Assembly (NCBI RefSeq): GCF_000024405.1
Contig: NC_013517.1
Span: 2,170,001 to 2,234,000 of the forward strand
Direction: 5' to 3'
DNA from: Sebaldella termitidis ATCC 33386
Lineage (GTDB): Bacteria > Fusobacteriota > Fusobacteriia > Fusobacteriales > Leptotrichiaceae
DNA: 64,000 bases
Shown: one piece after another, positions 1-64,000 of the stretch
How positions within the stretch are numbered: position 1 is the stretch's first letter
Layout of the letters: the number at the start of each line of letters is the position of its first letter
The notes under the pieces: generated by a model
The model's input: only the letters and a program-made list of their open reading frames with translations
What the model was told of the DNA's origin: nothing
Database searches by the model: none
Program-made: the position numbers and the translations under genes

Positions 1-28
1 ATTAGCAACTATAAGAGATTAATTTTTT

Positions 29-58
29 ACACCCATTCTGTTTGTTTGGGTGTTTTTC
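29..58 (+). terminator. Rho-independent terminator of an upstream gene
   Basis: The arms ACACCCA (29-35) and TGGGTGT (47-53) form a 7-bp stem followed by a T run. The gene it ends lies before the window. Confidence 0.7.
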
Positions 59-162
59 TAACTATGTCGTATTTATTCACGGTTTTAATAAGGAAAAATA
101 TAAGAATCCTGATATGCTCCTGATAAATTCAGAGTTTAAAGGATTCTGATAATCATATATAT

Positions 163-193
163 CAGCAGCAAAGTAATTTGCTGCTGTTTTTTT
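163..193 (+). terminator. Strong Rho-independent terminator
   Basis: Perfect 10-bp stem CAGCAGCAAA / TTTGCTGCTG with a GTAA loop and seven T. It is the second terminator in the first 200 bases, so the M20 gene that follows is insulated from upstream transcription. Confidence 0.85.
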
Positions 194-305
194 AGCGTAA
201 TATATTAAAGTGTGAAATAATTATATATATAAAATATATATGCAAAGGGTTTTAATTTTAAAAAAAGTTATGTATAATGAATAGTAGGAGAAAGGAGAAT
301 CAATT

Positions 306-1565
306 ATGTTTTTTAAAAACCAATATCAGGAGATAAAAGAGATCGGTGAGAAAATTTTTAAAAATCCTGAGTTAGGGTATAAGGAATTTAAAACCAAAGA
401 ATCAGTTATTGAATTTCTAAAAAAAGTAAATCCGGAAATAGAAATGGAATTTTTCAGTACTACCGGAATAAAAACTACTCTTGGAAGCGGGAAATCTGTC
501 AATATGGCTTTTATTGGGGAGCTTGATGCAGTGTATGCCCCTTCGCACTGGTGTTCTGACAAGGAGAGCGGAGCAGCTCATAATTGCGGTCATCATACGC
601 AAATAGCTATTACACTGGCATTATATAATTACTTTTATACAACAGGAGCATATAAAAATCTGGATTATACGCTAACCTTTATATTTATACCGGCAGAAGA
701 GTATCTGGATCTGTCTTACAGGGAGAAGCTGCAGAAAGACGGAGTAATAAATTACTATGGCGGTAAACCTGAGGCTATGAGACTGGGTATTTTTGACGAT
801 ATTGATATAGGTGTTTGTGTTCATGCAATAGGAGGATCTTTTACCGAAAGAACTTCCGAGATAAACTGCGACCTGGCAGGATTTCTTTATAAGAAATATA
901 CTTTCAGGGGGAGTGCGTCACATGCAGGATTTGATCCTTTTTCCGGAAAAAATGCGTACAGTATGTCGAATATATTTCAGGTAGCTCTCGGACTTATGAG
1001 ACAGCAGCTGAAGGACAGCGAGCATGTAAGAATGAACCCTATTGTTATGGAGTCGGATATGTCAACTAATGTAATACCAAACTTTATAAAAGTAGGAACA
1101 GATTTGAGAACCAAAAGTGTAGAGTATATGAAAACAGTAGCAGACAGAATAGATAAAGCAGCAATGGGAAGTGCAATATGTCTTGACGGTGAGGTGGAAG
1201 CCGAAACACAGATGGGTTATCTTCCGTTTGTACAGGATCGTTATATAGGACAATTTGTAGTGGATGCCTTTACAGAGCAGAGTGAAATAAAAACTTTGTG
1301 GAATAATAAGTTTATCAGTGCTGCAGGGGATATCGGGGATCTTTCATTTATGGTTCCTTGTATACAGATAGGATACAGCGGATTTGCGGGTACAATACAC
1401 GGAGATGATTTTAAGGATGAAGATCCTGAAATGATTTATGAAATATTTCCGAGATTCGTAGCTAAGTCTCTGGAATATATGAGTGGAAAAATTGATAAAT
1501 CAAAGCTGTACAAAAAGAGTTTCAAAGAATATGAAGAATGTATAAATTCCATAGTAGGAAAATAA
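306..1565 (+). CDS. M20-family amidohydrolase / aminoacylase-type metallopeptidase
   Basis: The 419-residue protein has the M20 zinc-hydrolase layout: a metal region GELDAVYAP near residues 71-79 and AHNCGHHTQI near 91-100, an EE pair (PAEEYLD) near 135, and a dimerisation segment with RGSASHAGFDPF near residue 203. Family members remove acyl or aminobenzoyl groups from amino acids or cleave small peptides. No signal peptide is seen, so it is cytoplasmic. A good ribosome site (AGGAGAAAGGAG) precedes the ATG. Two membrane-protein genes follow, 35 bases downstream and then overlapping, suggesting an uptake-plus-hydrolysis operon. The exact substrate cannot be read from the sequence. Confidence 0.85.
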   Translation: MFFKNQYQEIKEIGEKIFKNPELGYKEFKTKESVIEFLKKVNPEIEMEFFSTTGIKTTLGSGKSVNMAFIGELDAVYAPSHWCSDKESGAAHNCGHHTQIAITLALYNYFYTTGAYKNLDYTLTFIFIPAEEYLDLSYREKLQKDGVINYYGGKPEAMRLGIFDDIDIGVCVHAIGGSFTERTSEINCDLAGFLYKKYTFRGSASHAGFDPFSGKNAYSMSNIFQVALGLMRQQLKDSEHVRMNPIVMESDMSTNVIPNFIKVGTDLRTKSVEYMKTVADRIDKAAMGSAICLDGEVEAETQMGYLPFVQDRYIGQFVVDAFTEQSEIKTLWNNKFISAAGDIGDLSFMVPCIQIGYSGFAGTIHGDDFKDEDPEMIYEIFPRFVAKSLEYMSGKIDKSKLYKKSFKEYEECINSIVGK

Positions 1566-1600
1566 TATACAATAGAAATTTAGGAGGAAAGAAAAGTAGA

Positions 1601-2395
1601 ATGAAGAAATCTTATATTTATATGGTAATTTTTGCATTTATAATAATTGCCATTGCCGAAATAATAGGGATTCAGATGATTCCTATAGGGGAAAAGCTGG
1701 CACTGACTATATTACCGCTGGCATTTGCAATTTTATTTACAATGCTTTTAGGACTTAAACCTTTAAGAAAAGGGATTATAGCAAAAATTTATTCCAAGGA
1801 AAACGTAAATTTTGCAGGAAAATATCTTATTATAATTATGCTTCCTTTAATGGCAAGATATGGTGCCACAATAGCACCTCAGTTAGGAGATATAGTAAGC
1901 AAGGGTCCTATTTTCTTATTTCAGGAATTAGGAAACTTAGGAACAGTTGTTCTTGGACTTCCGGTGGCTATTCTTCTCGGGCTTAAACGTGAAGCCATAG
2001 GATGTACGCTTGGTCTCGGAAGAGAAGGAGAGCTGGCTTATATATCTGAAAAATATACGCTTGATTCGCCGGAAGGGCGTGGGGTACTTTCGCTTTATAT
2101 AATAGGGACATTATTTGGCGCATTATTTTTCAGTTTCTTTGCACCGATCCTTAGTTATGTGGGTTATTCCCCTCAGGCCTTGGCGATGGCTTCAGGAGTG
2201 GGCTCAGGAAGTATGATGGCTGCTTCATCATCGGCATTGACTTCACATTTTCCGGAACTGGGTGAACAGATAACGGCTTATGCCAGTGCAAGTAACCTGC
2301 TGACAAGCTTCTTAGGAACATATTCAATGTTATTTTTAGCAGCACCGTTACAGAGTTTTATGTATAAGTTATTAACAAGAGGTGATAAAAAATGA
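1601..2395 (+). CDS. DUF3100-type integral membrane protein
   Basis: A 264-residue hydrophobic protein with about seven membrane segments that resembles the DUF3100 family, often found beside M20 amidohydrolases. It has a conserved-looking glycine-rich loop (LGLGREGELAYISEKY) and a small-residue stretch ASGVGSGSMMAASSS near residue 205. I chose the ATG at 1601 because TAGGAGGAAA lies just upstream; a longer reading starting inside the preceding gene has no such site. The next gene starts in an ATGA overlap, so the two membrane proteins are probably made together and may form one transporter. Substrate unknown; function is inferred from context. Confidence 0.7.
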   Translation: MKKSYIYMVIFAFIIIAIAEIIGIQMIPIGEKLALTILPLAFAILFTMLLGLKPLRKGIIAKIYSKENVNFAGKYLIIIMLPLMARYGATIAPQLGDIVSKGPIFLFQELGNLGTVVLGLPVAILLGLKREAIGCTLGLGREGELAYISEKYTLDSPEGRGVLSLYIIGTLFGALFFSFFAPILSYVGYSPQALAMASGVGSGSMMAASSSALTSHFPELGEQITAYASASNLLTSFLGTYSMLFLAAPLQSFMYKLLTRGDKK

Positions 2396-2898
2396 CAGAT
2401 GATATGATGAAAGAAGTGAAACAATTTTTAAAATATGGGATAATACTTTTATTAAGTGTAGTTTCAGTACTTTTTGGAACTATGATAAAATATATATTTC
2501 ATCCGAATCCAAAACTGGTTTTAAACAAATATACAGTATATGGATTACTGGCACTATGGTTTATCTCAATGGTAGGACTTTTGGTATCAATGGTACTGAA
2601 AAGGGTTCCGGTATTAAATAAATTCCCTATTCTTGGATGGGTATCTATATTTTCAATAGCTTTTTGTCTTCCGGGAATGCCTTTTTCCTCACTGATAATT
2701 AAGTCTATTAATTCAGTGGATCTGCTTGCGATTACTACTCCGATACTTACATATGCAGGAATTTCAGTAGTAAACCGTATGTCAGAATTGAAACAGACTT
2801 CATGGAAAATATTAATAGTAGCAGTGGCAGTTTTTATAGGTACATATATAGGAAGTGCTACAATAGCTCAAATAGGATTGACAATAATAGGAAAATAA
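2392..2898 (+). CDS. Small membrane protein, partner of the DUF3100 protein
   Basis: A 168-residue protein with about five predicted membrane segments. Its ATG overlaps the TGA of the DUF3100 gene (ATGA), a strong sign of translational coupling. I do not recognise the family. With the M20 enzyme and DUF3100 protein it forms a three-gene unit ending at a terminator at 2911. The likely role is second subunit of a transporter for the M20 substrate or product; this is inference. Confidence 0.6.
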   Translation: MTDDMMKEVKQFLKYGIILLLSVVSVLFGTMIKYIFHPNPKLVLNKYTVYGLLALWFISMVGLLVSMVLKRVPVLNKFPILGWVSIFSIAFCLPGMPFSSLIIKSINSVDLLAITTPILTYAGISVVNRMSELKQTSWKILIVAVAVFIGTYIGSATIAQIGLTIIGK

Positions 2899-3227
2899 AT
2901 TTCAGAAATTAAAAAGAGGAAGATATATGCTTCCTTTTTTTCTTGAAAAAAATATTTAAATGTGTTATAGTGTTTATTATCTCAATTAAATCTTATCATT
3001 ACCAATATCTTATTCGTATCTGATTTTTCAAAACACTCTTTTTTAAAAAAATAATAATATCAAATTTAATAGCTTTTTCTTTTCAAAAAAACATTTAAAA
3101 TTCTTTTTCAGTTCAAAATAATCAAAAATAATAATTTTATATCATTTTGTTATATTTTACGTAGAAATTATGACGCTCTTATATTTATTTTATACTAAAA
3201 TATATAACCAGGAATTGGAGGGATAAA
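2899..3227. other. AT-rich intergenic region
   Basis: No coding potential is seen. It carries the M20-operon terminator and a possible promoter for the barrel gene (TATACT at 3191-3196, poor -35). A 9-base element TGACGCTCT at 3171-3179 recurs inverted just after the barrel gene. Confidence 0.45.
2911..2942 (+). terminator. Terminator after the M20 operon
   Basis: AGGAAG and CTTCCT form a short stem around ATATATG, flanked by A and T runs, 12 bases after the stop codon. Confidence 0.7.
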
Positions 3228-3917
3228 ATGAGAAAAAAATATTTATTATTAATAGGATTAGTACTTACTTTTTCAGTATATGCAGAGAATAACACAATAG
3301 AGGTAAAAGGTGGGTATGATGTTTATAAGAAGGTGGAACAAAAAGATACTAACGGATATGACAAATTAAAATTTAAAAACGGTTTTAATCTGGGTGCCGA
3401 GTACAGAAGGGAAATATTTGAAAATATACAGGTAGGAGCCGGGCTGGAGTATAACTTTAATAGTGACAAAACTCCCGGAGATAAATATAATGCCGCTGAG
3501 AACAGTACTATAAAGTACAGCAGCGATGATTTAGATTCTATTCCTCTTTATGCTACTGCCAGATATGTTTTTAGAAACAGAACAGATTTTACACCATATG
3601 TGAAAGTAAATGTGGGATATTCATTTAATTCGGGGGATATGGAAGCTAAAAAAACTCTTCATGATGTAAACAAGAGTTTCAAAGCATATGATTACAGTGC
3701 TAAAGATAGTTTTTACTACGCATTTGGTACAGGTGTGGAATATAAAAATTTTATCGTTGATCTTACTTATGAAATAAATGATTTTAAAGCTGACGGAAAG
3801 AGATATACGAATGTCAGCGATACACCAGGAGGACTAAATGTATCATATAAAGATGAAGATGTAAAATTTAAAAATCAAAAACTAAAACTATCTGTGGGAT
3901 ATCAGTTTGATTTTTAA
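3228..3917 (+). CDS. Small outer-membrane beta-barrel protein
   Basis: A 229-residue protein with a signal peptide (basic MRKK, hydrophobic core, likely cut after VYA near residue 19) followed by alternating aromatic strands. The last strand ends KLSVGYQFDF, a C-terminal Phe typical of outer-membrane barrels. Segments such as FNLGAEYRREI and YVKVNVGYSF fit an 8- to 10-strand OmpW/OmpX-like barrel. The ribosome site TTGGAGGGA precedes the ATG. It is monocistronic: terminators lie on both sides. A precise role, such as adhesin, porin or surface antigen, cannot be assigned. Confidence 0.75.
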   Translation: MRKKYLLLIGLVLTFSVYAENNTIEVKGGYDVYKKVEQKDTNGYDKLKFKNGFNLGAEYRREIFENIQVGAGLEYNFNSDKTPGDKYNAAENSTIKYSSDDLDSIPLYATARYVFRNRTDFTPYVKVNVGYSFNSGDMEAKKTLHDVNKSFKAYDYSAKDSFYYAFGTGVEYKNFIVDLTYEINDFKADGKRYTNVSDTPGGLNVSYKDEDVKFKNQKLKLSVGYQFDF

Positions 3918-4020
3918 TTAGAATGAGAGCGTCAACACTTTTTATGTATTTATAAATATACTAGTGTAGCAACTTGTCTGCTTATATCTGTCTATCTGCT
4001 GTTGAAAAGTGCACACTATT

Positions 4021-4056
4021 AAAATAAAACAGGAGCCGAAACTCCTGTTTTATTTT
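4021..4056. terminator. Bidirectional terminator between barrel gene and rqcH
   Basis: A perfect 15-bp inverted repeat (AAAATAAAACAGGAG and its complement) around CCGAAA. A and T runs at both ends let it stop transcription in both directions; its right arm overlaps the rqcH stop codon at 4055-4057. Confidence 0.85.
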
Positions 4057-5653
4057 ATGAAGAAATGTTTTTAATAACAACATCCAGACTTTTATAATTG
4101 ATATAAGTCACATTTCCCGGCTTGCTTTTTTTGATTTTCTTGACAAAGCGTTTTTCGCAGTAGTCTATTGTAACTTTATCACCAACACCGGACTTGGAAT
4201 AAAGACCGGCAAGATTAGCGGCATATGATAATACAGAATCAGGAACCGGCTTGTTTTCCCTCAGTATGAGAACATGGCTGCCTGGAAGATCTTTTATATG
4301 CATCCAGATATCGTCGCCATTTCCCCGTGAAAAAGTAATTTCTTCGTTTTCACGGCTGTTTCTTCCTACAAGTATTGTAAAATCTTCAAACTGGTAACTC
4401 AAAATTTCTCTTTTTATCTTTTTGTAAAGTTTGATTTTACGCTTTTGCTTAATATTCAGCTCGTTTTCCAGTTCTTCCAATCCTATAATGTCAGTTTCAT
4501 TATTAACAAAAACTTTTACCTCTTCAAGATAGTCTGCTTCCTCTTCTATTTTCGGAAGTCTTTCATGAAGGTTTTCAATTGTTCTTTTAGCTTTATTATA
4601 TTTATTATAGTAAAAATTCAGATTTTCATTTGGTGAAAGCGAGGAATCAAGCTTAATAACTATTTCTTTTTCATTATAAAAGTCAAATAAAGTGATCTCA
4701 TGCATATCCTGTTTCAGCAGATGCATATTTGCCGCGAGGATATCACCGATATTTCTGTATTTTTGATAATTTGAATTTTTATCAAGATCTTTTTTTATAT
4801 TTTGTATTATTTTTCTGTTTTTTGTCAGATTATTATCAATAAATTTTAACAGATTATTTCTTTTGCTGTTAAAAAAAGACGACTTGAAAGTAACGTTCAG
4901 ATAATTATTCAGTGCTTCATTCAGAGTAGAGTAAGTCTCAAACTCAAAATAAGGGAACTCTGAAAATTTGTTATAAGTGAGAGTTCTTCCTTTTTCATGC
5001 TTATATATAATCGGAAGATAATCTTTTAAATATTCTGAGAATTTCTTATAATCATTATAAACCTCATTAGCGAATATCTTTCCGCTTCCTTCCACAGCTT
5101 TTAGAAAATCATCTCCCGAAGCAAACGGAAAATCATCCGGACTGAGCTGCAGAGGAGAAATCTTTATTTTTTCAAAAGGAGGAGTATACAGGCTTCCCGG
5201 AAAAATAACCCTGTTTCCCTCATCAAGGGAAGCAGTAAATATAGAAGATAAGATTTTATTTTTTTCAGTAAGAAAAAGATTACTGTGTTTTCCCATTATT
5301 TCAAAAATAAGATCAAATTTTTCGAGATCACCAAATTGATTCAGTTTTTCAAACTGAAAATAGATTATTCTGTCAAAACCGCTTTGTGTGATATTAATGA
5401 GCTTTGAATTAAGAAGTGATTTTTTCATATTCAAAAGAAATTTTGACTGAAAATCTGTATTGTCATCCTTGGTATCCTTCAAATAAAAAATCGTGTTTTT
5501 ACTGTTAATTATAAAAGTCAGGTTTTGTCTGCCAAAAAATAAAGAGAGAGAAGACTTATCATATTGATAAATCTTACTCACTCTGTAATTTAATATTTCA
5601 TTTTTAACTTCGTTTACAAGAAACTTCATTCCTATTCCGTCAATGTAGATCAT
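4055..5653 (-). CDS. rqcH: NFACT-family ribosome quality control protein RqcH (FbpA-like)
   Basis: The 532-residue protein begins MIYIDGIGMKFLVNEV, typical of the NFACT-N domain, has a long helical middle (about 260-410) and a C-terminal NFACT-R domain with DIWMHIKDLPGSHVLI near 450. RqcH binds stalled 50S subunits carrying peptidyl-tRNA and directs addition of C-terminal alanine tails for degradation; older annotations call it fibronectin-binding protein. It is the last gene of a minus-strand operon, 14 bases after the MarR-FeoA gene. Length and domains look complete. Confidence 0.85.
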   Translation of the reverse strand: MIYIDGIGMKFLVNEVKNEILNYRVSKIYQYDKSSLSLFFGRQNLTFIINSKNTIFYLKDTKDDNTDFQSKFLLNMKKSLLNSKLINITQSGFDRIIYFQFEKLNQFGDLEKFDLIFEIMGKHSNLFLTEKNKILSSIFTASLDEGNRVIFPGSLYTPPFEKIKISPLQLSPDDFPFASGDDFLKAVEGSGKIFANEVYNDYKKFSEYLKDYLPIIYKHEKGRTLTYNKFSEFPYFEFETYSTLNEALNNYLNVTFKSSFFNSKRNNLLKFIDNNLTKNRKIIQNIKKDLDKNSNYQKYRNIGDILAANMHLLKQDMHEITLFDFYNEKEIVIKLDSSLSPNENLNFYYNKYNKAKRTIENLHERLPKIEEEADYLEEVKVFVNNETDIIGLEELENELNIKQKRKIKLYKKIKREILSYQFEDFTILVGRNSRENEEITFSRGNGDDIWMHIKDLPGSHVLILRENKPVPDSVLSYAANLAGLYSKSGVGDKVTIDYCEKRFVKKIKKSKPGNVTYINYKSLDVVIKNISS

Positions 5654-5667
5654 ATTGTCTCCCAGTA

Positions 5668-6330
5668 TCAGATGTAGTTTCTGATAACCATTATATCAGC
5701 TGCATCCTCTATATTTATTATCTTTTCGTCACCATCTACCAAAAGTGACAAAATATGCTTGTTTTTATCATTGATTTTGATTAATGATTTTATATTAATG
5801 CCTTTTTCATTCAGGTATTTTTTTATGGCAGGACTGCCTTTTATATTTGAAACCTGAATTACGTCTCCTTTTTCAAAATTCAGGATAGATTCAGGCTGGA
5901 TATCTTTCTTTACTTTATTAAGATTTTTTACAATAGTTTCAAAAACTTCAATAAAAGTTTCCATTTTGCTTTTTGATATTTCGCTGGTAACTTTTTCCAA
6001 AATATTGCTGTGAAAGCTGTTATGATATTTATAAGCAAGCAGTCCCTTTTTAGAAAGCTTTACAAATACCTTTCTTCTGTCATCGTCACTTCTTTCTCTT
6101 TCAATAAAATTTTTCTCTGAAAGCTTGTTTATAGCTACAGAAGCTGTACCCATTGTTATTCCCAGCTTTTCAGAAAGCTCGTTCATGGTAAGAAGCTGAT
6201 CTCCGATAGCCTCTATGACGTGAAGCTCTGTAGTAGTCAGGCACTTTATTACCTGATTCAGATTAATTTCTTCTATTTTATAATAAGTTTTATAGAATTC
6301 ATCCAGTAAAACTTCAATATTTTCATACAT
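5668..6330 (-). CDS. MarR-type regulator fused to a FeoA-like domain
   Basis: Residues about 1-140 form a MarR winged helix: LTTTELHVIEAIG, then MNELSEKLGITMGTASVAINKL as recognition region and a wing RERSDDDRRKVFVKLSKKG. Residues about 147-214 (LNFEKGDVIQVSNIKG to NIEDAADIMVI) look like the SH3-like FeoA fold found at the end of DtxR/MntR metal regulators. This suggests a metal- or redox-sensing repressor built on a MarR scaffold. Its ribosome site GGAGG overlaps the end of rpe, so it is cotranscribed. No FeoB gene is in the window, and the target is unknown. Confidence 0.75.
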   Translation of the reverse strand: MYENIEVLLDEFYKTYYKIEEINLNQVIKCLTTTELHVIEAIGDQLLTMNELSEKLGITMGTASVAINKLSEKNFIERERSDDDRRKVFVKLSKKGLLAYKYHNSFHSNILEKVTSEISKSKMETFIEVFETIVKNLNKVKKDIQPESILNFEKGDVIQVSNIKGSPAIKKYLNEKGINIKSLIKINDKNKHILSLLVDGDEKIINIEDAADIMVIRNYI

Positions 6331-6332
6331 AC

Positions 6333-6968
6333 TTATTTACCTCCTCTGAGAGAGTCAATTTTTTCTTTATAATCGCCGTTGAAAACATAAGAACCGGCAA
6401 CTAAAACATTGGCTCCCGCTTCAATTACTCTTTTTGCAGTAATATCTGTGATGCCTCCGTCGACTTCTATATCAACATCCGGACGCATATTTTTGATTTC
6501 CTTTATTTTATCAAGAGAATATTCTATAAAACTCTGACCGCCAAATCCCGGATTTACACTCATAACCAAAACCATGTCAACCTTATTAATAATATATTTC
6601 AAAGATTCTACAGGAGTAGCGGGGTTTAGAGTAACTCCGGCTTTTATCCCGTAAGATTTGATCAATTCTATGGTTCTGTCAAGATGTTTTGTACTTTCCA
6701 CATGGACAGTAATAATATCAGCACCTGCGTTAACAAAATCCTCTATATATCTTTCCGGCATCTCAACCATTAAATGAACATCGAATACCAGCTTGCTGCA
6801 TTTTCTCAATTCTTTTATTACGGGAGCACCGAAAGAAATATTAGGAACAAAATTACCATCCATAATATCCAAGTGTATATAATCGGCACCTGCCTTTTCC
6901 AAACTTACAAGCTCTTCTTTAAGAATGCTAAAATCTGCTGCCAGAACAGAAGGAGCAACTTTTATCAT
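6333..6968 (-). CDS. rpe: Ribulose-phosphate 3-epimerase
   Basis: A 211-residue TIM-barrel enzyme of the pentose phosphate pathway interconverting ribulose 5-phosphate and xylulose 5-phosphate. Visible motifs are IKVAPSVLAADF at the N terminus, HLDIMDGNFVPNISFG, VFDVHLMVE, the phosphate loop VNPGFGGQ and VDGGIT. The ATG overlaps the rsgA stop (ATGA), so it is coupled to rsgA. The rsgA-rpe order is the same as in Bacillus. Confidence 0.95.
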   Translation of the reverse strand: MIKVAPSVLAADFSILKEELVSLEKAGADYIHLDIMDGNFVPNISFGAPVIKELRKCSKLVFDVHLMVEMPERYIEDFVNAGADIITVHVESTKHLDRTIELIKSYGIKAGVTLNPATPVESLKYIINKVDMVLVMSVNPGFGGQSFIEYSLDKIKEIKNMRPDVDIEVDGGITDITAKRVIEAGANVLVAGSYVFNGDYKEKIDSLRGGK

Positions 6969-7846
6969 TTTTTCACCTCTCTAAAAATATTATTATATGA
7001 ATACAAGTAAAATTCGTATCTCAATTTTGGAATTTTTGCATTTTCCAAAGCACTTTTTACACCACACTCCGGTTCATTTATATGAGTACAGTCCCTAAAT
7101 TTACAAAGTACGCTGTAATCCTGAAAGTCAGGAAATAAGCGTGAAAGTGCTGTTTTTTCTTTTAATTTGGGAAAATCCAGACTGGAAAATCCCGGTGTAT
7201 CTACTATTAATGTAGAATTATCAAGTTCAAAAATGCGGCTTTCAGTGGTAGTATGTTTACCTCTGTCGGTTTTTTCACTAATATCACCTGTTCTTAAGAT
7301 ATCTTCGTTAAGAAGATTATTTATAAGAGTAGACTTACCTACACCGCTTGGTCCTGAAAAGGCTGTTATTTTTCCGGCAATAAACTCTCTCAGATCTGAA
7401 AGAGCAGTGTCATCTGTAGCAATAACAGGAAAAACATCAAGCTCAAGAGTGGAAAATACCATATGAAAATTATCAGTAAATTCTTTTAACTCTGTATCTG
7501 AAATCAGATCAACCTTGGTGAATATAACAAACGGGGTTATATTTCTGTCGTATACATTTAAAAGTACTTTCTGAAAGTTAGTATAATCAAAGTCCGGAGA
7601 CTTAATCGCAAAGGTAATTCCTGCATAATCAATGTTTGAAATAAGCGGTCTGTCAAGGTAGTTTTCTCTTTCAAAAACCTTGCATATTGCCTGCTCTTTT
7701 TCGTCAAATTCGACAATATCGCCGACAATACAGTTAAGCTTATCATTTTTTATTTTAAGGGCTCCCCTGAGTTTACATTCATAAATATTATTATCACTGT
7801 TAACATAATAGAAACCCTTAATTTTTCTTATAACTCTTCCTTTAAT
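6965..7846 (-). CDS. rsgA: Ribosome biogenesis GTPase RsgA, probable AUU start
   Basis: Circularly permuted GTPase that matures the 30S subunit: N-terminal OB fold (KGRVIRKIKGFYYV), GTPase motifs FTKVDL, GPSGVGKSTLINNLL, DTPGFSS, and a zinc finger CKFRDCTHINEPEC. No ATG, GTG or TTG occurs in frame near the conserved N terminus. The frame stays open upstream to 8023, but that part is the shadow of the Pro/Ala-rich tail of the PASTA gene. An ATT codon at 7844-7846 sits 7 bases after AAGGAGG (7854-7860) and gives 293 residues, the normal family length. I therefore place the start at ATT; a sequencing error is the alternative. Confidence 0.85.
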   Translation of the reverse strand: MKGRVIRKIKGFYYVNSDNNIYECKLRGALKIKNDKLNCIVGDIVEFDEKEQAICKVFERENYLDRPLISNIDYAGITFAIKSPDFDYTNFQKVLLNVYDRNITPFVIFTKVDLISDTELKEFTDNFHMVFSTLELDVFPVIATDDTALSDLREFIAGKITAFSGPSGVGKSTLINNLLNEDILRTGDISEKTDRGKHTTTESRIFELDNSTLIVDTPGFSSLDFPKLKEKTALSRLFPDFQDYSVLCKFRDCTHINEPECGVKSALENAKIPKLRYEFYLYSYNNIFREVKK

Positions 7847-7859
7847 AAAAGTACCTCCT

Positions 7860-8852
7860 TTAATCCTGTGCAGGAGCAGGTGTACCGCTGCCTTCAGGTT
7901 TCTTAGGCTGTGGAGCCTGTTTTGGCTGACTTTCTCCGCCGGCCGGAGCAGTTCCGCTGCTGTTATCCGGTTTAGCATTGTTATTTGCCGGAGGTGCAGC
8001 CGGTTTTGTACTTTTTTCGTCAATTTTTTCCATTGTCTGATTGATGATATCTTCTACATTTTGGTTAGTAACATTTTCATCCGAATTCTGCTTTATGATA
8101 TCTTCGATTGTAGGTTCTGCTTTTCTAGGGGCAGGACCTGAATTTATAACAATAGATACAGCCTGTCCTTTTTCAATCTTGGCACCCGGAGCTGGATTAG
8201 TAGATATTATAGCATTAACAGGCAGTGTATCATCATTTGCCCTGCTGATCTTACCGGCTTTTAATCCCAGCTGAACAAGAAGTGTCTGTGCATCATTCAG
8301 ATCAAGACCTATCAAGTTAGGCATAACAGAAGCATCAAGTATTTTTCTTGAAGAAACAAGAAGTGATATCTTCTGGTTAGGATCGAGCTTTGTTCCCGGT
8401 GCGGGATAAACTGAAATTATAGTATTAAACTTCGCATCTGAAGGCTGATAATCTATTTTCTCTATCTGGATATCAGAGTTCTGAAGTATTGATTTTGCTT
8501 CAAGGAGTTCCATTTTTTCGATATTTGGTACTTCTTTTCCTTTTCCGTTATTAACCCAGATCTGTACTGTTCTGTTTGTCTTTACGATCTTTCCTGCTTC
8601 GGGATATTGGATAAATACTTTATTAAATCCCACTTTTTCTGAGTTTGAACTATTTATCTTAACTTTTAAACCTGCTTCTTTCAGGTATTTTTCTGCATCT
8701 TTTACATCTAAATTCATTACATTCGGAACTTCTGATTTTTGTTCGTTAAAAAAACGTCTCACAAATACATCTCTTCCAAAAATTATTATAACAGCTAATG
8801 AAATTACGAAAATTATAAATTTTATGTAGTTTATTCTGATTCTTCCAGCCAT
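7860..8852 (-). CDS. Membrane-anchored PASTA-domain protein without kinase
   Basis: A 330-residue protein: short cytoplasmic N terminus, one membrane helix (about 10-27), then three PASTA domains starting near EVPNVMNLDVKDAEKYL, EVPNIEKMELLEAKSIL and VMPNLIGLDLNDAQTLL, and a disordered Pro/Ala/Lys-rich tail from about 245. PASTA domains bind muropeptides or lipid II and usually form the outer half of PrkC-type Ser/Thr kinases. Here the kinase domain is absent although the gene occupies the prkC position before rsgA and rpe. It probably acts in the periplasm on peptidoglycan or septal synthesis. First gene of the minus-strand operon. Confidence 0.85.
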   Translation of the reverse strand: MAGRIRINYIKFIIFVISLAVIIIFGRDVFVRRFFNEQKSEVPNVMNLDVKDAEKYLKEAGLKVKINSSNSEKVGFNKVFIQYPEAGKIVKTNRTVQIWVNNGKGKEVPNIEKMELLEAKSILQNSDIQIEKIDYQPSDAKFNTIISVYPAPGTKLDPNQKISLLVSSRKILDASVMPNLIGLDLNDAQTLLVQLGLKAGKISRANDDTLPVNAIISTNPAPGAKIEKGQAVSIVINSGPAPRKAEPTIEDIIKQNSDENVTNQNVEDIINQTMEKIDEKSTKPAAPPANNNAKPDNSSGTAPAGGESQPKQAPQPKKPEGSGTPAPAQD

Positions 8853-9209
8853 GAATTACTCCTTAACTATAGTTTTTTTATATGATATCATAATTGGGAC
8901 AAAAACGCAATCAAACTGTAGGAAAATGTTAAAGTACGGCAATTTTGGAACAGGCAATTTAATATAGTTTTATAACTTTTTATTTTACTGCCGAAAAAAA
9001 ATAAATCATACACAGATAGAAGCATAATATAAAGTAAATATTAAGATACAGGGATAAGAAATAAAAAAAGAACTGCTGATAAGAAAAAACAGGGTTTTCA
9101 AAACGGGGAATATACACGGAAGATTAAATTTTATAATACTTTTTAGGTTGCAACAAAGCTACATAAGTGATATAATTTAAAAAATTTATTGGGAAAGAAG
9201 AGATATCAG
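8853..9209. other. Divergent intergenic region, PASTA operon / hpt
   Basis: It separates the minus-strand PASTA operon from hpt. Apart from the hpt promoter at 9148-9176 I see no ORF with a ribosome site and no strong hairpin. Confidence 0.4.
9148..9176 (+). promoter_or_regulatory. Sigma-70 promoter for hpt
   Basis: TTGCAA (9148-9153), 17-base spacer, TATAAT (9171-9176). Confidence 0.75.
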
Positions 9210-9764
9210 ATGACAAAAAAAGATTGGGAGTACGGAATCAGTAAAACACTGATTGACAGTGAAACATTACGTGCAAGAATAAAGGAATTAGGTGCAGAGA
9301 TAACAAGAGATTTTGCAGGAAAAGAAGAAGACCTTGTAGTTGTCTGCCTGCTTAAAGGTTCACTCCTGTTCATGGCAGATCTTATCAGAGAGATAAAGCT
9401 GCCGATAACAATAGATTTTATGGAAATTTCTAGCTACGGGAATGACTTTGCAAGCACAAGGGAAGTGAAAATACTGAAGGATCTGGAAGGCAGCATAATG
9501 GGAAAAGATGTGCTTATCGTAGAGGATATTATTGATTCTGGACTTACATTAAAAAAGGTACTGAAAATAATCGGAGGAAGAGGAGCAAAGGAAGTATACC
9601 TGTGCACACTTCTTGATAAAAAGGTGAAAAGAGAAGCAGACATAAATGTACAGTATGTGGGATTTGAAATAGACGATGAATTCGTACTGGGCTATGGTCT
9701 GGATTTTAAGCAGGAATATAGAAATATTCCGTATATTGCCGTTATGGGTGAAGATTTTGAATAA
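9210..9764 (+). CDS. hpt: Hypoxanthine phosphoribosyltransferase
   Basis: A 184-residue purine-salvage enzyme converting hypoxanthine or guanine plus PRPP to IMP or GMP. It shows the PRPP-binding motif VLIVEDIIDSGLTL, the loop LLKGSLLFMADLIR and a C-terminal VGFEIDDEFVLGYGLD. I prefer the ATG at 9210 over a TTG at 9189, because the TTG has no ribosome site and the normal N terminus begins near DWEYGISKTLI. Its 3' end overlaps rsmA by 8 bases. Confidence 0.92.
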   Translation: MTKKDWEYGISKTLIDSETLRARIKELGAEITRDFAGKEEDLVVVCLLKGSLLFMADLIREIKLPITIDFMEISSYGNDFASTREVKILKDLEGSIMGKDVLIVEDIIDSGLTLKKVLKIIGGRGAKEVYLCTLLDKKVKREADINVQYVGFEIDDEFVLGYGLDFKQEYRNIPYIAVMGEDFE

Positions 9765-10578
9765 TACCGGAGAAAAAAATTACAGAACAAAGAAAAAATA
9801 CGGTCAGAATTTTTTGGAAAACAAGGTAATACTGGAAGAGATATTTTCATATGCAGATATAAATAAGACAGATACAGTGATTGAAATCGGACCGGGGCTG
9901 GGTTTTCTTACCGAAAGTCTTGCTGAAAAAGCTGGGCAGGTATATGCTTTCGAGATAGATGATGATCTGGTAAAAATATTATCGGAAAAGTTTTCAAAGG
10001 TCGAGAATCTAAAAATAATCCATACAGATTTTATGGATTATGATTTGTCTGAAATAGTGGAAAAAGAAAAAAATATAAAGGTAGTTGCCAATATTCCGTA
10101 TTATATTACTTCTCCCATCGTAGGAAAGCTTATTAAGTACAGGGACTCTATAGATGAAATATATATTATGGTTCAGAAGGAAGTGGCAGAACGGATAAGC
10201 GCCGTCAGCCCGAGCAGCGATATAAGTCTTCTTACACATGCAGTGCAGTTTTTCGGCAATGCAGAATATCTGTTTACTGTAAAGAAAGAGCTTTTTAATC
10301 CCGTACCAAAGGTAGATTCAGCTTTTTTGGGGATAAAACTGTATAAAGACAGAGAGTATGAAAAGCAGATAGATGAAGCAGAATATTTTAAATATCTGAA
10401 AGCAGCTTTTTCCAATAAAAGAAAAAGCCTCGGGAATAATATGAAGAATCTGGGATATGATAAACAACAGACCGGGTCTGCACTTGAAAAAACCGGGAAA
10501 AAACCTCTTGCCAGGGCAGAGGAGTTTTCAGTACAGGAATTCATAGATTTTATAAATGCTTTAAAGGATGAAAAATGA
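9757..10578 (+). CDS. rsmA: 16S rRNA (adenine1518/1519-N6)-dimethyltransferase
   Basis: KsgA/RsmA dimethylates two adjacent adenines in the 3' hairpin of 16S rRNA. Motifs: KKKYGQNFLEN at the N terminus, the SAM loop IEIGPGLGFLTE, FEIDDDL and the catalytic NIPYYITSPI. The frame is open far into hpt, but homologues begin just before KKKYGQNF, so I chose TTG at 9757, preceded by GGGTGAAG; GTG at 9748 is possible. The result is 273 residues. The overlap with hpt suggests coupling. Confidence 0.9.
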   Translation: MNNTGEKNYRTKKKYGQNFLENKVILEEIFSYADINKTDTVIEIGPGLGFLTESLAEKAGQVYAFEIDDDLVKILSEKFSKVENLKIIHTDFMDYDLSEIVEKEKNIKVVANIPYYITSPIVGKLIKYRDSIDEIYIMVQKEVAERISAVSPSSDISLLTHAVQFFGNAEYLFTVKKELFNPVPKVDSAFLGIKLYKDREYEKQIDEAEYFKYLKAAFSNKRKSLGNNMKNLGYDKQQTGSALEKTGKKPLARAEEFSVQEFIDFINALKDEK

Positions 10579-10817
10579 TGAAAAGCTGGGAATATATAAT
10601 AAAAACTAGAAAATCTGATATAGATTATATCAATAAAATAATAGAAGTGCATGAAGGAACAGCCAATGTGAGAACTTTGAACAGTGAAGAGGGTATGGTA
10701 AAAATACTTACAAATGAATTTTTTCTGAATGATGTGGAATTAATTCTGGAAAAACTCAAAAAACACGGGGTGGTACTAGAAATCCTTGAAAAAAGAGAGT
10801 GGCAGGGAGTATTATAA
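10575..10817 (+). CDS. Small conserved protein, DUF4911-like
   Basis: An 80-residue protein overlapping the rsmA stop (ATGATGA). The sequence runs from SWEYIIKTRKSDIDYINKIIEV to LKKHGVVLEILEKREW. It resembles the short DUF4911 family, which looks like an ACT-like alpha/beta fold. No catalytic residues are evident. It lies between rsmA and the thioesterase gene with no gap, so it belongs to the same operon. Function unknown. Confidence 0.6.
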   Translation: MMKSWEYIIKTRKSDIDYINKIIEVHEGTANVRTLNSEEGMVKILTNEFFLNDVELILEKLKKHGVVLEILEKREWQGVL

Positions 10818-10819
10818 GC

Positions 10820-11236
10820 ATGAAAGAAAAAATAGTGGAACATAGGGTTTATTATTATGATACTGATAAAATGGGAGTAGTATATCATTCCAATTATCTG
10901 AAATGGATGGAAGTAGCAAGAACTGAATTTTTCAGAGATATACTGCCATACAGCACGCTTGAGGAAATGGGAGTTATGCTTCCGGTAAAAACACTGAATA
11001 TAGAATATTTTAATTCTGTAAAATATGATGAATTAATAAAAATAAAAATAAAACTGCTTGAGTTTTCAAAGATAAAAATAAAATTTTTATACGAAATTTA
11101 TGATGAAAGCTTCACACAATTAAAAGCTAAGGCTGAAACAGTGAATGTTTTCACTGATGCAGACGGAAATTTGAAAAGGCTTTCCGGTGAAGTAAGAGAC
11201 CTCTTTGGAAATTATATTTCGGTATCGTCAAAGTAA
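10820..11236 (+). CDS. YbgC/FadM-type acyl-CoA thioesterase (hot-dog fold)
   Basis: A 138-residue single-domain 4HBT protein. The motif YYDTDKMGVVYHSNYLKWMEVAR carries the Asp and His-Tyr characteristic of YbgC-type thioesterases, with EYFNSVKYDELIKIKIKL as the central strand pair. It hydrolyses acyl-CoA or acyl-ACP; the chain length cannot be read. The ATG at 10820 follows GGAGT; a GTG at 10799 inside the previous gene is less likely. Confidence 0.85.
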   Translation: MKEKIVEHRVYYYDTDKMGVVYHSNYLKWMEVARTEFFRDILPYSTLEEMGVMLPVKTLNIEYFNSVKYDELIKIKIKLLEFSKIKIKFLYEIYDESFTQLKAKAETVNVFTDADGNLKRLSGEVRDLFGNYISVSSK

Positions 11237-11279
11237 ATTTCCAAAACGGTTTAATGAAAAAATAAAAAGGAGAGTAATC

Positions 11280-11525
11280 ATGAGTAGATATTTTGATACT
11301 GTGAATTTTTTAGTAGAAAACCTGGTTGAAGATAAAAGTTCTTTTCACCTTGAGAGCAATGAAAAAGGGAAAAGCATATTTATTAAGATAATAGTAGATG
11401 AGACAAATATGGGTAAATTAATAGGAAAAAACGGAAGAATTATTACATCTATAAGAACGCTTATCTCTTCAATTGCCAAAAAAGAAAATAAAATAGTAAA
11501 AATAGAAATAAAAAAAGCCGGATAG
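11280..11525 (+). CDS. khpA: KH-domain RNA-binding protein KhpA
   Basis: An 81-residue single type-II KH domain with the GxxG loop inside MGKLIGKNGRIITSIRTLISS. KhpA binds RNA broadly and in Firmicutes affects cell elongation and division, often upstream of rimM and trmD as here. The ATG at 11280 follows AAAGGAGAG; the longer reading frame starting inside the thioesterase gene is spurious. Confidence 0.88.
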   Translation: MSRYFDTVNFLVENLVEDKSSFHLESNEKGKSIFIKIIVDETNMGKLIGKNGRIITSIRTLISSIAKKENKIVKIEIKKAG

Positions 11526-11547
11526 GCTGTTTTACCGAAAGGATGTT

Positions 11548-12051
11548 ATGGAATTAGTAAATATCGGGACAATAACAGGGACTCATCATTTGAACGGAGC
11601 AGTAAAAGTCACGTCAATATTTCAGGATACTGATGTGATAATATCGGAAAAGGTGCTGCTGGAAAAGAATAATGACAAGAAGCTCTGTACTGTCAAATCA
11701 GTAAAAAGAATAAATAATAAAAAGCTTATAGTGGAATTTTCCGAAATAAGCAACATAAATGATGCCAAAAGTCTAAACGGATATCAGGTAAAAATTCGAA
11801 GAGATCTTCTGCCGGAAAAGACGGAAGAAGATTTTTATTATAATGATCTGCTGGGAATGAAAGTCTTTGAAAAAGAGGAATATCTCGGAGATATTTTAGA
11901 TACTATGGAAACTGCGGCTCACGATATTTTAGTAGTGGTAAACAGTGACGGCAGGGAGATACTTGTGCCGATGGTTGATATTTTTGTGAAAAAGATAGAT
12001 TTTGAAGCGGGAAAAATAGAAGTAGAATTAATAGAAGGAATGAAAGAATGA
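11548..12051 (+). CDS. rimM: 16S rRNA processing protein RimM
   Basis: A 167-residue ribosome maturation factor for the 30S head that binds ribosomal protein uS19. It begins VNIGTITGTHHLNGAVKV, the RimM N-terminal barrel, and has the PRC-barrel half from about DFYYNDLLGMKVFEKEEYLG, ending in LVPMVDIFVKKID. It overlaps trmD by 4 bases. Confidence 0.92.
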   Translation: MELVNIGTITGTHHLNGAVKVTSIFQDTDVIISEKVLLEKNNDKKLCTVKSVKRINNKKLIVEFSEISNINDAKSLNGYQVKIRRDLLPEKTEEDFYYNDLLGMKVFEKEEYLGDILDTMETAAHDILVVVNSDGREILVPMVDIFVKKIDFEAGKIEVELIEGMKE

Positions 12052-12788
12052 AATTTACTGTATTAACTTTATTTCCTGAGATATTCGAGCTGTATCTGAA
12101 TCAGACGATCATACAGAGAGCTGTGGATATGGGAATTGTAACTTATGAAATCGTAAATATCAGGGAATTCAGTGGAAATAAACACGGGCAGGTAGATGAC
12201 ACCCCATTCGGCGGCGGTGCAGGAATGGTCTTAAAACCTGAACCTTACTGGAATTATTTTAAGATAAAAAATGCGGAAAATCCCAAAAAGCCTTTTGTTA
12301 TTTTTGTTACCCCTCAGGGAATACCTGCAAACCAAAATATAATAAGCGATATTGCCGAAAAAGAAGATGTGGTGCTGATATCCGGAAGATATGAAGGACT
12401 GGATCAAAGGGTAATTGATAATTTTGTGGATATGGAGGTTTCTATAGGAGACTTTGTTTTGAGCAGCGGCGATCTGCCGGTACTTTGTCTTATGGATTCG
12501 GTAATACGGATAAAAGACGGAGTCATAAAAAAAGAATCTTTTGAAACAGATTCATTTTATAATGGTCTTCTTGGTTTTCCCCAGTATACCAAACCGGCTG
12601 TAATAGAAGGTGTAGAGGTTCCGGAAGTACTGACATCCGGACACCATAAAAAAATAGATGAATACAGACTTCTCGAATCATTGAAAAAAACCTGTAAAAA
12701 CCGTCCGGATCTTTTGGAAAAGAAAATTAAGGAAGATGAAAATTTTCGGGCAGTATGGGAAAAATATAAAAAGGAGATAGAATTATGA
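12048..12788 (+). CDS. trmD: tRNA (guanine37-N1)-methyltransferase
   Basis: A 246-residue SPOUT enzyme that makes m1G37 and prevents frameshifting. Motifs: FTVLTLFPEIFELYL, DDTPFGGGAGMVLKPEP, LISGRYEGLDQRV and EVSIGDFVLSSGDLPV (trefoil knot), SGHHKKIDEYR at the C-terminal domain. It starts inside the rimM stop (ATGA) and overlaps the next gene by 4 bases. Confidence 0.95.
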   Translation: MKFTVLTLFPEIFELYLNQTIIQRAVDMGIVTYEIVNIREFSGNKHGQVDDTPFGGGAGMVLKPEPYWNYFKIKNAENPKKPFVIFVTPQGIPANQNIISDIAEKEDVVLISGRYEGLDQRVIDNFVDMEVSIGDFVLSSGDLPVLCLMDSVIRIKDGVIKKESFETDSFYNGLLGFPQYTKPAVIEGVEVPEVLTSGHHKKIDEYRLLESLKKTCKNRPDLLEKKIKEDENFRAVWEKYKKEIEL

Positions 12789-13306
12789 TATATTCATTGG
12801 GAGAAAAAATGCCAAAAGTGGATAAGGATACTTATGTGGCAGAGTCAGCCGCAGTAATAGGCGACGTAGAGCTTGCAGACGGTGTAAATATATGGTTTGG
12901 TGCTGTCTTAAGAGGAGATCTCGAAAAAATAAGCATTGGTTCAGGGAGTAATGTTCAGGATAATTCGACAATACATACTGATTTTGGTATACCATGCAGA
13001 ATCGGGAAAAATGTTACAGTGGGACATAATGTTATTCTTCACAGCTGTGATATTGGTGATAATGTTATAGTAGGAATGGGAAGTACGGTATTAAACGGCG
13101 CAAAAGTAGGAACAAACTGCCTTATAGGAGCAAATTCCCTTGTTACACATAAGCTTCCGCATGAAGACGGGGTTCTCATAATGGGACAGCCTGCCAAAGT
13201 AATAAGAAAACTAACAGAAGATGAAATAAAGCATATTTTTGAGAATGCAGATCATTATGTGAAAAACGGAAGATACTTTAAAGAAAATCTAAAGGAGATC
13301 AAATGA
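12785..13306 (+). CDS. Gamma-carbonic-anhydrase-like hexapeptide-repeat protein
   Basis: A 173-residue left-handed beta-helix protein of the YrdA/PaaY/CaiE type. Hexapeptide repeats run from VAESAAVIGDVELADGVNIW to VGTNCLIGANSLV; likely zinc ligands are the histidines in IHTDFG, VGHNVI and ILHSCDIG. The motif NIWFGAVLRGDL is typical. These proteins bind zinc and some hydrate CO2, while others have unknown roles. The ATG overlaps the trmD stop. Confidence 0.88.
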   Translation: MIYSLGEKMPKVDKDTYVAESAAVIGDVELADGVNIWFGAVLRGDLEKISIGSGSNVQDNSTIHTDFGIPCRIGKNVTVGHNVILHSCDIGDNVIVGMGSTVLNGAKVGTNCLIGANSLVTHKLPHEDGVLIMGQPAKVIRKLTEDEIKHIFENADHYVKNGRYFKENLKEIK

Positions 13307-13866
13307 GGGAAAAGGTATATGTAGGTTTGGTACATTATCCTGTGTATAATAAAAATAACGATATTGTGGCAACATCAGTTACAAATTTTGATATACACGA
13401 TATATCAAGAACATGCCGCACATATGATATAGAAAATTATTTTATAATAACTCCGCTTGATGCACAGAAAGAGCTGACAGGAAGAATAATAGGATTCTGG
13501 CAGGAAGGCTGTGGTATAGAGTTTAACAAAAACAGAAATGAAGCATTTGAGCATACACGGCTTATGGATTCCATAGAAGACTGCATAAAAAAAATCACAG
13601 AAAAAGAAGGGAAAGAACCGAGAATAATAACAACATCTGCAAAAACCTTTCCCAATTCAGTATCTTACAAGGAATTAAGCAGTGAAATATACGATGATGA
13701 AAATCCTTATTTTCTTCTTTTCGGAACCGGATGGGGTCTGACAGATGAAATAATGGAAATGTCATATAAAATACTTAATCCTATAAGGGGAAAGACAGAA
13801 TATAATCACCTTTCAGTAAGAAGTGCTGTTTCAATTATACTGGACAGACTGTTTGGCGATAACTGA
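13303..13866 (+). CDS. Putative SPOUT-type RNA methyltransferase
   Basis: A 187-residue protein resembling the Pfam RNA methyltransferase family PF09936. It opens with VYVGLVHYPVYNKNNDIVATSVTNFDIHDISR and carries FLLFGTGWGLTDEI, a glycine-rich knot loop near residue 145, followed by NHLSVRSAVSIILDRLFG, which resembles the cofactor-binding end of SPOUT enzymes. The target RNA is unknown. Overlapping the previous gene, it continues the trmD operon. Confidence 0.75.
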   Translation: MREKVYVGLVHYPVYNKNNDIVATSVTNFDIHDISRTCRTYDIENYFIITPLDAQKELTGRIIGFWQEGCGIEFNKNRNEAFEHTRLMDSIEDCIKKITEKEGKEPRIITTSAKTFPNSVSYKELSSEIYDDENPYFLLFGTGWGLTDEIMEMSYKILNPIRGKTEYNHLSVRSAVSIILDRLFGDN

Positions 13867-13900
13867 TATTTTGCTGGATATTAGGAAGGGAGGGACATTA

Positions 13901-14683
13901 GTGGATGGATATGTAAGAAATATTATATTAAACGAGCTGAAAGAACTTGAAAAAAAAGAAAATATAAAAATACTTTTTGCTGTGGAATCAGGGAGCAGAG
14001 CATGGGGCTTTGAATCTAAAGACAGCGATTATGATGTTCGTTTTGTATACGTAAGACCTCTTGAATGGTATATGTCAATAAGCAAAAGAAAAAATACATT
14101 AGAAGTTATGATAAATGAAGATTTGGATTTCGCAGGCTGGGATCTGAATAAAGCTGTCGAGCTGCTGGCTAAAAGCAACCCGCCTTTGGGGGAATGGCTG
14201 AATTCCAGTATTGTTTATACAGAAAAGGATAATATTATTGCTGAGTTTGATAAGCTTTTTGATAAATATCTCAGAGAAAACGCCTTAGTGTATCATTATT
14301 TGAGCATGGCTTCCAAAGATATGGAAACTCTCCGTGAAAAAAGAGAAATAAAACTAAAAAAATATTTTTATATGTTAAGATCATTACTGGCATCAAAATG
14401 GGTAATGCTGTATCACGAAAAGCCCCCTATACTTTTGAGCGAGCTTTTGACACTTGTAAAGAATGAAGCAATTCAAAGAGAAGTGGATAAACTTCTGGAA
14501 ATAAAGAAAGCAGGAGACGAAAGTACTAAGATAGTGGGAAATGAAATAATTAATGAGTTTATTTTTGATACAAAAAAAGAAGTAGAAAAAATGGTGAAAG
14601 AAATTCCGAATTCTAAAAATACCGATCTGAAATTTCTGGATAAGTTTTTCCTTGATAAAGTTCTTTATTATGAAAAAATATAA
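13901..14683 (+). CDS. Nucleotidyltransferase-superfamily protein (PF10127-like)
   Basis: A 260-residue protein of the Pol-beta-like superfamily. Near the N terminus it has FAVESGSRAWGFESKDSDYD, matching the GSRAWG...DSDYDVRF signature with the two metal-binding Asp. The rest is helical. I start it at GTG 13901, which follows GGGAGGGA; the longer ORF from 13823 has no ribosome site. Known members are poorly characterised; relatives transfer nucleotides to RNA, proteins or small molecules. It is the last gene of the trmD operon. Confidence 0.75.
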   Translation: MDGYVRNIILNELKELEKKENIKILFAVESGSRAWGFESKDSDYDVRFVYVRPLEWYMSISKRKNTLEVMINEDLDFAGWDLNKAVELLAKSNPPLGEWLNSSIVYTEKDNIIAEFDKLFDKYLRENALVYHYLSMASKDMETLREKREIKLKKYFYMLRSLLASKWVMLYHEKPPILLSELLTLVKNEAIQREVDKLLEIKKAGDESTKIVGNEIINEFIFDTKKEVEKMVKEIPNSKNTDLKFLDKFFLDKVLYYEKI

Positions 14684-15082
14684 TTTTAAGCGGGGTTGTG
14701 GTATTAAGCAATTCCGTTTTTTGTTAATTTTTTGAAAACAGAGTATATTTTTTAATAAAATAAGAAAGTCAGTTTTTTAAATTTTAATATACAATTATAC
14801 TCTTTGCTCCGCAAGAGAAAAAATACATAAAAAACATATTTTGAAGGAAAAAAATATAAAAAAAGCTTTGCCCTAATATTGACAATTAGAAACTTCAAGC
14901 TAAAATTAAGTATATGCGTAAAAAAATAAAGTCTTAAAAAAAGAATTTGAGAAATATTTTTTATATCAATTCCTAAATTCTAATATTGACAGTAAATTTT
15001 TTTATACAAAAAAATGAAACGTTTTAAAAATTTTAGTTTAATATGAGTTTTATTTCAAAATAAATAATTACAGGAGGGCAGC
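14684..15082. other. AT-rich upstream region of the dha operon
   Basis: No gene. It contains two copies of CTAATATTGACA, at 14873-14884 and 14980-14991, 107 bases apart. The first forms part of a possible promoter (TTGACA 14879-14884, 16-base spacer, TAAAAT 14901-14906). The second has no clear -10. Confidence 0.45.
14879..14906 (+). promoter_or_regulatory. Possible promoter for dhaKLM-glpK
   Basis: TTGACA and TAAAAT separated by 16 bases, about 175 bases before dhaK. Confidence 0.45.
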
Positions 15083-16072
15083 ATGAAAAAATTGATCAAC
15101 AAGACAGAGAATATTGTGAGAGAAATGCTGGAGGGACTGGCTGAAGCTTATCCGGATATTCTTGAAAAATTACCGGACTTTAATATTATCAAAAGAAAAA
15201 CTGTAAGCAGCAAGGTAAATCTCGTGAGCGGAGGGGGAAGCGGTCATGAGCCTGCACACGCAGGATACGTAGGGTATGGAATGCTGGACGCGGCAGTAGC
15301 CGGGGAAGTATTTACATCACCGACACCGGATCAGGTGCTAGAGGGAATAAAAGCTGTAAAATCAGAAAAAGGAGTGCTTCTTATAATAAAAAATTACAGC
15401 GGAGACATTATGAACTTTGAAATGGCAGCAGATATGGCAGAAATGGAAGATATAAAAGTGGAAAAGGTAGTAGTAAATGATGATATAGCGATGGAGGACA
15501 GTACATATACCATAGGAAGAAGAGGGGTGGCGGGAACAGTGCTGGTTCACAAGATCAGCGGTGCAGCGGCCGAAGACGGTCTTGAGCTTGATGAAGTAAA
15601 AAGAATTGCAGAAAAAACAATAAAAAACGTAAAAACCCTGGGTATGTCTCTGGGACCGTGCACAGTACCTGCAAGCGGCAAAGAAAGCTTTCATCTGGAG
15701 GATGATGAAATAGAAATGGGACTGGGAATTCATGGCGAACCCGGTATACATAAGGGAAAATTAAAAACAGCAGATGAACATGTGGAATATATGATGGAAA
15801 AACTTCTCTCCGAGCAGAAATTTTCTGAAAATGAAAAGACTGCAGTATTAATAAACGGATTAGGTGCAACACCGCTGATGGAACTTTATATAATAAACAG
15901 AAAAGTTTCTGAAATTTTGAAAAATAAAAAAATAGAAATATCAGAAACTATAGTAGGTAATTATATGACTTCTCTTGAAATGCCGGGCTTCTCCATAACA
16001 TTGCTAAAGCTTGATGAAGAACTGGAAAAATATCTGAAATTTAAGGCCAGAACACCGGCATATAAAAACTGA
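15083..16072 (+). CDS. dhaK: Dihydroxyacetone kinase subunit DhaK
   Basis: The 329-residue substrate-binding subunit of PTS-dependent dihydroxyacetone kinase. It shows NLVSGGGSGHEPAHAGYVG and the catalytic His near residue 217 in GLGIHGEPG, which binds dihydroxyacetone as a hemiaminal. DhaL-ADP phosphorylates the bound substrate; DhaM recharges the nucleotide. First gene of a four-gene operon, with AGGAGGGCAGC before the ATG. Confidence 0.95.
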   Translation: MKKLINKTENIVREMLEGLAEAYPDILEKLPDFNIIKRKTVSSKVNLVSGGGSGHEPAHAGYVGYGMLDAAVAGEVFTSPTPDQVLEGIKAVKSEKGVLLIIKNYSGDIMNFEMAADMAEMEDIKVEKVVVNDDIAMEDSTYTIGRRGVAGTVLVHKISGAAAEDGLELDEVKRIAEKTIKNVKTLGMSLGPCTVPASGKESFHLEDDEIEMGLGIHGEPGIHKGKLKTADEHVEYMMEKLLSEQKFSENEKTAVLINGLGATPLMELYIINRKVSEILKNKKIEISETIVGNYMTSLEMPGFSITLLKLDEELEKYLKFKARTPAYKN

Positions 16073-16082
16073 GGTGAAATGT

Positions 16083-16721
16083 ATGAAAAATGACAGAGTA
16101 ATAGATATATTAGATGAAATAGCCAAAATAGTAATAGCACATGAAGAGGAGCTTACGGATCTGGACAGGGCAATAGGCGACGGAGACCACGGACTAAATC
16201 TGAAAAGAGGATTTGATGCTGTAATGGCAAAAGTGGATTATTTCCGGGAAAATGAAGATAATATGGATTTATCAAAGCTTTTGAATGAAACAGCAATGAC
16301 TCTGCTGTCAACGGTAGGCGGTGCTTCCGGCCCGCTTTATGCTACGGCACTTATGAAAATGGCAAAGGCTTTTAGGGATAAAAACGAGGGCGATATAGAT
16401 ATTGATGATATAGAGTATGCCGTAAAGGAGGCTGTAGAAGGGATAAAGCAGAGAGGGAATGCTTCAGTCGGTGATAAGACTATGGTAGATACAATTGAAC
16501 CGTTTTATGCCGCATTCAAAAAGGCCGTACAGGAGGAAAAAAATCTCAAAAACAGCTTTGCAGAAGGACTGGAAGCAGCTGAAAAAGGTATGTTATCAAC
16601 AAAAGATATTCAGGCGAAACGGGGAAGGGCGAGTTATCTGGGTGAAAGAAGCATAGGAACTGTAGATCCGGGTGCGCGTTCCAGTTATCTTATATTAAAA
16701 ACAATTTATAATCAAATTTAG
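16083..16721 (+). CDS. dhaL: Dihydroxyacetone kinase subunit DhaL
   Basis: The 212-residue ADP-binding subunit. LDRAIGDGDHGLNLKRGF carries the Asp cluster that holds two magnesium ions, and VGGASGPLYAT and GRASYLGERSIGTVDPGA are typical of the nucleotide-binding helical barrel. I chose the ATG at 16083 after GAGGTGAA; an upstream GTG at 16074 lies inside that ribosome site. Confidence 0.93.
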   Translation: MKNDRVIDILDEIAKIVIAHEEELTDLDRAIGDGDHGLNLKRGFDAVMAKVDYFRENEDNMDLSKLLNETAMTLLSTVGGASGPLYATALMKMAKAFRDKNEGDIDIDDIEYAVKEAVEGIKQRGNASVGDKTMVDTIEPFYAAFKKAVQEEKNLKNSFAEGLEAAEKGMLSTKDIQAKRGRASYLGERSIGTVDPGARSSYLILKTIYNQI

Positions 16722-16730
16722 GAGGAAAAA

Positions 16731-18661
<1,931 letters not shown>

Positions 18662-18703
18662 AAGAATAAAAATACTTTTTGATTATTTCAGGGTTTATGA
18701 AGT

Positions 18704-18740
18704 AAAAAAACAGAAAATATATATATTTTCTGTTTTTTTT
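18704..18740 (+). terminator. Terminator after glpK
   Basis: A long A/T-rich hairpin with ACAGAAAATATA and its complement, flanked by A and T runs. It may also act on the minus-strand gene that ends at 18774. Confidence 0.75.
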
Positions 18741-18773
18741 ATGGATTTTAAAATAAATATCCGTATATATAAA

Positions 18774-19154
18774 TCAGTCAATATTATAATATTCTTTTTT
18801 TACAAATACTAATCCTGCAATGTAAAAAATCAAAATTATAATATTAAATAAAAAATGTAATATAATACTTGAGAGCTGAAGAAATATTCTGATACTGTCA
18901 GGTATGATAAATGCAAATACAAGAGGAGCCAAAAATAAAACAGAAGCAGCAATGTGGACAGCACTGGTAAGAATCATTATTTTCAATCCCTGAGGCGGGG
19001 CTTCTTCATATGGAAGCTTTGACTTTGCTGCAAGTGCAAATGTAAGAACAGCAGCAGAGGGGATAAAAGAAAACATAAATATAAGTATGCAGGATGCTAT
19101 TCCTGAAACAAATAATATGGAATATGTAAATTTGAGGTTATTATTGTCACGCAT
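18774..19154 (-). CDS. Small membrane protein of unknown function
   Basis: A 126-residue protein with about three membrane segments (near 11-42, 57-82 and 90-117) and short charged ends. I do not recognise the family. The ribosome site AAAGGAGCG precedes the ATG. It follows the immunity-like gene on the same strand after a gap of 77 bases and may share its transcript. Confidence 0.5.
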   Translation of the reverse strand: MRDNNNLKFTYSILFVSGIASCILIFMFSFIPSAAVLTFALAAKSKLPYEEAPPQGLKIMILTSAVHIAASVLFLAPLVFAFIIPDSIRIFLQLSSIILHFLFNIIILIFYIAGLVFVKKEYYNID

Positions 19155-19231
19155 GAGACGCTCCTTTAAATATAGTAATTTATTAATATTACTTTGTTAA
19201 TGAAATTTTTTCAAAAACAGAAATTTTTACT

Positions 19232-19633
19232 TTACTTGGTAAATAATTTTTTCCATTTTGGCAGAATTTTTTTTGAATATGTTTTGTAATCTTCTTCAAG
19301 ATTGAACATAACATCGGATAAACGCTGGAAAAGAGCATAGTTTTTGTCCCAATAATCAGATTCTATACCCAATACGGCATATAACAGATCGCCGTTATAA
19401 AAATCACCGCTGCAGAAGTAATTATTTTCAAGGAACTCCAACGCAAGCGGAACAAGATATTTCAGCCCTATTTTCTGACCGACAAGCATTCTTATATTTT
19501 CTATGCTAAGATCTTTTAAAGGAATTTTGCGTAATCTGTGGCAGTTTGTGATAAGAGCCGAATTGTATTCCGGTTTCTTCCAAACGCAGTTTTGAAGTTC
19601 TTCCAATGAACTGTTCATATAATCATTTTTCAA
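19232..19633 (-). CDS. CdiI-type contact-dependent inhibition immunity protein (orphan)
   Basis: A 133-residue helical protein resembling the CdiI_3 immunity family: SSLEELQNCVWKKPEYNSAL, CHRLRKIPLKDLSIENIRML, GQKIGLKYLVPLALEFLE and GDFYNGDLLYAVLGI match the repeated blocks I recall. Such proteins neutralise a toxin delivered by neighbouring cells. No toxin gene is adjacent, so it may be an orphan immunity gene protecting against other strains. Family assignment is from recalled sequence blocks only. Confidence 0.65.
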   Translation of the reverse strand: MKNDYMNSSLEELQNCVWKKPEYNSALITNCHRLRKIPLKDLSIENIRMLVGQKIGLKYLVPLALEFLENNYFCSGDFYNGDLLYAVLGIESDYWDKNYALFQRLSDVMFNLEEDYKTYSKKILPKWKKLFTK

Positions 19634-19664
19634 AATACTTACCTCTTTTAAATATGTTAGTAAA

Positions 19665-19703
19665 CTAAAAGGGATGTATCAAAAGAAACTTTGATACAAT
19701 CCC
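19665..19703 (-). terminator. Minus-strand terminator after the DUF2188 gene
   Basis: Read on the minus strand, GGGATTGTATCAAA pairs with TTTTGATACATCCC around GTTTC and is followed by TTTTAG. Confidence 0.7.
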
Positions 19704-19747
19704 CCAATGTAAATTCACCACAGAGAAGTGCTTAAATCTTCAGGAGA

Positions 19748-19957
19748 TTACTGCGGTTCTTTCATGTAATCGTATTTCTTACAGATTTCACCATCTTCAT
19801 CATGAATAATGAGTTTCGACTTTTCATATGTTGATATTTCTTTTGCGTAGCTTACAGCTTCTTCCTGTGAATCAAAAACTTTTGTAGCCTGCATATTTCC
19901 GTCACCCTTAACCTGCCATTCTTCGTCCTCAAGAATAACATGCTGGTTTATACCCAT
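19748..19957 (-). CDS. DUF2188 small protein
   Basis: A 69-residue protein resembling DUF2188: a strand with EEWQVKGDGNMQATKVFDSQ, a helix EEAVSYAKEIS, then LIIHDEDGEICKKYDY. I chose ATG at 19957 after AAAGGAG rather than an upstream TTG lying in the ribosome site. Function unknown. It has its own extended -10 promoter (TGCTATACT near 20016-20024, minus strand). Confidence 0.75.
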   Translation of the reverse strand: MGINQHVILEDEEWQVKGDGNMQATKVFDSQEEAVSYAKEISTYEKSKLIIHDEDGEICKKYDYMKEPQ

Positions 19958-20146
19958 GAATTTAACATCTCCTTTCAAAAAGATTCAGCAGAAAATGAAA
20001 TTACCTGCTAATATTAGTATAGCATAAGAGAGAAAAAATAGAAAGACGGTAAAAGTCCAAAGGGATAATAATCAGACCGGCAACTTCGAAGAGCTTAGTT
20101 TTCAGCTATGAAATAAAACCTACAGGTATAAAATTATATAAAAATA

Positions 20147-20175
20147 TTGCTATTATTGCTAAAATGTTATATACT
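20147..20175 (+). promoter_or_regulatory. Promoter of the thiamine transport operon
   Basis: TTGCTA (20147-20152), 17 bases, TATACT (20170-20175), just before the TPP aptamer. Confidence 0.7.
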
Positions 20176-20180
20176 AAAAT

Positions 20181-20252
20181 CAACACGGGTGCTTAATGCT
20201 GAGAAATACCGTTTAACCTGCTCTAGATAATGCTAGCGAAGGGAGTTAACAA
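20181..20252 (+). ncRNA. TPP riboswitch (THI element)
   Basis: The conserved parts of the thiamine pyrophosphate aptamer appear in order: ACGGGTGC, TGCTGAGAAATACC, AACCTG, and TAATGCTAGCGAAGGGA. It is followed at 20271 by a terminator hairpin, so bound TPP should stop transcription of the transport genes. The downstream genes fit thiamine or precursor uptake. Confidence 0.93.
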
Positions 20253-20270
20253 TACAGATATTTCTTAGTA

Positions 20271-20294
20271 GACCTTGTGAAGGTCTTTTTTTTA
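20271..20294 (+). terminator. Riboswitch-controlled terminator
   Basis: GACCTT and AAGGTC form a 6-bp stem around GTG, followed by eight to nine T. It is the expression platform of the TPP riboswitch. Confidence 0.85.
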
Positions 20295-20315
20295 TAAATT
20301 TTTCAGGAGGTAAAA

Positions 20316-20603
20316 ATGTTGGTTAATTTAAGTTTACAGGTAATTCCTACAGTAAAAGAAGAGGATATTTATTATGTGGTGGACAGAGTCATTGACAGGA
20401 TAGCAGAGTCAGGTCTGAAATATGAAGTAGGTCCTATGGAAACAACAATAGAAGGAGAGCTTGCAGATTTACTTGAGATAGTCAAAGATGCACAGGAAAT
20501 ATGTGTAAAATATGGCGCAAGCAGGGTATGTTCGGTAGTGAAAATTGATTATAAACCTGAAGGAGTTACTATAGATGAAAAAATCGGAAAATACAGGAAG
20601 TAA
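20316..20603 (+). CDS. Thiamine-binding protein (MTH1187/YkoF-like)
   Basis: A 95-residue ferredoxin-like protein of PF01910: NLSLQVIPTVKEEDIYYVVDR, then YEVGPMETTIEGELADLLEI and GASRVCSVVKIDYK. The family binds thiamine or its pyrimidine precursor in the cytoplasm, and its placement directly after a TPP riboswitch supports this. The start of the next gene lies inside its 3' end (29-base overlap). Confidence 0.85.
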   Translation: MLVNLSLQVIPTVKEEDIYYVVDRVIDRIAESGLKYEVGPMETTIEGELADLLEIVKDAQEICVKYGASRVCSVVKIDYKPEGVTIDEKIGKYRK

Positions 20604-21339
20604 ATTTCAGTCAGTATTATTTTTTCTGATACTAATTTTATTAATACAGATTATAACAGTAAAATTCGATATTCCAAAATATATATTTCCCTCACCGTCA
20701 GATGTTATAAGTGTTTTGTGGAATGATAAATCCGTTTTGGGAGAACATGCGCTGATTACATTTGGTGAAGCACTGGCAGGATTCATAGCAGCAGTTATAT
20801 CAGGAATAATATTAGGCGGACTTCTGGGATATTTCAGGCTTCTGAGAAATATACTTTACCCGCTTATTCTTATATCGCAGATGGTTCCTCTTATTGCTGT
20901 GGCACCTGTTATTTTAATATGGTTCGGCTTCGGGATAATGCCGAAGATACTGATAGTGCTTACAGTATGCATTTTTCCGTGTATTTTGTCTTTTCTGGAC
21001 GGATTGGATAATATAGATAACGAGCTGATAAGTCTTATGAAAACAATGAAGGCAAATGAAATACAGATTTTTTTTAAGCTGAAGCTTCCGGCGAGCCTGC
21101 AAAGTCTCCTTTCGGGACTAAAAATAAGTGCCGTATATAGTATAATGGGAGCAGTTATAGGTGAATGGCTCGGTGCGGAAAAAGGATTGGGGATTTATAT
21201 GACAAGAGCAATAAGCTCTTTTAGAACAGATGCTTTGTTTGCTTCGATATTTTTGATAATAATACTTAGTCTTGCTGTATTTAAGGCTACGGAATATGCA
21301 GAGAAAAAGCTGATTCCATGGAAAAATAACAAAATTTAG
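20575..21339 (+). CDS. thiX: ABC transporter permease, ThiX-type
   Basis: A 254-residue permease of the SsuC/TauC/ThiX group with about six membrane helices. It has IFPSPSDVISVLW near the N terminus and the EAA-like loop LKLPASLQSLLSGLKISAVYSIMGAVIGEWLG. AGGAG sits about 10 bases before the ATG inside the preceding gene. With ThiY and ThiZ it should import a thiamine pyrimidine precursor; TPP control supports this over taurine or sulfonate. Confidence 0.85.
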   Translation: MKKSENTGSKFQSVLFFLILILLIQIITVKFDIPKYIFPSPSDVISVLWNDKSVLGEHALITFGEALAGFIAAVISGIILGGLLGYFRLLRNILYPLILISQMVPLIAVAPVILIWFGFGIMPKILIVLTVCIFPCILSFLDGLDNIDNELISLMKTMKANEIQIFFKLKLPASLQSLLSGLKISAVYSIMGAVIGEWLGAEKGLGIYMTRAISSFRTDALFASIFLIIILSLAVFKATEYAEKKLIPWKNNKI

Positions 21340-21355
21340 ATATAGGCGGTAAAAA

Positions 21356-22339
21356 ATGAAAAAAATTTTAATTCTGATATTTTTAACAATACTCGCAGTA
21401 TCATGTAAAGATAGTGCTAAAAATGCAAAGGGCGGGGAGAAAATAAAAATTACAGTAGTTCTGGACTGGACTCCGAATACAAACCATACCGGCATTTATG
21501 TGGCTAAGGATCTTGGTTATTATGAGGAAGAAGGACTTGATGTTACAATAATACAGCCCGGAAACGGAACTTCCGACCAGCTGGTGGCATCTGGCAAGGC
21601 ACAGTTCGGAATATCGTATCAGGAAAGTGTTACATTGGCAAGGCTTCAGGATATTCCTGTTGTTTCAATTGCCGCAGTTATACAGCATAATACAAGCGGT
21701 TTTTATGCAAAGGAAGATAAAGGAATAAAAACACCCAGAGATTTTGAAAATAAGAGATACGGAGGATGGGGTTCTCCTATAGAAAAAGCCACGTTAAAAG
21801 CTCTTATGGATAAAGACGGGGGAGATGTGGAAAAAGTAAAAATCATAACATCAGGTGATACGGATTTTTTTGCATCAAGTGAGAACAGTATAGATTTTGC
21901 ATGGGGATTTGAAGCGTGGACAGGAATGGAAGCCAAGGTAAGAAATATTCCCGTAAATTATATAAAGCTCAGTGATTATAATAAAAATCTTGATTATTAT
22001 ACTCCTGTAATTATAACTAATGAAAAAATGATTTCACAAAATTCTGATATTGTGAAAAAATTTATGCAGGCTACTAAAAAAGGTTATCAGTACTCATGGG
22101 AAAATCCGGATCAAGCTGCCAATATCCTTTTGAAAAGTGCTCCTGAACTAAATAAAGATCTGGTAATGGAAAGCCAGAAATTTCTTGCAAAAGAGTATAA
22201 ATCAGATGCAGCATATTGGGGAGAACAGAAACCGGAAGTATGGGAAAATTATATGAACTGGCTGTATGATAATAAATTAATTGATAAAAAGACTGATATA
22301 TTAAAGGCATTTACCAATGATTTTGTAAAAGAACAATAA
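21356..22339 (+). CDS. thiY: Thiamine-precursor-binding lipoprotein, ThiY-type
   Basis: A 327-residue NMT1/THI5-like binding protein. The signal peptide ends in LAVSC, so Cys17 is probably lipidated and the protein anchored to a membrane. The mature part starts with VVLDWTPNTNHTGIYVAKDLGYYEEEGLDV, the signature of hydroxymethylpyrimidine-type binding proteins, and continues with PGNGTSDQLVASGKAQFGIS. It delivers ligand to ThiX. Ligand identity is inferred from family and riboswitch. Confidence 0.88.
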   Translation: MKKILILIFLTILAVSCKDSAKNAKGGEKIKITVVLDWTPNTNHTGIYVAKDLGYYEEEGLDVTIIQPGNGTSDQLVASGKAQFGISYQESVTLARLQDIPVVSIAAVIQHNTSGFYAKEDKGIKTPRDFENKRYGGWGSPIEKATLKALMDKDGGDVEKVKIITSGDTDFFASSENSIDFAWGFEAWTGMEAKVRNIPVNYIKLSDYNKNLDYYTPVIITNEKMISQNSDIVKKFMQATKKGYQYSWENPDQAANILLKSAPELNKDLVMESQKFLAKEYKSDAAYWGEQKPEVWENYMNWLYDNKLIDKKTDILKAFTNDFVKEQ

Positions 22340-22360
22340 AACAGAGGATAAGGGAGTAAA

Positions 22361-23095
22361 ATGAAAATTTCGCTGAATAATATCGGACAAATATATGACG
22401 GAAAAAAGGTTCTTTCTGATATTTCATTTGATGTAAATGAAAGTGAGTTTATCACATTAATAGGACCGAGCGGGTGCGGTAAGAGTACGATTTTCAAGAT
22501 AATAACGGGATTGGAAAAAAACTATACAGGTAATGTAATAATAGATGGAACTGATATAGAGAAATATCAGGGAAAGCTTGCCTATATGCCGCAGAATGAC
22601 CTTCTGCTGGATTGGAGAACATTATATAAAAATGCTGTCCTTCCCATGGAAATAGAAAAAACAGATAAAAAAACCATGAATGAAAGAATAAAAAAACTTC
22701 TTCCCGAATTTAAGCTTTCCGGAGAAGAGGGGAAATATCCCTATGAGTTAAGCGGCGGTATGAAAAAAAGGACGGCACTTCTCAGAACCTTTTTGGTAGA
22801 CAGTGATATAATGCTGCTTGATGAGCCATTTGGTGCACTAGATGCAATAACACGAAGCGAGATGCAGCAGTTTCTGCTTGAAGTCTGCGAAAAGCATAGA
22901 CATACTGTTTTATTTATTACACATGATATAGATGAAGCAGTGTATCTTTCAGACAGAATAATAGTTCTCGGCAAGAATCCGGCAGTGATAAAAGGAGAAA
23001 TCAAGATACAGATATCAAAGCCGAGAAATACAGATGTCCTTTTGGAAAGAGAATTTTTGGAATATAAGAAAAAAATAATGGATATGCTGGTGTAA
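22361..23095 (+). CDS. thiZ: ABC transporter ATPase, ThiZ-type
   Basis: A 244-residue ATPase with Walker A GPSGCGKST, Q-loop YMPQNDLLLDWRT, the signature ELSGGMKKRTALLRTF, Walker B IMLLDEPFGALDA and H-loop FITHDIDEA. Q-loop sequence MPQNDLLLPW-like is usual in the SsuB/ThiZ group. It powers the ThiXY importer. Confidence 0.9.
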   Translation: MKISLNNIGQIYDGKKVLSDISFDVNESEFITLIGPSGCGKSTIFKIITGLEKNYTGNVIIDGTDIEKYQGKLAYMPQNDLLLDWRTLYKNAVLPMEIEKTDKKTMNERIKKLLPEFKLSGEEGKYPYELSGGMKKRTALLRTFLVDSDIMLLDEPFGALDAITRSEMQQFLLEVCEKHRHTVLFITHDIDEAVYLSDRIIVLGKNPAVIKGEIKIQISKPRNTDVLLEREFLEYKKKIMDMLV

Positions 23096-23132
23096 TATTG
23101 TAAGCAAAAAAATCAGAAAGCAGGAATTTATT

Positions 23133-23891
23133 TTGAATATAGATGTACATTGTCATTTTGAACAGCTGCCTGCCGAGCTGCGTGAAAAAGAGATAAGAAG
23201 AAATATTGTGGCAGGCGTGGCTGTAGACTATAAAAGCGGGGAAATTCTTTTAGAATATAAAAAAATATATCCGAATCTCATGGTTTGTCTGGGAATACAT
23301 CCTGAATATCCGGAGAAGTACGGTGATTATGAGCTGGTAGAAAAACAGATCAGGGAAAATGTCTCAGAAATATCGGCAATAGGCGAGATAGGTCTTCCGT
23401 ATTTTAATCTTTTGGAAATAGAAGATATGGAAAAGAAAGCTGATATTTTAAAAAAGGCTGAAATCATTTTCGAAAGATTTCTGAAACTGGCAGCAGAGCT
23501 TGATCTTCCGGTTAATCTTCACTGTATAGAGGACAGTGGGGAATATGCAATAAGGGAGCTGGAAAAATATAAGATAAAGAAAGCTTTATTTCACTGGTTT
23601 GAGGGTGATCTGTCTGCTCTTGAAAAGATAAAAGGAAACGGATGGAATATCTCTGTATCTCCGGATGTAATTTATAATAAAGAGTATGAAAAATTTGTGA
23701 GAAATATTCCGTTGGAGATTATCACGCTGGAAAGTGACGGGCCTTGGGAATACGGAGGAGAGATTGGTATTCCTTCAATGACTGAGAAAACAGCAGATTT
23801 TTTAACAAAGATTTATTCGAAAAGCAAAGAGGAAATCTTGGAGATTGCCAATAGAAATGCATGTGTTTTATTTAATATAAAAAATGACTGA
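23133..23891 (+). CDS. TatD-family metal-dependent hydrolase
   Basis: A 252-residue TIM-barrel hydrolase: NIDVHCHFEQ carries the first metal histidines, then CLGIHPEYP, EISAIGEIGLPYF, NLHCIEDSG, FHWFEG and TLESDGPW. TatD proteins are metal-dependent nucleases or hydrolases. The start is a TTG at 23133 after AGCAGGAA, and gives a short N terminus typical of the family. It directly follows thiZ by 37 bases, so it is probably under the same TPP riboswitch; a link to thiamine salvage is speculative. Confidence 0.82.
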   Translation: MNIDVHCHFEQLPAELREKEIRRNIVAGVAVDYKSGEILLEYKKIYPNLMVCLGIHPEYPEKYGDYELVEKQIRENVSEISAIGEIGLPYFNLLEIEDMEKKADILKKAEIIFERFLKLAAELDLPVNLHCIEDSGEYAIRELEKYKIKKALFHWFEGDLSALEKIKGNGWNISVSPDVIYNKEYEKFVRNIPLEIITLESDGPWEYGGEIGIPSMTEKTADFLTKIYSKSKEEILEIANRNACVLFNIKND

Positions 23892-23947
23892 TTGTATTTT
23901 AATAATAAAAAATATAAACGAAGTTTTTTATTTTTTGCTTTAATTTC

Positions 23948-23983
23948 AAAACTATACCTTACTTAACAGGTATAGTTTTTTTG
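23948..23983 (+). terminator. Terminator after the thiamine operon
   Basis: ACTATACCT and AGGTATAGT form a 9-bp stem with a 7- to 8-base loop and a T run. Confidence 0.85.
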
Positions 23984-24158
23984 TATATCGTTTCAAAATT
24001 CTGTAATAAAGATTTATTGCCGGCTGTAAAAACAGATACTGAATAAAAAAAGAAATCAAGGAAATCAAAACTAAAAAGTCAGAATTTCAATAATTTCTTT
24101 CCGGTAATATATCATTGTCATATAATTAAGTACTATCAATATCTATAGTGAAAGTATG

Positions 24159-25919
24159 TTATTTATATTTATTTCTGAAAAGAGAAATAATAAGAATTAC
24201 AGTAAAGATAGCTGCTACAATGTAGCCGATAATACCGATAATAGACATTATGCTTTGTGTTTCACTCTGCTTTCCTGAATCAGCAAGTATCGAGGATCCT
24301 ACAATGAGAGCAAACAAGAGCATTCCTATTACTATTTTATTGGTAATATAATCCAGCTGGTCAAACATCTTTTCGAGCTTGTTATGATTATGCTCTACTT
24401 TTACCTCAAGAGTGCCGTCTTTTAGCTTATCCAGAACATCAGCCAGTTTTACGGGGATTTTAGGGGTAACTTTTCCTAAATCATACAGGCTTTTCAGATA
24501 ATCCTTAAGTTCTTTAACAGGATTGAATTTATTGGCCATATATTTTTCCATGTAAGGACCCAGGGCAGATATCAGAGTGATTTCAGGATCCAGAGTTTCT
24601 ACCACACCTACTATATTCAGAAGCCCTCTCATAAACATTGTTACTTCCTCAGGCAGACTCAGGTTATTTTCTGCACATATAGCAGTAAGTTTGGCAATAA
24701 CAATATGAAATTTCATATCTTTCAGGGAAACTCCATCTATATATGTATAATAAAAATCTTTTATTTCAGTGTTAAGCTTGTCCCTGTCTACCTTTCCCCG
24801 CTTTATACACAGCTTTAGTACAGCATTTGTCATTTCTTCCGTATCCTCGATATATATGGAATAAAGGAGATCATTAAGTCTTTTCAGCGTACTGTCGCTC
24901 ATAACACCCATCATACCGAAATCAAGAAATGTAATTTTCCCGTTACGTACAACAATATTTCCCGGATGTGGATCAGCATGAAAAAATCCGTCTTCAAAAG
25001 CCTGCTTCATATAGTTGTTAACCAGATTTTGAGCAATTTTTTTAATATCATAATTTTGTGCCTTAAGGTCATCAATGTCAGTTATTTTTATTCCGGTAAC
25101 AAAGTCCATAACAAGGATATTTTCTTTTGCATATTCCGGGTATTCTCTCAAACAGTCCATATAATCAAGATCACTGTTATTTTTGTAGAATAAATGTATA
25201 TTTTTGGCTTCCACGGTAAAATCCAGTTCATTTTCGCAGGATTTTTTCAATTCTTTTATAAGAGCAGCAGGATCCATAATTTTACTTGTAGGAGCTATTT
25301 TGAAAAAAGGCAGAGCCTTTTCAAAAAGTGAGATATCATTAAGCATCATACTTTTTATTCCTGCATGCTGAATTTTTACAGCTACTTTGGTTCCGTCTTT
25401 CAGTGTGGCAGCATGTACCTGTGCCATTGATGCAGAAGCAACAGGGATCTCTTCGATGGTATTGAAAATATTATTTACAGGGACTCCGAAGCTGCTTTCG
25501 ATAATAGATTTAACCACGAAAAAATCATCTGTTTTTACATTATCCTGAAGCATTTTAAATTCATCGGCGAGAGCATCCGAAACGAGGTCGGGACGTGTAG
25601 AAAGCATCTGTCCCATTTTGATAAATGTAGGACCCAGTTCTTCGAAAGCATCTTTTATTCTTTCGGGATGCTTTGAGGTGATAAGGCTTTCTATTGCTTT
25701 ATGTTTTCCGAGTATGGTTATGATTTGTCTCAAACGTTCCTTGTCGCTTATTTCGGAATTATCCGTAAAATTATTTATATTATTATCGCATAAATTTTCG
25801 TCAGAAAAACTGTCTTCTTTATTACCGGCATTTTCAGGCTGCATATCAACATTTTCTGTAATTACCGAATCAGGCAGATCATTTTGATCAATCTCTTTAT
25901 TATCAGTCTTTTCACTCAT
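24159..25919 (-). CDS. ABC1/AarF/UbiB-family protein kinase-like ATPase
   Basis: A 586-residue atypical kinase-like protein. After an acidic, Asn-rich N-terminal extension of about 55 residues come the family-specific KxGQ motif (PTFIKMGQMLSTRPD), the alanine-rich nucleotide loop ASASMAQVHAATL, the ion-pair lysine in KVAVKIQHAG, the catalytic loop FHADPHPGNIVV and FLDFGMMG. Two C-terminal membrane helices (about 530-580) anchor it. Relatives support quinone synthesis or lipid export; no quinone genes are nearby. AGGAGGA precedes the ATG. Confidence 0.88.
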   Translation of the reverse strand: MSEKTDNKEIDQNDLPDSVITENVDMQPENAGNKEDSFSDENLCDNNINNFTDNSEISDKERLRQIITILGKHKAIESLITSKHPERIKDAFEELGPTFIKMGQMLSTRPDLVSDALADEFKMLQDNVKTDDFFVVKSIIESSFGVPVNNIFNTIEEIPVASASMAQVHAATLKDGTKVAVKIQHAGIKSMMLNDISLFEKALPFFKIAPTSKIMDPAALIKELKKSCENELDFTVEAKNIHLFYKNNSDLDYMDCLREYPEYAKENILVMDFVTGIKITDIDDLKAQNYDIKKIAQNLVNNYMKQAFEDGFFHADPHPGNIVVRNGKITFLDFGMMGVMSDSTLKRLNDLLYSIYIEDTEEMTNAVLKLCIKRGKVDRDKLNTEIKDFYYTYIDGVSLKDMKFHIVIAKLTAICAENNLSLPEEVTMFMRGLLNIVGVVETLDPEITLISALGPYMEKYMANKFNPVKELKDYLKSLYDLGKVTPKIPVKLADVLDKLKDGTLEVKVEHNHNKLEKMFDQLDYITNKIVIGMLLFALIVGSSILADSGKQSETQSIMSIIGIIGYIVAAIFTVILIISLFRNKYK

Positions 25920-26300
25920 AAAATCCTCCTTCTGTTATATTAATATATAATATCTGTTCAATTATAACATATAATACTGTTCTTTAAAACAAAATAATAA
26001 CCTGCATATAAATGAAAATTATATTTAAAAAAATAAAAAAATTAAATAAAAAAATAAAAAATTCACACATTTGACACATTGGATGGTTATACTAAAAGCG
26101 TCAGATGAAAAATCCTGAAAATATTTATATACACTGCCTGTGAACCATTCTGTGAAAAATTTATAAGTTGTTATTTTATTATAAATAAAGTATAATTTGC
26201 TTATATAGTTTTTTATTACAGCAGTTTTGTTTATTGATACGCAGTGAAAGCTGATTACATATAAAGGTCAAAAAACAGCTGTTTAAGGAAGGTTGCTTAA
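25920..26300. other. Divergent intergenic region
   Basis: Contains the promoter of the DUF4253 gene (26168-26196) and AT-rich DNA. I see no small ORF with a ribosome site. A TTGACA at 26071 and TATACT at 26089 are too close together for a sigma-70 promoter. Confidence 0.4.
26168..26196 (+). promoter_or_regulatory. Promoter of the DUF4253 gene
   Basis: TTGTTA (26168-26173), 17 bases, TATAAT (26191-26196). The leader is roughly 100 bases long. Confidence 0.7.
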
Positions 26301-27008
26301 ATGAAAAAAAGTACAGAAGATATAGTAAATATACTGAATTATAAATATGAAGTCTTTGAAAGCTCAGTAAGAGAGATCATAGAGAACAGATATTCGGAAT
26401 TATACAAAGAGGGAAAGAAAAAAGGATTTTATCCTTTGATAGTAGTGCCTTCCGATGTTCTGTATGATGCACTGTCAGTGAATCTGGAATTAAGCAGTAC
26501 AAAAGAATTTATTAAGTTTTCAGAAGATATAGATGTAGAAAAATTTTTTAATTCCAAAAGAAGTTATTATGATTTTATGCAGGAGTATCAGGTTCCGCTG
26601 GGTGACTTTTCATTGGAAACGGCAAATGATTATCTTAATGAGTACATAGACTCGGACACTTCACATCCTTTTGAGGAAATACTTATATTAGAAATACCTA
26701 CAAGAAAGCCTTGGGAAATTCCTGGTTATATACCAATGGGTGGTTATAACGAATGTCCAGCACCTGACACTCAGATAGCCGTATCAGAATATTGGTACAG
26801 AAACTACAGGGCTATTCCCACAGTAATAACAGCAAACAGTATAGAATTTATGGCAGAGGCACCTCCGCAAAATTTTCAGGATGCGGAAAAACTGGCTTAC
26901 GAGCAATATTTGTTCTGCAATGAGGTAGTAAGCGACGGTGCAGGGTCACTGCGCAAACTGGCATCTATATTAAAGGATTCTACCGTATGGAGTTTTTGGT
27001 GGGAATAG
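26301..27008 (+). CDS. DUF4253 protein
   Basis: A 235-residue soluble protein. The C-terminal half matches the DUF4253 pattern: EYWYRNYRAIPTVITANSIE, then AEAPPQNFQDAEKLAYEQYL and the end VWSFWWE. Such genes are common near polymorphic-toxin immunity genes, and related families are suspected immunity proteins, but the function is unproven. A single-gene unit with its own promoter. Confidence 0.75.
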   Translation: MKKSTEDIVNILNYKYEVFESSVREIIENRYSELYKEGKKKGFYPLIVVPSDVLYDALSVNLELSSTKEFIKFSEDIDVEKFFNSKRSYYDFMQEYQVPLGDFSLETANDYLNEYIDSDTSHPFEEILILEIPTRKPWEIPGYIPMGGYNECPAPDTQIAVSEYWYRNYRAIPTVITANSIEFMAEAPPQNFQDAEKLAYEQYLFCNEVVSDGAGSLRKLASILKDSTVWSFWWE

Positions 27009-27073
27009 CAATTATTCCGAAAAATATTACAGGTGGCAGATTTTTCCGTTTTCTTTTTTTATTTATGAGAATT

Positions 27074-27095
27074 TTATTTTTGTATACAAAAATAA
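27074..27095. promoter_or_regulatory. 22-bp perfect palindrome, candidate GntR-type operator
   Basis: The half-site TTATTTTTGTA is followed by its exact complement, centred on GTATAC. The core TTGTATACAA fits FadR/GntR-family operators. It lies about 77 bases before the serine dehydratase start. Confidence 0.5.
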
Positions 27096-27171
27096 TGAAA
27101 AAATGGTAAAATAAAACAGATAAGTTAATAAAAAAATATTGATCATAGAAAGGAGACATAAATTCATACAT

Positions 27172-28383
27172 ATGGAATCATTAAGAGAATTATATAAAAC
27201 AGGTTACGGACCTTCAAGCAGTCATACAATGGGTCCGCAAAAGGCTGCGGAAACATTTAGAAAAAGAAATTTTGATGCTGCTTCTTATGAGGTAGAGCTG
27301 TATGGAAGTCTTGCTGCAACAGGAAAAGGACATTTGACAGATTATATCATATTAAAAACACTTGGTGAAAACTGTAACATAGTATTTAAACCGGAGATAA
27401 TAAAGGAAAAACATACTAATGCAATGAAATTCACAGCTTATGACAATAACGGCAAAATAACCGGAGAAACTTTGTTTTATTCTGTAGGCGGCGGAAAGAT
27501 AACTGAAGAAGGCGAAGCTGACACAGATCAAAAAGAGGTGTATAAAGAGAAGAACTTCAAGGAAATCATGAAGTGGTGCAGAGATAACGGGAAAGATCTT
27601 ACAGAATATGTCGAATTTAATGAAGGCAGAGAGATATGGGATTATCTCAGAGATATACTTAAAGTAATGGACGAAGCTGTAGAAAGAGGACTTAAGGCTG
27701 AAGGACTTCTGCCGGGAAAATTAAAGCTCGCAAGAAAAGCCAAAAGCTATTATGAAAAATTCAGAAAATCCGGATTTCAGGACAGACTGGAAGGAAGGGT
27801 CTATTCATATGCACTTGCTGTTTCGGAGGAAAATGCCGCGGCAGGTAAAGTCGTAACCGCTCCCACATGCGGAGCCTGCGGAATTATACCTGCACTTTTG
27901 AAGGCCTACAAGGTAACCAAAGATCTCACTGAGGACGAACTCGTAAAGGCATTGGCCGTAGCAGGAATTCTCGGGAATGTGGTGAAAAAAAATGCTTCTA
28001 TTTCCGGAGCAGAGGTCGGATGTCAGGGTGAAATAGGAGTTGCCTGTTCAATGGGAGCCGGAATGGTAGCATATATATTGAACGGAACTTTGGATCAGAT
28101 AGAATATGCTGCGGAGATCGGGCTTGAACATTGTCTGGGTATGACCTGCGATCCTATAGAAGGATATGTTCAGGTTCCGTGTATAGAGAGAAATGCAATA
28201 TATTCCGCTAAAGCAATAGACTGTGCATATTACAGCCTTATGTCCGACGGTGAACACCTTGTTTCATTTGACGAAATAACTGAAACTATGATGGAAACAG
28301 GAAAGGACCTGCGTTCGGAATATAAGGAAACTTCACTTGCGGGACTGGCCAAGGTAAAATTAGATAAGCTATTGAAGAAATAA
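27172..28383 (+). CDS. sdaA: L-serine ammonia-lyase, iron-sulfur dependent (single chain)
   Basis: A 403-residue enzyme deaminating serine to pyruvate and ammonia with an oxygen-labile 4Fe-4S cluster. The N-terminal beta-type part has LYKTGYGPSSSHTMGPQKAAE and LYGSLAATGKGH; the alpha part has VTAPTCGACGIIPALL and later CDPIEGYVQVPC, which supply the cluster cysteines. I start at ATG 27172. The best ribosome site, AAGGAG, is about 16 bases upstream, further than usual. A perfect palindrome lies upstream. The efflux genes follow after 23 bases. Confidence 0.92.
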   Translation: MESLRELYKTGYGPSSSHTMGPQKAAETFRKRNFDAASYEVELYGSLAATGKGHLTDYIILKTLGENCNIVFKPEIIKEKHTNAMKFTAYDNNGKITGETLFYSVGGGKITEEGEADTDQKEVYKEKNFKEIMKWCRDNGKDLTEYVEFNEGREIWDYLRDILKVMDEAVERGLKAEGLLPGKLKLARKAKSYYEKFRKSGFQDRLEGRVYSYALAVSEENAAAGKVVTAPTCGACGIIPALLKAYKVTKDLTEDELVKALAVAGILGNVVKKNASISGAEVGCQGEIGVACSMGAGMVAYILNGTLDQIEYAAEIGLEHCLGMTCDPIEGYVQVPCIERNAIYSAKAIDCAYYSLMSDGEHLVSFDEITETMMETGKDLRSEYKETSLAGLAKVKLDKLLKK

Positions 28384-28406
28384 AAAAACTAAGGAGTAGT
28401 AGAAAA

Positions 28407-29651
28407 GTGAAAAATACAAAAATAAAACTTTTATTTTTAATATTAACTAGTATGAATCTGTATTCTATTGACTTAGAGAACGCTATAACACAGCTGGAAA
28501 ATCAATCCTATACTGCAGAGAAAAATAAACTTAATCTTGATTATTATGAGATCAACAGGGCTTTGATAGATAAAGGCGAATGGAACGGGCTTACTTTAAA
28601 TGTAGACAATAAATATTATGATACTGTGGGAAAAAGTCATTACGGATTATCCACACAGGCAGAATACGGGATTTTTAATTACAGATTTGACTATGATACT
28701 CTTGACAGTAAAGTTATAGAGAACAGAATAGGAATCTCCAAGGACTTGAAAGAGCTTTATTACAGCCAGTATGACTCACAGCGTATTATTAACGATCTGT
28801 CTCTGGAATCTCAGAAAGTGACAAACCAGCAGACATTGGAAGCACAGATAATAAATCTTATAGACCTGTATAAAAATTATAAAAACAAAGAAAAAGAGAT
28901 AGAGGTAGAGGAAAAAACTCTGGTAGTCAAGGAAAGAGACTATAAGATAATAAAAAGAAAATATGAAGTAGGCACAGCGTCTGAGTATGATCATATATCC
29001 TCAAGGGTAGAATATGAAAAATCACTGCTCGGCCTGGATAATATGAAAAGAGAGCTTTTGGTTCTTACAGAAAATTTTAAAGTATATAATGTAATTCTTG
29101 ACGGAAAATTCGATGATATAAGAAAAAGAGATCTGGAAAAAGACGAGTTTTATAATATAGGAGTTACAGATCTGAAAAATATAAAGCTGACTGAAAAGGT
29201 AAATGTGGAAAAGCTCAGAAGAGAAAAATACGTAAACAGCATGCCTGAATTAAATGCCGAAATGTCTTATTCATTTGAGAATGATGAAGTAATTGTAGGC
29301 CTAGGCGTAAAAAAGACATTATTTAATTATAAAGGTGAATATGAACAGATAAAAAACGAACTAAAGAAAAATCAGGTGGATTATTTAGATACAAAGGCTA
29401 CCGTGGAGAATAAAATCAAAGAAAATATGATTCAGTATACTACTCTTCAGACCAATGAATTAATAACGCAAAAGGAACTCGAAGTAAGAAAAAAAGATTA
29501 TGAAGTTTATAATAAAAAATATGAGCTGGGTATGTCTAATTACAGTGATTATCTGGAGCGTCTGAATGCGCTTGATCTTGCTGCAAGAGAATATGAAAAA
29601 GCAAAAAACGAGCTTGCAAGTTTTACTTATAAAATAAAATATATGAATTAG
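28407..29651 (+). CDS. TolC-family outer-membrane efflux channel
   Basis: A 414-residue exported protein (signal peptide to about SMNLYS) with the long alpha-helical hairpins of TolC/OEP proteins. The internal duplication is visible: VKERDYKIIKRKYEVGTASEYDH in the first half and RKKDYEVYNKKYELGMSNYSDYLERL in the second. It starts at GTG 28407 after AAGGAGTAG. It should form the outer-membrane exit duct for the pump encoded by the next three genes. Confidence 0.85.
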   Translation: MKNTKIKLLFLILTSMNLYSIDLENAITQLENQSYTAEKNKLNLDYYEINRALIDKGEWNGLTLNVDNKYYDTVGKSHYGLSTQAEYGIFNYRFDYDTLDSKVIENRIGISKDLKELYYSQYDSQRIINDLSLESQKVTNQQTLEAQIINLIDLYKNYKNKEKEIEVEEKTLVVKERDYKIIKRKYEVGTASEYDHISSRVEYEKSLLGLDNMKRELLVLTENFKVYNVILDGKFDDIRKRDLEKDEFYNIGVTDLKNIKLTEKVNVEKLRREKYVNSMPELNAEMSYSFENDEVIVGLGVKKTLFNYKGEYEQIKNELKKNQVDYLDTKATVENKIKENMIQYTTLQTNELITQKELEVRKKDYEVYNKKYELGMSNYSDYLERLNALDLAAREYEKAKNELASFTYKIKYMN

Positions 29652-29664
29652 GAGTGAGGATAGT

Positions 29665-30804
29665 TTGAAAAAGAAAATAATAATAGCAGTTTTATTAATA
29701 GTAGTGTTACTTTTGGGATTTTTATTCTTCAAATCATCTTCCAAAAAGGATAAAAATGAAGTTACATATGAAGTAGTAAAAGCAGAAAAAGGAGACTTAC
29801 AGCTTTTTGTGGAAGAAACAGGGCAGGTAAAGTCAAATAATGAAATATCAGTCTATACTTCAAAAAAATTAATGGTTTCCAAAAGATATTTTGAATTAGG
29901 GGATACTGTAAAGAAAGGCGATGTAATACTTACATTTGATCCTACTGATAAGAATGCGGCACTTAGAACAATTCAGGAAAAAAAGATAGCCATGGAGCAG
30001 AAGCAGAGAGATTACAGCAATACAAACGAACTTCTGAAAGTGGGCGGCGCTCCGAGAGTAGATCTGGAAGATATAAACTACAGTATAAGAACTATGAGAC
30101 TGGAAATAGCAAGCCTCGAGGAAGATTATCAAAAATATGACGATCAAATAATAAGTCCTGTAGACGGGGTAATAACTGAAATGATAGCCGATGATAACTA
30201 CAGGGTTAATACAGACAGCCCACTTTTCAAAATTACAAATATAAGGGATCTTTCCATAAAAGTGGATCTTACTGATTATGATGTTAAAAATGTGAAGCTG
30301 GGACAGAAGGTACTCATAACATCTGATACACTTCCGGAAGGGGAAATAATTACGGGAAGAGTCGTAGATATAGCAAGTACAGCCACTAAGGATGATTCAT
30401 ATAATGAAAGCCGTGTGGAAATTGAGATAAAAATGGATAATCCGGGGCTTTTGAAGCCGGGAAATATAGTAGATTCGAAGATTCTTTATCTGGATGAACA
30501 GAATGTAATAAAGCTGCCTTACACATCAGTGATTAATGAGAATGATAAATATTATGTGTATATAGTGGACAAGGATAATAAAGTAAAAAGAAAAGAAGTT
30601 GTTGTAGGTGAAACGGATAATAACTTTTATCATATAAAAAGCGGGATAGAAGTAGGAGAAACTGTAATAAAAGAAGCTGATATGAATCTCAAAGACGGGG
30701 ATAAAATAAAAATATCCGACAGTAAAGCAAAAAATAATAACAATAAAAAAGGAAGCGGGGGCGGGAATAGAAGATCACCGGGAGCTCCAAGACCACCTAT
30801 GTAA
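29665..30804 (+). CDS. MacA-like periplasmic adaptor (HlyD/MFP family)
   Basis: A 379-residue protein anchored by an N-terminal helix (about 4-23). It shows biotinyl-lipoyl halves (VEETGQVKSNNEIS and ISPVDGVITEMIADDNYRV) flanking a short coiled coil (about 100-155), then barrel domains such as VKLGQKVLITSDTLPEGEI. The tail is low-complexity, rich in Lys, Asn, Gly and Pro. It starts at TTG 29665 after GGAGTGAGGA. It links the inner pump with the TolC-type channel. Confidence 0.88.
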   Translation: MKKKIIIAVLLIVVLLLGFLFFKSSSKKDKNEVTYEVVKAEKGDLQLFVEETGQVKSNNEISVYTSKKLMVSKRYFELGDTVKKGDVILTFDPTDKNAALRTIQEKKIAMEQKQRDYSNTNELLKVGGAPRVDLEDINYSIRTMRLEIASLEEDYQKYDDQIISPVDGVITEMIADDNYRVNTDSPLFKITNIRDLSIKVDLTDYDVKNVKLGQKVLITSDTLPEGEIITGRVVDIASTATKDDSYNESRVEIEIKMDNPGLLKPGNIVDSKILYLDEQNVIKLPYTSVINENDKYYVYIVDKDNKVKRKEVVVGETDNNFYHIKSGIEVGETVIKEADMNLKDGDKIKISDSKAKNNNNKKGSGGGNRRSPGAPRPPM

Positions 30805-30828
30805 TACAGCATAAGAAAGGATAGTATA

Positions 30829-31515
30829 ATGATAGTTGTTGAAAATCTAAGAAAAGTATATGAGAATGGTCCGCTTTCATTGGAAGTTTTGAAAGGAATA
30901 GACCTAAAGGTGGAATCAGAAGAATACGTAGCTCTTATGGGGCCGAGCGGAAGCGGAAAATCAACTTTTATGAATATTCTGGGATGCCTGGATCAGCTCA
31001 CAAGCGGTAAATATTATCTTGACGGTATAGATATTTCCACAATGACACAGGACGAACTTTCTGCAATAAGAAACCAAAAGCTGGGATTTATATTTCAATC
31101 ATTTAATCTGCTCCCGAAGCTGTCGTCGCTGGAAAATGTAATACTTCCTGCAATGTATGCCAATATGCCGAAAAAAGAAAGATATGAAAGAGGTGTGGAG
31201 GCTCTTACAGCGGTAGGACTTGGTGACAGAGTACATCATAAGCCTAATGAGCTTTCCGGAGGGCAGAGACAAAGAGTGGCAATTGCCCGTTCTATAATAA
31301 ATACACCTAAGATACTCCTTGCGGATGAGCCTACAGGGAATCTTGATACACGATCAGGTGAAGAAGTACTGGGCATATTTAAACAGCTTAATGATAAAGG
31401 TACTACAATAGTAATGGTAACACATGAGGAAGATGTGGCAGAACACTGCAAAAGAATAATAAGACTCAGAGACGGTGTTATAGAAGTGGATGAAGAGGTG
31501 AAAAATAGAAGATGA
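30829..31515 (+). CDS. MacB/LolD-type ABC ATPase
   Basis: A 228-residue ATPase: Walker [11 protein letters not shown]-loop [18 protein letters not shown], signature [14 protein letters not shown], Walker [13 protein letters not shown] and H-loop MVTHEED. The pattern is that of the MacB/LolD/FtsE clade. It is split from its permease, unlike E. coli MacB. The permease gene begins inside its stop codon region (4-base overlap). Confidence 0.92.
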
Positions 31516-32729
31516 ATTTTTTAGAATTGTTAAAAATGGCCTTTTCCAATCTCCTAAGCTATAAAATGAGATCATTTCTGACCATGCTGGGGATAATAAT
31601 AGGAATAAGTGCGGTAATATTAATGTCGGCAATAGGAGCCGGTGCACAGGATAAGATAGTGGGAGATCTTAATAAATTGGGAATAGGAAACTTTGATGTT
31701 TCAATAGATAATTCCATAGATAATATAAAAAACAGAAACAGACTGCAGCAAAAGCATATAGATATGATAACTAACATAAGCGGTGTAGAGTCTGTAGCAC
31801 CGACAGGAACGGTAAGGCACAGAATAGAAATGTCGTCGGGGTTCGGGAATTTCAGTATAATAACAGGTGTAGTTCCGGCATCCTTTAATATAGAAAATAC
31901 CCAGCTTTTGAAAGGAAGATATTTTAATTCGGAGGAATACAGAAAAACAGGATATTTTGCCATAGTAGATGATGTCACTACAGCAAGAATATTCGGTGAT
32001 GAATCACCGCTGGGACAAAAGATAACAATAAGAATCAAAGATTTAGGAAATAAAGATTATGTAATAGTGGGAGTTTCAAAAAATCCTGTGGCAAGTATGA
32101 CAGGAATTTTTGGAGGAAACAGTCCGAGCTTTATATTGATACCTTATCAGAATTATCAGTATATAAGCAAGCTTGATGAAAAATATTACTCGGGAATAAA
32201 AGTAAAAGTTTCAGATCCAAACGAACTGAGCCAGATAATGGATAACACAACAAATATTTTAAATAAGGAATCAGGAATAGCCGGATTATATCGGGCTGTA
32301 AACTCAAATACCGGTCTGGAGCAGTTTAACAGTATACTCAGCATGCTGTCGATATTTGTGAGCTTTGTAGCTTCCGTTTCCCTTTTTGTAGGGGGAATAG
32401 GGGTAATGAATATCATGCTTGTAAGTGTCACTGAAAGAATCAGGGAAATAGGGCTTAGAAAGGCAATAGGAGCTAAAAATAAGGATATACTTCTTCAGTT
32501 TTTGATAGAGTCAATAATTCTTACAGTCTCAGGCGGTGTAATAGGAATTCTTCTTGGAAGTGTTTCAGCGTTTTTAATATCGAATGCACTTGGATTGGTT
32601 CTTATTATAAAGGTAAGTATACTTCTGATTTCAATTACAGTTTCTATGTTAATAGGGGTGATTTTCGGGGTATATCCGGCATCAAAAGCATCAAAATTAA
32701 ATCCTATAGATGCTTTGAGAGTAGATTAA
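31512..32729 (+). CDS. MacB-type ABC permease
   Basis: A 405-residue MacB_PCD/FtsX permease: helix 1 in [20 protein letters not shown], a large periplasmic domain (about 45-270), then three C-terminal helices with [21 protein letters not shown] and [19 protein letters not shown]. The family exports peptides, lipoproteins or antibiotics by periplasmic mechanotransmission. The substrate is unknown. Confidence 0.92.
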
Positions 32730-32825
32730 TTCCTTGACTCCAAAAGAATTATATGTTTAAATAAAATTGTCAGAAAGCGGAGTCTGGATATTATGAATAG
32801 ATATTTTTATATATAAAATTCCGGA

Positions 32826-32848
32826 CTGATACTATGCTAAAGTATCAG
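32826..32848 (+). other. Hairpin before the Gfo/Idh/MocA gene
   Basis: CTGATACT and AGTATCAG form a perfect 8-bp stem, ending about 22 bases before the start codon. A second imperfect pairing (AGTCTGGA with TCCGGACT) lies just upstream. No T run follows. Confidence 0.4.
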
Positions 32849-32870
32849 AAAATATATGAGGTGATGAAAA

Positions 32871-33869
32871 ATGGTAAGATTTGGTATTGTAGGAACAAAC
32901 TGGATAACTGAAAAACTTATAAATGCCGGAGGAATGCTGGAGAATTTTAAATTAAACGCAGTATATTCAAGAAGCGAGGAAAAAGCTTCAGAATTTGCGG
33001 CTAAATATAAGGTAGAGAATATTTTTACAGATTTAAAGGAAATGGCTGAGAGCGGAACAATAGATGCAGTCTATATTGCTTCTCCAAATTCGCTTCATTA
33101 TGAACAGTCAAAGCTTTTTCTTACGCATAAAATAGCAGTACTATGTGAGAAACCGCTGGCTTCAAATGCTTTTGAAGTAAATGATCTGATAAAAACATCA
33201 AAGCAGTATGAAACTCTGGTCATGGAAGCAATGAAGCTTACATTTGTACCAAATTACGAAGCTTTGTTCAAAAATCTTCATAAAATAGGTAAGGTAAGAA
33301 GATATATAGGGTCTTACTGTCAATATTCCTCAAGATATGATAAATATAAGAACGGAGAATATACAAATACATTTGATCCTAAATTTTCCAACGGTGCACT
33401 TATGGACATAGGTGTCTATCCGCTGTATGCTATAGTGTCAATGTTCGGGAGACCAAATAACGTGATTGCAAGCGGTCTTAAGCTGGAAAGCGGAGTAGAC
33501 GGTGAGGGTACTCTTATTCTGGAATATGATGATATGCAGGCAAATGTTATTTTTTCAAAAATAACAGACTCTTTTAATCCAAGTGAAATTCAGGGAGAAA
33601 ATGGTTCCATAATGATAAATCATATTTCTGAAATGAGAGGAGCAAAAATCATATACAGAGATAATACCGAGGAAATACTGACAGAATATCAGGAAGAAAA
33701 TACAATGGTTTACGAACTGGAGCATTTCATAGAAACATATGAAGCAGGAAAGTCAGAATCACCGGTAAATAATTATGAGCTCACAAAAATAATGGGTGAA
33801 ATTATGGAAAGTGCAAGAAAACAAATGGGTGTGGTTTATCCGGCAGATACTAAATATGACAATGACTAG
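32871..33869 (+). CDS. Gfo/Idh/MocA-family oxidoreductase
   Basis: A 332-residue NAD(P)-dependent oxidoreductase. The Rossmann motif is FGIVGTNWITEKLINAG; VYIASPNSLHYEQSKLFL and the catalytic lysine segment VLCEKPLASNAFEV follow. The C-terminal part carries MDIGVYPLYAIVSMFG, the substrate-domain signature. Typical substrates are sugars, inositols or dihydrodiols; the context does not narrow it. Overlap with neighbours is absent, so it may be transcribed alone. Confidence 0.85.
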   Translation: MVRFGIVGTNWITEKLINAGGMLENFKLNAVYSRSEEKASEFAAKYKVENIFTDLKEMAESGTIDAVYIASPNSLHYEQSKLFLTHKIAVLCEKPLASNAFEVNDLIKTSKQYETLVMEAMKLTFVPNYEALFKNLHKIGKVRRYIGSYCQYSSRYDKYKNGEYTNTFDPKFSNGALMDIGVYPLYAIVSMFGRPNNVIASGLKLESGVDGEGTLILEYDDMQANVIFSKITDSFNPSEIQGENGSIMINHISEMRGAKIIYRDNTEEILTEYQEENTMVYELEHFIETYEAGKSESPVNNYELTKIMGEIMESARKQMGVVYPADTKYDND

Positions 33870-33930
33870 TCTTTTTAGTTACCTCTTAAAAAATATAAAT
33901 TTCTAAAATTAATATTGAAAAGGAGGAAAT

Positions 33931-34197
33931 ATGGCAGAAAAAATATGTCAAAGCTGTGCTATGACACTTAATGAGGAGAAATACCACGGAACAAACAATG
34001 ATGGTTCCAAAAATGAAGATTACTGTATTTTTTGTTTTAAAGACGGTGATTTTACTTATGAAATTACCATGAATGAAATGGTGGACAAAGGGATAGATTT
34101 TTTAAAAAGGTTTGGCGGACTAAATGATAAAAACAGAGAAGGTATAAGAGAAATACTGAACATAATGTATTCAGGACTAAAACGCTGGATAGAATAA
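33931..34197 (+). CDS. Putative zinc-ribbon protein
   Basis: An 88-residue protein with two CxxC knuckles: KICQSCAMTL at the start and YCIFCFKDGDFTYE near residue 33. It resembles the putative zinc-ribbon family PF12674. The C-terminal half is helical. A related 56-residue gene with the same cysteine pattern lies at 34658-34828. AAGGAGGAAAT precedes the ATG. Confidence 0.8.
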   Translation: MAEKICQSCAMTLNEEKYHGTNNDGSKNEDYCIFCFKDGDFTYEITMNEMVDKGIDFLKRFGGLNDKNREGIREILNIMYSGLKRWIE

Positions 34198-34204
34198 CAT
34201 AAAT

Positions 34205-34247
34205 AAAAACACTGTGATTGGAAAATTTTAACTCACGGTGTTTTTTT
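34205..34247 (+). terminator. Terminator after the zinc-ribbon gene
   Basis: ACACTGTGA and TCACGGTGT form a 9-bp stem with one G-U pair, followed by seven T. Confidence 0.8.
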
Positions 34248-34504
34248 ATGGATAGAAAAAAATTTTAAAGTATTGGAGTATTTCAGCTGGGATAGAATAA
34301 AACAGGTATTATAAATTATGGAAAAGATAATATTAAAATGATGCTTTTGTTTTATTTTAAATATATCATATTATAAATTAAATGCAGTAATATCAATATA
34401 AATATTAGTATATCAGTTTTTTTTCAAATTCTTCAAAAAATAAAACACTAATTTTAAAGGTTTATGTTAGATATTAAATTAATTAATAAAATTAAAATAA
34501 TAAA

Positions 34505-34533
34505 TTGACTACTTAGAAATAAGAGGGTATAAT
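34505..34533 (+). promoter_or_regulatory. Strong promoter of the 56-residue zinc-ribbon gene
   Basis: TTGACT (34505-34510), 17 bases, TATAAT (34528-34533). The predicted leader is about 118 bases. Confidence 0.8.
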
Positions 34534-34597
34534 GATAGAGGATATCTATATTTATGACTTAAAACAGAATAAGAAATTGTGTTATCATCTCTAAGCA

Positions 34598-34623
34598 AAT
34601 GTAACGTTTGAAAATGTAACATT
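34598..34623 (+). repeat. Tandem near-palindromic boxes in the leader
   Basis: AATGTAACGTT and AATGTAACATT, start to start 15 bases. The second is a palindrome around a central A. They lie downstream of the promoter and could be an operator for a roadblock repressor. Confidence 0.45.
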
Positions 34624-34657
34624 CAGCTACAAAAAATATAACAGAAAGGGTGATGAT

Positions 34658-34828
34658 ATGATCTGTAAAATTTGTCAGAGCTGCGGTACACCAATTATAG
34701 GCACGAGAAAATATGGTACGAATCTGGATAAAACAAAAAACTTTGAATATTGCTCACTTTGTTATACAGATGGCAGACTTTTAAGAAATGTCATTTTAAC
34801 TAAAAAAGTCAAAATTATAGAAATCTAA
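34658..34828 (+). CDS. Short zinc-ribbon protein, paralogue of the 33931 gene
   Basis: A 56-residue ORF beginning MICKICQSCGTPIIGTRKYG and containing YCSLCYTDGRLLRN. It keeps both CxxC pairs of the larger zinc-ribbon protein but has lost the helical C-terminal half, ending in a basic tail KKVKIIEI. A strong promoter, a ribosome-site-like AGAAAGGGTGATG and a terminator at 34866 mark it as a real gene. Possible roles are zinc-dependent adaptor or regulator; neither is proven. Confidence 0.75.
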   Translation: MICKICQSCGTPIIGTRKYGTNLDKTKNFEYCSLCYTDGRLLRNVILTKKVKIIEI

Positions 34829-34865
34829 AAGAAAAATTTAAGAAATTTGAAGGTAAGCGGGTAGG

Positions 34866-34902
34866 GGCTGTTCTGGAATTTTCAGAACAGCTCGTTTTTT
34901 TG
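34866..34902 (+). terminator. Terminator after the short zinc-ribbon gene
   Basis: GCTGTTCTG and CAGAACAGC, a perfect 9-bp stem with loop GAATTTT, then TCG and seven T. Confidence 0.85.
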
Positions 34903-34965
34903 TAATAAAAAATATCATATCAGTTAAATACTGTTTTACATAATATGATATTTCAGTTACATAAT

Positions 34966-35667
34966 TTAGAAATTAAATATCTTTGAAAATAAACTGCAGA
35001 TTAACGGAAAAATCATCGGAATAAAAATAGCCGGAAGCATATTTGCTATTTTGATTTCTTTTTTAAATAAAATATTTACTCCGATACCAAGAATCATAAT
35101 ACCGCCAAGATAATCAATTTCTTTTACGGCAGTTTCGGTAAGTATTCCTTTCAGCTCTGATGCAAAAATATAAAATATTCCCTGATAAATAAATACGGCA
35201 AATGCGGAAAACATTACTCCTATACCGTAAATAGAAGAAAAAATAATAGCACTGACTCCGTCTAAAATAGATTTTATATACAGGATATTATTATCCTTTG
35301 ACAGACCGCTCTTAATGGAACCTATTATAGCCATGGCACCTACACAGTATAGAATAGTGCTGATAACAAGTCCTTTTCCAAAAGTACTTTCACGGTCTTT
35401 TACAAACTTTCTTTCAAGATATTTACTGAATTTTGTAATATTTTTATCTATATTAATTATATTTCCTATGATAGAACCTATTATCAGAAAGACAAGCACT
35501 CTTATGTCATTTCCAGCTCCAATGGTTGATTTTATACCGAGAATAATAATAAATAAACCTACACAGTTCATTATCAGCTCATTCAGGTCTTTTTTAAATT
35601 TATGTCCTATAAAAGTTCCTACTAGGCTTCCGGCGACTATAGCCAGAAGATTGACGATAACACCTAT
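34966..35667 (-). CDS. DUF554 membrane protein (YdfK/YqgA-like), probable AUA start
   Basis: A multi-pass membrane protein starting in the family with the pattern GxIVNxxAIxxGSxxG; here GVIVNLLAIVAGSLVGTFIG. The frame is open up to an ATG at 35835, but that stretch is unlike the family and a good extended -10 promoter (TGATATAAT) lies inside it. No ATG, GTG or TTG is available at the conserved N terminus. An ATA at 35665-35667, 9 bases after AAAGGAG, gives 233 residues, the normal length. Function in transport is presumed, not known. Confidence 0.75.
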   Translation of the reverse strand: MGVIVNLLAIVAGSLVGTFIGHKFKKDLNELIMNCVGLFIIILGIKSTIGAGNDIRVLVFLIIGSIIGNIINIDKNITKFSKYLERKFVKDRESTFGKGLVISTILYCVGAMAIIGSIKSGLSKDNNILYIKSILDGVSAIIFSSIYGIGVMFSAFAVFIYQGIFYIFASELKGILTETAVKEIDYLGGIMILGIGVNILFKKEIKIANMLPAIFIPMIFPLICSLFSKIFNF

Positions 35668-35707
35668 TTTAAACAGCTCCTTTCTGATTGTATATTTGCT
35701 AAAATTT

Positions 35708-35716
35708 ATTATATCA
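35708..35716 (-). promoter_or_regulatory. Extended -10 promoter of the DUF554 gene
   Basis: On the minus strand TGATATAAT. Transcription would begin near 35701, downstream of the only in-frame ATG (35835), so that ATG would not be on this transcript. Confidence 0.6.
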
Positions 35717-35883
35717 TACTTATATGCTGAAAAATAAATATTTGTAATATATAGGAGGCATAAATACAGGATATCTTTATGACTGAAAAAAAGTTTTACG
35801 GGATAAGAACAGATATTTTTCTTAACTTCTAACAATAATTATAAAAAAATGATATAATTAAAAAAAATATATGAGGTGGTAAA

Positions 35884-36762
35884 ATGAAATTTATTACATT
35901 TTTAGAAAATGCAGAAGAAAAAATAGGAATAATTTCAAAAGACAACAAAAAAGTGATAGATATAAATAAGACTCTGGGGAGTGATTTCTATGATATGACG
36001 GAATTTATCTGGAGCAATGAAGAGTACATAGAAAAACTAGTAGATATATATGAAAAGAATGAAAAAAGTCATTATAATCTGGAAGATGTAATGATAATTT
36101 CTCCGGTTCCGAGACCGGCAACAGATATTCTATGTGTAGGACTTAATTATTCTGATCATATAAAAGAATCGCAGAGTGTCCAGGATCCTGATAAAAAAAT
36201 AGAAGTACCGGTATTTTTTACTAAAAGAGTGCTGAAGGCTATCGGTGACGGGGAAATAATATTAAGACATGAAGGAATTACAGAAGAGATAGACTATGAG
36301 GCTGAGCTGGGTGTAGTTATGGGAAAAGAAGGAATAAATATACCGGAAGAAGATGCAGATGAATATATTTTCGGCTATACTATAGTGAATGATATTTCAG
36401 CAAGAGATTTGCAGAGAAAGCATAATCAGTGGTTTAAGGGGAAGGGTCTTGACAGCCATACATCTATAGGACCCTGCATTGTCTATAAAAAGTATATTGA
36501 AAACCCTGAAAACCTAAATATTTCATCAAGAGTAAACGGGGAAACAAGACAAAATTCAAATACCAAAAATCTTATATTTTCTGCGCCGTATCTCATAGAA
36601 GAGCTTTCCAAGGGAATGACAATTATACCCGGCGATATAATAGCAACAGGTACTCCTGCCGGCGTAGGCATGGGATTCAAGCCTCCGAAATACCTGAAAA
36701 GCGGTGATGTGGTAGAATGTGAGATAGAAAAAATAGGAATTTTAAAAAATATAGTGGAATAA
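35884..36762 (+). CDS. Fumarylacetoacetate hydrolase family protein
   Basis: A 292-residue FAH-fold enzyme: PRPATDILCVGLNYSDHIKE, VFFTKRVLKAIGDGE, the metal site EEIDYEAELGVVMGKEG and NDISARDLQRKH, then GPCIV and IIPGDIIATGTPAGVGMGFKP. Members hydrolyse C-C bonds in 2,4-diketo acids or decarboxylate oxaloacetate. The N-terminal 80 residues are a typical small domain. Substrate not determinable. GAGGTGGTAAA precedes the ATG. Confidence 0.88.
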   Translation: MKFITFLENAEEKIGIISKDNKKVIDINKTLGSDFYDMTEFIWSNEEYIEKLVDIYEKNEKSHYNLEDVMIISPVPRPATDILCVGLNYSDHIKESQSVQDPDKKIEVPVFFTKRVLKAIGDGEIILRHEGITEEIDYEAELGVVMGKEGINIPEEDADEYIFGYTIVNDISARDLQRKHNQWFKGKGLDSHTSIGPCIVYKKYIENPENLNISSRVNGETRQNSNTKNLIFSAPYLIEELSKGMTIIPGDIIATGTPAGVGMGFKPPKYLKSGDVVECEIEKIGILKNIVE

Positions 36763-36780
36763 AAGAGAAAAGGAAAACAG

Positions 36781-37731
36781 ATGAATAGGTTTAAATATAC
36801 TTCGACTAATAAAAGATATCACACGTGGGATTATTATCTGAAAAGTGTATTTGGTGAAAAAGTAGCAAAAGTAAGTCTTGACGGAGGTTTTACATGTCCG
36901 AATATAGACGGAACCATAAGCAGGGGAGGCTGTATTTTCTGTTCCAAAAGAGGAAGCGGAGATTTTGCACTGGAAATTACCAGTGAAAACCTAAAGAAAC
37001 AATTTGAAGCTGCCAAAAACAGTATTAGAAAAAAATGGCCGGGAATAAATAAATATATTGCTTATTTTCAGGCATACTCAAATACATATGCAGATATAAA
37101 AATACTCAGAGAGAAGTATGAAACGGTATTATCTCTGAAAAATGTAGTTGGTCTGAGCATAGCAACCAGAGCAGATATATTGGATAAAGAGATTCTGGAA
37201 TATCTTGGCGAGCTGAATAAAAAGACATTTTTATGGGTGGAGCTCGGGCTTCAGAGCTCTAATGACAAAACAGCACAGCTGATAAACCGCGGACATGATT
37301 TCAGGACTTTTATGAAAGCAGCAGAACAGCTGAGGGAAAGAAATATCAGGGTATGTGTTCATATAATAAACGGGCTTCCCGGAGAAACTTATGATGATAT
37401 GATAAAAACTGTAAAGGATATCTCTGTCCTGGATATTAATGCAGTAAAAATTCATATGCTGTATATACTAAAAGATACACCATTATTTAAACTTTATGAA
37501 AAAGAAAAATTCAGTGTTATGAAAAGAGAGGATTACATACAGACAGTGGCAGATCAGATAGAACTCCTTCCGGAAGAAGTAATAGTAGAAAGAGTGACAG
37601 GCGACGGAAAAGCGGATGATCTTAAGGCACCTCTGTGGAGTCTGAATAAAATAAGTATTTTGAATGATATAGATAAAGAGCTTGTCAGGAGAAACACATG
37701 GCAGGGAATAAAAAGAAATATAGAGGTATAA
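36781..37731 (+). CDS. Radical SAM protein of the YhcC/TIGR01212 family
   Basis: A 316-residue radical SAM enzyme. Cys39, Cys51 and Cys54 (TCPNIDGTISRGGCIFC) form the cluster motif C-x11-C-x2-C characteristic of the YhcC group. AYFQAYSNTYADI, GLSIATRADILD and LWVELGLQSSNDKTAQLINRG follow as in Elp3-related radical SAM proteins. The family function is not established; a role in tRNA modification has been suggested. Lies 18 bases after the FAH gene. Confidence 0.88.
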   Translation: MNRFKYTSTNKRYHTWDYYLKSVFGEKVAKVSLDGGFTCPNIDGTISRGGCIFCSKRGSGDFALEITSENLKKQFEAAKNSIRKKWPGINKYIAYFQAYSNTYADIKILREKYETVLSLKNVVGLSIATRADILDKEILEYLGELNKKTFLWVELGLQSSNDKTAQLINRGHDFRTFMKAAEQLRERNIRVCVHIINGLPGETYDDMIKTVKDISVLDINAVKIHMLYILKDTPLFKLYEKEKFSVMKREDYIQTVADQIELLPEEVIVERVTGDGKADDLKAPLWSLNKISILNDIDKELVRRNTWQGIKRNIEV

Positions 37732-37733
37732 TA

Positions 37734-37766
37734 AAAAGAGCAGCTCCGAAACTGGAATGCTCTTTT
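37734..37766. terminator. Bidirectional terminator, YhcC-like gene and 37773 gene
   Basis: AAAAGAGCA and TGCTCTTTT form a perfect 9-bp inverted repeat between two convergent genes. Confidence 0.75.
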
Positions 37767-37772
37767 ACTATA

Positions 37773-38840
37773 TTATTGAAAAGTTTCATCTCTTTTCAGC
37801 TGATAAAAGCTGATAACCTTATTAACTAATTTTACCTGATTCCCGTAAGTATCAGGAGATTTTACATATTTATTTTTATCAAGAGCATCTATGTATTTTT
37901 GTAAATCGGATTTAAATACCCCGTTTTTTGAAATATAGTATTTATATGATTTTAGAAAATCATCATTTAATGTATTTGTATCAGAATTAAATACAGGTGT
38001 GTCACCTACGCCAAGCATGAGGTTTTCAAAATGAAATACCAGCATTTTGGCAAATTCCTTATTTAATTCTTTATTATCTGAAAGCTTTATATAATGCTCG
38101 GCACTAAGTATTCTGTTCACCAGATCATCAAGGGAAATGACTATTTTACTGTTTATCACAGCAGGCTTTCTGATCTCGTTATCAGAATATTTCAGATAAT
38201 TAACCATATCATCTGATAAGTATTTTTCATATGTAAGAAGCTTGTTATAATTTACTGTGAAGAAAAAGTATCCGTTGCTGTATGTAAGATTCAGATTTCT
38301 GTCATAAAGGGATTTTAAGTAACTGCTGAGATCCTGATTATCGGCATCTTTATAATTCTTTATAAGCAGTGTATAATCATTATTATATTTTTTTCCGTCT
38401 TCAAGTACTGTTTTACCAAACTTCTTATCCATCAGCTCTTCGTCTTCTATAAAGATATCAGAATCTGAAGGAATGGAATAATAATAATTTTCAAACATTA
38501 AAAGCATTTCATCTGCGTTTTTAGGGTCAAGATTTTTTATGTTTTCATCAATATACTGTGAAATTATCAGAAAATCCGAATTTTTCTTAAAAAGATCATT
38601 TAATCCTGAAAGGGTTTTATCCTTATAAGTCTTTTCAGACTGTGAAAAAAAATCCTTTTCCTTTATTGTATTCTTTTCTGTAACACCTGTTGTTACAGGA
38701 GCAATATCGTTTTTAGTTTCAACAGTACTGCCGAAAGAGCCGCTTTGCTTCAAAAGATTATTCAAATCATTCAGAGAAGAATCGCTGTATACTCCGGTGC
38801 AGATACCTGTAAACAGGGCTATAAGTAAAAACTTTTTCAT
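37773..38840 (-). CDS. Exported protein of unknown function
   Basis: A 355-residue protein with an N-terminal signal peptide (MKKFLLIALFTGICTGVYS). The mature part is hydrophilic, rich in Asp, Asn, Tyr and Lys, with helical segments and no cysteines. No family recognised. AAGGAGAAAAA precedes the ATG. It lies 14 bases after mgsA, so it is probably the last gene of the nudix-mgsA operon. Confidence 0.65.
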   Translation of the reverse strand: MKKFLLIALFTGICTGVYSDSSLNDLNNLLKQSGSFGSTVETKNDIAPVTTGVTEKNTIKEKDFFSQSEKTYKDKTLSGLNDLFKKNSDFLIISQYIDENIKNLDPKNADEMLLMFENYYYSIPSDSDIFIEDEELMDKKFGKTVLEDGKKYNNDYTLLIKNYKDADNQDLSSYLKSLYDRNLNLTYSNGYFFFTVNYNKLLTYEKYLSDDMVNYLKYSDNEIRKPAVINSKIVISLDDLVNRILSAEHYIKLSDNKELNKEFAKMLVFHFENLMLGVGDTPVFNSDTNTLNDDFLKSYKYYISKNGVFKSDLQKYIDALDKNKYVKSPDTYGNQVKLVNKVISFYQLKRDETFQ

Positions 38841-38854
38841 TTTTTCTCCTTGTA

Positions 38855-39217
38855 TTAGTAATTTTTGATAAGCAGCTCAGCTGTGGAAATATTAGTAGCA
38901 ATAGCAACATTATGTACGTCGCACAGTCTTATCAATGCCTGCACATCAGGCTCATGCGGCTGGCTTGTAAGCGGATCTCTGAAAAACATTACAAATTCCA
39001 CCTCGTCCTCTGCAATAAGTGCGCCGATCTGCTGATCCCCGCCAAGCGGACCGCTTTTGTAACGCTTTACCGTAAGACCGAGAACCTCACTAATGAGTTT
39101 TCCCGTGGTACCTGTACCCACAAGCTCAAATTTACTGAAAATATCAATATTTTTCTTAACAAATTCCAAAAGATTATCTTTCTTTTTATCATGTGCAATA
39201 AGTGCAACTTTTTTCAT
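38855..39217 (-). CDS. mgsA: Methylglyoxal synthase
   Basis: A 120-residue enzyme converting dihydroxyacetone phosphate to methylglyoxal plus phosphate. It shows [17 protein letters not shown], the phosphate site VGTGTTG, the catalytic segment [14 protein letters not shown] and [16 protein letters not shown] start at the ATG before KKVALIAHD (39217), following AAGGTAG; an upstream ATG at 39295 overlaps the Nudix gene and is unlikely. It connects with the dihydroxyacetone pathway genes of this window as an overflow route. Confidence 0.92.
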
Positions 39218-39237
39218 ATCTACCTTCCTTATTATAT

Positions 39238-39903
39238 TTAAAATTTTATAATTTTTTCTACAAAGTTTATTATTACCTGTGCTGTGAATCCCCATATAAC
39301 ACCGTCTGATGTTTTATAAAGCGGAATTTTTCTGACATTAGTGGTCCATTCATTATGATACATTTCCGGCAGACCAAGATCTTTCGCAGGAAATATGAGT
39401 TTTTGCTCGTTTGTTTTAGGATCAATGACAATAGGCGAAGATTTCAGCACAATATCATACCATTCAGGCTTATTTTCCAGAAAAAATTCAACAGGCACGG
39501 AAAATATCTTGGACACTTCTTCTTCATTAGGAAAAAAATTCTCGATTTTTGTTTTGGAGAATCCTACAAACGGTTCTACGATCATATCAAACTGTGTGAT
39601 AAGGGTATCAAGCTGTCCCCATATTTCGATACTTTCTTTTTTTATTCCCATTTCCTCCACAGTTTCTCTTACGGCAGTATCAAGAAGGGTAAAATCCAGT
39701 TCTTTGTCAAAACCGCCGCCGGGAAAAGAAACTTCGCCGCCCTGACGGATATTTTTATTTCTTTCCTGAAATATAAAATGAGGTTTTTGGTCTACTTCTA
39801 TAAGAAGAGCCATGACAGCAGCTTTCCTGTAAGATTTTTCACCATAGAAGCCATGTCTGAAATTCATATAATTTCTTATTCTGGATAAGTTTACATTTTT
39901 CAT
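39238..39903 (-). CDS. Nudix hydrolase, CoA pyrophosphatase-like
   Basis: A 221-residue protein resembling Nud[22 protein letters not shown] precedes the Nudix box, whose core reads [11 protein letters not shown]. The N-terminal [12 protein letters not shown] and C-terminal [14 protein letters not shown] fit the family. NudL hydrolyses CoA to 4'-phosphopantetheine and 3',5'-ADP. First gene of a minus-strand set with mgsA and an exported protein. Confidence 0.82.
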
Positions 39904-40035
39904 ATTTTAATCACCATTGTTTTATTTAGAAATATACTATATAATATCATTATTACGATTATAAAACAAGGCTGTGTACTAAACCGCAGCAGTCAGGGAG
40001 TTTTTAGATAACAAATTACAGTACAGGGAGTTTTT

Positions 40036-40800
40036 ATGAAATGGTTTAGATATTTATTATTCATATTTTGTGCATATCTATATTCGGAAAGTGCTAAACC
40101 GCCGGAATATTACCTGAAAAACTACAGACATGATGTGTATGAATATAAAAAAGAAGATTTTAACGGTGATGACGAAAAGGAAAGTATATATTTTCTGGCA
40201 ACTAAGATAATTAACGAAGAAAGTAAAACTGTAACCTATCAGAACGGGCTGATATATTACGACAGCGGAGTTACAGGGAAAAATCATGTTTTTTATTCCG
40301 GGGAAAAAATTAATTTCATAAATGAAGGAAGCGAATATTTTGATTATATGGTAACCGGTTATTATGTTGGTGATTTTAATAATGACGGTATAAGAGATCT
40401 CGGAATATTTCTTGACTGGGGAGAGGGGTACAATGTGCTTATTCCCGTTACCTTTAAGAATGATATTCCAAAACCTATCCGTGTCAGTCTCCCGAAAATA
40501 ACAATAGAAACAGAAAACAACTCGGAATATAATGTAACTGTTACTGACAGCTTTAACAATGAAAAAAAATTTATTTATAAAGGAAGAAAAAATAGTAAAA
40601 AGCTTGGTTTTACAGAGGACTATCTTTTTTCAGAAAAGGTGAAATTATTTTATCTTTTCGGGGAAGAATGGGAGGAGAGCTGCGAATGCGGGATATTTGA
40701 GGATGCCTATATCAGCTTTGATTTTGTAAATGAATACGGCAGGGTAAAGTTCAGATTTTCAGAAGCGGGGGGAATGGGAGAAAAGATAACGGACAGATAA
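40036..40800 (+). CDS. Exported protein with FG-GAP/EF-hand-like Asp repeats
   Basis: A 254-residue protein beginning with a short signal sequence (LLFIFCAYLYSES). Two acidic repeats, KEDFNGDDEKESIYF and GDFNNDGIRDLGIF, resemble calcium-binding FG-GAP loops (DxNxDGxxD). The C terminus has cysteines in ESCECGIFEDAY. No family name assigned. GGGAG precedes the ATG. Start of a group of poorly known genes that ends with the RNA repair pair. Confidence 0.6.
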   Translation: MKWFRYLLFIFCAYLYSESAKPPEYYLKNYRHDVYEYKKEDFNGDDEKESIYFLATKIINEESKTVTYQNGLIYYDSGVTGKNHVFYSGEKINFINEGSEYFDYMVTGYYVGDFNNDGIRDLGIFLDWGEGYNVLIPVTFKNDIPKPIRVSLPKITIETENNSEYNVTVTDSFNNEKKFIYKGRKNSKKLGFTEDYLFSEKVKLFYLFGEEWEESCECGIFEDAYISFDFVNEYGRVKFRFSEAGGMGEKITDR

Positions 40801-40836
40801 AATAATTTTGTAAATTTATATTTCAAAGGAGAGAAA

Positions 40837-41679
40837 ATGGCAAACCGAACATATCTCTATATAACTGATGATGTGGAAAAAAGAGAAAAAATAAGGGGAA
40901 TAGCAGAATATAATTATGACTTTCCTCTTTTGTTTAAAATTATGTGCAGTACAGAACCTGTGCCGGGAAAATCCTCAATATTTAATTTAGAGGAAAAAGC
41001 AGCGATAATTTCAGAGATGTCCGGAGGAATAGATAAAATAAAAAACTTTCTTCTGAAAATGAAAGAGGAAAAATCAACTTTGGGCAGTGGAAAAGAACTG
41101 GTAGGCAGTGAAACCTGCGAAAAAATTATGGAATTTCTGGATGAAAATAAATTTCTGGACGAAGGCTACAGGTATTTTCTTTTGGAGGCTGCTGAGCTGT
41201 ATGAGATGGAAGCTGATTCTCATAAGGAATTTGAAAAACTCACATTAAGAGATATTGAAGAAATAAATAATACAGTCAAAGATGTGGAATATTTCATGGA
41301 AACTGGGATATTAAATGACAGTATACTGGAAAAAATAGGAACATATGAAAAATTTCAATATGAACTCAGCAGTTTTAGCGAGTATCTTTACTATGATTTC
41401 AGCAGTACATATGATAAGGAGATAGAGGATGTACAATATGCAGAAATTGAAAAGCCGGAAAAAATAGTTAGAAAACGTTTAATGAATTTTGATTACAGGG
41501 AAATAATGTTTATGATTTTTTTTCTTCTGATTTTTCCGCCTTTGGGGCTTTATTTTTGTTATGACGGTTTCAGGGGACGATATGATGACAGATACACTTC
41601 CGGACTTTTTCTTGGTTTTTTGGGTACAGTGCTGATGTTATTCTATTTATGGAAAATAACGGACATCATTTTCGGATAA
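40837..41679 (+). CDS. MANRSYLY-type protein with C-terminal membrane hairpin
   Basis: A 280-residue protein starting MANRTYLYITDD, a start I associate with a family of unknown function (DUF7822 in recent Pfam) found in immunity-rich loci. The first 210 residues are helical and acidic; residues about 224-245 and 255-277 are two membrane helices joined by a basic loop. The C-terminal helices are not part of the family as I recall it. Ribosome site AAAGGAGAG. Confidence 0.55.
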   Translation: MANRTYLYITDDVEKREKIRGIAEYNYDFPLLFKIMCSTEPVPGKSSIFNLEEKAAIISEMSGGIDKIKNFLLKMKEEKSTLGSGKELVGSETCEKIMEFLDENKFLDEGYRYFLLEAAELYEMEADSHKEFEKLTLRDIEEINNTVKDVEYFMETGILNDSILEKIGTYEKFQYELSSFSEYLYYDFSSTYDKEIEDVQYAEIEKPEKIVRKRLMNFDYREIMFMIFFLLIFPPLGLYFCYDGFRGRYDDRYTSGLFLGFLGTVLMLFYLWKITDIIFG

Positions 41680-41793
41680 TTGAAGAGGAGAAAAATTCCC
41701 GGAAAATATATATAAAATTATTGAAAGATATGAAATGTTACAGTATAATATGTAAAGCAAAGCATTTATTTTAAGAAAACTTTAGGAGGAGAA

Positions 41794-43512
41794 ATGTTAA
41801 ACGCATTTAAAAAAAAAGAAGGAAATAAAAAAGAAACTATTGCGGAAAAAAGTGAAGTAAAAACAACGGTAAGAAAAAAGGATAAACCTTCAATTTATAA
41901 AATTATACTTGAAAATGTAAAGGAAAACGGTACATTAAATGTTCAGAGAATAGAGGAAGAGCTTTGGAAGCTGGACAGTAAATCTGATGAAATGGTATTT
42001 ATGGCCGGCTATAAAGATAATGTAAAACAGGAACCGAAAGAAATCAATGAAATTACAGGTATGATTATTATTGAAAAGCTGGGAAAAAGAAACTATAAGG
42101 AACCGGAAGAATTTGAAGCTGATTTTCAGAAGCTGGATACAGGAGCAAAGGAGTTTTTGAATTTTTTTCATTCAAATGCGGTTAAAGCCAAGCCGGATTT
42201 GAAGACAGTACATGACTTCATGGCAGAGGTGCTTATGACAACTGTAAATATGGAAATATTCAAGATAGCATTTGAAATAGTCGGGAATTTTTCAGACTCA
42301 AGTACTGAAGATGTGATTTTTACAATAGGTCAGTATCCAGAAGTGGCAAGATATATGGCAATGTTACTTGTAAACAGAGAAAATTTTGATAAAATAAGAG
42401 AATTACTTTCAAAAACCGAGGGCTGGGGAAAAGTCTCAGTATTGGAGCTTCTTGCATATAACGGTCTGCTGAAAGGCAAGATTGACTATCAGATAGAGCT
42501 GATAGAAGCTGTATATTCGGGAAATTTTGTTCTGAGTATGGAGACAGATCCCATAATAGCACATAATTTTGATATTGTGGAAATTCTGGATAAAAGTACC
42601 GAAGACAGTGAGTTATTTCTGAATATTACGAATATTATGAATATAAGTATAGAGGGCGGAGTATACACTTCTATTTTAAATACTCCCGAAGGAAGAGAAA
42701 AATTTATAAAATATATTAAAACACTTGAAGCAGTGGAATTTGAACATGAAAGACTTATAGGATATATTATTTTATACAGAACATTTAAATATGTTCCGGC
42801 TGAGCTTATGGAACAGATAGTTGAAAAAGATTTTGATTATAAAAAGCTGAAAAAAGAGATGAAAAATTATCTTGATGAAAATTATAAAGAAGAAATAATG
42901 AGTGAGATACTTCAAAGCGAGAATGAATTTTTTCTGCTGGATTATGCAATAGATCATAAGAAAAGCTTTGTACTGGATATAGTAAAGAAAAAATATGCGG
43001 ATAATATCTATAATTATAACTATCTGAATTTAGTTTTTGAGATAGGAACAAAAAAAGCTAAAAAAGAAGTATTAAAGAAATTTAAAGATGATTTCAGCAT
43101 TGAAGAAAGACAAAAGGAAAAATTTTCAATGGAATCAAAACCTGAATGGGCAGGTCATGAAAAATATAAATTTGATGTTGTGTATAGCATGATAATTGCT
43201 AACTTTCATAAATTTGAGGATGAAGAAATCTATAATTATATGGAATACTGTCTGTATGATTTTAATCCGCAGATAAGACATGCAGCCCTGATAGCACTTT
43301 TGGCGGCTGAAAATTATGAAATGAATAAAGAGATATCAAAGCAGGTAAAACGTCTTCTGGCAGAGACACCGCATGTAAGGGCAGCAGCATCTGAGGTCAT
43401 GAAAGCATACGGGATAAAGCTTACAAAAGGTGAATTCGGTGAAATCACAGAAAAACTGGGTGACAGAATAAAAGACGATGAAAAGGAACAGATGAAAGAA
43501 TTAGTGCGTTAA
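41794..43512 (+). CDS. Large helical-repeat protein of unknown function
   Basis: A 572-residue protein. A lysine-rich N terminus (about 1-35) precedes repeated helices that look HEAT-like, clearest near the C terminus: FNPQIRHAALIALLAAENYE and TPHVRAAASEVMKAYG are typical HEAT repeat pairs. No enzyme motifs or signal peptide. TTAGGAGGAGA precedes the ATG. The Thg1-like gene starts 17 bases downstream, so this protein may be a scaffold for that module. Confidence 0.6.
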   Translation: MLNAFKKKEGNKKETIAEKSEVKTTVRKKDKPSIYKIILENVKENGTLNVQRIEEELWKLDSKSDEMVFMAGYKDNVKQEPKEINEITGMIIIEKLGKRNYKEPEEFEADFQKLDTGAKEFLNFFHSNAVKAKPDLKTVHDFMAEVLMTTVNMEIFKIAFEIVGNFSDSSTEDVIFTIGQYPEVARYMAMLLVNRENFDKIRELLSKTEGWGKVSVLELLAYNGLLKGKIDYQIELIEAVYSGNFVLSMETDPIIAHNFDIVEILDKSTEDSELFLNITNIMNISIEGGVYTSILNTPEGREKFIKYIKTLEAVEFEHERLIGYIILYRTFKYVPAELMEQIVEKDFDYKKLKKEMKNYLDENYKEEIMSEILQSENEFFLLDYAIDHKKSFVLDIVKKKYADNIYNYNYLNLVFEIGTKKAKKEVLKKFKDDFSIEERQKEKFSMESKPEWAGHEKYKFDVVYSMIIANFHKFEDEEIYNYMEYCLYDFNPQIRHAALIALLAAENYEMNKEISKQVKRLLAETPHVRAAASEVMKAYGIKLTKGEFGEITEKLGDRIKDDEKEQMKELVR

Positions 43513-43529
43513 AATGAAACGGAGATAAT

Positions 43530-44255
43530 ATGGTACATGATGATTTTGGAAAAAGAATGAAAACATATGAAAATTCATATAGATTTACTCTGCCGAGAAG
43601 AATGCCGGTCATCTTAAGAATAGACGGCTGTCATTTTCATACATTCACAAAAGGGATGGATAAACCTTTCGATGATAAACTGATAGAGGCATTCTGGGAA
43701 ACATGTAAATTTCTTGGTGAGAATATAATGGGGGCAAAGCTTATCTATCACCAGAGTGATGAGATATCAATATTAATTACTAATTATGATACAATACAGA
43801 CAGATTCATGGTTCAGCAATAATCTTCAGAAAATGGCATCTGTGTCGGCTTCTATGGCAGCAGCAAAGTTTAACGAGGTTATCAGAAAGTCGTATTCTGA
43901 CAAAGAACTGGCCTTTTTTGATTCAAGAGCATGGGTAATTCCTCAGGATGAAGTAAATAATTACTTTACATGGAGACAGCAGGACGCGTCAAAGAACAGC
44001 ATATCAATGGCAGCCTTTGCCAATTTTGCCCATAAAGATCTGCACGGACTGAGCGGTAACCAGCTGCAGGAAAAGCTTTTTTCGGAAAAAGGCATAAACT
44101 GGGATAAGTTCCCTACCTGGAAAAAAAGAGGTGCATGTATTATAAAAAAAGAATATCTGAAAGAAAATGCAATACGCAGAAGATGGGAAACTGACCTGGA
44201 TATACCCTTGTTTTCGAAGGACAGGAATTATGTAGAAAGATTCGTTTATTTGTGA
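43530..44255 (+). CDS. Thg1-like protein (3'-5' RNA polymerase / tRNA 5'-end repair)
   Basis: A 241-residue member of the tRNA-His guanylyltransferase superfamily. Metal-binding residues are visible: Asp32 in LRIDGCHFHTFT, and Asp77-Glu78 in YHQSDEISILI; further blocks are FFDSRAWVIP and YFTWRQQDASKNSISMAA. Bacterial Thg1-like proteins add nucleotides to the 5' end of truncated tRNAs, using the complementary strand as template. A cytoplasmic protein of full length. Its stop overlaps the ATG of the next gene by one base, so the two are coupled. Confidence 0.9.
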   Translation: MVHDDFGKRMKTYENSYRFTLPRRMPVILRIDGCHFHTFTKGMDKPFDDKLIEAFWETCKFLGENIMGAKLIYHQSDEISILITNYDTIQTDSWFSNNLQKMASVSASMAAAKFNEVIRKSYSDKELAFFDSRAWVIPQDEVNNYFTWRQQDASKNSISMAAFANFAHKDLHGLSGNQLQEKLFSEKGINWDKFPTWKKRGACIIKKEYLKENAIRRRWETDLDIPLFSKDRNYVERFVYL

Positions 44256-44707
44256 TGGAAACAAAATTTGAATGTATTATTTTTGTGGGTATTCAGGGTT
44301 CCGGGAAAAGCACTTTTTATAAGGAAAATTTTTTTAAAACTCATGTAAGAATAAATCTGGATATGCTGAAAACGAGAAACAGAGAGAGAATACTTACAGA
44401 GGCCTGTTTTGAGGCAAAGCAGAATTTTGTTGTTGATAATACCAATCCCACTGCTGAAAGCAGGAAAAGATATATTGACAGTGCGAAGAAAGCAGGATTT
44501 AAGGTGATTGCATATTATTTTGACATAGAATATAATACTGCCCTGAAAAGAAATAACAGCAGAAGCGGAAAGGAAAAAGTTCCTGAAAGGGCTGTACTGT
44601 CAACTAAAAAGCAATTGGAAAAACCGGTATATGCTGAAGGAATTGATGAAATTTTTACTGTAATAACTGAAAATAAAAATATATATATAATAAAATCAGA
44701 TAAATAA
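44255..44707 (+). CDS. P-loop polynucleotide-kinase-like protein
   Basis: A 150-residue ATPase of the PNK/AAA_33 group. Walker A is GIQGSGKST (residues 12-20), followed by INLDMLKTRN, then FVVDNTNPTAESRKRYIDSA, the typical block of polynucleotide 5'-kinases, and a lid region LKRNNSRSGKEKVPERAV with several Arg and Lys. It has only the kinase domain, with no phosphatase or ligase attached. ATG at 44255 overlaps the Thg1-like stop (TGATGG). Its likely partner function is 5' phosphorylation of RNA ends before Thg1-like action; RNA as substrate is inferred. Confidence 0.78.
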   Translation: METKFECIIFVGIQGSGKSTFYKENFFKTHVRINLDMLKTRNRERILTEACFEAKQNFVVDNTNPTAESRKRYIDSAKKAGFKVIAYYFDIEYNTALKRNNSRSGKEKVPERAVLSTKKQLEKPVYAEGIDEIFTVITENKNIYIIKSDK

Positions 44708-44743
44708 TAATATATAAATATTTAATATTTTTATATAAAGTAT

Positions 44744-44803
44744 GCGGCTCTGTCGGGCAAAACCGTAAATTTAATGCGGTATTGCCCTGAGCCGATTTTT
44801 TTT
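44744..44803 (+). terminator. Terminator after the RNA repair genes
   Basis: CGGCTC and GAGCCG plus inner GGGCAA and TTGCCC arms form a long hairpin, followed by ATTTTTTTT. Confidence 0.85.
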
Positions 44804-44866
44804 CTCCTGATGAAACATCAAAGATTTATTATAAACAATAGATATATTTTTTTAACAAAAGCTAAT

Positions 44867-44895
44867 TTGACTGACAAATTATAAAGGTGTATAAT
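44867..44895 (+). promoter_or_regulatory. Strong promoter of the 45090 gene
   Basis: TTGACT (44867-44872), 17 bases, TATAAT (44890-44895). Confidence 0.8.
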
Positions 44896-45089
44896 CAGGC
44901 TGATGAAATAAAAACAGGACATTGAAAAAGGCGGTAAGCAAGATAATGGAAAAAGTTCACGGAAAATGAATTTTTTAAAATTGAGAACATTTTTATATAC
45001 AAAGATAAAAGAAAGCCGGTAAAAAGACAATACAAAGACTACAAGAGTATTCTTTAAGTATATTAAATCAATAGGAGGATGCAATTAAA

Positions 45090-45395
45090 ATGCAAAGAAT
45101 GACAACAATACTTTCGTTGATGTTGTTAGAACCATTAGCTGATAAACCGTTTTTTTATGAAAACAGCAGCAGTGTGGAGGAGACTCTGGGATTAAGTCAA
45201 AAACAGCAAATGAAAATAGAAAAAATTTATAAAAAATATCTTGATGAGATAAATGAGTTATTGAAATCAGACAAATCTAATGATGAAAGAACTAAAGAGT
45301 TTAACAAGCTTACAATGGAAAGTAAAAAAGAAGCTGAAAAGTTATTAACTGCTGAACAGCTGGAATTGCTTTCAGAGAATAATTTTACAGCATAA
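45090..45395 (+). CDS. Small helical protein, LTxxQ/Spy-like
   Basis: A 101-residue protein. After a short hydrophobic start comes ETLGLSQKQQMKIEKIYKKY and LTAEQLELL, a pattern like the LTxxQ helices of Spy/CpxP periplasmic chaperones. The N terminus (MQRMTTILSLMLLEPLADKP) is weak as a signal peptide, so the location is uncertain. AGGAGGATGC precedes the ATG. A strong promoter and a terminator show that it is an independent gene. Confidence 0.6.
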   Translation: MQRMTTILSLMLLEPLADKPFFYENSSSVEETLGLSQKQQMKIEKIYKKYLDEINELLKSDKSNDERTKEFNKLTMESKKEAEKLLTAEQLELLSENNFTA

Positions 45396-45840
45396 CCGGA
45401 ATTTAAAAAAATCTCCTGATTTTAGTCAGGAGATTTTTTTATATAAGACTAAAAGCAAATAAATCATTATATAGAAAAAGTTTTATTAATTAAAAAACTA
45501 TAGATGCACTATGGGAACTAATGAATTTTTTTATATGCCGTAAAATTATTTTCCTTATAAAAATAATGAATATAAGAATACTTGAAAGTTTTGGCAAAAA
45601 GGTATAAAATAAATGTAGAATTTTTAAAACATAAATGAAGCTGTATAAGTGCATATTTCTTTGGCTTTTATCATGAAAGACATAGGAGACATGCGTTGTA
45701 CAGCTGTTTTATCAGCAGATTTTCCGGAAAAAGGATTATAAAAAAATTCTCATTCAGCAGTATGGGAATGACATTCTTTGCATGAAATACCGGATAGCTG
45801 GATAGTACTGATATACCATAAATTGAAGGAGCAGCCTGAA
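45396..45840. other. polC leader region
   Basis: Contains the preceding terminator, a possible promoter (TTGAAA 45582-45587, 15 bases, TATAAA 45603-45608) and a long imperfect hairpin with arms 45639-45654 and 45691-45705 (AGCTGTATAAGTGCAT against ATGCGTTGTACAGCT). No ORF with a ribosome site occurs before polC. Confidence 0.5.
45405..45441 (+). terminator. Terminator after the 45090 gene
   Basis: Perfect 15-bp inverted repeat: AAAAAAATCTCCTGA and its complement around TTTTAG. Confidence 0.9.
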
Positions 45841-48800
45841 ATGAGTATTAAATATATGAAATTAAAACCATCGGATGATATATACGAGAGACTTAACATA
45901 AAAAGTTTTTCCATAGAACACATTAATTTATTCTCCAAAAAAAAGGAAATGGAAGTTTTGATCAAAATTATCCATATAGATGCTTTCAAAGAAGTGATGG
46001 ATCTGCGGCGTGAGCTGACCAAAACCTTCAGCGACAGCATAAGGGTAAAAATGAAATTTCTTATGAATACTGTTGTAGAAAGTGATAAACTGACAAGTCT
46101 CGTGGAATTTCTTCTGGATAATTACAAAAATGAAAGTATCAGACATCAGTACATTTTCTCAGATTATGAAATTTATTACAGAAATAATAAAAATATACAA
46201 ATAGAGCTGAAAAGTCACCATCTGATAGAACAGGCAGTCAGTCAGGGAATAGATAAGGATCTTCAGATAAAACTAAAAGAAGTTACTGACCGGGAGTTTA
46301 AAATAAGCTTTATAAGCGAGAAAGAAGAAGGGGAATTTATAGCAGAAGCCATAGAGGAATATGCGGTGATAATGGAAGAAACTTTTATGGTGGAGGATAC
46401 CACATCACAAAGCTCCACTCCGGTATTATACGGTGAGGTAATAAAGAGCAGAATCATGGACTATTCAGTATTTGATCAGCTTCAGGTCGGGGAAAACATG
46501 ACTATTGAAGGGGAAGTATTCAATATAAATACAAGAGAGCTGAAAAATGACAAGCTGCTTATTTCCTTTAATGTTACAAATTACAAGGATTCTATTTCAT
46601 GCAGGCTTTTTCTTTTGAAAACGGAAGATTTGAAGCTGAAAAACGGTGAATGGGTAAAGCTTAAGGGAAGAGTTACACAGGACAGATTTAATATCGAAGA
46701 TTATTATCTCATTATTTCATCAATAGAGAGAATTCCGTCAAGACTGGAAAGAAGAAAAGACGAAGCGGAAGTAAAAAGAGTGGAATTACATGCACATACC
46801 AATATGAGCGAAATGAGCGGCGTAGTATCTGCTAAAGATCTCATAAACAGAGCTGTAGAATACGGACATAATGCTATAGCCGTTACAGATTACGGAGTGG
46901 CATATTCGTTTCCTTTTGCATACAAAGCGGCGCCAAAAGACTTTAAGGTTATTTTCGGCGTAGAAGCCTATGTGGTGGATGACGAACAGAACATGGTGGA
47001 AAGACCGAAAGATGCCATGATAGAACAAGAGGAATATATTATATTCGATATAGAGACTACCGGTTTCGATCCGTATAAAGATAAAATAATAGAAATAGGT
47101 GCGGTAAAACTAAAAGGCCGTAATATAATAGACAGATTTTCCGCTTTTGTAAATCCGGAAGTACCTATACCGGAAGAAATAATAAAGCTTACAAATATCA
47201 CAGATGATATGGTAAAGGATGCAGAGCTTATTGATACAGTCCTTCCGCGTTTTTTGGAATTCTGCGGAGATTGTACAATGGTAGCCCATAATGCGAAATT
47301 CGATGTGGGATTCCTTACGCAAAAGGCAAGACAGCTTGAACTGGAATTTCTGCCCAGTGTCATTGATACCTTATACTGGGCAAGAGTCCTTATCACAGAC
47401 CTGAAAAGATTTAACCTGAAAGCACTCGCCAATTATTTTAACATATCTCTTGATAATCATCACAGGGCAGTAGATGATGCTGAAGCTACGGCTTCTATCT
47501 TTATAAAAATGCTGAATATGGTTTTATCAAAAGGTATACTCCAAATTTATGAAATAAATGACACATTTCAGAATAACGTTCAGACAGCCGATACTATGAA
47601 CACAATGATACTGGTAAAGAACAGGGAAGGGCTCAAGGATTTGTACGAGCTTATTTCAAGATCGCATCTGGATTTTTTTGGTGAGAGAAAGCCCAGAATT
47701 CCCAAGAGTATGCTTAAAGAAAAAAGAGAACATCTGTTAATAGCAAGTTCTGCGAATTCAGTATTTAGAAATGACGGAGAATTGGTAAGAGCATATTTGA
47801 GAGGTATGTCAAAAGATGAAATAGAAGAAAGAGCAGATTTTTATGATTATATAGAAATACATCCTGCTGCCAACTATATTGAAATGGTAAATAACGGAGA
47901 GATGGAAAGCCTGGATATAGCCATGGAAATGAATAAATATTTTTATGAGCTGGGTAAAAAAACAGGGAAAATCGTAGTGGCAACAGGAGATGCACATTAT
48001 CTGGAAGAGTGGGAATCTGTTAACAGAAGCGTATTGATACTGGGATCGGGTATGGGACACAGGTCATTTAAGCATGACAGAAAGCTTTATTTCAGAACAA
48101 CTGACGAAATGCTTGATGCTTTTGCATTCTTAGGTGAGAAGGAAGCATATGAGGTGGTAATAGAGAATACCAACAAACTGGCTGATATGATAGAGCGGCT
48201 AAAACCGATTCCTGACGGATTTTATCCTCCGAAAATAGAGGGTGCGGAGGAAGAAGTACGGGAAATGACCTATAACAGAGCCAAAAAATTATACGGGGAA
48301 AATCTTCCCGAAATTTTGGAAAAAAGAATAGAACATGAATTGGAAGCAATTATAGGCAACGGCTTTGCGGTACTTTATCTGATAGCGCAAAAGCTGGTTA
48401 AAAAATCACTTGATAACGGATATCTCGTAGGTTCAAGAGGATCGGTAGGTTCGTCAATAGTTGCTTATATGATGGAGATAACAGAGGTAAATGCTATGTA
48501 TCCGCATTACAGATGTCCTAATCCTGAATGTAAACACAGTGAATTTACTGATATGGCAGGCAGCGGAGTCGATCTTCCCGATAAAAACTGTCCTAAATGC
48601 GGAACAAAGTATATAAAAGACGGGCATTCAATTCCGTTTGAGGTATTTATGGGATTCAAAGGTGACAAGGTACCGGATATTGACCTTAACTTTTCAGGGG
48701 AATATCAGTCAGAGATTCACAGATACACAGAAGAGCTTTTTGGAAAAGATCATGTATTTCGTGCAGGGACAATATCGACACTGGCTGAACGAAATGCATT

Positions 48801-50106
48801 TGGTTATGTAAAAAAGTACTTTGAGGAAAGCGGTATTCATAAAAGAAAAGCTGAAATAGAAAGAATAGCAAAGGGGTGTGAAGGAGCAAGAAAGACAACA
48901 GGACAGCATCCGGGAGGAATGATAGTACTTCCGAGTGACAAGTCGATATATGAATTTACCCCTATACAAAAACCGGCTAATGATAAAACAGCAGAATCCA
49001 TAACTACACACTTTGATTACCACGTAATGGACGAACAGCTGGTAAAGCTGGATATACTCGGACATGATGATCCTACTACTCTTAGAATACTTCAGGATCT
49101 TACAGGGATTGATATATACCAGATACCTCTTGACGACCCTAAGGTACTCAGTATATTTAACTCTACAGAAGCATTGGGTGTTACACAGAAGGACATAGGT
49201 TCCGTAATAGGATCATTTGGTATACCAGAGTTCGGTACTAAGTTCGTACGGGAAATGCTTATAGAAACAAAGCCGAGCAGTTTTGCAGAATTGGTGAGAA
49301 TCTCGGGACTTTCACACGGAACAGATGTATGGCTGAATAACGCCCAGGATTATGTAAAAGCAGGAATAACAACTCTTAGTGAAGTTATCACCGTGCGGGA
49401 TGATATTATGAACTATCTTATAGATCACGGTCTTGATAAATCACTGGCATTTACTATAATGGAATTCGTTAGAAAAGGACAGCCTTCAAAAAACAAAGAA
49501 AAGTGGGAAGAATATGCCAAGGCAATGAAGGAAAAAAACATAAAAGAATGGTATATAGAATCTTGCGAAAAGATAAAATATATGTTCCCGAAAGGACATG
49601 CTGTGGCTTATGTCATGATGGCAGTAAGAATAGCATATTTCAAGGTATATTATCCTCTTGAGTTTTATACGGCATTTTTGAACAGAAAAGTAGACGGCTT
49701 CAGTGTTACCAAAATGTATAAGAAACTTGACGAATTGAAAGAAGCCAGAAAGCTTCTTGATGAAAAGATGAATCTTGACGTTAAGGAAAAAGGTGATCTG
49801 ACATTATATGAAATATTAATAGAAATGAGCCACAGGGGAATAGAACTGCTTCCTGTAGATATATATAAATCAGAAGCCAGTTTATTTCTGGTGGAGGACG
49901 GGAAAATAAGGCTTCCGCTTGTTGCCGTGGACGGGCTTGGGGAATCAGTCGCCAAAAAAGTAGTAGAAGAGAGAAAAATTTCAGAATTTATTTCACTTGA
50001 AGATATATTAAAAAGAACAAAATTAAATAAAACTGTGGTGGAACTAATGAAACACTATAAGTTTCTGCCGGATATATCACTTACAAACCAGCAGACATTA
50101 TTTTAA
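45841..50106 (+). CDS. polC: DNA polymerase III alpha subunit, PolC type
   Basis: A 1421-residue replicative polymerase. Order: N-terminal domains, OB fold (about 210-310, GEVFNINTRELKNDKLLIS), PHP domain (VELHAHTNMSEMSGVV) interrupted by a DEDD exonuclease (IIFDIETTGFDPYKDKIIEIG, HNAKFDVGFL, HRAVDDAEAT), then the polymerase with a zinc-binding CPNPECKHSEF...CPKCGTKY, GSRGSVGSSIVAYM and VPDIDLNFSGEYQ. I start at ATG 45841, 9 bases after GAAGGAG, rather than the ORF's 45778. This polymerase type is shared with Firmicutes. Confidence 0.95.
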   Translation: MSIKYMKLKPSDDIYERLNIKSFSIEHINLFSKKKEMEVLIKIIHIDAFKEVMDLRRELTKTFSDSIRVKMKFLMNTVVESDKLTSLVEFLLDNYKNESIRHQYIFSDYEIYYRNNKNIQIELKSHHLIEQAVSQGIDKDLQIKLKEVTDREFKISFISEKEEGEFIAEAIEEYAVIMEETFMVEDTTSQSSTPVLYGEVIKSRIMDYSVFDQLQVGENMTIEGEVFNINTRELKNDKLLISFNVTNYKDSISCRLFLLKTEDLKLKNGEWVKLKGRVTQDRFNIEDYYLIISSIERIPSRLERRKDEAEVKRVELHAHTNMSEMSGVVSAKDLINRAVEYGHNAIAVTDYGVAYSFPFAYKAAPKDFKVIFGVEAYVVDDEQNMVERPKDAMIEQEEYIIFDIETTGFDPYKDKIIEIGAVKLKGRNIIDRFSAFVNPEVPIPEEIIKLTNITDDMVKDAELIDTVLPRFLEFCGDCTMVAHNAKFDVGFLTQKARQLELEFLPSVIDTLYWARVLITDLKRFNLKALANYFNISLDNHHRAVDDAEATASIFIKMLNMVLSKGILQIYEINDTFQNNVQTADTMNTMILVKNREGLKDLYELISRSHLDFFGERKPRIPKSMLKEKREHLLIASSANSVFRNDGELVRAYLRGMSKDEIEERADFYDYIEIHPAANYIEMVNNGEMESLDIAMEMNKYFYELGKKTGKIVVATGDAHYLEEWESVNRSVLILGSGMGHRSFKHDRKLYFRTTDEMLDAFAFLGEKEAYEVVIENTNKLADMIERLKPIPDGFYPPKIEGAEEEVREMTYNRAKKLYGENLPEILEKRIEHELEAIIGNGFAVLYLIAQKLVKKSLDNGYLVGSRGSVGSSIVAYMMEITEVNAMYPHYRCPNPECKHSEFTDMAGSGVDLPDKNCPKCGTKYIKDGHSIPFEVFMGFKGDKVPDIDLNFSGEYQSEIHRYTEELFGKDHVFRAGTISTLAERNAFGYVKKYFEESGIHKRKAEIERIAKGCEGARKTTGQHPGGMIVLPSDKSIYEFTPIQKPANDKTAESITTHFDYHVMDEQLVKLDILGHDDPTTLRILQDLTGIDIYQIPLDDPKVLSIFNSTEALGVTQKDIGSVIGSFGIPEFGTKFVREMLIETKPSSFAELVRISGLSHGTDVWLNNAQDYVKAGITTLSEVITVRDDIMNYLIDHGLDKSLAFTIMEFVRKGQPSKNKEKWEEYAKAMKEKNIKEWYIESCEKIKYMFPKGHAVAYVMMAVRIAYFKVYYPLEFYTAFLNRKVDGFSVTKMYKKLDELKEARKLLDEKMNLDVKEKGDLTLYEILIEMSHRGIELLPVDIYKSEASLFLVEDGKIRLPLVAVDGLGESVAKKVVEERKISEFISLEDILKRTKLNKTVVELMKHYKFLPDISLTNQQTLF

Positions 50107-50109
50107 ATA

Positions 50110-50161
50110 GAATCCCCCGAATTTTCATAAGATAAATATTTTGGAAATTCGGGGATTTTTT
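50110..50161 (+). terminator. Terminator after polC
   Basis: AATCCCCCGAATTTTC pairs with GAAATTCGGGGATT, leaving an AT-rich loop, followed by six T. Confidence 0.8.
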
Positions 50162-50211
50162 ATGATTAGTTTAGAATTAGAGTATTAGGGAAAATAATAG
50201 GGAGAAATATT

Positions 50212-50586
50212 ATGAAATCAAGACAGATAAAGAAAAGAAGTATTATTATAGATAATATGCAGTATGTATATTCAGTAACAGAATATACCGATGATATACA
50301 AATCAGAGTATACAAAAATAAAATACTTATATTAATTATTCATTTTAGTTATCCTGAATCTTGGGGAATAGATGTATTCAGACTAAAAACTACTGAGATG
50401 TTAATAAGATATTATAATAAAAAGTATATTTTAGATGAAAAAATGACAGAATTATGGCTGTTTCAGGAAAAGGAACTTTTTGAAATCTATCTGGAATATT
50501 TTTTTACAGATGAAGATTCTGAAAAGAAGGATCGGTATTTGAAACATATTCAGCAGTATAAACACCCAAAGCAAAATAATAATTAA
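50212..50586 (+). CDS. Protein of unknown function
   Basis: A 124-residue basic and aromatic protein, predicted to be alpha/beta, with VYSVTEYTDDIQIRVYKNK near the N terminus and FQEKELFEIYLEYFF in the middle. No family recognised. GGGAGAAATATT precedes the ATG, though it is a modest ribosome site. The terminator's left arm overlaps the 3' end of the gene. It could be a small regulator; nothing supports a stronger statement. Confidence 0.5.
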   Translation: MKSRQIKKRSIIIDNMQYVYSVTEYTDDIQIRVYKNKILILIIHFSYPESWGIDVFRLKTTEMLIRYYNKKYILDEKMTELWLFQEKELFEIYLEYFFTDEDSEKKDRYLKHIQQYKHPKQNNN

Positions 50587-50628
50587 ATAAAAGCATATAA
50601 GAAAGCATCCTTTTGGGTGTTTTTTTTA
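50561..50628 (+). terminator. Terminator overlapping the 3' end of the 50212 gene
   Basis: AACACCCAAA and TTTTGGGTGTT pair across a 40-base loop, followed by eight T. Confidence 0.65.
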
Positions 50629-50663
50629 ATATCTGTCATATTTAATGCTGTGACTGCCAAAAG

Positions 50664-50678
50664 TTGCAGCATCTGCAC
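50664..50678. promoter_or_regulatory. Candidate RpiR operator before lacA
   Basis: TTGCA, five bases, TGCAC. It lies immediately upstream of the -35 box. The same architecture (TTGCA-N5-TGCAA) occurs before the rpiR gene at 51954-51968. Confidence 0.55.
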
Positions 50679-50706
50679 GTGACAAATAAAAAAATCAGGC
50701 TATAAT
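50679..50706 (+). promoter_or_regulatory. Promoter of lacAB
   Basis: GTGACA (50679-50684), 16 bases, TATAAT (50701-50706). Confidence 0.65.
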
Positions 50707-50773
50707 AGTCATATAATCGATATAACATTTTGTAACAAAAAGTAACTAAAAATAAAAAACGGAGGTTGATCAA

Positions 50774-51196
50774 ATGAAAATAGGTATCGGGAGTTCTGCC
50801 GGGGGGACTCATCTTAAGGAAAAAGTCATGAAGTATCTGCAGGAAAGCGGGTATGAAGTCGAAGATTATAAAGAGGAGGGAAATGATGTATTTAATATTT
50901 CATGCAGTATAGCCGAAGCAGTAATAGAGGGCAGCATAGAAAAGGGAATAATAATAGATGATTACGGAATTGTACCATTTATGGTATGTACAAAGTATAA
51001 AAAAATAGTTTGTGCACAGACAGCAGATGAACATTCGGCTAAAATGACAAGAGATCATAATAATACAAGCATAATTTCAATAGGATATGAAATTACCGGA
51101 GAAAATCTGGCAAAAAGCATATGCGGGATATTTGCCAATTCTGATTATTCCGGAGGAAGACATCAGGTAAGAGTAGATATGCTGGATAAAATGTAA
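50774..51196 (+). CDS. lacA: Galactose-6-phosphate isomerase subunit LacA
   Basis: A 140-residue RpiB/LacA-fold protein: IGIGSSAGGTHLKEKVMKYL at the N terminus and CAQTADEHSAKMTRDHNNTSIISIGYEITG with the LacA-type loop. With LacB it converts galactose 6-phosphate to tagatose 6-phosphate. ACGGAGGTTG precedes the ATG. LacC and LacD (kinase and aldolase) are not in the window, so the lower pathway must be encoded elsewhere. Confidence 0.85.
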   Translation: MKIGIGSSAGGTHLKEKVMKYLQESGYEVEDYKEEGNDVFNISCSIAEAVIEGSIEKGIIIDDYGIVPFMVCTKYKKIVCAQTADEHSAKMTRDHNNTSIISIGYEITGENLAKSICGIFANSDYSGGRHQVRVDMLDKM

Positions 51197-51227
51197 AACA
51201 AAAATTCTTATAAACAGGAGGAAGAAA

Positions 51228-51743
51228 ATGAAAATATCAATAGGCTGTGATCATATTGTAACAGAGATAAAAAATGAAATGGTTAAATATCTGAAAGGAA
51301 AAGGGCATGAGGTATTTGACGAGGGAACCTTCGATAATGAAAGAACACATTATCCAATATACGGAAGAAAAGTGGGATTAAGAGTTTCGAGCAAAGAAGC
51401 TGATTTCGGGATAGTAATATGCGGTACAGGAGTAGGAATTTCAAATGCTGCAAGTAAGGTTCCGGGAATACGTCTGTCTTTGGTAAGAGATGTTCTTACA
51501 GCAAAAACGGCAAGAGAAAAATTAGATGCAAATGTACTGGGATTAGGGGGAAGAATAACAGGTACAGGACTTATGCAAAATATAACAGATGAATTTCTCG
51601 CGGCACAGTATGAAAAGACAGAAGAAAATGAAAAATTAATAGAAAGAATTAATAATTTGAAAAAAGAAAATGAGGAAATAAAAAAAGAAGAATTTTTTGA
51701 TGAGTTTATAAAAAAATGGGATTTGGGTTATTATCATGATTAA
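51228..51743 (+). CDS. lacB: Galactose-6-phosphate isomerase subunit LacB
   Basis: A 171-residue RpiB-fold protein. ISIGCDHIVTEIKNEMVKYL gives the substrate-binding start, GIVICGTGVGISNAASKVPGIR carries the cysteine-glycine catalytic loop, and RDVLTAKTAREKLDANVLGLGGR is typical. LacB has a longer C-terminal helix than RpiB, and length and sequence match LacB (FIKKWDLGYYHD at the end). It lies 31 bases after lacA. Confidence 0.88.
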   Translation: MKISIGCDHIVTEIKNEMVKYLKGKGHEVFDEGTFDNERTHYPIYGRKVGLRVSSKEADFGIVICGTGVGISNAASKVPGIRLSLVRDVLTAKTAREKLDANVLGLGGRITGTGLMQNITDEFLAAQYEKTEENEKLIERINNLKKENEEIKKEEFFDEFIKKWDLGYYHD

Positions 51744-51784
51744 TCAGGCTTATAATAAAAAATAAAATATATTGCCAAAGCAAT

Positions 51785-51826
51785 ACAGAAACTGCATTAT
51801 GTTAAAAAAAATACTGCAGTTTCTGT
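51785..51826 (+). other. Hairpin after lacB
   Basis: ACAGAAACTGCA and its complement form a perfect 12-bp stem with an 18-base loop. No T run follows, so it may be a transcript-end or stability element rather than a canonical terminator. Confidence 0.45.
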
Positions 51827-51953
51827 AGAGAAAATATCAGAAAGCAAATATATTGAAAAATAAAAAATTATTTTACAAGGATATAAAAATAACAGCAATA
51901 TTTATTTTTATAGTTATGTTTTGATTAAAAAAACATTTTTGATTTTGGAAAAC

Positions 51954-51968
51954 TTGCAAAAGCTGCAA
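51954..51968. promoter_or_regulatory. Candidate RpiR operator before the regulator gene
   Basis: TTGCA, five bases, TGCAA, 23 bases before a TATAAT box at 51991-51996. Same architecture as the element at 50664-50678. Confidence 0.55.
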
Positions 51969-52022
51969 TATTTTATAGTTCTTTTCAGGGTATAATTTAT
52001 TAATTAAAAAAAGGAGGACTCT

Positions 52023-52859
52023 ATGGACTTAGAAAGCAATGATTCCCGAATGAGCCTTATAAATATACTTGAAGCGAATCTGGAAAAGGGAGACAGCAAA
52101 GCAGTAATAGCAAGAGTACTTTTAAGAAATTTTTATAATATTCCAAATATGACACAGGAGCATATAGCAAAATTAAGTTTTGTTGCTCCGTCAACAATAG
52201 GAAGGTTTTGCAAGAAAATCGGATATAAGAATTTTATCGAATTCAGAAAATATGTTAATGAATACATAGAAAAATTAAAGATGGACAGTATGCTCAGTGA
52301 TGCATTTTACGAAGTTGCAGACAAAGATGTTTTTAGTTTTTCAGATGAAATTTTCAGTTCGACAATGAAAAGTCTGTATAATGCGCAAAAATCAATAGAT
52401 ATCGAAACTATAGACAAAGTAACCGATTTGATAATAAGTACAGAGAAAATAGCGGTCTTCGGACTTCCTATATCACAGATAATGGGTAAAGACTTTCAGT
52501 ATCATATGTTAAGACACGGGAAATATATGGAAGCATTTACTGAATTTAAAAAACAGGTAGAGCTTGCAGAATCACTTGATGAAAATTCACTTGCGATTTT
52601 TATATCTAAAACCGGCGGAGAAAGAAAATTCATATGTGATATTTTGAATATAGTAAAAAAGTGTAAAGCCAGAACTGTGCTGATAACATATAAACAGGAC
52701 AGCTATATGGCTCAAAACAGCGATTTTCTTATAAATATTTTTTATGAGGAAAACGGACTAATACCAAGAGGGCTGATATCAGGAATACTTTATACAGGTG
52801 TATTTAATCTGATAATTATGAATTATTTGAAAAAAATCAAGAGCAAAGGCGGGAAGTAA
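52023..52859 (+). CDS. RpiR-family transcriptional regulator
   Basis: A 278-residue regulator: N-terminal HTH_6 domain (about 1-80) with MTQEHIAKLSFVAPSTIGRFCKKIGYKNFIEFR, and a C-terminal SIS sugar-phosphate domain (about 120-260) with EKIAVFGLPISQIMGKDFQ and LAIFISKTGGERKF. RpiR proteins sense a phosphosugar. AAAGGAGGACTCT precedes the ATG. The next gene's ATG directly follows the stop. The likely ligand is a galactose-type sugar phosphate. Confidence 0.88.
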   Translation: MDLESNDSRMSLINILEANLEKGDSKAVIARVLLRNFYNIPNMTQEHIAKLSFVAPSTIGRFCKKIGYKNFIEFRKYVNEYIEKLKMDSMLSDAFYEVADKDVFSFSDEIFSSTMKSLYNAQKSIDIETIDKVTDLIISTEKIAVFGLPISQIMGKDFQYHMLRHGKYMEAFTEFKKQVELAESLDENSLAIFISKTGGERKFICDILNIVKKCKARTVLITYKQDSYMAQNSDFLINIFYEENGLIPRGLISGILYTGVFNLIIMNYLKKIKSKGGK

Positions 52860-54644
52860 ATGAAAGTTGTAATGTTAATGTTTGATACATTAAACAGGAG
52901 AAGTCTGTCAGCTTACGGGAATAAATGGATAAAAACACCTAATTTTGACAGGCTGGCAGAAAAAACAGTAATGTTCAATAATTTTTTTTCGGGAAGTCTG
53001 CCGTGTATGCCTGCAAGGAGGGAACTGCATACAGGAAGATACAATTTTTTACACAGAAGCTGGGGACCTATGGAGCCGTTTGATTTTTCCATGCCGGAAA
53101 CATTAAAAAATAACGGGATATATACACATCTGGTGACAGATCATTCACATTATTTTGAAGACGGAGGTGCTACCTATCATAACAGATATAATACCTGGGA
53201 AGGCTTTCGGGGGCAGGAGGGCGACCGCTGGAAAGGAAAGATAGGGGATATTGATATTCCGGAACAGATAGAAACCGGAAAAAAAGGAATATCTTTTAAG
53301 CAAAACTGGATAAACAGAAATTATCAGAAAAATGAAGAAGAATTTTCGGGAACAAAGGTAATAAATGCAGGAATAGAATTTATTACAGAGAACATAAATG
53401 AAGATAAGTGGTTTTTGCAGATAGAATGCTTTGATCCTCATGAGCCGTTTTATTCACCGGAAAAATATAAAGAGCTGTATAAGCATGAATATAACGGAAA
53501 ATTTTTTGACTGGCCTTCATATAAACCGGTAACTGAAAGTGAAGAAGAAATAGAGCATCTTAATTATGAGTATGCTGCACTGCTCAGCATGTGTGATGCA
53601 CAGCTTGGCAAGGTTCTGGATACTATGGATAAATACAATATGTGGAAAGATACAATGCTGATAGTAAATACAGATCACGGGTTCTTACTTGGAGAGCATG
53701 GCTGGCTGGGAAAAAATATGGAGCCGGTATATAACGAAGTAGCGCATATTCCGTTTTTTATCTGGGATCCGAGATTTGAAATAAAAAATGAAACAAGAAA
53801 TTCACTGGCTCAGACAATAGATCTTCCGGCAACAATATTAGAATATTTTAATGTAGAACTTCCTGAAACAATGCAGGGAAAACCGCTGAGAAAGGCTATA
53901 GAAAAAAAGGAGGATATCAGAAAAGCAGGTTTGTTCGGCATATACGGTGGGCATATAAATGTAGTAAATAATGAGTATATTTATATGAGAGCTCCGATAT
54001 GTCCTGAAAACACTCCTTTGTATGAATATACCCTAATGCCGGCAAAAATGAGAGGATTTTTCAGCAAGAAACAGCTGGAAAATACAGAATTAGTGAATGG
54101 ATTTAAGTTTACAAACGGAATAAGCGTTCTAAAAACCTTCGGAGAACTGGAATCCTCGCTTTACAGATTTGGAAATAAATTATTTCACAGAAAAAATGAT
54201 CCGCTTCAGGAAAAAAATCTGGATAACATAGAGGCAGAGGAAAAGCTGACAGAAATAATGCGGGAGCTGATGCTCGAATCAGAAGCTCCGGATGAGCAGT
54301 ATGAGAGAATAGGAATCTATAAAGACAGAAAAATTACCGCAGAAGAATTAACGGTTCAGAAAGAAGCACGAATAAAACGTGAAAAATCAGGTATAAATGA
54401 AAATATAATTATTTCTGATAAAGTTCTTGCCCAGATAAACATAATCAAAGGAATTATAAGAAATAAAGAAGACAGGAAATATTTCCTGAAGGAAATAAAC
54501 AGCATGTATGAAGAAAAAAAAGTGATGGAACTGAAAGAGGAGGATATATTAAAGATTGCAGACAGTGTAACCGGGAAGCTGAATCTCGGGGATAAAAAGA
54601 AAGTTTTAATGGATAGTATAAAATATGCCGATGTAAAAGAATAA
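52860..54644 (+). CDS. Cytoplasmic sulfatase, Cys-type (CMPAR)
   Basis: A 594-residue alkaline-phosphatase-fold sulfatase. The FGly-precursor motif is Cys49 in SGSLPCMPARRELHTGR (C-x-P-x-R). FDTLNRRSLSAYG at the start and NTDHGFLLGEHGWLGKN supply metal ligands. There is no signal peptide: the metal-binding strand begins at residue 3, so the enzyme is predicted cytosolic. A long C-terminal extension (about 480-594) is helical and unlike standard sulfatases. The gene abuts rpiR. It probably removes sulfate from the sugar phosphate produced by the PTS. Confidence 0.88.
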   Translation: MKVVMLMFDTLNRRSLSAYGNKWIKTPNFDRLAEKTVMFNNFFSGSLPCMPARRELHTGRYNFLHRSWGPMEPFDFSMPETLKNNGIYTHLVTDHSHYFEDGGATYHNRYNTWEGFRGQEGDRWKGKIGDIDIPEQIETGKKGISFKQNWINRNYQKNEEEFSGTKVINAGIEFITENINEDKWFLQIECFDPHEPFYSPEKYKELYKHEYNGKFFDWPSYKPVTESEEEIEHLNYEYAALLSMCDAQLGKVLDTMDKYNMWKDTMLIVNTDHGFLLGEHGWLGKNMEPVYNEVAHIPFFIWDPRFEIKNETRNSLAQTIDLPATILEYFNVELPETMQGKPLRKAIEKKEDIRKAGLFGIYGGHINVVNNEYIYMRAPICPENTPLYEYTLMPAKMRGFFSKKQLENTELVNGFKFTNGISVLKTFGELESSLYRFGNKLFHRKNDPLQEKNLDNIEAEEKLTEIMRELMLESEAPDEQYERIGIYKDRKITAEELTVQKEARIKREKSGINENIIISDKVLAQINIIKGIIRNKEDRKYFLKEINSMYEEKKVMELKEEDILKIADSVTGKLNLGDKKKVLMDSIKYADVKE

Positions 54645-54684
54645 TAAGTTATAAAAAAGTTTTAAATATAACAAAGGAGGAAAA

Positions 54685-55113
54685 ATGAAAGAGATACCTG
54701 TGATTTTGATCAGTCACGGTCACTATGCCAAATATGCGCTGGAAAGTGCAGAGATGATAATAGGGAAACAGGAAAACTGCGAGGTAATTTCAGTAACTGA
54801 AGATAAAGACCTCGATAGTGTGACAAAAGAGCTGGAAGAAGTGTATAAAAAACTCAAAAATGAAAAAGGAGCAGTAATACTGACAGATATAAGAGGAGGT
54901 ACACCCAGCAATGCCGCTGCAAATCTTCTGGTAAGAGAAGATGATATTCTTGCGTTAAGCGGATATAATATGCCTTTGCTTTTGGAACTGTTTACTAACA
55001 GAGATCTGGAAATGGAAGATTTAAAAGAAGGATTATATGAGGCTTTTAGAGAATCATTAGTAGATCTTAGAGCAGAAACAGCCGGATTATGCGAAGAAGA
55101 AATAGAACTATAA
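54685..55113 (+). CDS. PTS mannose-family EIIA
   Basis: A 142-residue EIIA domain. The expected phosphorylated histidine is His11 in VILISHGHYAKYALESAEMI; ILTDIRGGTPSNAAANLL is the family block. It accepts phosphate from HPr and passes it to EIIB. Separate IIA and IIB genes resemble the Aga (N-acetylgalactosamine) arrangement rather than fused ManX. AAAGGAGGAAAA precedes the ATG. Confidence 0.9.
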   Translation: MKEIPVILISHGHYAKYALESAEMIIGKQENCEVISVTEDKDLDSVTKELEEVYKKLKNEKGAVILTDIRGGTPSNAAANLLVREDDILALSGYNMPLLLELFTNRDLEMEDLKEGLYEAFRESLVDLRAETAGLCEEEIEL

Positions 55114-55134
55114 ATTATAAATCAGGAGGAAAAG

Positions 55135-55611
55135 ATGGAAAATATAGAATTAGTAAGAATTGATGACAGAATGCTCCATGGACAGGTAGTATCCACATGG
55201 CTGAAAGATTACAGCATAGAACAGGTTCTGATAATTAACGACAAGGCTGCAAATGATCCTATTCAGAAATCTGTAGCCGGACTTGCGGCTCCAAAGGAAG
55301 TAAAAGTACATTTATTCGGGGTAGAGCAGTTCATAGATATTTTGAAAAAAACACCTATTAAAAGAAAAACAATGCTTATATTTACTACATCTACAGATGT
55401 TTTGAAGCTGGTGGAGAACGGACTGGATATAAAAGAAGTAAATGTAGGAGGAATGAGATATAACGAAAACAGAAAAAGGCTTTCCAAAGCTGTATCTGTA
55501 ACACCGGAAGAGGAAGAAGCATTCAAAAAGCTTATAGAAAAAGATATAAAAGTATTTATACAGATGATACCAAAATCAGACGAAAGTTTGATGAAAAATT
55601 TATTGAAATAA
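55135..55611 (+). CDS. PTS mannose-family EIIB
   Basis: A 158-residue EIIB. His15 in LVRIDDRMLHGQVVSTWLK is the phosphorylation site, and IKEVNVGGMRYNENRKRLSKAVSV matches the sorbose/galactosamine subgroup. It transfers phosphate to the incoming sugar. Ribosome site TCAGGAGGAAAAG. Confidence 0.9.
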   Translation: MENIELVRIDDRMLHGQVVSTWLKDYSIEQVLIINDKAANDPIQKSVAGLAAPKEVKVHLFGVEQFIDILKKTPIKRKTMLIFTTSTDVLKLVENGLDIKEVNVGGMRYNENRKRLSKAVSVTPEEEEAFKKLIEKDIKVFIQMIPKSDESLMKNLLK

Positions 55612-55635
55612 AAATTTGACTGGAGGAGAAATTCT

Positions 55636-56430
55636 ATGTTAATAAAAGCAATATTAGTAGCAATTTGGGCTGGTTTTTGTGTGTGGGATCAGTACGGACC
55701 TCACTTGGGATTCAGAAAACCCCTGCTTGCAGGAGTAGTAACCGGATTAATACTGGGAGACTTAAAACAAGGATTGATAATAGGAGGAACACTTGAATTA
55801 ATGTGGCTTGGTATGAATAATGTCGGTGCTTATATTCCTCCTGATGTAATAAGCGGAAGTGTGGTAGGAGTGGCAATAGGAATTCTTACCGGGCAGGGAG
55901 TAGCTGCAGGAGTAGCTGTGGCAATTCCGGTAGCAATGCTTATACAGCAGGTGTCTATGTTTTTACAGACCTTTAATATTACTCTTGTGCACAGAGCGGA
56001 TAAAATAATATTAAGCGGTGATTACAGAAAGATAGACAAGCTGCAGTATATAGGTATGGGATTATGGTTTCTTTCAAGATTTATACCTGTGTTTCTGGCA
56101 GTTTATCTTGGTACTGCAAGTATAGAATTCATAACAAATAAAATACCTGAGAGCATATTCACAGGACTGTCGGTAGCATCAAAAATAATACCTGCAGTAG
56201 GGATGGCAATGCTTTTGACAATGATGATGAAAAAATATATGTGGATGTTCCTTTTATTAGGATTTGTAATAGCATCATATTTTCAGATACCTCTGCTTGG
56301 TCTTGCTTTGCTGGGACTGGTATTCGCAGGAATATATGATCTGATTATCACAAGCAGGGAAAAAAGCATAAAAACAGAAACAAGCAGCACTATAACAGAA
56401 TATGATTCAGAAGAGGAGTTGGATTTATAA
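55636..56430 (+). CDS. PTS mannose-family EIIC
   Basis: A 264-residue membrane component with GFRKPLLAGVVTGLILGDLKQGLIIGG style start, then GTLELMWLGMNNVGAYIPPDVISG, the EIIC signature. Six or more helices are seen. With EIID it forms the channel. The gene ends TAATGG, overlapping the EIID ATG by one base. Confidence 0.9.
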   Translation: MLIKAILVAIWAGFCVWDQYGPHLGFRKPLLAGVVTGLILGDLKQGLIIGGTLELMWLGMNNVGAYIPPDVISGSVVGVAIGILTGQGVAAGVAVAIPVAMLIQQVSMFLQTFNITLVHRADKIILSGDYRKIDKLQYIGMGLWFLSRFIPVFLAVYLGTASIEFITNKIPESIFTGLSVASKIIPAVGMAMLLTMMMKKYMWMFLLLGFVIASYFQIPLLGLALLGLVFAGIYDLIITSREKSIKTETSSTITEYDSEEELDL

Positions 56431-57242
56431 TGGAAAATAAAATAACAAAAAGTGATTTGAATAAAGTTTTCTGGCGTACACAACTTATCCAGATGTCTCA
56501 TAACTATGAGAGAATGCAGAGTCTGGGTTCTCTATACTGCCTGAGTCCTATATTAAAAAGAATATATAAAGATGCACCCAAGGAGCAGAGAGTAGAATCT
56601 ATGAGAAGACATCTGGAATATTTCAACACACATCCGATGCTGGCTTTTTCTATATTTGGGATAGTAGCCGCAATGGAGGAAAATACCACAGAAGAAGAAA
56701 AAGAAGGGGTAATAGCTGTAAAAACCGGACTTATGGGACCGCTGGCAGGTCTCGGAGACAGTCTTCTGAACTTCACATGGATGCCGATATGCGGAAGTAT
56801 AGGTGCGGCTCTTGCTGTACAGGGTAATATTCTGGGACCTATACTCATGTTTCTTATGATAAACGGATTGTACACGCCTTTAAAATATTACGGGTTATTT
56901 TACGGATATAAAAAAGGGGAAAGTGTTATAAATGAAAAGGATGAAGGAACACGGGTTCTGGACAGACTTTCAGGAATGGCAAATGTACTGGGAGTAATAG
57001 TAATAGGAGGACTTATTGCCGGGAATGTAAAGGTAAAGATCGGAACAGAATTTCAAATAGGGGATCAGGTTCTGGTTCTTCAGGAGATGCTGGATAAGGT
57101 AATGCCAAATTTACTGCCTGTGCTTGTAACAGTAGCATGTTATTATCTGCTGAAGAAATCAAACGGAAAATATGCAGTGCGGATTATTTTCGGAGTGCTG
57201 ATAGTCTCGGTAATACTGTCAATGTTCGGAATTTTGGTATAA
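56430..57242 (+). CDS. PTS mannose-family EIID
   Basis: A 270-residue EIID: ITKSDLNKVFWRTQLIQMSH followed by NYERMQSLGSLYCLSPILKR and HPMLAFSIFGIVAAMEE, and C-terminal helices. It determines specificity together with EIIC. The four PTS parts are consecutive between two sulfatase genes, linking transport to desulfation. Direct evidence for the sugar is lacking. Confidence 0.9.
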   Translation: MENKITKSDLNKVFWRTQLIQMSHNYERMQSLGSLYCLSPILKRIYKDAPKEQRVESMRRHLEYFNTHPMLAFSIFGIVAAMEENTTEEEKEGVIAVKTGLMGPLAGLGDSLLNFTWMPICGSIGAALAVQGNILGPILMFLMINGLYTPLKYYGLFYGYKKGESVINEKDEGTRVLDRLSGMANVLGVIVIGGLIAGNVKVKIGTEFQIGDQVLVLQEMLDKVMPNLLPVLVTVACYYLLKKSNGKYAVRIIFGVLIVSVILSMFGILV

Positions 57243-57269
57243 AGAATTTTGCATACAAAAGGAGAAAAA

Positions 57270-58712
57270 ATGAAACCAAACATAATATTAATAATGGTAG
57301 ATCAGATGAGGGGAGACTGTTTGGGGATAAACGGACATCCGGTGGTAGAGACGCCAAATCTGGATATGATGGCAGGCGAAGGATATAATTTTAAGAATGC
57401 CTATTCGGCAGTACCAAGCTGTATTGCAGCAAGAGCAGCACTTATGACAGGAATGAATCAGAGGAATCATGGAAGAGTGGGCTATAAAAACAATGTAACG
57501 TGGAATTATAAAAATATGCTTGCAGAAACTTTTGCTAAAAATGATTACTATACACAATGTGTGGGAAAAATGCATGTACATCCTGAAAGAAGCCTGTGCG
57601 GTTTTCACAATATTCTTCTGCATAACGGATACTCAAATAACAGCAGAAACAGCAGAAAAACATATGAATCAGTATTTTATAATGTAGATGATTATTTATA
57701 CTGGCTTAAAGAGAAGAAGGGAATTTCGGCAGAGCTTACAGACAGCGGACTTGACTGTAATTCATGGGTAGCAAGATCCTGGCCTCATGAAGAACAGTAT
57801 CATCCTACTAACTGGGTAGTCAATGAAGGAATAAATTTTCTGAGAAGAAGGGATAAAAGAAAAAATTTCTTTTTGAAGCTGTCCTTTATCAGACCGCATT
57901 CACCGCTTGATCCGCCTGAATATTACTATAATATGTATATTAACAGAGAGATTGATAATCCGATACCTGCAGAAGAAGAGAATATAAAGGAAGCTTATAA
58001 TATCAATGCAGCAGAGGGACAAATATCAAAAGAAGCAATGAAAAGAGCAAAGGTAGCGTATTATGGAAGCATAACACATATTGACCATCAGATAGGACGA
58101 TTTTTGATGGTGTTGAAAGAAAATGACCTGCTAAAAGAAAGTATAGTGCTCTTTGTTTCAGATCACGGAGATTTGATGGGAGATCACGGTTTATTCAGAA
58201 AATCCATGCCGTATCAGGGGAGCATACATGTTCCGTTTATAGTTTATGATCCGGGGAATTTTCTTAACGGCGGAGTGATGAGAGAACCGGATGAGCTCGT
58301 AGAGCTGAGAGATATCATGCCGTCACTGCTGGATTTCTGTAATATTGAAATTCCTGATACTGTAGACGGAAAAAGCATAAAAGAAATAATAGAAAATAAG
58401 CCGGTAAAATGGCGTGAATATCTGCACGGCGAGCATTTTAACCATGAAAAATCAAATCAGTATATAGTTGATAAAAAAATGAAATATATGTGGTTTTCTC
58501 AGACAGGAGCGGAAAAGCTTTTTGATCTTGAAAATGATCCGAAGGAGCTGAATGATCTCTCAGAAAAAGCGGAATATACAGATGTAATAGAAAAATACAG
58601 AAAAATTCTGGTTAAGGAATTGGAAGGCAGGGAAGAAGGATATTCGGACGGTATAAATCTTATTGCAGGAAAAGAAGCCAGAGAGTGCCTGAGCCATATT
58701 CTGAATGAGTGA
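57270..58712 (+). CDS. Second cytoplasmic sulfatase (CIAAR motif)
   Basis: A 480-residue sulfatase. [16 protein letters not shown] gives the first metal residues (Asp11), Cys51 in [15 protein letters not shown] is the FGly precursor, and [19 protein letters not shown] the C-terminal metal site. The motif has Ala in place of the usual Pro (C-x-A-x-R), a variant compatible with anaerobic maturases. It lacks a signal peptide and is therefore likely cytosolic. ATG at 57270 follows AAAGGAG. It is separate in sequence from the first sulfatase, suggesting a different sulfate position. Confidence 0.88.
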
Positions 58713-58756
58713 TATTTTATAAGTCAGCTTTACATTTTACTATATAAAATCTAAAT

Positions 58757-58788
58757 CCGGCCGGGGTATAGAGATATATTCCGGCCGG
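58757..58788 (+). other. GC-rich hairpin between sulfatase and maturase genes
   Basis: CCGGCCGG occurs twice; with G-U pairs the arms extend to about 14 bp. No T run follows. In this AT-rich genome it stands out and may process, protect or attenuate the transcript. Confidence 0.5.
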
Positions 58789-58837
58789 CTGAATAAAACT
58801 ATATTGTTTAAGCCAAAACAATGACTGGGGAAAAATT

Positions 58838-59947
58838 ATGATAAGAAATTTACAGTTAATGATAAAACCGGCTTCGAGCCGGTGCAATATAAGCTGTGGA
58901 TATTGTTTTTACAATGAAACGGCTTGTAACAGAGAAGTAAGTGATTACGGCTTAATGAAAGAAGAAACCATCAGGGAAATAATCAGAAAAGCATCGGAAT
59001 TCTGCGGAAACGGAACATGTGCCATTGGCTTTCAGGGAGGGGAACCAATGCTCGCAGGGATAGATTTTTATAAAAGCATATTGAAATATATAAAAAATGA
59101 AAAAATAAATACAAATTTTATTTTTACTATTCAGACAAACGGAACTTTAATAAATGAGGAGTGGGCGGAATTTTTCAGAAGAAACAATTTTCTCACAGGA
59201 ATATCACTGGACGGAACAGAAAGAATTCATAACAATAACAGGAAAAAACATAACGGAGAGGGAACATTTCAGGAGGTAATGAAATCAGTCGGATTGCTGG
59301 AAAAATACGGGGCAGAATTTAATATATTGACTGTGGTAACAAAAGAACTGGCTGATAGTATAGAGGAAGTATATAAATTTTATAAAGAAAATAGTTTTAA
59401 TTATTTGCAGTTTATTCCGTATATAGAAACAGAACAGGATATGAGAGCCGGAAAATATATGCTGACATCAGAAGTTTATACAGACTTTCTAAACAGACTC
59501 TTTGATTTGTGGTATGAAGATCTGATAAATGACAGGGGTGTCAGCATCAGATATTTTGACAATATAATAGGACTGTTCCTTGGGTATCCGTATGAAGCCT
59601 GTGACATGAGAGGTGTATGCAGCTGTCAGAATATAATAGAAAGTGACGGAAGCATATATCCCTGTGATTTTTATGTATATGACAGATATAAGCTCGGAAA
59701 TATAACTGAAAATACTTTTGAGGAAATATTGCAGAGCAAAAAAACAGAGGAATTTATAATGGAATCACTAAAAAGTAATACAGAATGCAGAGATTGTGAA
59801 TACAGAGTCTTATGCAGCAACGGATGTAAGAAACATCGTGACAGCAACAATAAAAACAGATTTTGCAGTACATATAAGGAATTTTTCAGCAAACATGCAG
59901 ATAAATTTAGTGAAATCAGAAATTTATTATTAAAAGAAAATTTTTAA
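58838..59947 (+). CDS. Anaerobic sulfatase-maturating radical SAM enzyme
   Basis: A 369-residue radical SAM/SPASM protein. Cys16, Cys20 and Cys23 (CNISCGYCFY) bind the SAM cluster; GFQGGEPMLAG and TIQTNGTLI follow; the SPASM part holds CDMRGVCSCQN, YPCDFYVYDRY and CRDCEYRVLCSNGC for two auxiliary clusters. It oxidises the active-site Cys of sulfatases to formylglycine without oxygen. Both sulfatases upstream carry Cys at that site, matching it. Confidence 0.9.
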   Translation: MIRNLQLMIKPASSRCNISCGYCFYNETACNREVSDYGLMKEETIREIIRKASEFCGNGTCAIGFQGGEPMLAGIDFYKSILKYIKNEKINTNFIFTIQTNGTLINEEWAEFFRRNNFLTGISLDGTERIHNNNRKKHNGEGTFQEVMKSVGLLEKYGAEFNILTVVTKELADSIEEVYKFYKENSFNYLQFIPYIETEQDMRAGKYMLTSEVYTDFLNRLFDLWYEDLINDRGVSIRYFDNIIGLFLGYPYEACDMRGVCSCQNIIESDGSIYPCDFYVYDRYKLGNITENTFEEILQSKKTEEFIMESLKSNTECRDCEYRVLCSNGCKKHRDSNNKNRFCSTYKEFFSKHADKFSEIRNLLLKENF

Positions 59948-59989
59948 AAATTAGCTCAGATCAAAGTGTAAATAAAGGAGAAAAAGCAT

Positions 59990-60730
59990 ATGCTGTATTT
60001 TATAATCAGTTTATTTTCAACAGTAACAGGGGCAATAGTAGGGATAGGCGGCGGGCTTATAATCAGACCGCTTTTGGCAAATATAGGCGTGGCAAAAAGT
60101 CTGGCTTCATTTACGTCAGCAGTTGTAGTGCTGTCAATGGCAATGGTAACACTGGCTACATTTATCATGAACGGCGTAAAAATAAATATCAGAAAAATTC
60201 TTCTTCTTGGAATAGGAAGTGTCATAGGAGGTTTTCTGGGCGGGACTTTGCTAAAGCATGTAAATGAAAATTTTATAGATATAGCATATATTTTTATGTT
60301 ACTGCTGGTGCTCTTTTCTGTAGTTTTCAGAAAAAAAATTCCTGAGATAAATATAAAAAATCCTTTGGCAGAAATAACAATAGGGGTTTTAACTGGAGGT
60401 TTATCAGGGCTTTTTGGTATAGGGGGAGGCCCGTTTCAGGTAACTGCATTAATTGTGTTTTTTGGCATGGATCCCAGAGAAGCAGCAGTAGACAGTATAT
60501 TTATTACATTTTTGACTACACTGAGTTCCCTTACAAAGTATACAATAAATGGCTATATGGATTTTTCACTGGCTTTATATATGATTCCTGCTGCTGTTAT
60601 TGGAGGATATACTGGCGGAAAGATAAACAGAAAGATCAGCAGCAAAAAAGTGTCGCTGATATTTGTAATATCGATATTATTCATAATAATGATGCAAAGT
60701 ATAATGATAATTTTTAAGTATACAAATTAA
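59990..60730 (+). CDS. TauE/SafE-family exporter
   Basis: A 246-residue TSUP-family membrane protein with two homologous halves: TGAIVGIGGGLIIRPLL at the N terminus and LSGLFGIGGGPFQVTALIVFFGM in the second half. TSUP proteins move sulfite, sulfonates or related anions. After the maturase gene it probably exports sulfate released by the sulfatases; that is inference. AAAGGAGAAAAAG precedes the ATG. Confidence 0.85.
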   Translation: MLYFIISLFSTVTGAIVGIGGGLIIRPLLANIGVAKSLASFTSAVVVLSMAMVTLATFIMNGVKINIRKILLLGIGSVIGGFLGGTLLKHVNENFIDIAYIFMLLLVLFSVVFRKKIPEINIKNPLAEITIGVLTGGLSGLFGIGGGPFQVTALIVFFGMDPREAAVDSIFITFLTTLSSLTKYTINGYMDFSLALYMIPAAVIGGYTGGKINRKISSKKVSLIFVISILFIIMMQSIMIIFKYTN

Positions 60731-60746
60731 AGAATTTCCGGTAACA

Positions 60747-61235
60747 TCATTTTTTTGCAGTACTATTTATCTGTTTATGAACCCAAAAAACTGATTCTAT
60801 CTGTATCCGCATTAGTTCAGTGAAATTATCCGCTATTTTTTCGAAGGGGATATCTTCAGGCGGATAGTCATGATAAAATTTTAGAATTTTTCCGTTATTC
60901 ATATCGATAACAGCATTATCCCCGTCGCCAAAACCTCCGATGGGGAATGGAGACAGACATTCAGACATATTATAGCCTAAATTTATATATTCATTCCATT
61001 TCTTCATAAAGTGTGAATAGCAGCGATTAAGGTCAGTGATGCCATAAATATAAGGATCACTGAAATTACAGCTGCCAAAATTATTTAACAGCCATCTGTA
61101 ATCAAGGGGAATATTTACCTGAAACTTAGTCTCAAAATCTTGTAAATTTGATTCATTTTCTTTATTATCAGAGGATATTCCTTCCATAAAGTATGCTTTT
61201 TCAAGTAAGCTGTATATTTTTTCTATATTAGTCAT
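60747..61235 (-). CDS. SMI1/KNR4-family protein
   Basis: A 162-residue protein of the SMI1/KNR4 (SUKH) fold: LQDFETKFQVNIPLDYRWLLNNFG, then DPYIYGITDLNR and PFPIGGFGDGDNAVIDMNNG, FYHDYPPED. Bacterial members are often immunity proteins against polymorphic toxins. No toxin gene is adjacent. It is convergent to the TauE/SafE gene. Confidence 0.85.
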   Translation of the reverse strand: MTNIEKIYSLLEKAYFMEGISSDNKENESNLQDFETKFQVNIPLDYRWLLNNFGSCNFSDPYIYGITDLNRCYSHFMKKWNEYINLGYNMSECLSPFPIGGFGDGDNAVIDMNNGKILKFYHDYPPEDIPFEKIADNFTELMRIQIESVFWVHKQINSTAKK

Positions 61236-61639
61236 TTATATACTCCTGTCTTAATATTTTCTGTCGCTCAGCTCAAAATCACCGTAATTTTATTTTCCCC
61301 GTAGAGCAAAAAAGATTCGGCATTACTATACTGATAGAGTTATTTAAACAGTCTAGCATATAGAAAAAGAAAAAGTAAGTATTTAATAAATAGTATTTGG
61401 AGACAAAATCAGTAGGTAAATAATCTAATATAAAAAATATATATGTAAATTTTAATATTATGAATATAAAATAAAGTTATATATTGTTAATAATTTGAAT
61501 AAAAATAATAATATGAAATCTGTATTTTATGGTAATTATCATTTATGAAAGATATCATATGGTTAAAAATGAATAAAAATAATTAATTCTCTTGAAATAG
61601 TAAAAACTTTCTGTTATACTAAATGTGAATTGAATAAGT
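61236..61639. other. AT-rich divergent intergenic region
   Basis: No gene. It contains the promoter of the purine-controlled unit at 61592-61620. The middle part is nearly all A and T. Confidence 0.45.
61592..61620 (+). promoter_or_regulatory. Promoter of the riboswitch-fhs unit
   Basis: TTGAAA (61592-61597), 17 bases, TATACT (61615-61620), just before the aptamer. Confidence 0.75.
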
Positions 61640-61702
61640 CTCATATATGTCCAGAATAAGGCAGGACGTTTCTACAGGTTACCGTAAATGACCGGCTATG
61701 AG
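61640..61702 (+). ncRNA. Purine riboswitch, guanine type
   Basis: P1 is CTCATA/TATGAG. P2 is GTCC/GGAC with loop AATAAGG inside. The core GTTTCTAC joins P3 with loop ACCGTAAATG, nearly identical to the B. subtilis xpt loop. The discriminator base before TATG is C (GGCTATGAG), pointing to guanine rather than adenine. J1/2 reads TAT where xpt has UAA. An alternative stem (61701-61733) uses the 3' strand of P1. Confidence 0.85.
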
Positions 61703-61778
61703 TATGAGGTTAATCTTTATTAACTCTTACTTTGTATTGCCTAAAAATTATATTGGGACAGCTTATCAGGAGGAAGTA

Positions 61779-61886
61779 ATGAAGAGCTTTAGAAAAAATA
61801 AAATAAAATTAGGATTTTTAATATTACTTATAAATAATAACTTAAATATAAAAAGTTATTCCACAGGGCCTAAGTATACACATTAA
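61779..61886 (+). CDS. Small leader ORF between riboswitch and fhs
   Basis: A 35-codon ORF, ATG at 61779, with the strong site CAGGAGGAAGTA just before it. The peptide is basic then hydrophobic (MKSFRKNKIKLGFLILL), ending KSYSTGPKYTH. Its TAA stop (61884-61886) lies in the loop of the hairpin at 61868-61903. A translating ribosome would cover the left arm, which may prevent the hairpin and allow fhs expression. No family is known. Confidence 0.55.
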   Translation: MKSFRKNKIKLGFLILLINNNLNIKSYSTGPKYTH

Positions 61887-61910
61887 TCAGTGTATGCTTA
61901 GGCTTTTATA
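61868..61910 (+). terminator. Terminator-like hairpin between the small ORF and fhs
   Basis: GCCTAAGTATACAC and GTGTATGCTTAGGC form a 14-bp stem with one G-U pair, loop ATTAATCA, then TTTTATA. It may be a regulated attenuator. Confidence 0.75.
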
Positions 61911-61949
61911 CTTACAATAAATTTATATATAGAAAAATAAGGAGGAATT

Positions 61950-63611
61950 ATGACAGATATAGAAATCGCACAAAGGGCAAGGCTGTTAAAAATAAACGAG
62001 ATAGCTGAAAAAATAGGATTGACAGAGGATGAATATGAACAATACGGGAAGTACAAGGCAAAGGTGGAGCTGAGCGTTCTGGAAAAATATAAGGATAAGA
62101 AAGACGGTAAGCTGATTTTGGTCACAGCGATAACACCGACACCTCCGGGAGAGGGAAAATCAACAGTATCTGTAGGATTGACACAGGCATTTAACAAATT
62201 CGGATATAATTCTATAGCTGCATTAAGAGAACCGTCATTAGGCCCGGTTTTCGGGATAAAAGGCGGTGCAACAGGCGGCGGGTATTCGCAGGTAGTTCCC
62301 ATGGAAGATATAAATCTCCATTTTACTGGTGATCTACATGCGATAACAGCAGCACATAATTTAATCTCGGCATGCATAGATAATCATCTGAAGCATGGCA
62401 ATGAACTAAATATAGACATTACACAGATTACGTGGAAACGTGTTCTGGATATGAATGACAGAGCTTTAAGAGATATAGTCATAGGAATGGGCGGAAAAGC
62501 AAACGGCATACCGAGAGAGTCGTCTTTTCAGATAACTGTTGCTTCTGAAATAATGGCAATACTGTGTCTTTCAAATTCTATACCTGATTTAAAAGAAAAA
62601 ATAGGAAATATAATTTTCGGATATAATGGTAAAGGTGAGCCGTTAAAAGTAAAGGATCTGAAAATAGAGGGAGCTGCGGCAGCATTGCTGAAGGAAGCAA
62701 TAAAACCTAATCTGGTACAGACTTTGGAAAATACACCGGTATTTATACACGGCGGACCTTTCGCAAACATAGCCCACGGGTGTAATTCCATACTTGCCAC
62801 AAAAATGGCATTGAAGCTTTCGGATTATGTAGTGACGGAAGCAGGATTTGCAGCTGATCTGGGAGCAGAAAAGTTCCTTGATATAAAAGTGAGAAAAGCA
62901 GGATTAAATCCTAATGCAATAGTAATAGTAGCTACAATCAGAGCATTGAAACACCACGGCGGCGGAAGTGACCTTACATTGGAAAACATGGAAACGTTAA
63001 AAGCCGGTATGGCAAATCTGGATAAGCATATAGAAAATATGCAGAAATACGGGATACCTGTAGTGGTAGCAATAAATAAATTTATAACTGATACTGAAAA
63101 AGAGATCGGTTTTGTTAAGGAACACTGTGAAAAAGCAGGTGTTAAAACAGCACTTTGTGAAATTTGGGAAAAAGGCGGGGAAGGAGGAAAAGAACTGGTA
63201 GATATTCTTATAGACGAGACAGCAGAAGAAGGCAGAGAATACAAACCGCTGTATGAGCTGGATCTGGGCATAAAAGAAAAAATCACAAAAATAGCCATGG
63301 AAATATATGGTGCAGGAAATGTGGAATTCTCAGATAAGGCCGGAAAAACAACGGTAAAACTGGAAAAACTCGGATATGGAAATTTACCTGTATGTATATC
63401 AAAAACACAAAAATCACTTTCGGATAATCCGGCACTTCTTGGGCGTCCTGAAGGGTTTACAGTAAGAATAAATGAAATAAGAATATCGGCAGGTGCAGGA
63501 TTTATAGTAGCAATGGCCGGGGAAATAATAGATATGCCGGGGCTTCCGAAAAAACCGGCTGCGGAATTAATAGACATAGATAAAGACGGAAAAATAAACG
63601 GATTATTTTAA
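61950..63611 (+). CDS. fhs: Formate--tetrahydrofolate ligase
   Basis: A 553-residue enzyme making 10-formyl-THF from formate, THF and ATP. It has the P-loop-like [16 protein letters not shown], then [24 protein letters not shown] and [15 protein letters not shown], both highly conserved, and [14 protein letters not shown]. It supplies one-carbon units for purine synthesis, which fits the flanking purine riboswitches. AAGGAGGAATT precedes the ATG. Confidence 0.97.
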
Positions 63612-63674
63612 CTCATATATGTCCTGAATATGGCAGGACGTTTCTACAAGTTACCTTAAATAACGGGCTATGAG
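63612..63674 (+). ncRNA. Second purine riboswitch, guanine type
   Basis: P1 CTCATA/TATGAG, P2 GTCCTG/CAGGAC with loop AATATGG, core GTTTCTAC, and P3 with loop ACCTTAAAT. The base before TATGAG is C again. It begins one base after the fhs stop codon, so fhs readthrough transcripts are controlled before purL. A strong alternative hairpin (63671-63720) shares the 3' strand of P1. Confidence 0.85.
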
Positions 63675-63720
63675 TAAGAGTACAAAGCATGAACATGTTC
63701 TGATGCTTTACTTTTACTTA
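63671..63720 (+). promoter_or_regulatory. Expression-platform hairpin of the second purine riboswitch
   Basis: TGAGTAAGAGTACAAAGCAT pairs with ATGCTTTACTTTTACTTA around GAACATGTTCTG. It uses the P1 3' strand, so it competes with the ligand-bound aptamer. No T run follows directly. Confidence 0.55.
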
Positions 63721-63789
63721 TGCGTATGCAGTGAATGTAAAGTATCGGAATTTTTTTATTAATTAATAATCGGCTAAGAGAGGAAAAGT

Positions 63790-64000
63790 ATGAATTTTAG
63801 AATATTTGTAGAGAAGAAAAAAGAATTTAACGTAGAGGCGAGAGAGCTTTTTGAAGATCTGAAAGAAAATCTTTTTATAAAAAAGCTCAGCAATATAAGA
63901 ATAGTGAACATCTATGATATTTTTAATATTGAAAAAAGAGAATTGAAAAATGCAAAAAAGATAGTTTTTTCAGAGATAACAGTGGATAATGTCTATGATG
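63790..64000 (+). CDS. purL: Phosphoribosylformylglycinamidine synthase, N-terminal part
   Basis: The first 70 codons of a gene cut by the window end. MNFRIFVEKKKEFNVEAREL, then DLKENLFIKKLSNIRIVNIYD, match the N-terminal domain of the large one-chain FGAM synthase, which converts FGAR to FGAM in purine synthesis. AGAGAGGAAAAGT precedes the ATG. It is controlled by the purine riboswitch at 63612. Confidence 0.8.
   Translation, partial: MNFRIFVEKKKEFNVEARELFEDLKENLFIKKLSNIRIVNIYDIFNIEKRELKNAKKIVFSEITVDNVYD

Follow-up and report, generated by a model that had tools for sequence, protein, structure and literature searches.

A PTS-sulfatase island of pneumococcus (SPH1922-1930), comprising ROK, PTS, sulfatase, maturase and TauE genes, was described in 2012; its mutants are attenuated in mice, and its authors found neither sulfatase activity on 4-MU-sulfate nor a substrate (PMC3283741, PMC3302838). 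Cytoplasmic desulfation has been proposed for the GAG cluster of Streptobacillus moniliformis, with Smon0126 as the sulfatase (PMC5430744), and Sebaldella termitidis has been described as carrying its ula regulon, with a sulfatase, in duplicate (PMC3219644), part of which we saw in the genome analysed here. The preliminary description of the present locus overstated its case in so far as cytoplasmic desulfation and PTS-sulfatase operons are not new: the pneumococcal island and the Streptobacillus proposal came earlier. Since 2012, PTS-sulfatase operons have been known with no substrate assigned to them; the presence of LacAB in the present regulon indicates a defined downstream sugar, making the substrate testable. 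The literature searched, which covers few subscription papers, yielded no description of PTS import of sulfated monosaccharides, and within that coverage the union of LacAB and a PTS-sulfatase system under one operator, together with the placement of the enterococcal sulfatase EfAS in such an operon, appears to be new.

The window (the whole stretch of DNA analysed, 64,000 nucleotides, C1:2170001-2234000) belongs to a genome of 4.49 Mb in three contigs, which was searched. Every gene named in the preliminary description (lacAB, rpiR, two sulfatases, a mannose-family PTS, a maturase and a TSUP exporter) was found where it had been placed, on the + strand, in an eleven-gene block (50774-60730) with the order lacA, lacB, rpiR, SulfA, EIIA, EIIB, EIIC, EIID, SulfB, maturase, tauE (Table 1). 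A DNA polymerase III-like gene flanks the block on one side and formate-tetrahydrofolate ligase on the other. We consider it probable, at about 0.62, that this block forms a regulon under RpiR control and serves growth on sulfated galactose or on a small sulfated galactoside, working in full as follows. The mannose-family PTS would import the intact sulfated sugar and phosphorylate it, presumably at C6, and the oxygen-independent maturase would activate SulfA and SulfB in the cytoplasm. The two sulfatases would take sulfate off other carbons, acting on two regio-isomers or on a disulfated sugar, and the remaining galactose 6-phosphate would be converted by LacAB to tagatose 6-phosphate, for which genes outside the locus would supply the kinase and LacD-type aldolase activity, while TauE would export the sulfate. 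The sulfates would lie off C6 because the phosphate would occupy that carbon, an argument also made for PTS entry of GAG disaccharides (PMC5430744). Counting against this reading, the cluster contains no GH, lyase or porin to explain the source of free sulfated sugar.

Table 1. Features of the locus, with positions counted from the first nucleotide of the window
Feature	Position	Strand	Remarks
Operator TTGCA-N4-CTGCA and lacAB promoter (GTGACA, 16 bp, TATAAT)	50664..50706	+	Same block in G089
lacA	50774..51196	+	75% identity to LacA of the genome's lactose-PTS operon
lacB, galactose-6-phosphate isomerase subunit B, 171 aa	51228..51743	+	78% identity to LacB of the lactose-PTS operon; nearest solved structure LacB 4LFK
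Operator copy 2 with TATAAT, same spacing, 5' of rpiR	51954..51996	+	
rpiR, MurR/RpiR-type regulator with SIS sugar-phosphate domain, 278 aa	52023..52859	+	PF01418, PF01380
SulfA, S1-type sulfatase, 594 aa; CMPAR at residues 49-53, no signal peptide, C-terminal extension	52860..54644	+	
PTS mannose-family EIIA, 142 aa	54685..55113	+	
PTS mannose-family EIIB, 158 aa	55135..55611	+	
PTS mannose-family EIIC, 264 aa	55636..56430	+	Top NCBIfam match AgaW, under cut-off
PTS mannose-family EIID, 270 aa	56430..57242	+	
SulfB, EfAS-like sulfatase, 480 aa; CIAAR motif, no signal peptide	57270..58712	+	
Anaerobic sulfatase maturase, radical SAM/SPASM, 369 aa	58838..59947	+	TIGR03942 above cut-off
TauE/SafE (TSUP) exporter, 246 aa	59990..60730	+	PF01925

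LacB scored 276 bits against an NCBIfam equivalog cut-off of 234; the maturase also exceeded the cut-off of TIGR03942 (374 vs 349) and SulfB the curated cut-off of PRK13759 (748 vs 481 bits); the top match of LacA was the LacA equivalog, slightly under cut-off (158.5 vs 164 bits), and TauE matched PF01925 with an E value of 1e-40. RpiB in place of LacAB was ruled out, the LacA and LacB models and 4LFK scoring best. LacAB acts on galactose 6-phosphate, and the LacA and LacB of the block are 75% and 78% identical, respectively, to those of the genome's own deoR-lacA-lacB-lacF-lacE-GH1 operon, a lactose-type operon with a DeoR-type regulator, LacAB, lactose-family IIA and IICB, and a GH1 enzyme. 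On plasmids, LacB is found in 274 records, mostly enterococcal and lactococcal. As the preliminary description noted, LacC and LacD are absent from the window; related genes were found elsewhere in the genome, namely a solitary LacD homologue at C1:4207820 (390 of 432 bits), LacC homologues (263 of 410 bits) and, within a galactitol-like operon, genes for a PfkB kinase and a class II aldolase. The scores of these homologues, well below the cut-off for LacC and somewhat below it for LacD, count against the galactose reading. The sugar-specific EII adjoining the sulfatases is complete (EIIA, EIIB, EIIC and EIID, 54685-57242), in agreement with the preliminary description, and SHGH of EIIA and RMLHGQ of EIIB retain the histidines that we take to be the phosphorylation sites. 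The operon holds no solute-binding protein and no importer besides the PTS. Given cytoplasmic sulfatases, a complete PTS, the shared operator and a LacAB that is a near-copy of that of the lactose operon, the best reading is that import and phosphorylation would precede desulfation and that carbon would leave the locus as tagatose 6-phosphate via LacAB; this part of the earlier proposal stands on those grounds.

The sequence TTGCA-N4-CTGCA occurs 5' of lacA (50664) and 5' of rpiR (51954); TATAAT, preceded by TCAGG-N, starts exactly 23 bp past CTGCA at both sites and at both copies in a second Sebaldella genome (G089), and the intergenic DNA around the operators differs between the two genomes. 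Chance alone predicts about 0.004 matches per genome for TTGCA-N4-CTGCA-N23-TATAAT, and the extended pattern AAASTTGCANNNNCTGCAM, derived from the lacA and rpiR sites themselves, had two matches in 4.49 Mb, which are those sites, and none in a reversed control. The interval of the preliminary description began at 50664, the exact first base of the lacAB operator. At the level of sequence, this shared and unique operator places lacAB and the sulfatase-PTS operon in one regulon, and LacAB under it names the likely product. The gaps from rpiR through SulfB are -1 to 40 bp and the next two are 125 and 42 bp; because 279 bp separates lacB from rpiR, the stretch from lacAB to tauE probably forms two transcription units with one common operator type. 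With its centre about 42 bp before the predicted transcription start, the operator is placed such that RpiR may act as an activator.

The eleven-gene block is kept in order in G089 at 81-98% identity, and the part from EIIA to TauE is kept, up to the contig end, in a third Sebaldella genome (G088). Three PTS-sulfatase clusters in the genome hold five of its six PF00884 genes and three of its five TSUP genes; the genome has a second maturase gene at C1:430330. This conservation and this gathering argue that the arrangement is not due to chance; it also recurs in other phyla. Three examined plasmid loci with EIID-related mannose-PTS genes adjoined SIS-domain or uncharacterised genes and no sulfatases, and EIID similarity thus does not predict a sulfatase link.

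A secretion signal on the sulfatases, which the preliminary description held to be absent and named as a sign against its proposal, was sought in both proteins. SulfA begins MKVVMLMFD, its first strand and metal-binding Asp coming at once, with zero in-frame residues upstream of the ATG; in SulfB, at most 9 polar residues are possible upstream in frame. With the metal-binding Asp as early as residue 9 or 11, neither sulfatase has room for a signal peptide, which places both in the cytoplasm. Their Cys-type FGly motifs, CMPAR in SulfA and CIAAR in SulfB, are intact. Among sampled SulfA relatives, a signal was absent in 24 of 24 and an importer adjoined in 23 of 24; by labels assigned by hand from annotations and translations, the importers were mannose-, ascorbate- or glucose-type PTS, tripartite tricarboxylate transporter (TTT), MFS or ABC systems. 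The SulfA relatives are thus read as post-import enzymes. On the SulfA tree, the window protein clusters with enterococcal beta-glucoside-PTS sulfatases (support 100/98), and importer class switched at least seven times. Since relatives also adjoin ascorbate-type and glucose-type PTS, the family is not galactose-specific, which counts against the main reading. Among the sampled relatives, no residues set PTS-linked homologues apart as a mark of phosphate recognition, suggesting that a sugar-phosphate substrate leaves no sequence signature in SulfA. A scan of genome contigs for SulfA matches gave a single locus, in Edwardsiella. The AlphaFold model of SulfA, built from a two-row alignment, was unusable (mean pLDDT 42).

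SulfB is 47% identical to EfAS (PDB 9KOQ), which is identical to a protein of E. faecium DO plasmid 3, and its pocket is intact, with 14 of 16 residues the same as in EfAS. On Enterococcus plasmids, the operon comprises a GH35 beta-galactosidase, IIB, IIA, IIC, IID and the sulfatase, with divergent GntR, SPASM maturase and TauE genes; the GH35 enzyme has no signal and was read as cytoplasmic. In G087 and G093, genomes of the same bacterial family, SulfB relatives (50-52%) adjoin genes for a GH112 lacto-N-biose phosphorylase and an ABC transporter, and the G093 neighbourhood also holds a mannose-PTS, an SIS protein and a LacD-family aldolase. The GH112 and GH35 neighbours of SulfB relatives are independent hints of galactose. 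They also suit a route in which the PTS imports a sulfated galactose disaccharide (of the sulfated lactose, galacto-N-biose or lacto-N-biose type) that, after desulfation, is cleaved by a phospho-glycosidase from elsewhere, LacAB taking the galactose 6-phosphate half only, and the GH1 enzyme of the genome's lactose-PTS operon is in keeping with it. However, the window cluster holds no glycosidase or phosphorylase, and we regard this route as unlikely. In G027, a SulfB-like relative lies inside a mannose-PTS operon and a SulfA-like gene in a separate one, indicating that either sulfatase type can work alone with a mannose-PTS; the presence of both in the window locus would suggest two sulfate positions.

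The second-best solved relative of SulfB is BT1918 (E 7.5e-88; SulfAtlas S1_46), which acts on 3S-GlcNAc, with the N-acetyl group as absolute determinant, and not on galactose (PMC10154620). From the removal of a 3-sulfate from GlcNAc by BT1918, we guess with low confidence that SulfB may remove a 3-sulfate. As the closest characterised sugar sulfatase to SulfB after EfAS, BT1918 counts against the galactose reading and would fit a substrate among the sulfates of amino sugars (GalNAc or GlcNAc sulfate), LacAB being in the regulon only since related sugars arrive together. The EII genes, which score best or well with the GalNAc/GalN models AgaF and AgaW, all below cut-off, lean the same way. 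However, the cluster has no deacetylase and no AgaS-type deaminase/isomerase, and the known substrate of LacAB is galactose 6-phosphate, so that an amino sugar seems to us quite improbable.

EfAS, called an arylsulfatase, cleaves p-nitrophenyl sulfate and was tested for desulfation of caerulein and estrone sulfate; its turnover is slow (kcat/Km about 120 per M per s), and the paper mentions neither operon nor plasmid (PMC12421950). These activities would fit sulfatases that scavenge sulfur or detoxify aryl sulfates, the proximity of a sugar PTS being incidental. The slow turnover and the position of the EfAS gene within a sugar-PTS operon speak against this, a sulfate exporter would defeat scavenging, and the arrangement is repeated in three clusters of the genome and in other phyla; we thus give scavenging or detoxification very little credence. 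LacAB in the window regulon also suggests what EfAS may do in nature; the crystallised enzyme is currently studied as a promiscuous arylsulfatase. More broadly, and at somewhat under even odds, sulfo-sugar phosphates such as galactose 3-sulfate 6-phosphate may be real cytoplasmic metabolites, and S1 sulfatases of the EfAS/SulfB and SulfA types may form a class whose evolved task follows phosphorylating import; in fusobacteria, enterococci and enterobacteria, its members would have moved between PTS families for galactose, ascorbate and glucose-like sugars. If the main reading is right, sulfated sugars of mucin or algal type that others have freed would be open to some gut bacteria that secrete no sulfatase for them, and the desulfated sugar would stay private to the importing cell.

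The window locus shares with Bacteroides sulfated-glycan loci S1 sulfatases that require FGly maturation; whereas the Bacteroides enzymes are secreted or periplasmic and act before uptake, those of the window locus have no possible signal peptide and would act after import. The Streptobacillus moniliformis cluster, from the same bacterial family, likewise has intact import of a sulfated sugar and proposed cytoplasmic desulfation, but its importer is of the ABC type and leaves the sugar unphosphorylated, and the cluster involves GAG disaccharides, lyases and UGL. As in the LacABCD tagatose 6-phosphate pathway, PTS entry would give galactose 6-phosphate for LacAB, though the window locus would need prior desulfation, has a mannose-family PTS and lacks LacC and LacD in its operon. 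The enterococcal EfAS plasmid operon shares the mannose-family PTS, a signal-less sulfatase related to SulfB, the SPASM maturase and TauE; it differs in the extra GH35 beta-galactosidase, the GntR regulator and the lack of LacAB and SulfA in the stretch, and the E. faecalis operon of this type has an additional secreted beta-helix protein. The pneumococcal island is alike in its complete PTS, sulfatase, sulfatase-modifying enzyme, TauE-family exporter, local regulator and length of about 10 kb, and unlike in its lactose/chitobiose-family PTS, ROK-type regulator, single sulfatase and lack of LacAB. With its mannose-family EII and RpiR, the window locus thus falls outside the pneumococcal lactose/chitobiose-EII/ROK subtype, though it would work like it.

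In the same S. termitidis genome, two further PTS-sulfatase clusters were found (Table). One of them, L040, combines two ascorbate-type PTSs and UlaD/E/F/G homologues with two cytoplasmic Cys-type sulfatases and a TauE exporter 70% identical to that of the window. The other, L041, the third PTS-sulfatase cluster of this genome, pairs a glucose-family-like PTS with a CSPSR-type sulfatase that lacks a signal, and also encodes TauE, a DUF3604 protein and a putative ROK regulator.

Table. Features in the window and in loci around related genes
Feature	Locus	Positions	Strand	Setting
Inverted repeat CAGAAACTGCA...TGCAGTTTCTG	window	51743-52022		lacB-rpiR interval
SUKH-family (SMI1/KNR4) protein	window	60747-61235	-	directly 3' of cluster
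Ascorbate-type PTS-sulfatase cluster	L040 (G000:C1:124000-143900)	5401-17104		same genome
Glucose-family-like PTS-sulfatase cluster	L041 (G000:C1:1833000-1850000)	5648-12374		same genome
GH35/mannose-PTS operon with EfAS gene	L074	3775-10446		E. faecium DO plasmid 3
PTS IIC-PTS IIB-sulfatase unit	L079	6303-9482		E. coli, between rlmC and artJ
Mannose-PTS/GH112/SulfB-like cluster	L105 (G093:C101)	291-16613		same family

The lacB-rpiR inverted repeat, which has no clear T run, is matched in position by a hairpin of different sequence in a second Sebaldella genome (G089), and may be a terminator. The SUKH-family protein is likely of immunity type and unrelated to the cluster.

A SulfA relative belongs to the chromosomal PTS IIC-PTS IIB-sulfatase unit present in 552 of 5,426 complete E. 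coli genomes. SulfA-type sulfatases also adjoin TctA-type tripartite transporter genes in L037 (G036), L038 (G034) and L039 (G009), with a maturase nearby in two of the three loci and a TauE-like gene likewise in two; here, a sulfated compound is served by another importer type. In L105, a SulfB-like sulfatase accompanies a mannose-PTS, a SIS protein, a GH112 phosphorylase, ABC transporter genes and a LacD-family aldolase, an assemblage that looks like one for sulfated galacto-/lacto-N-biose use.

The paper on the crystallised enterococcal 'arylsulfatase' EfAS (9KOQ) does not mention its gene's operon setting; the gene is part of a GH35/mannose-PTS operon, with the maturase and TauE divergent. 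L040 possibly serves sulfated ascorbate catabolism, ascorbate 2-sulfate being a guess at the substrate; in a duplicated ula regulon, earlier authors interpreted the sulfatase as an insertion (PMC3219644).
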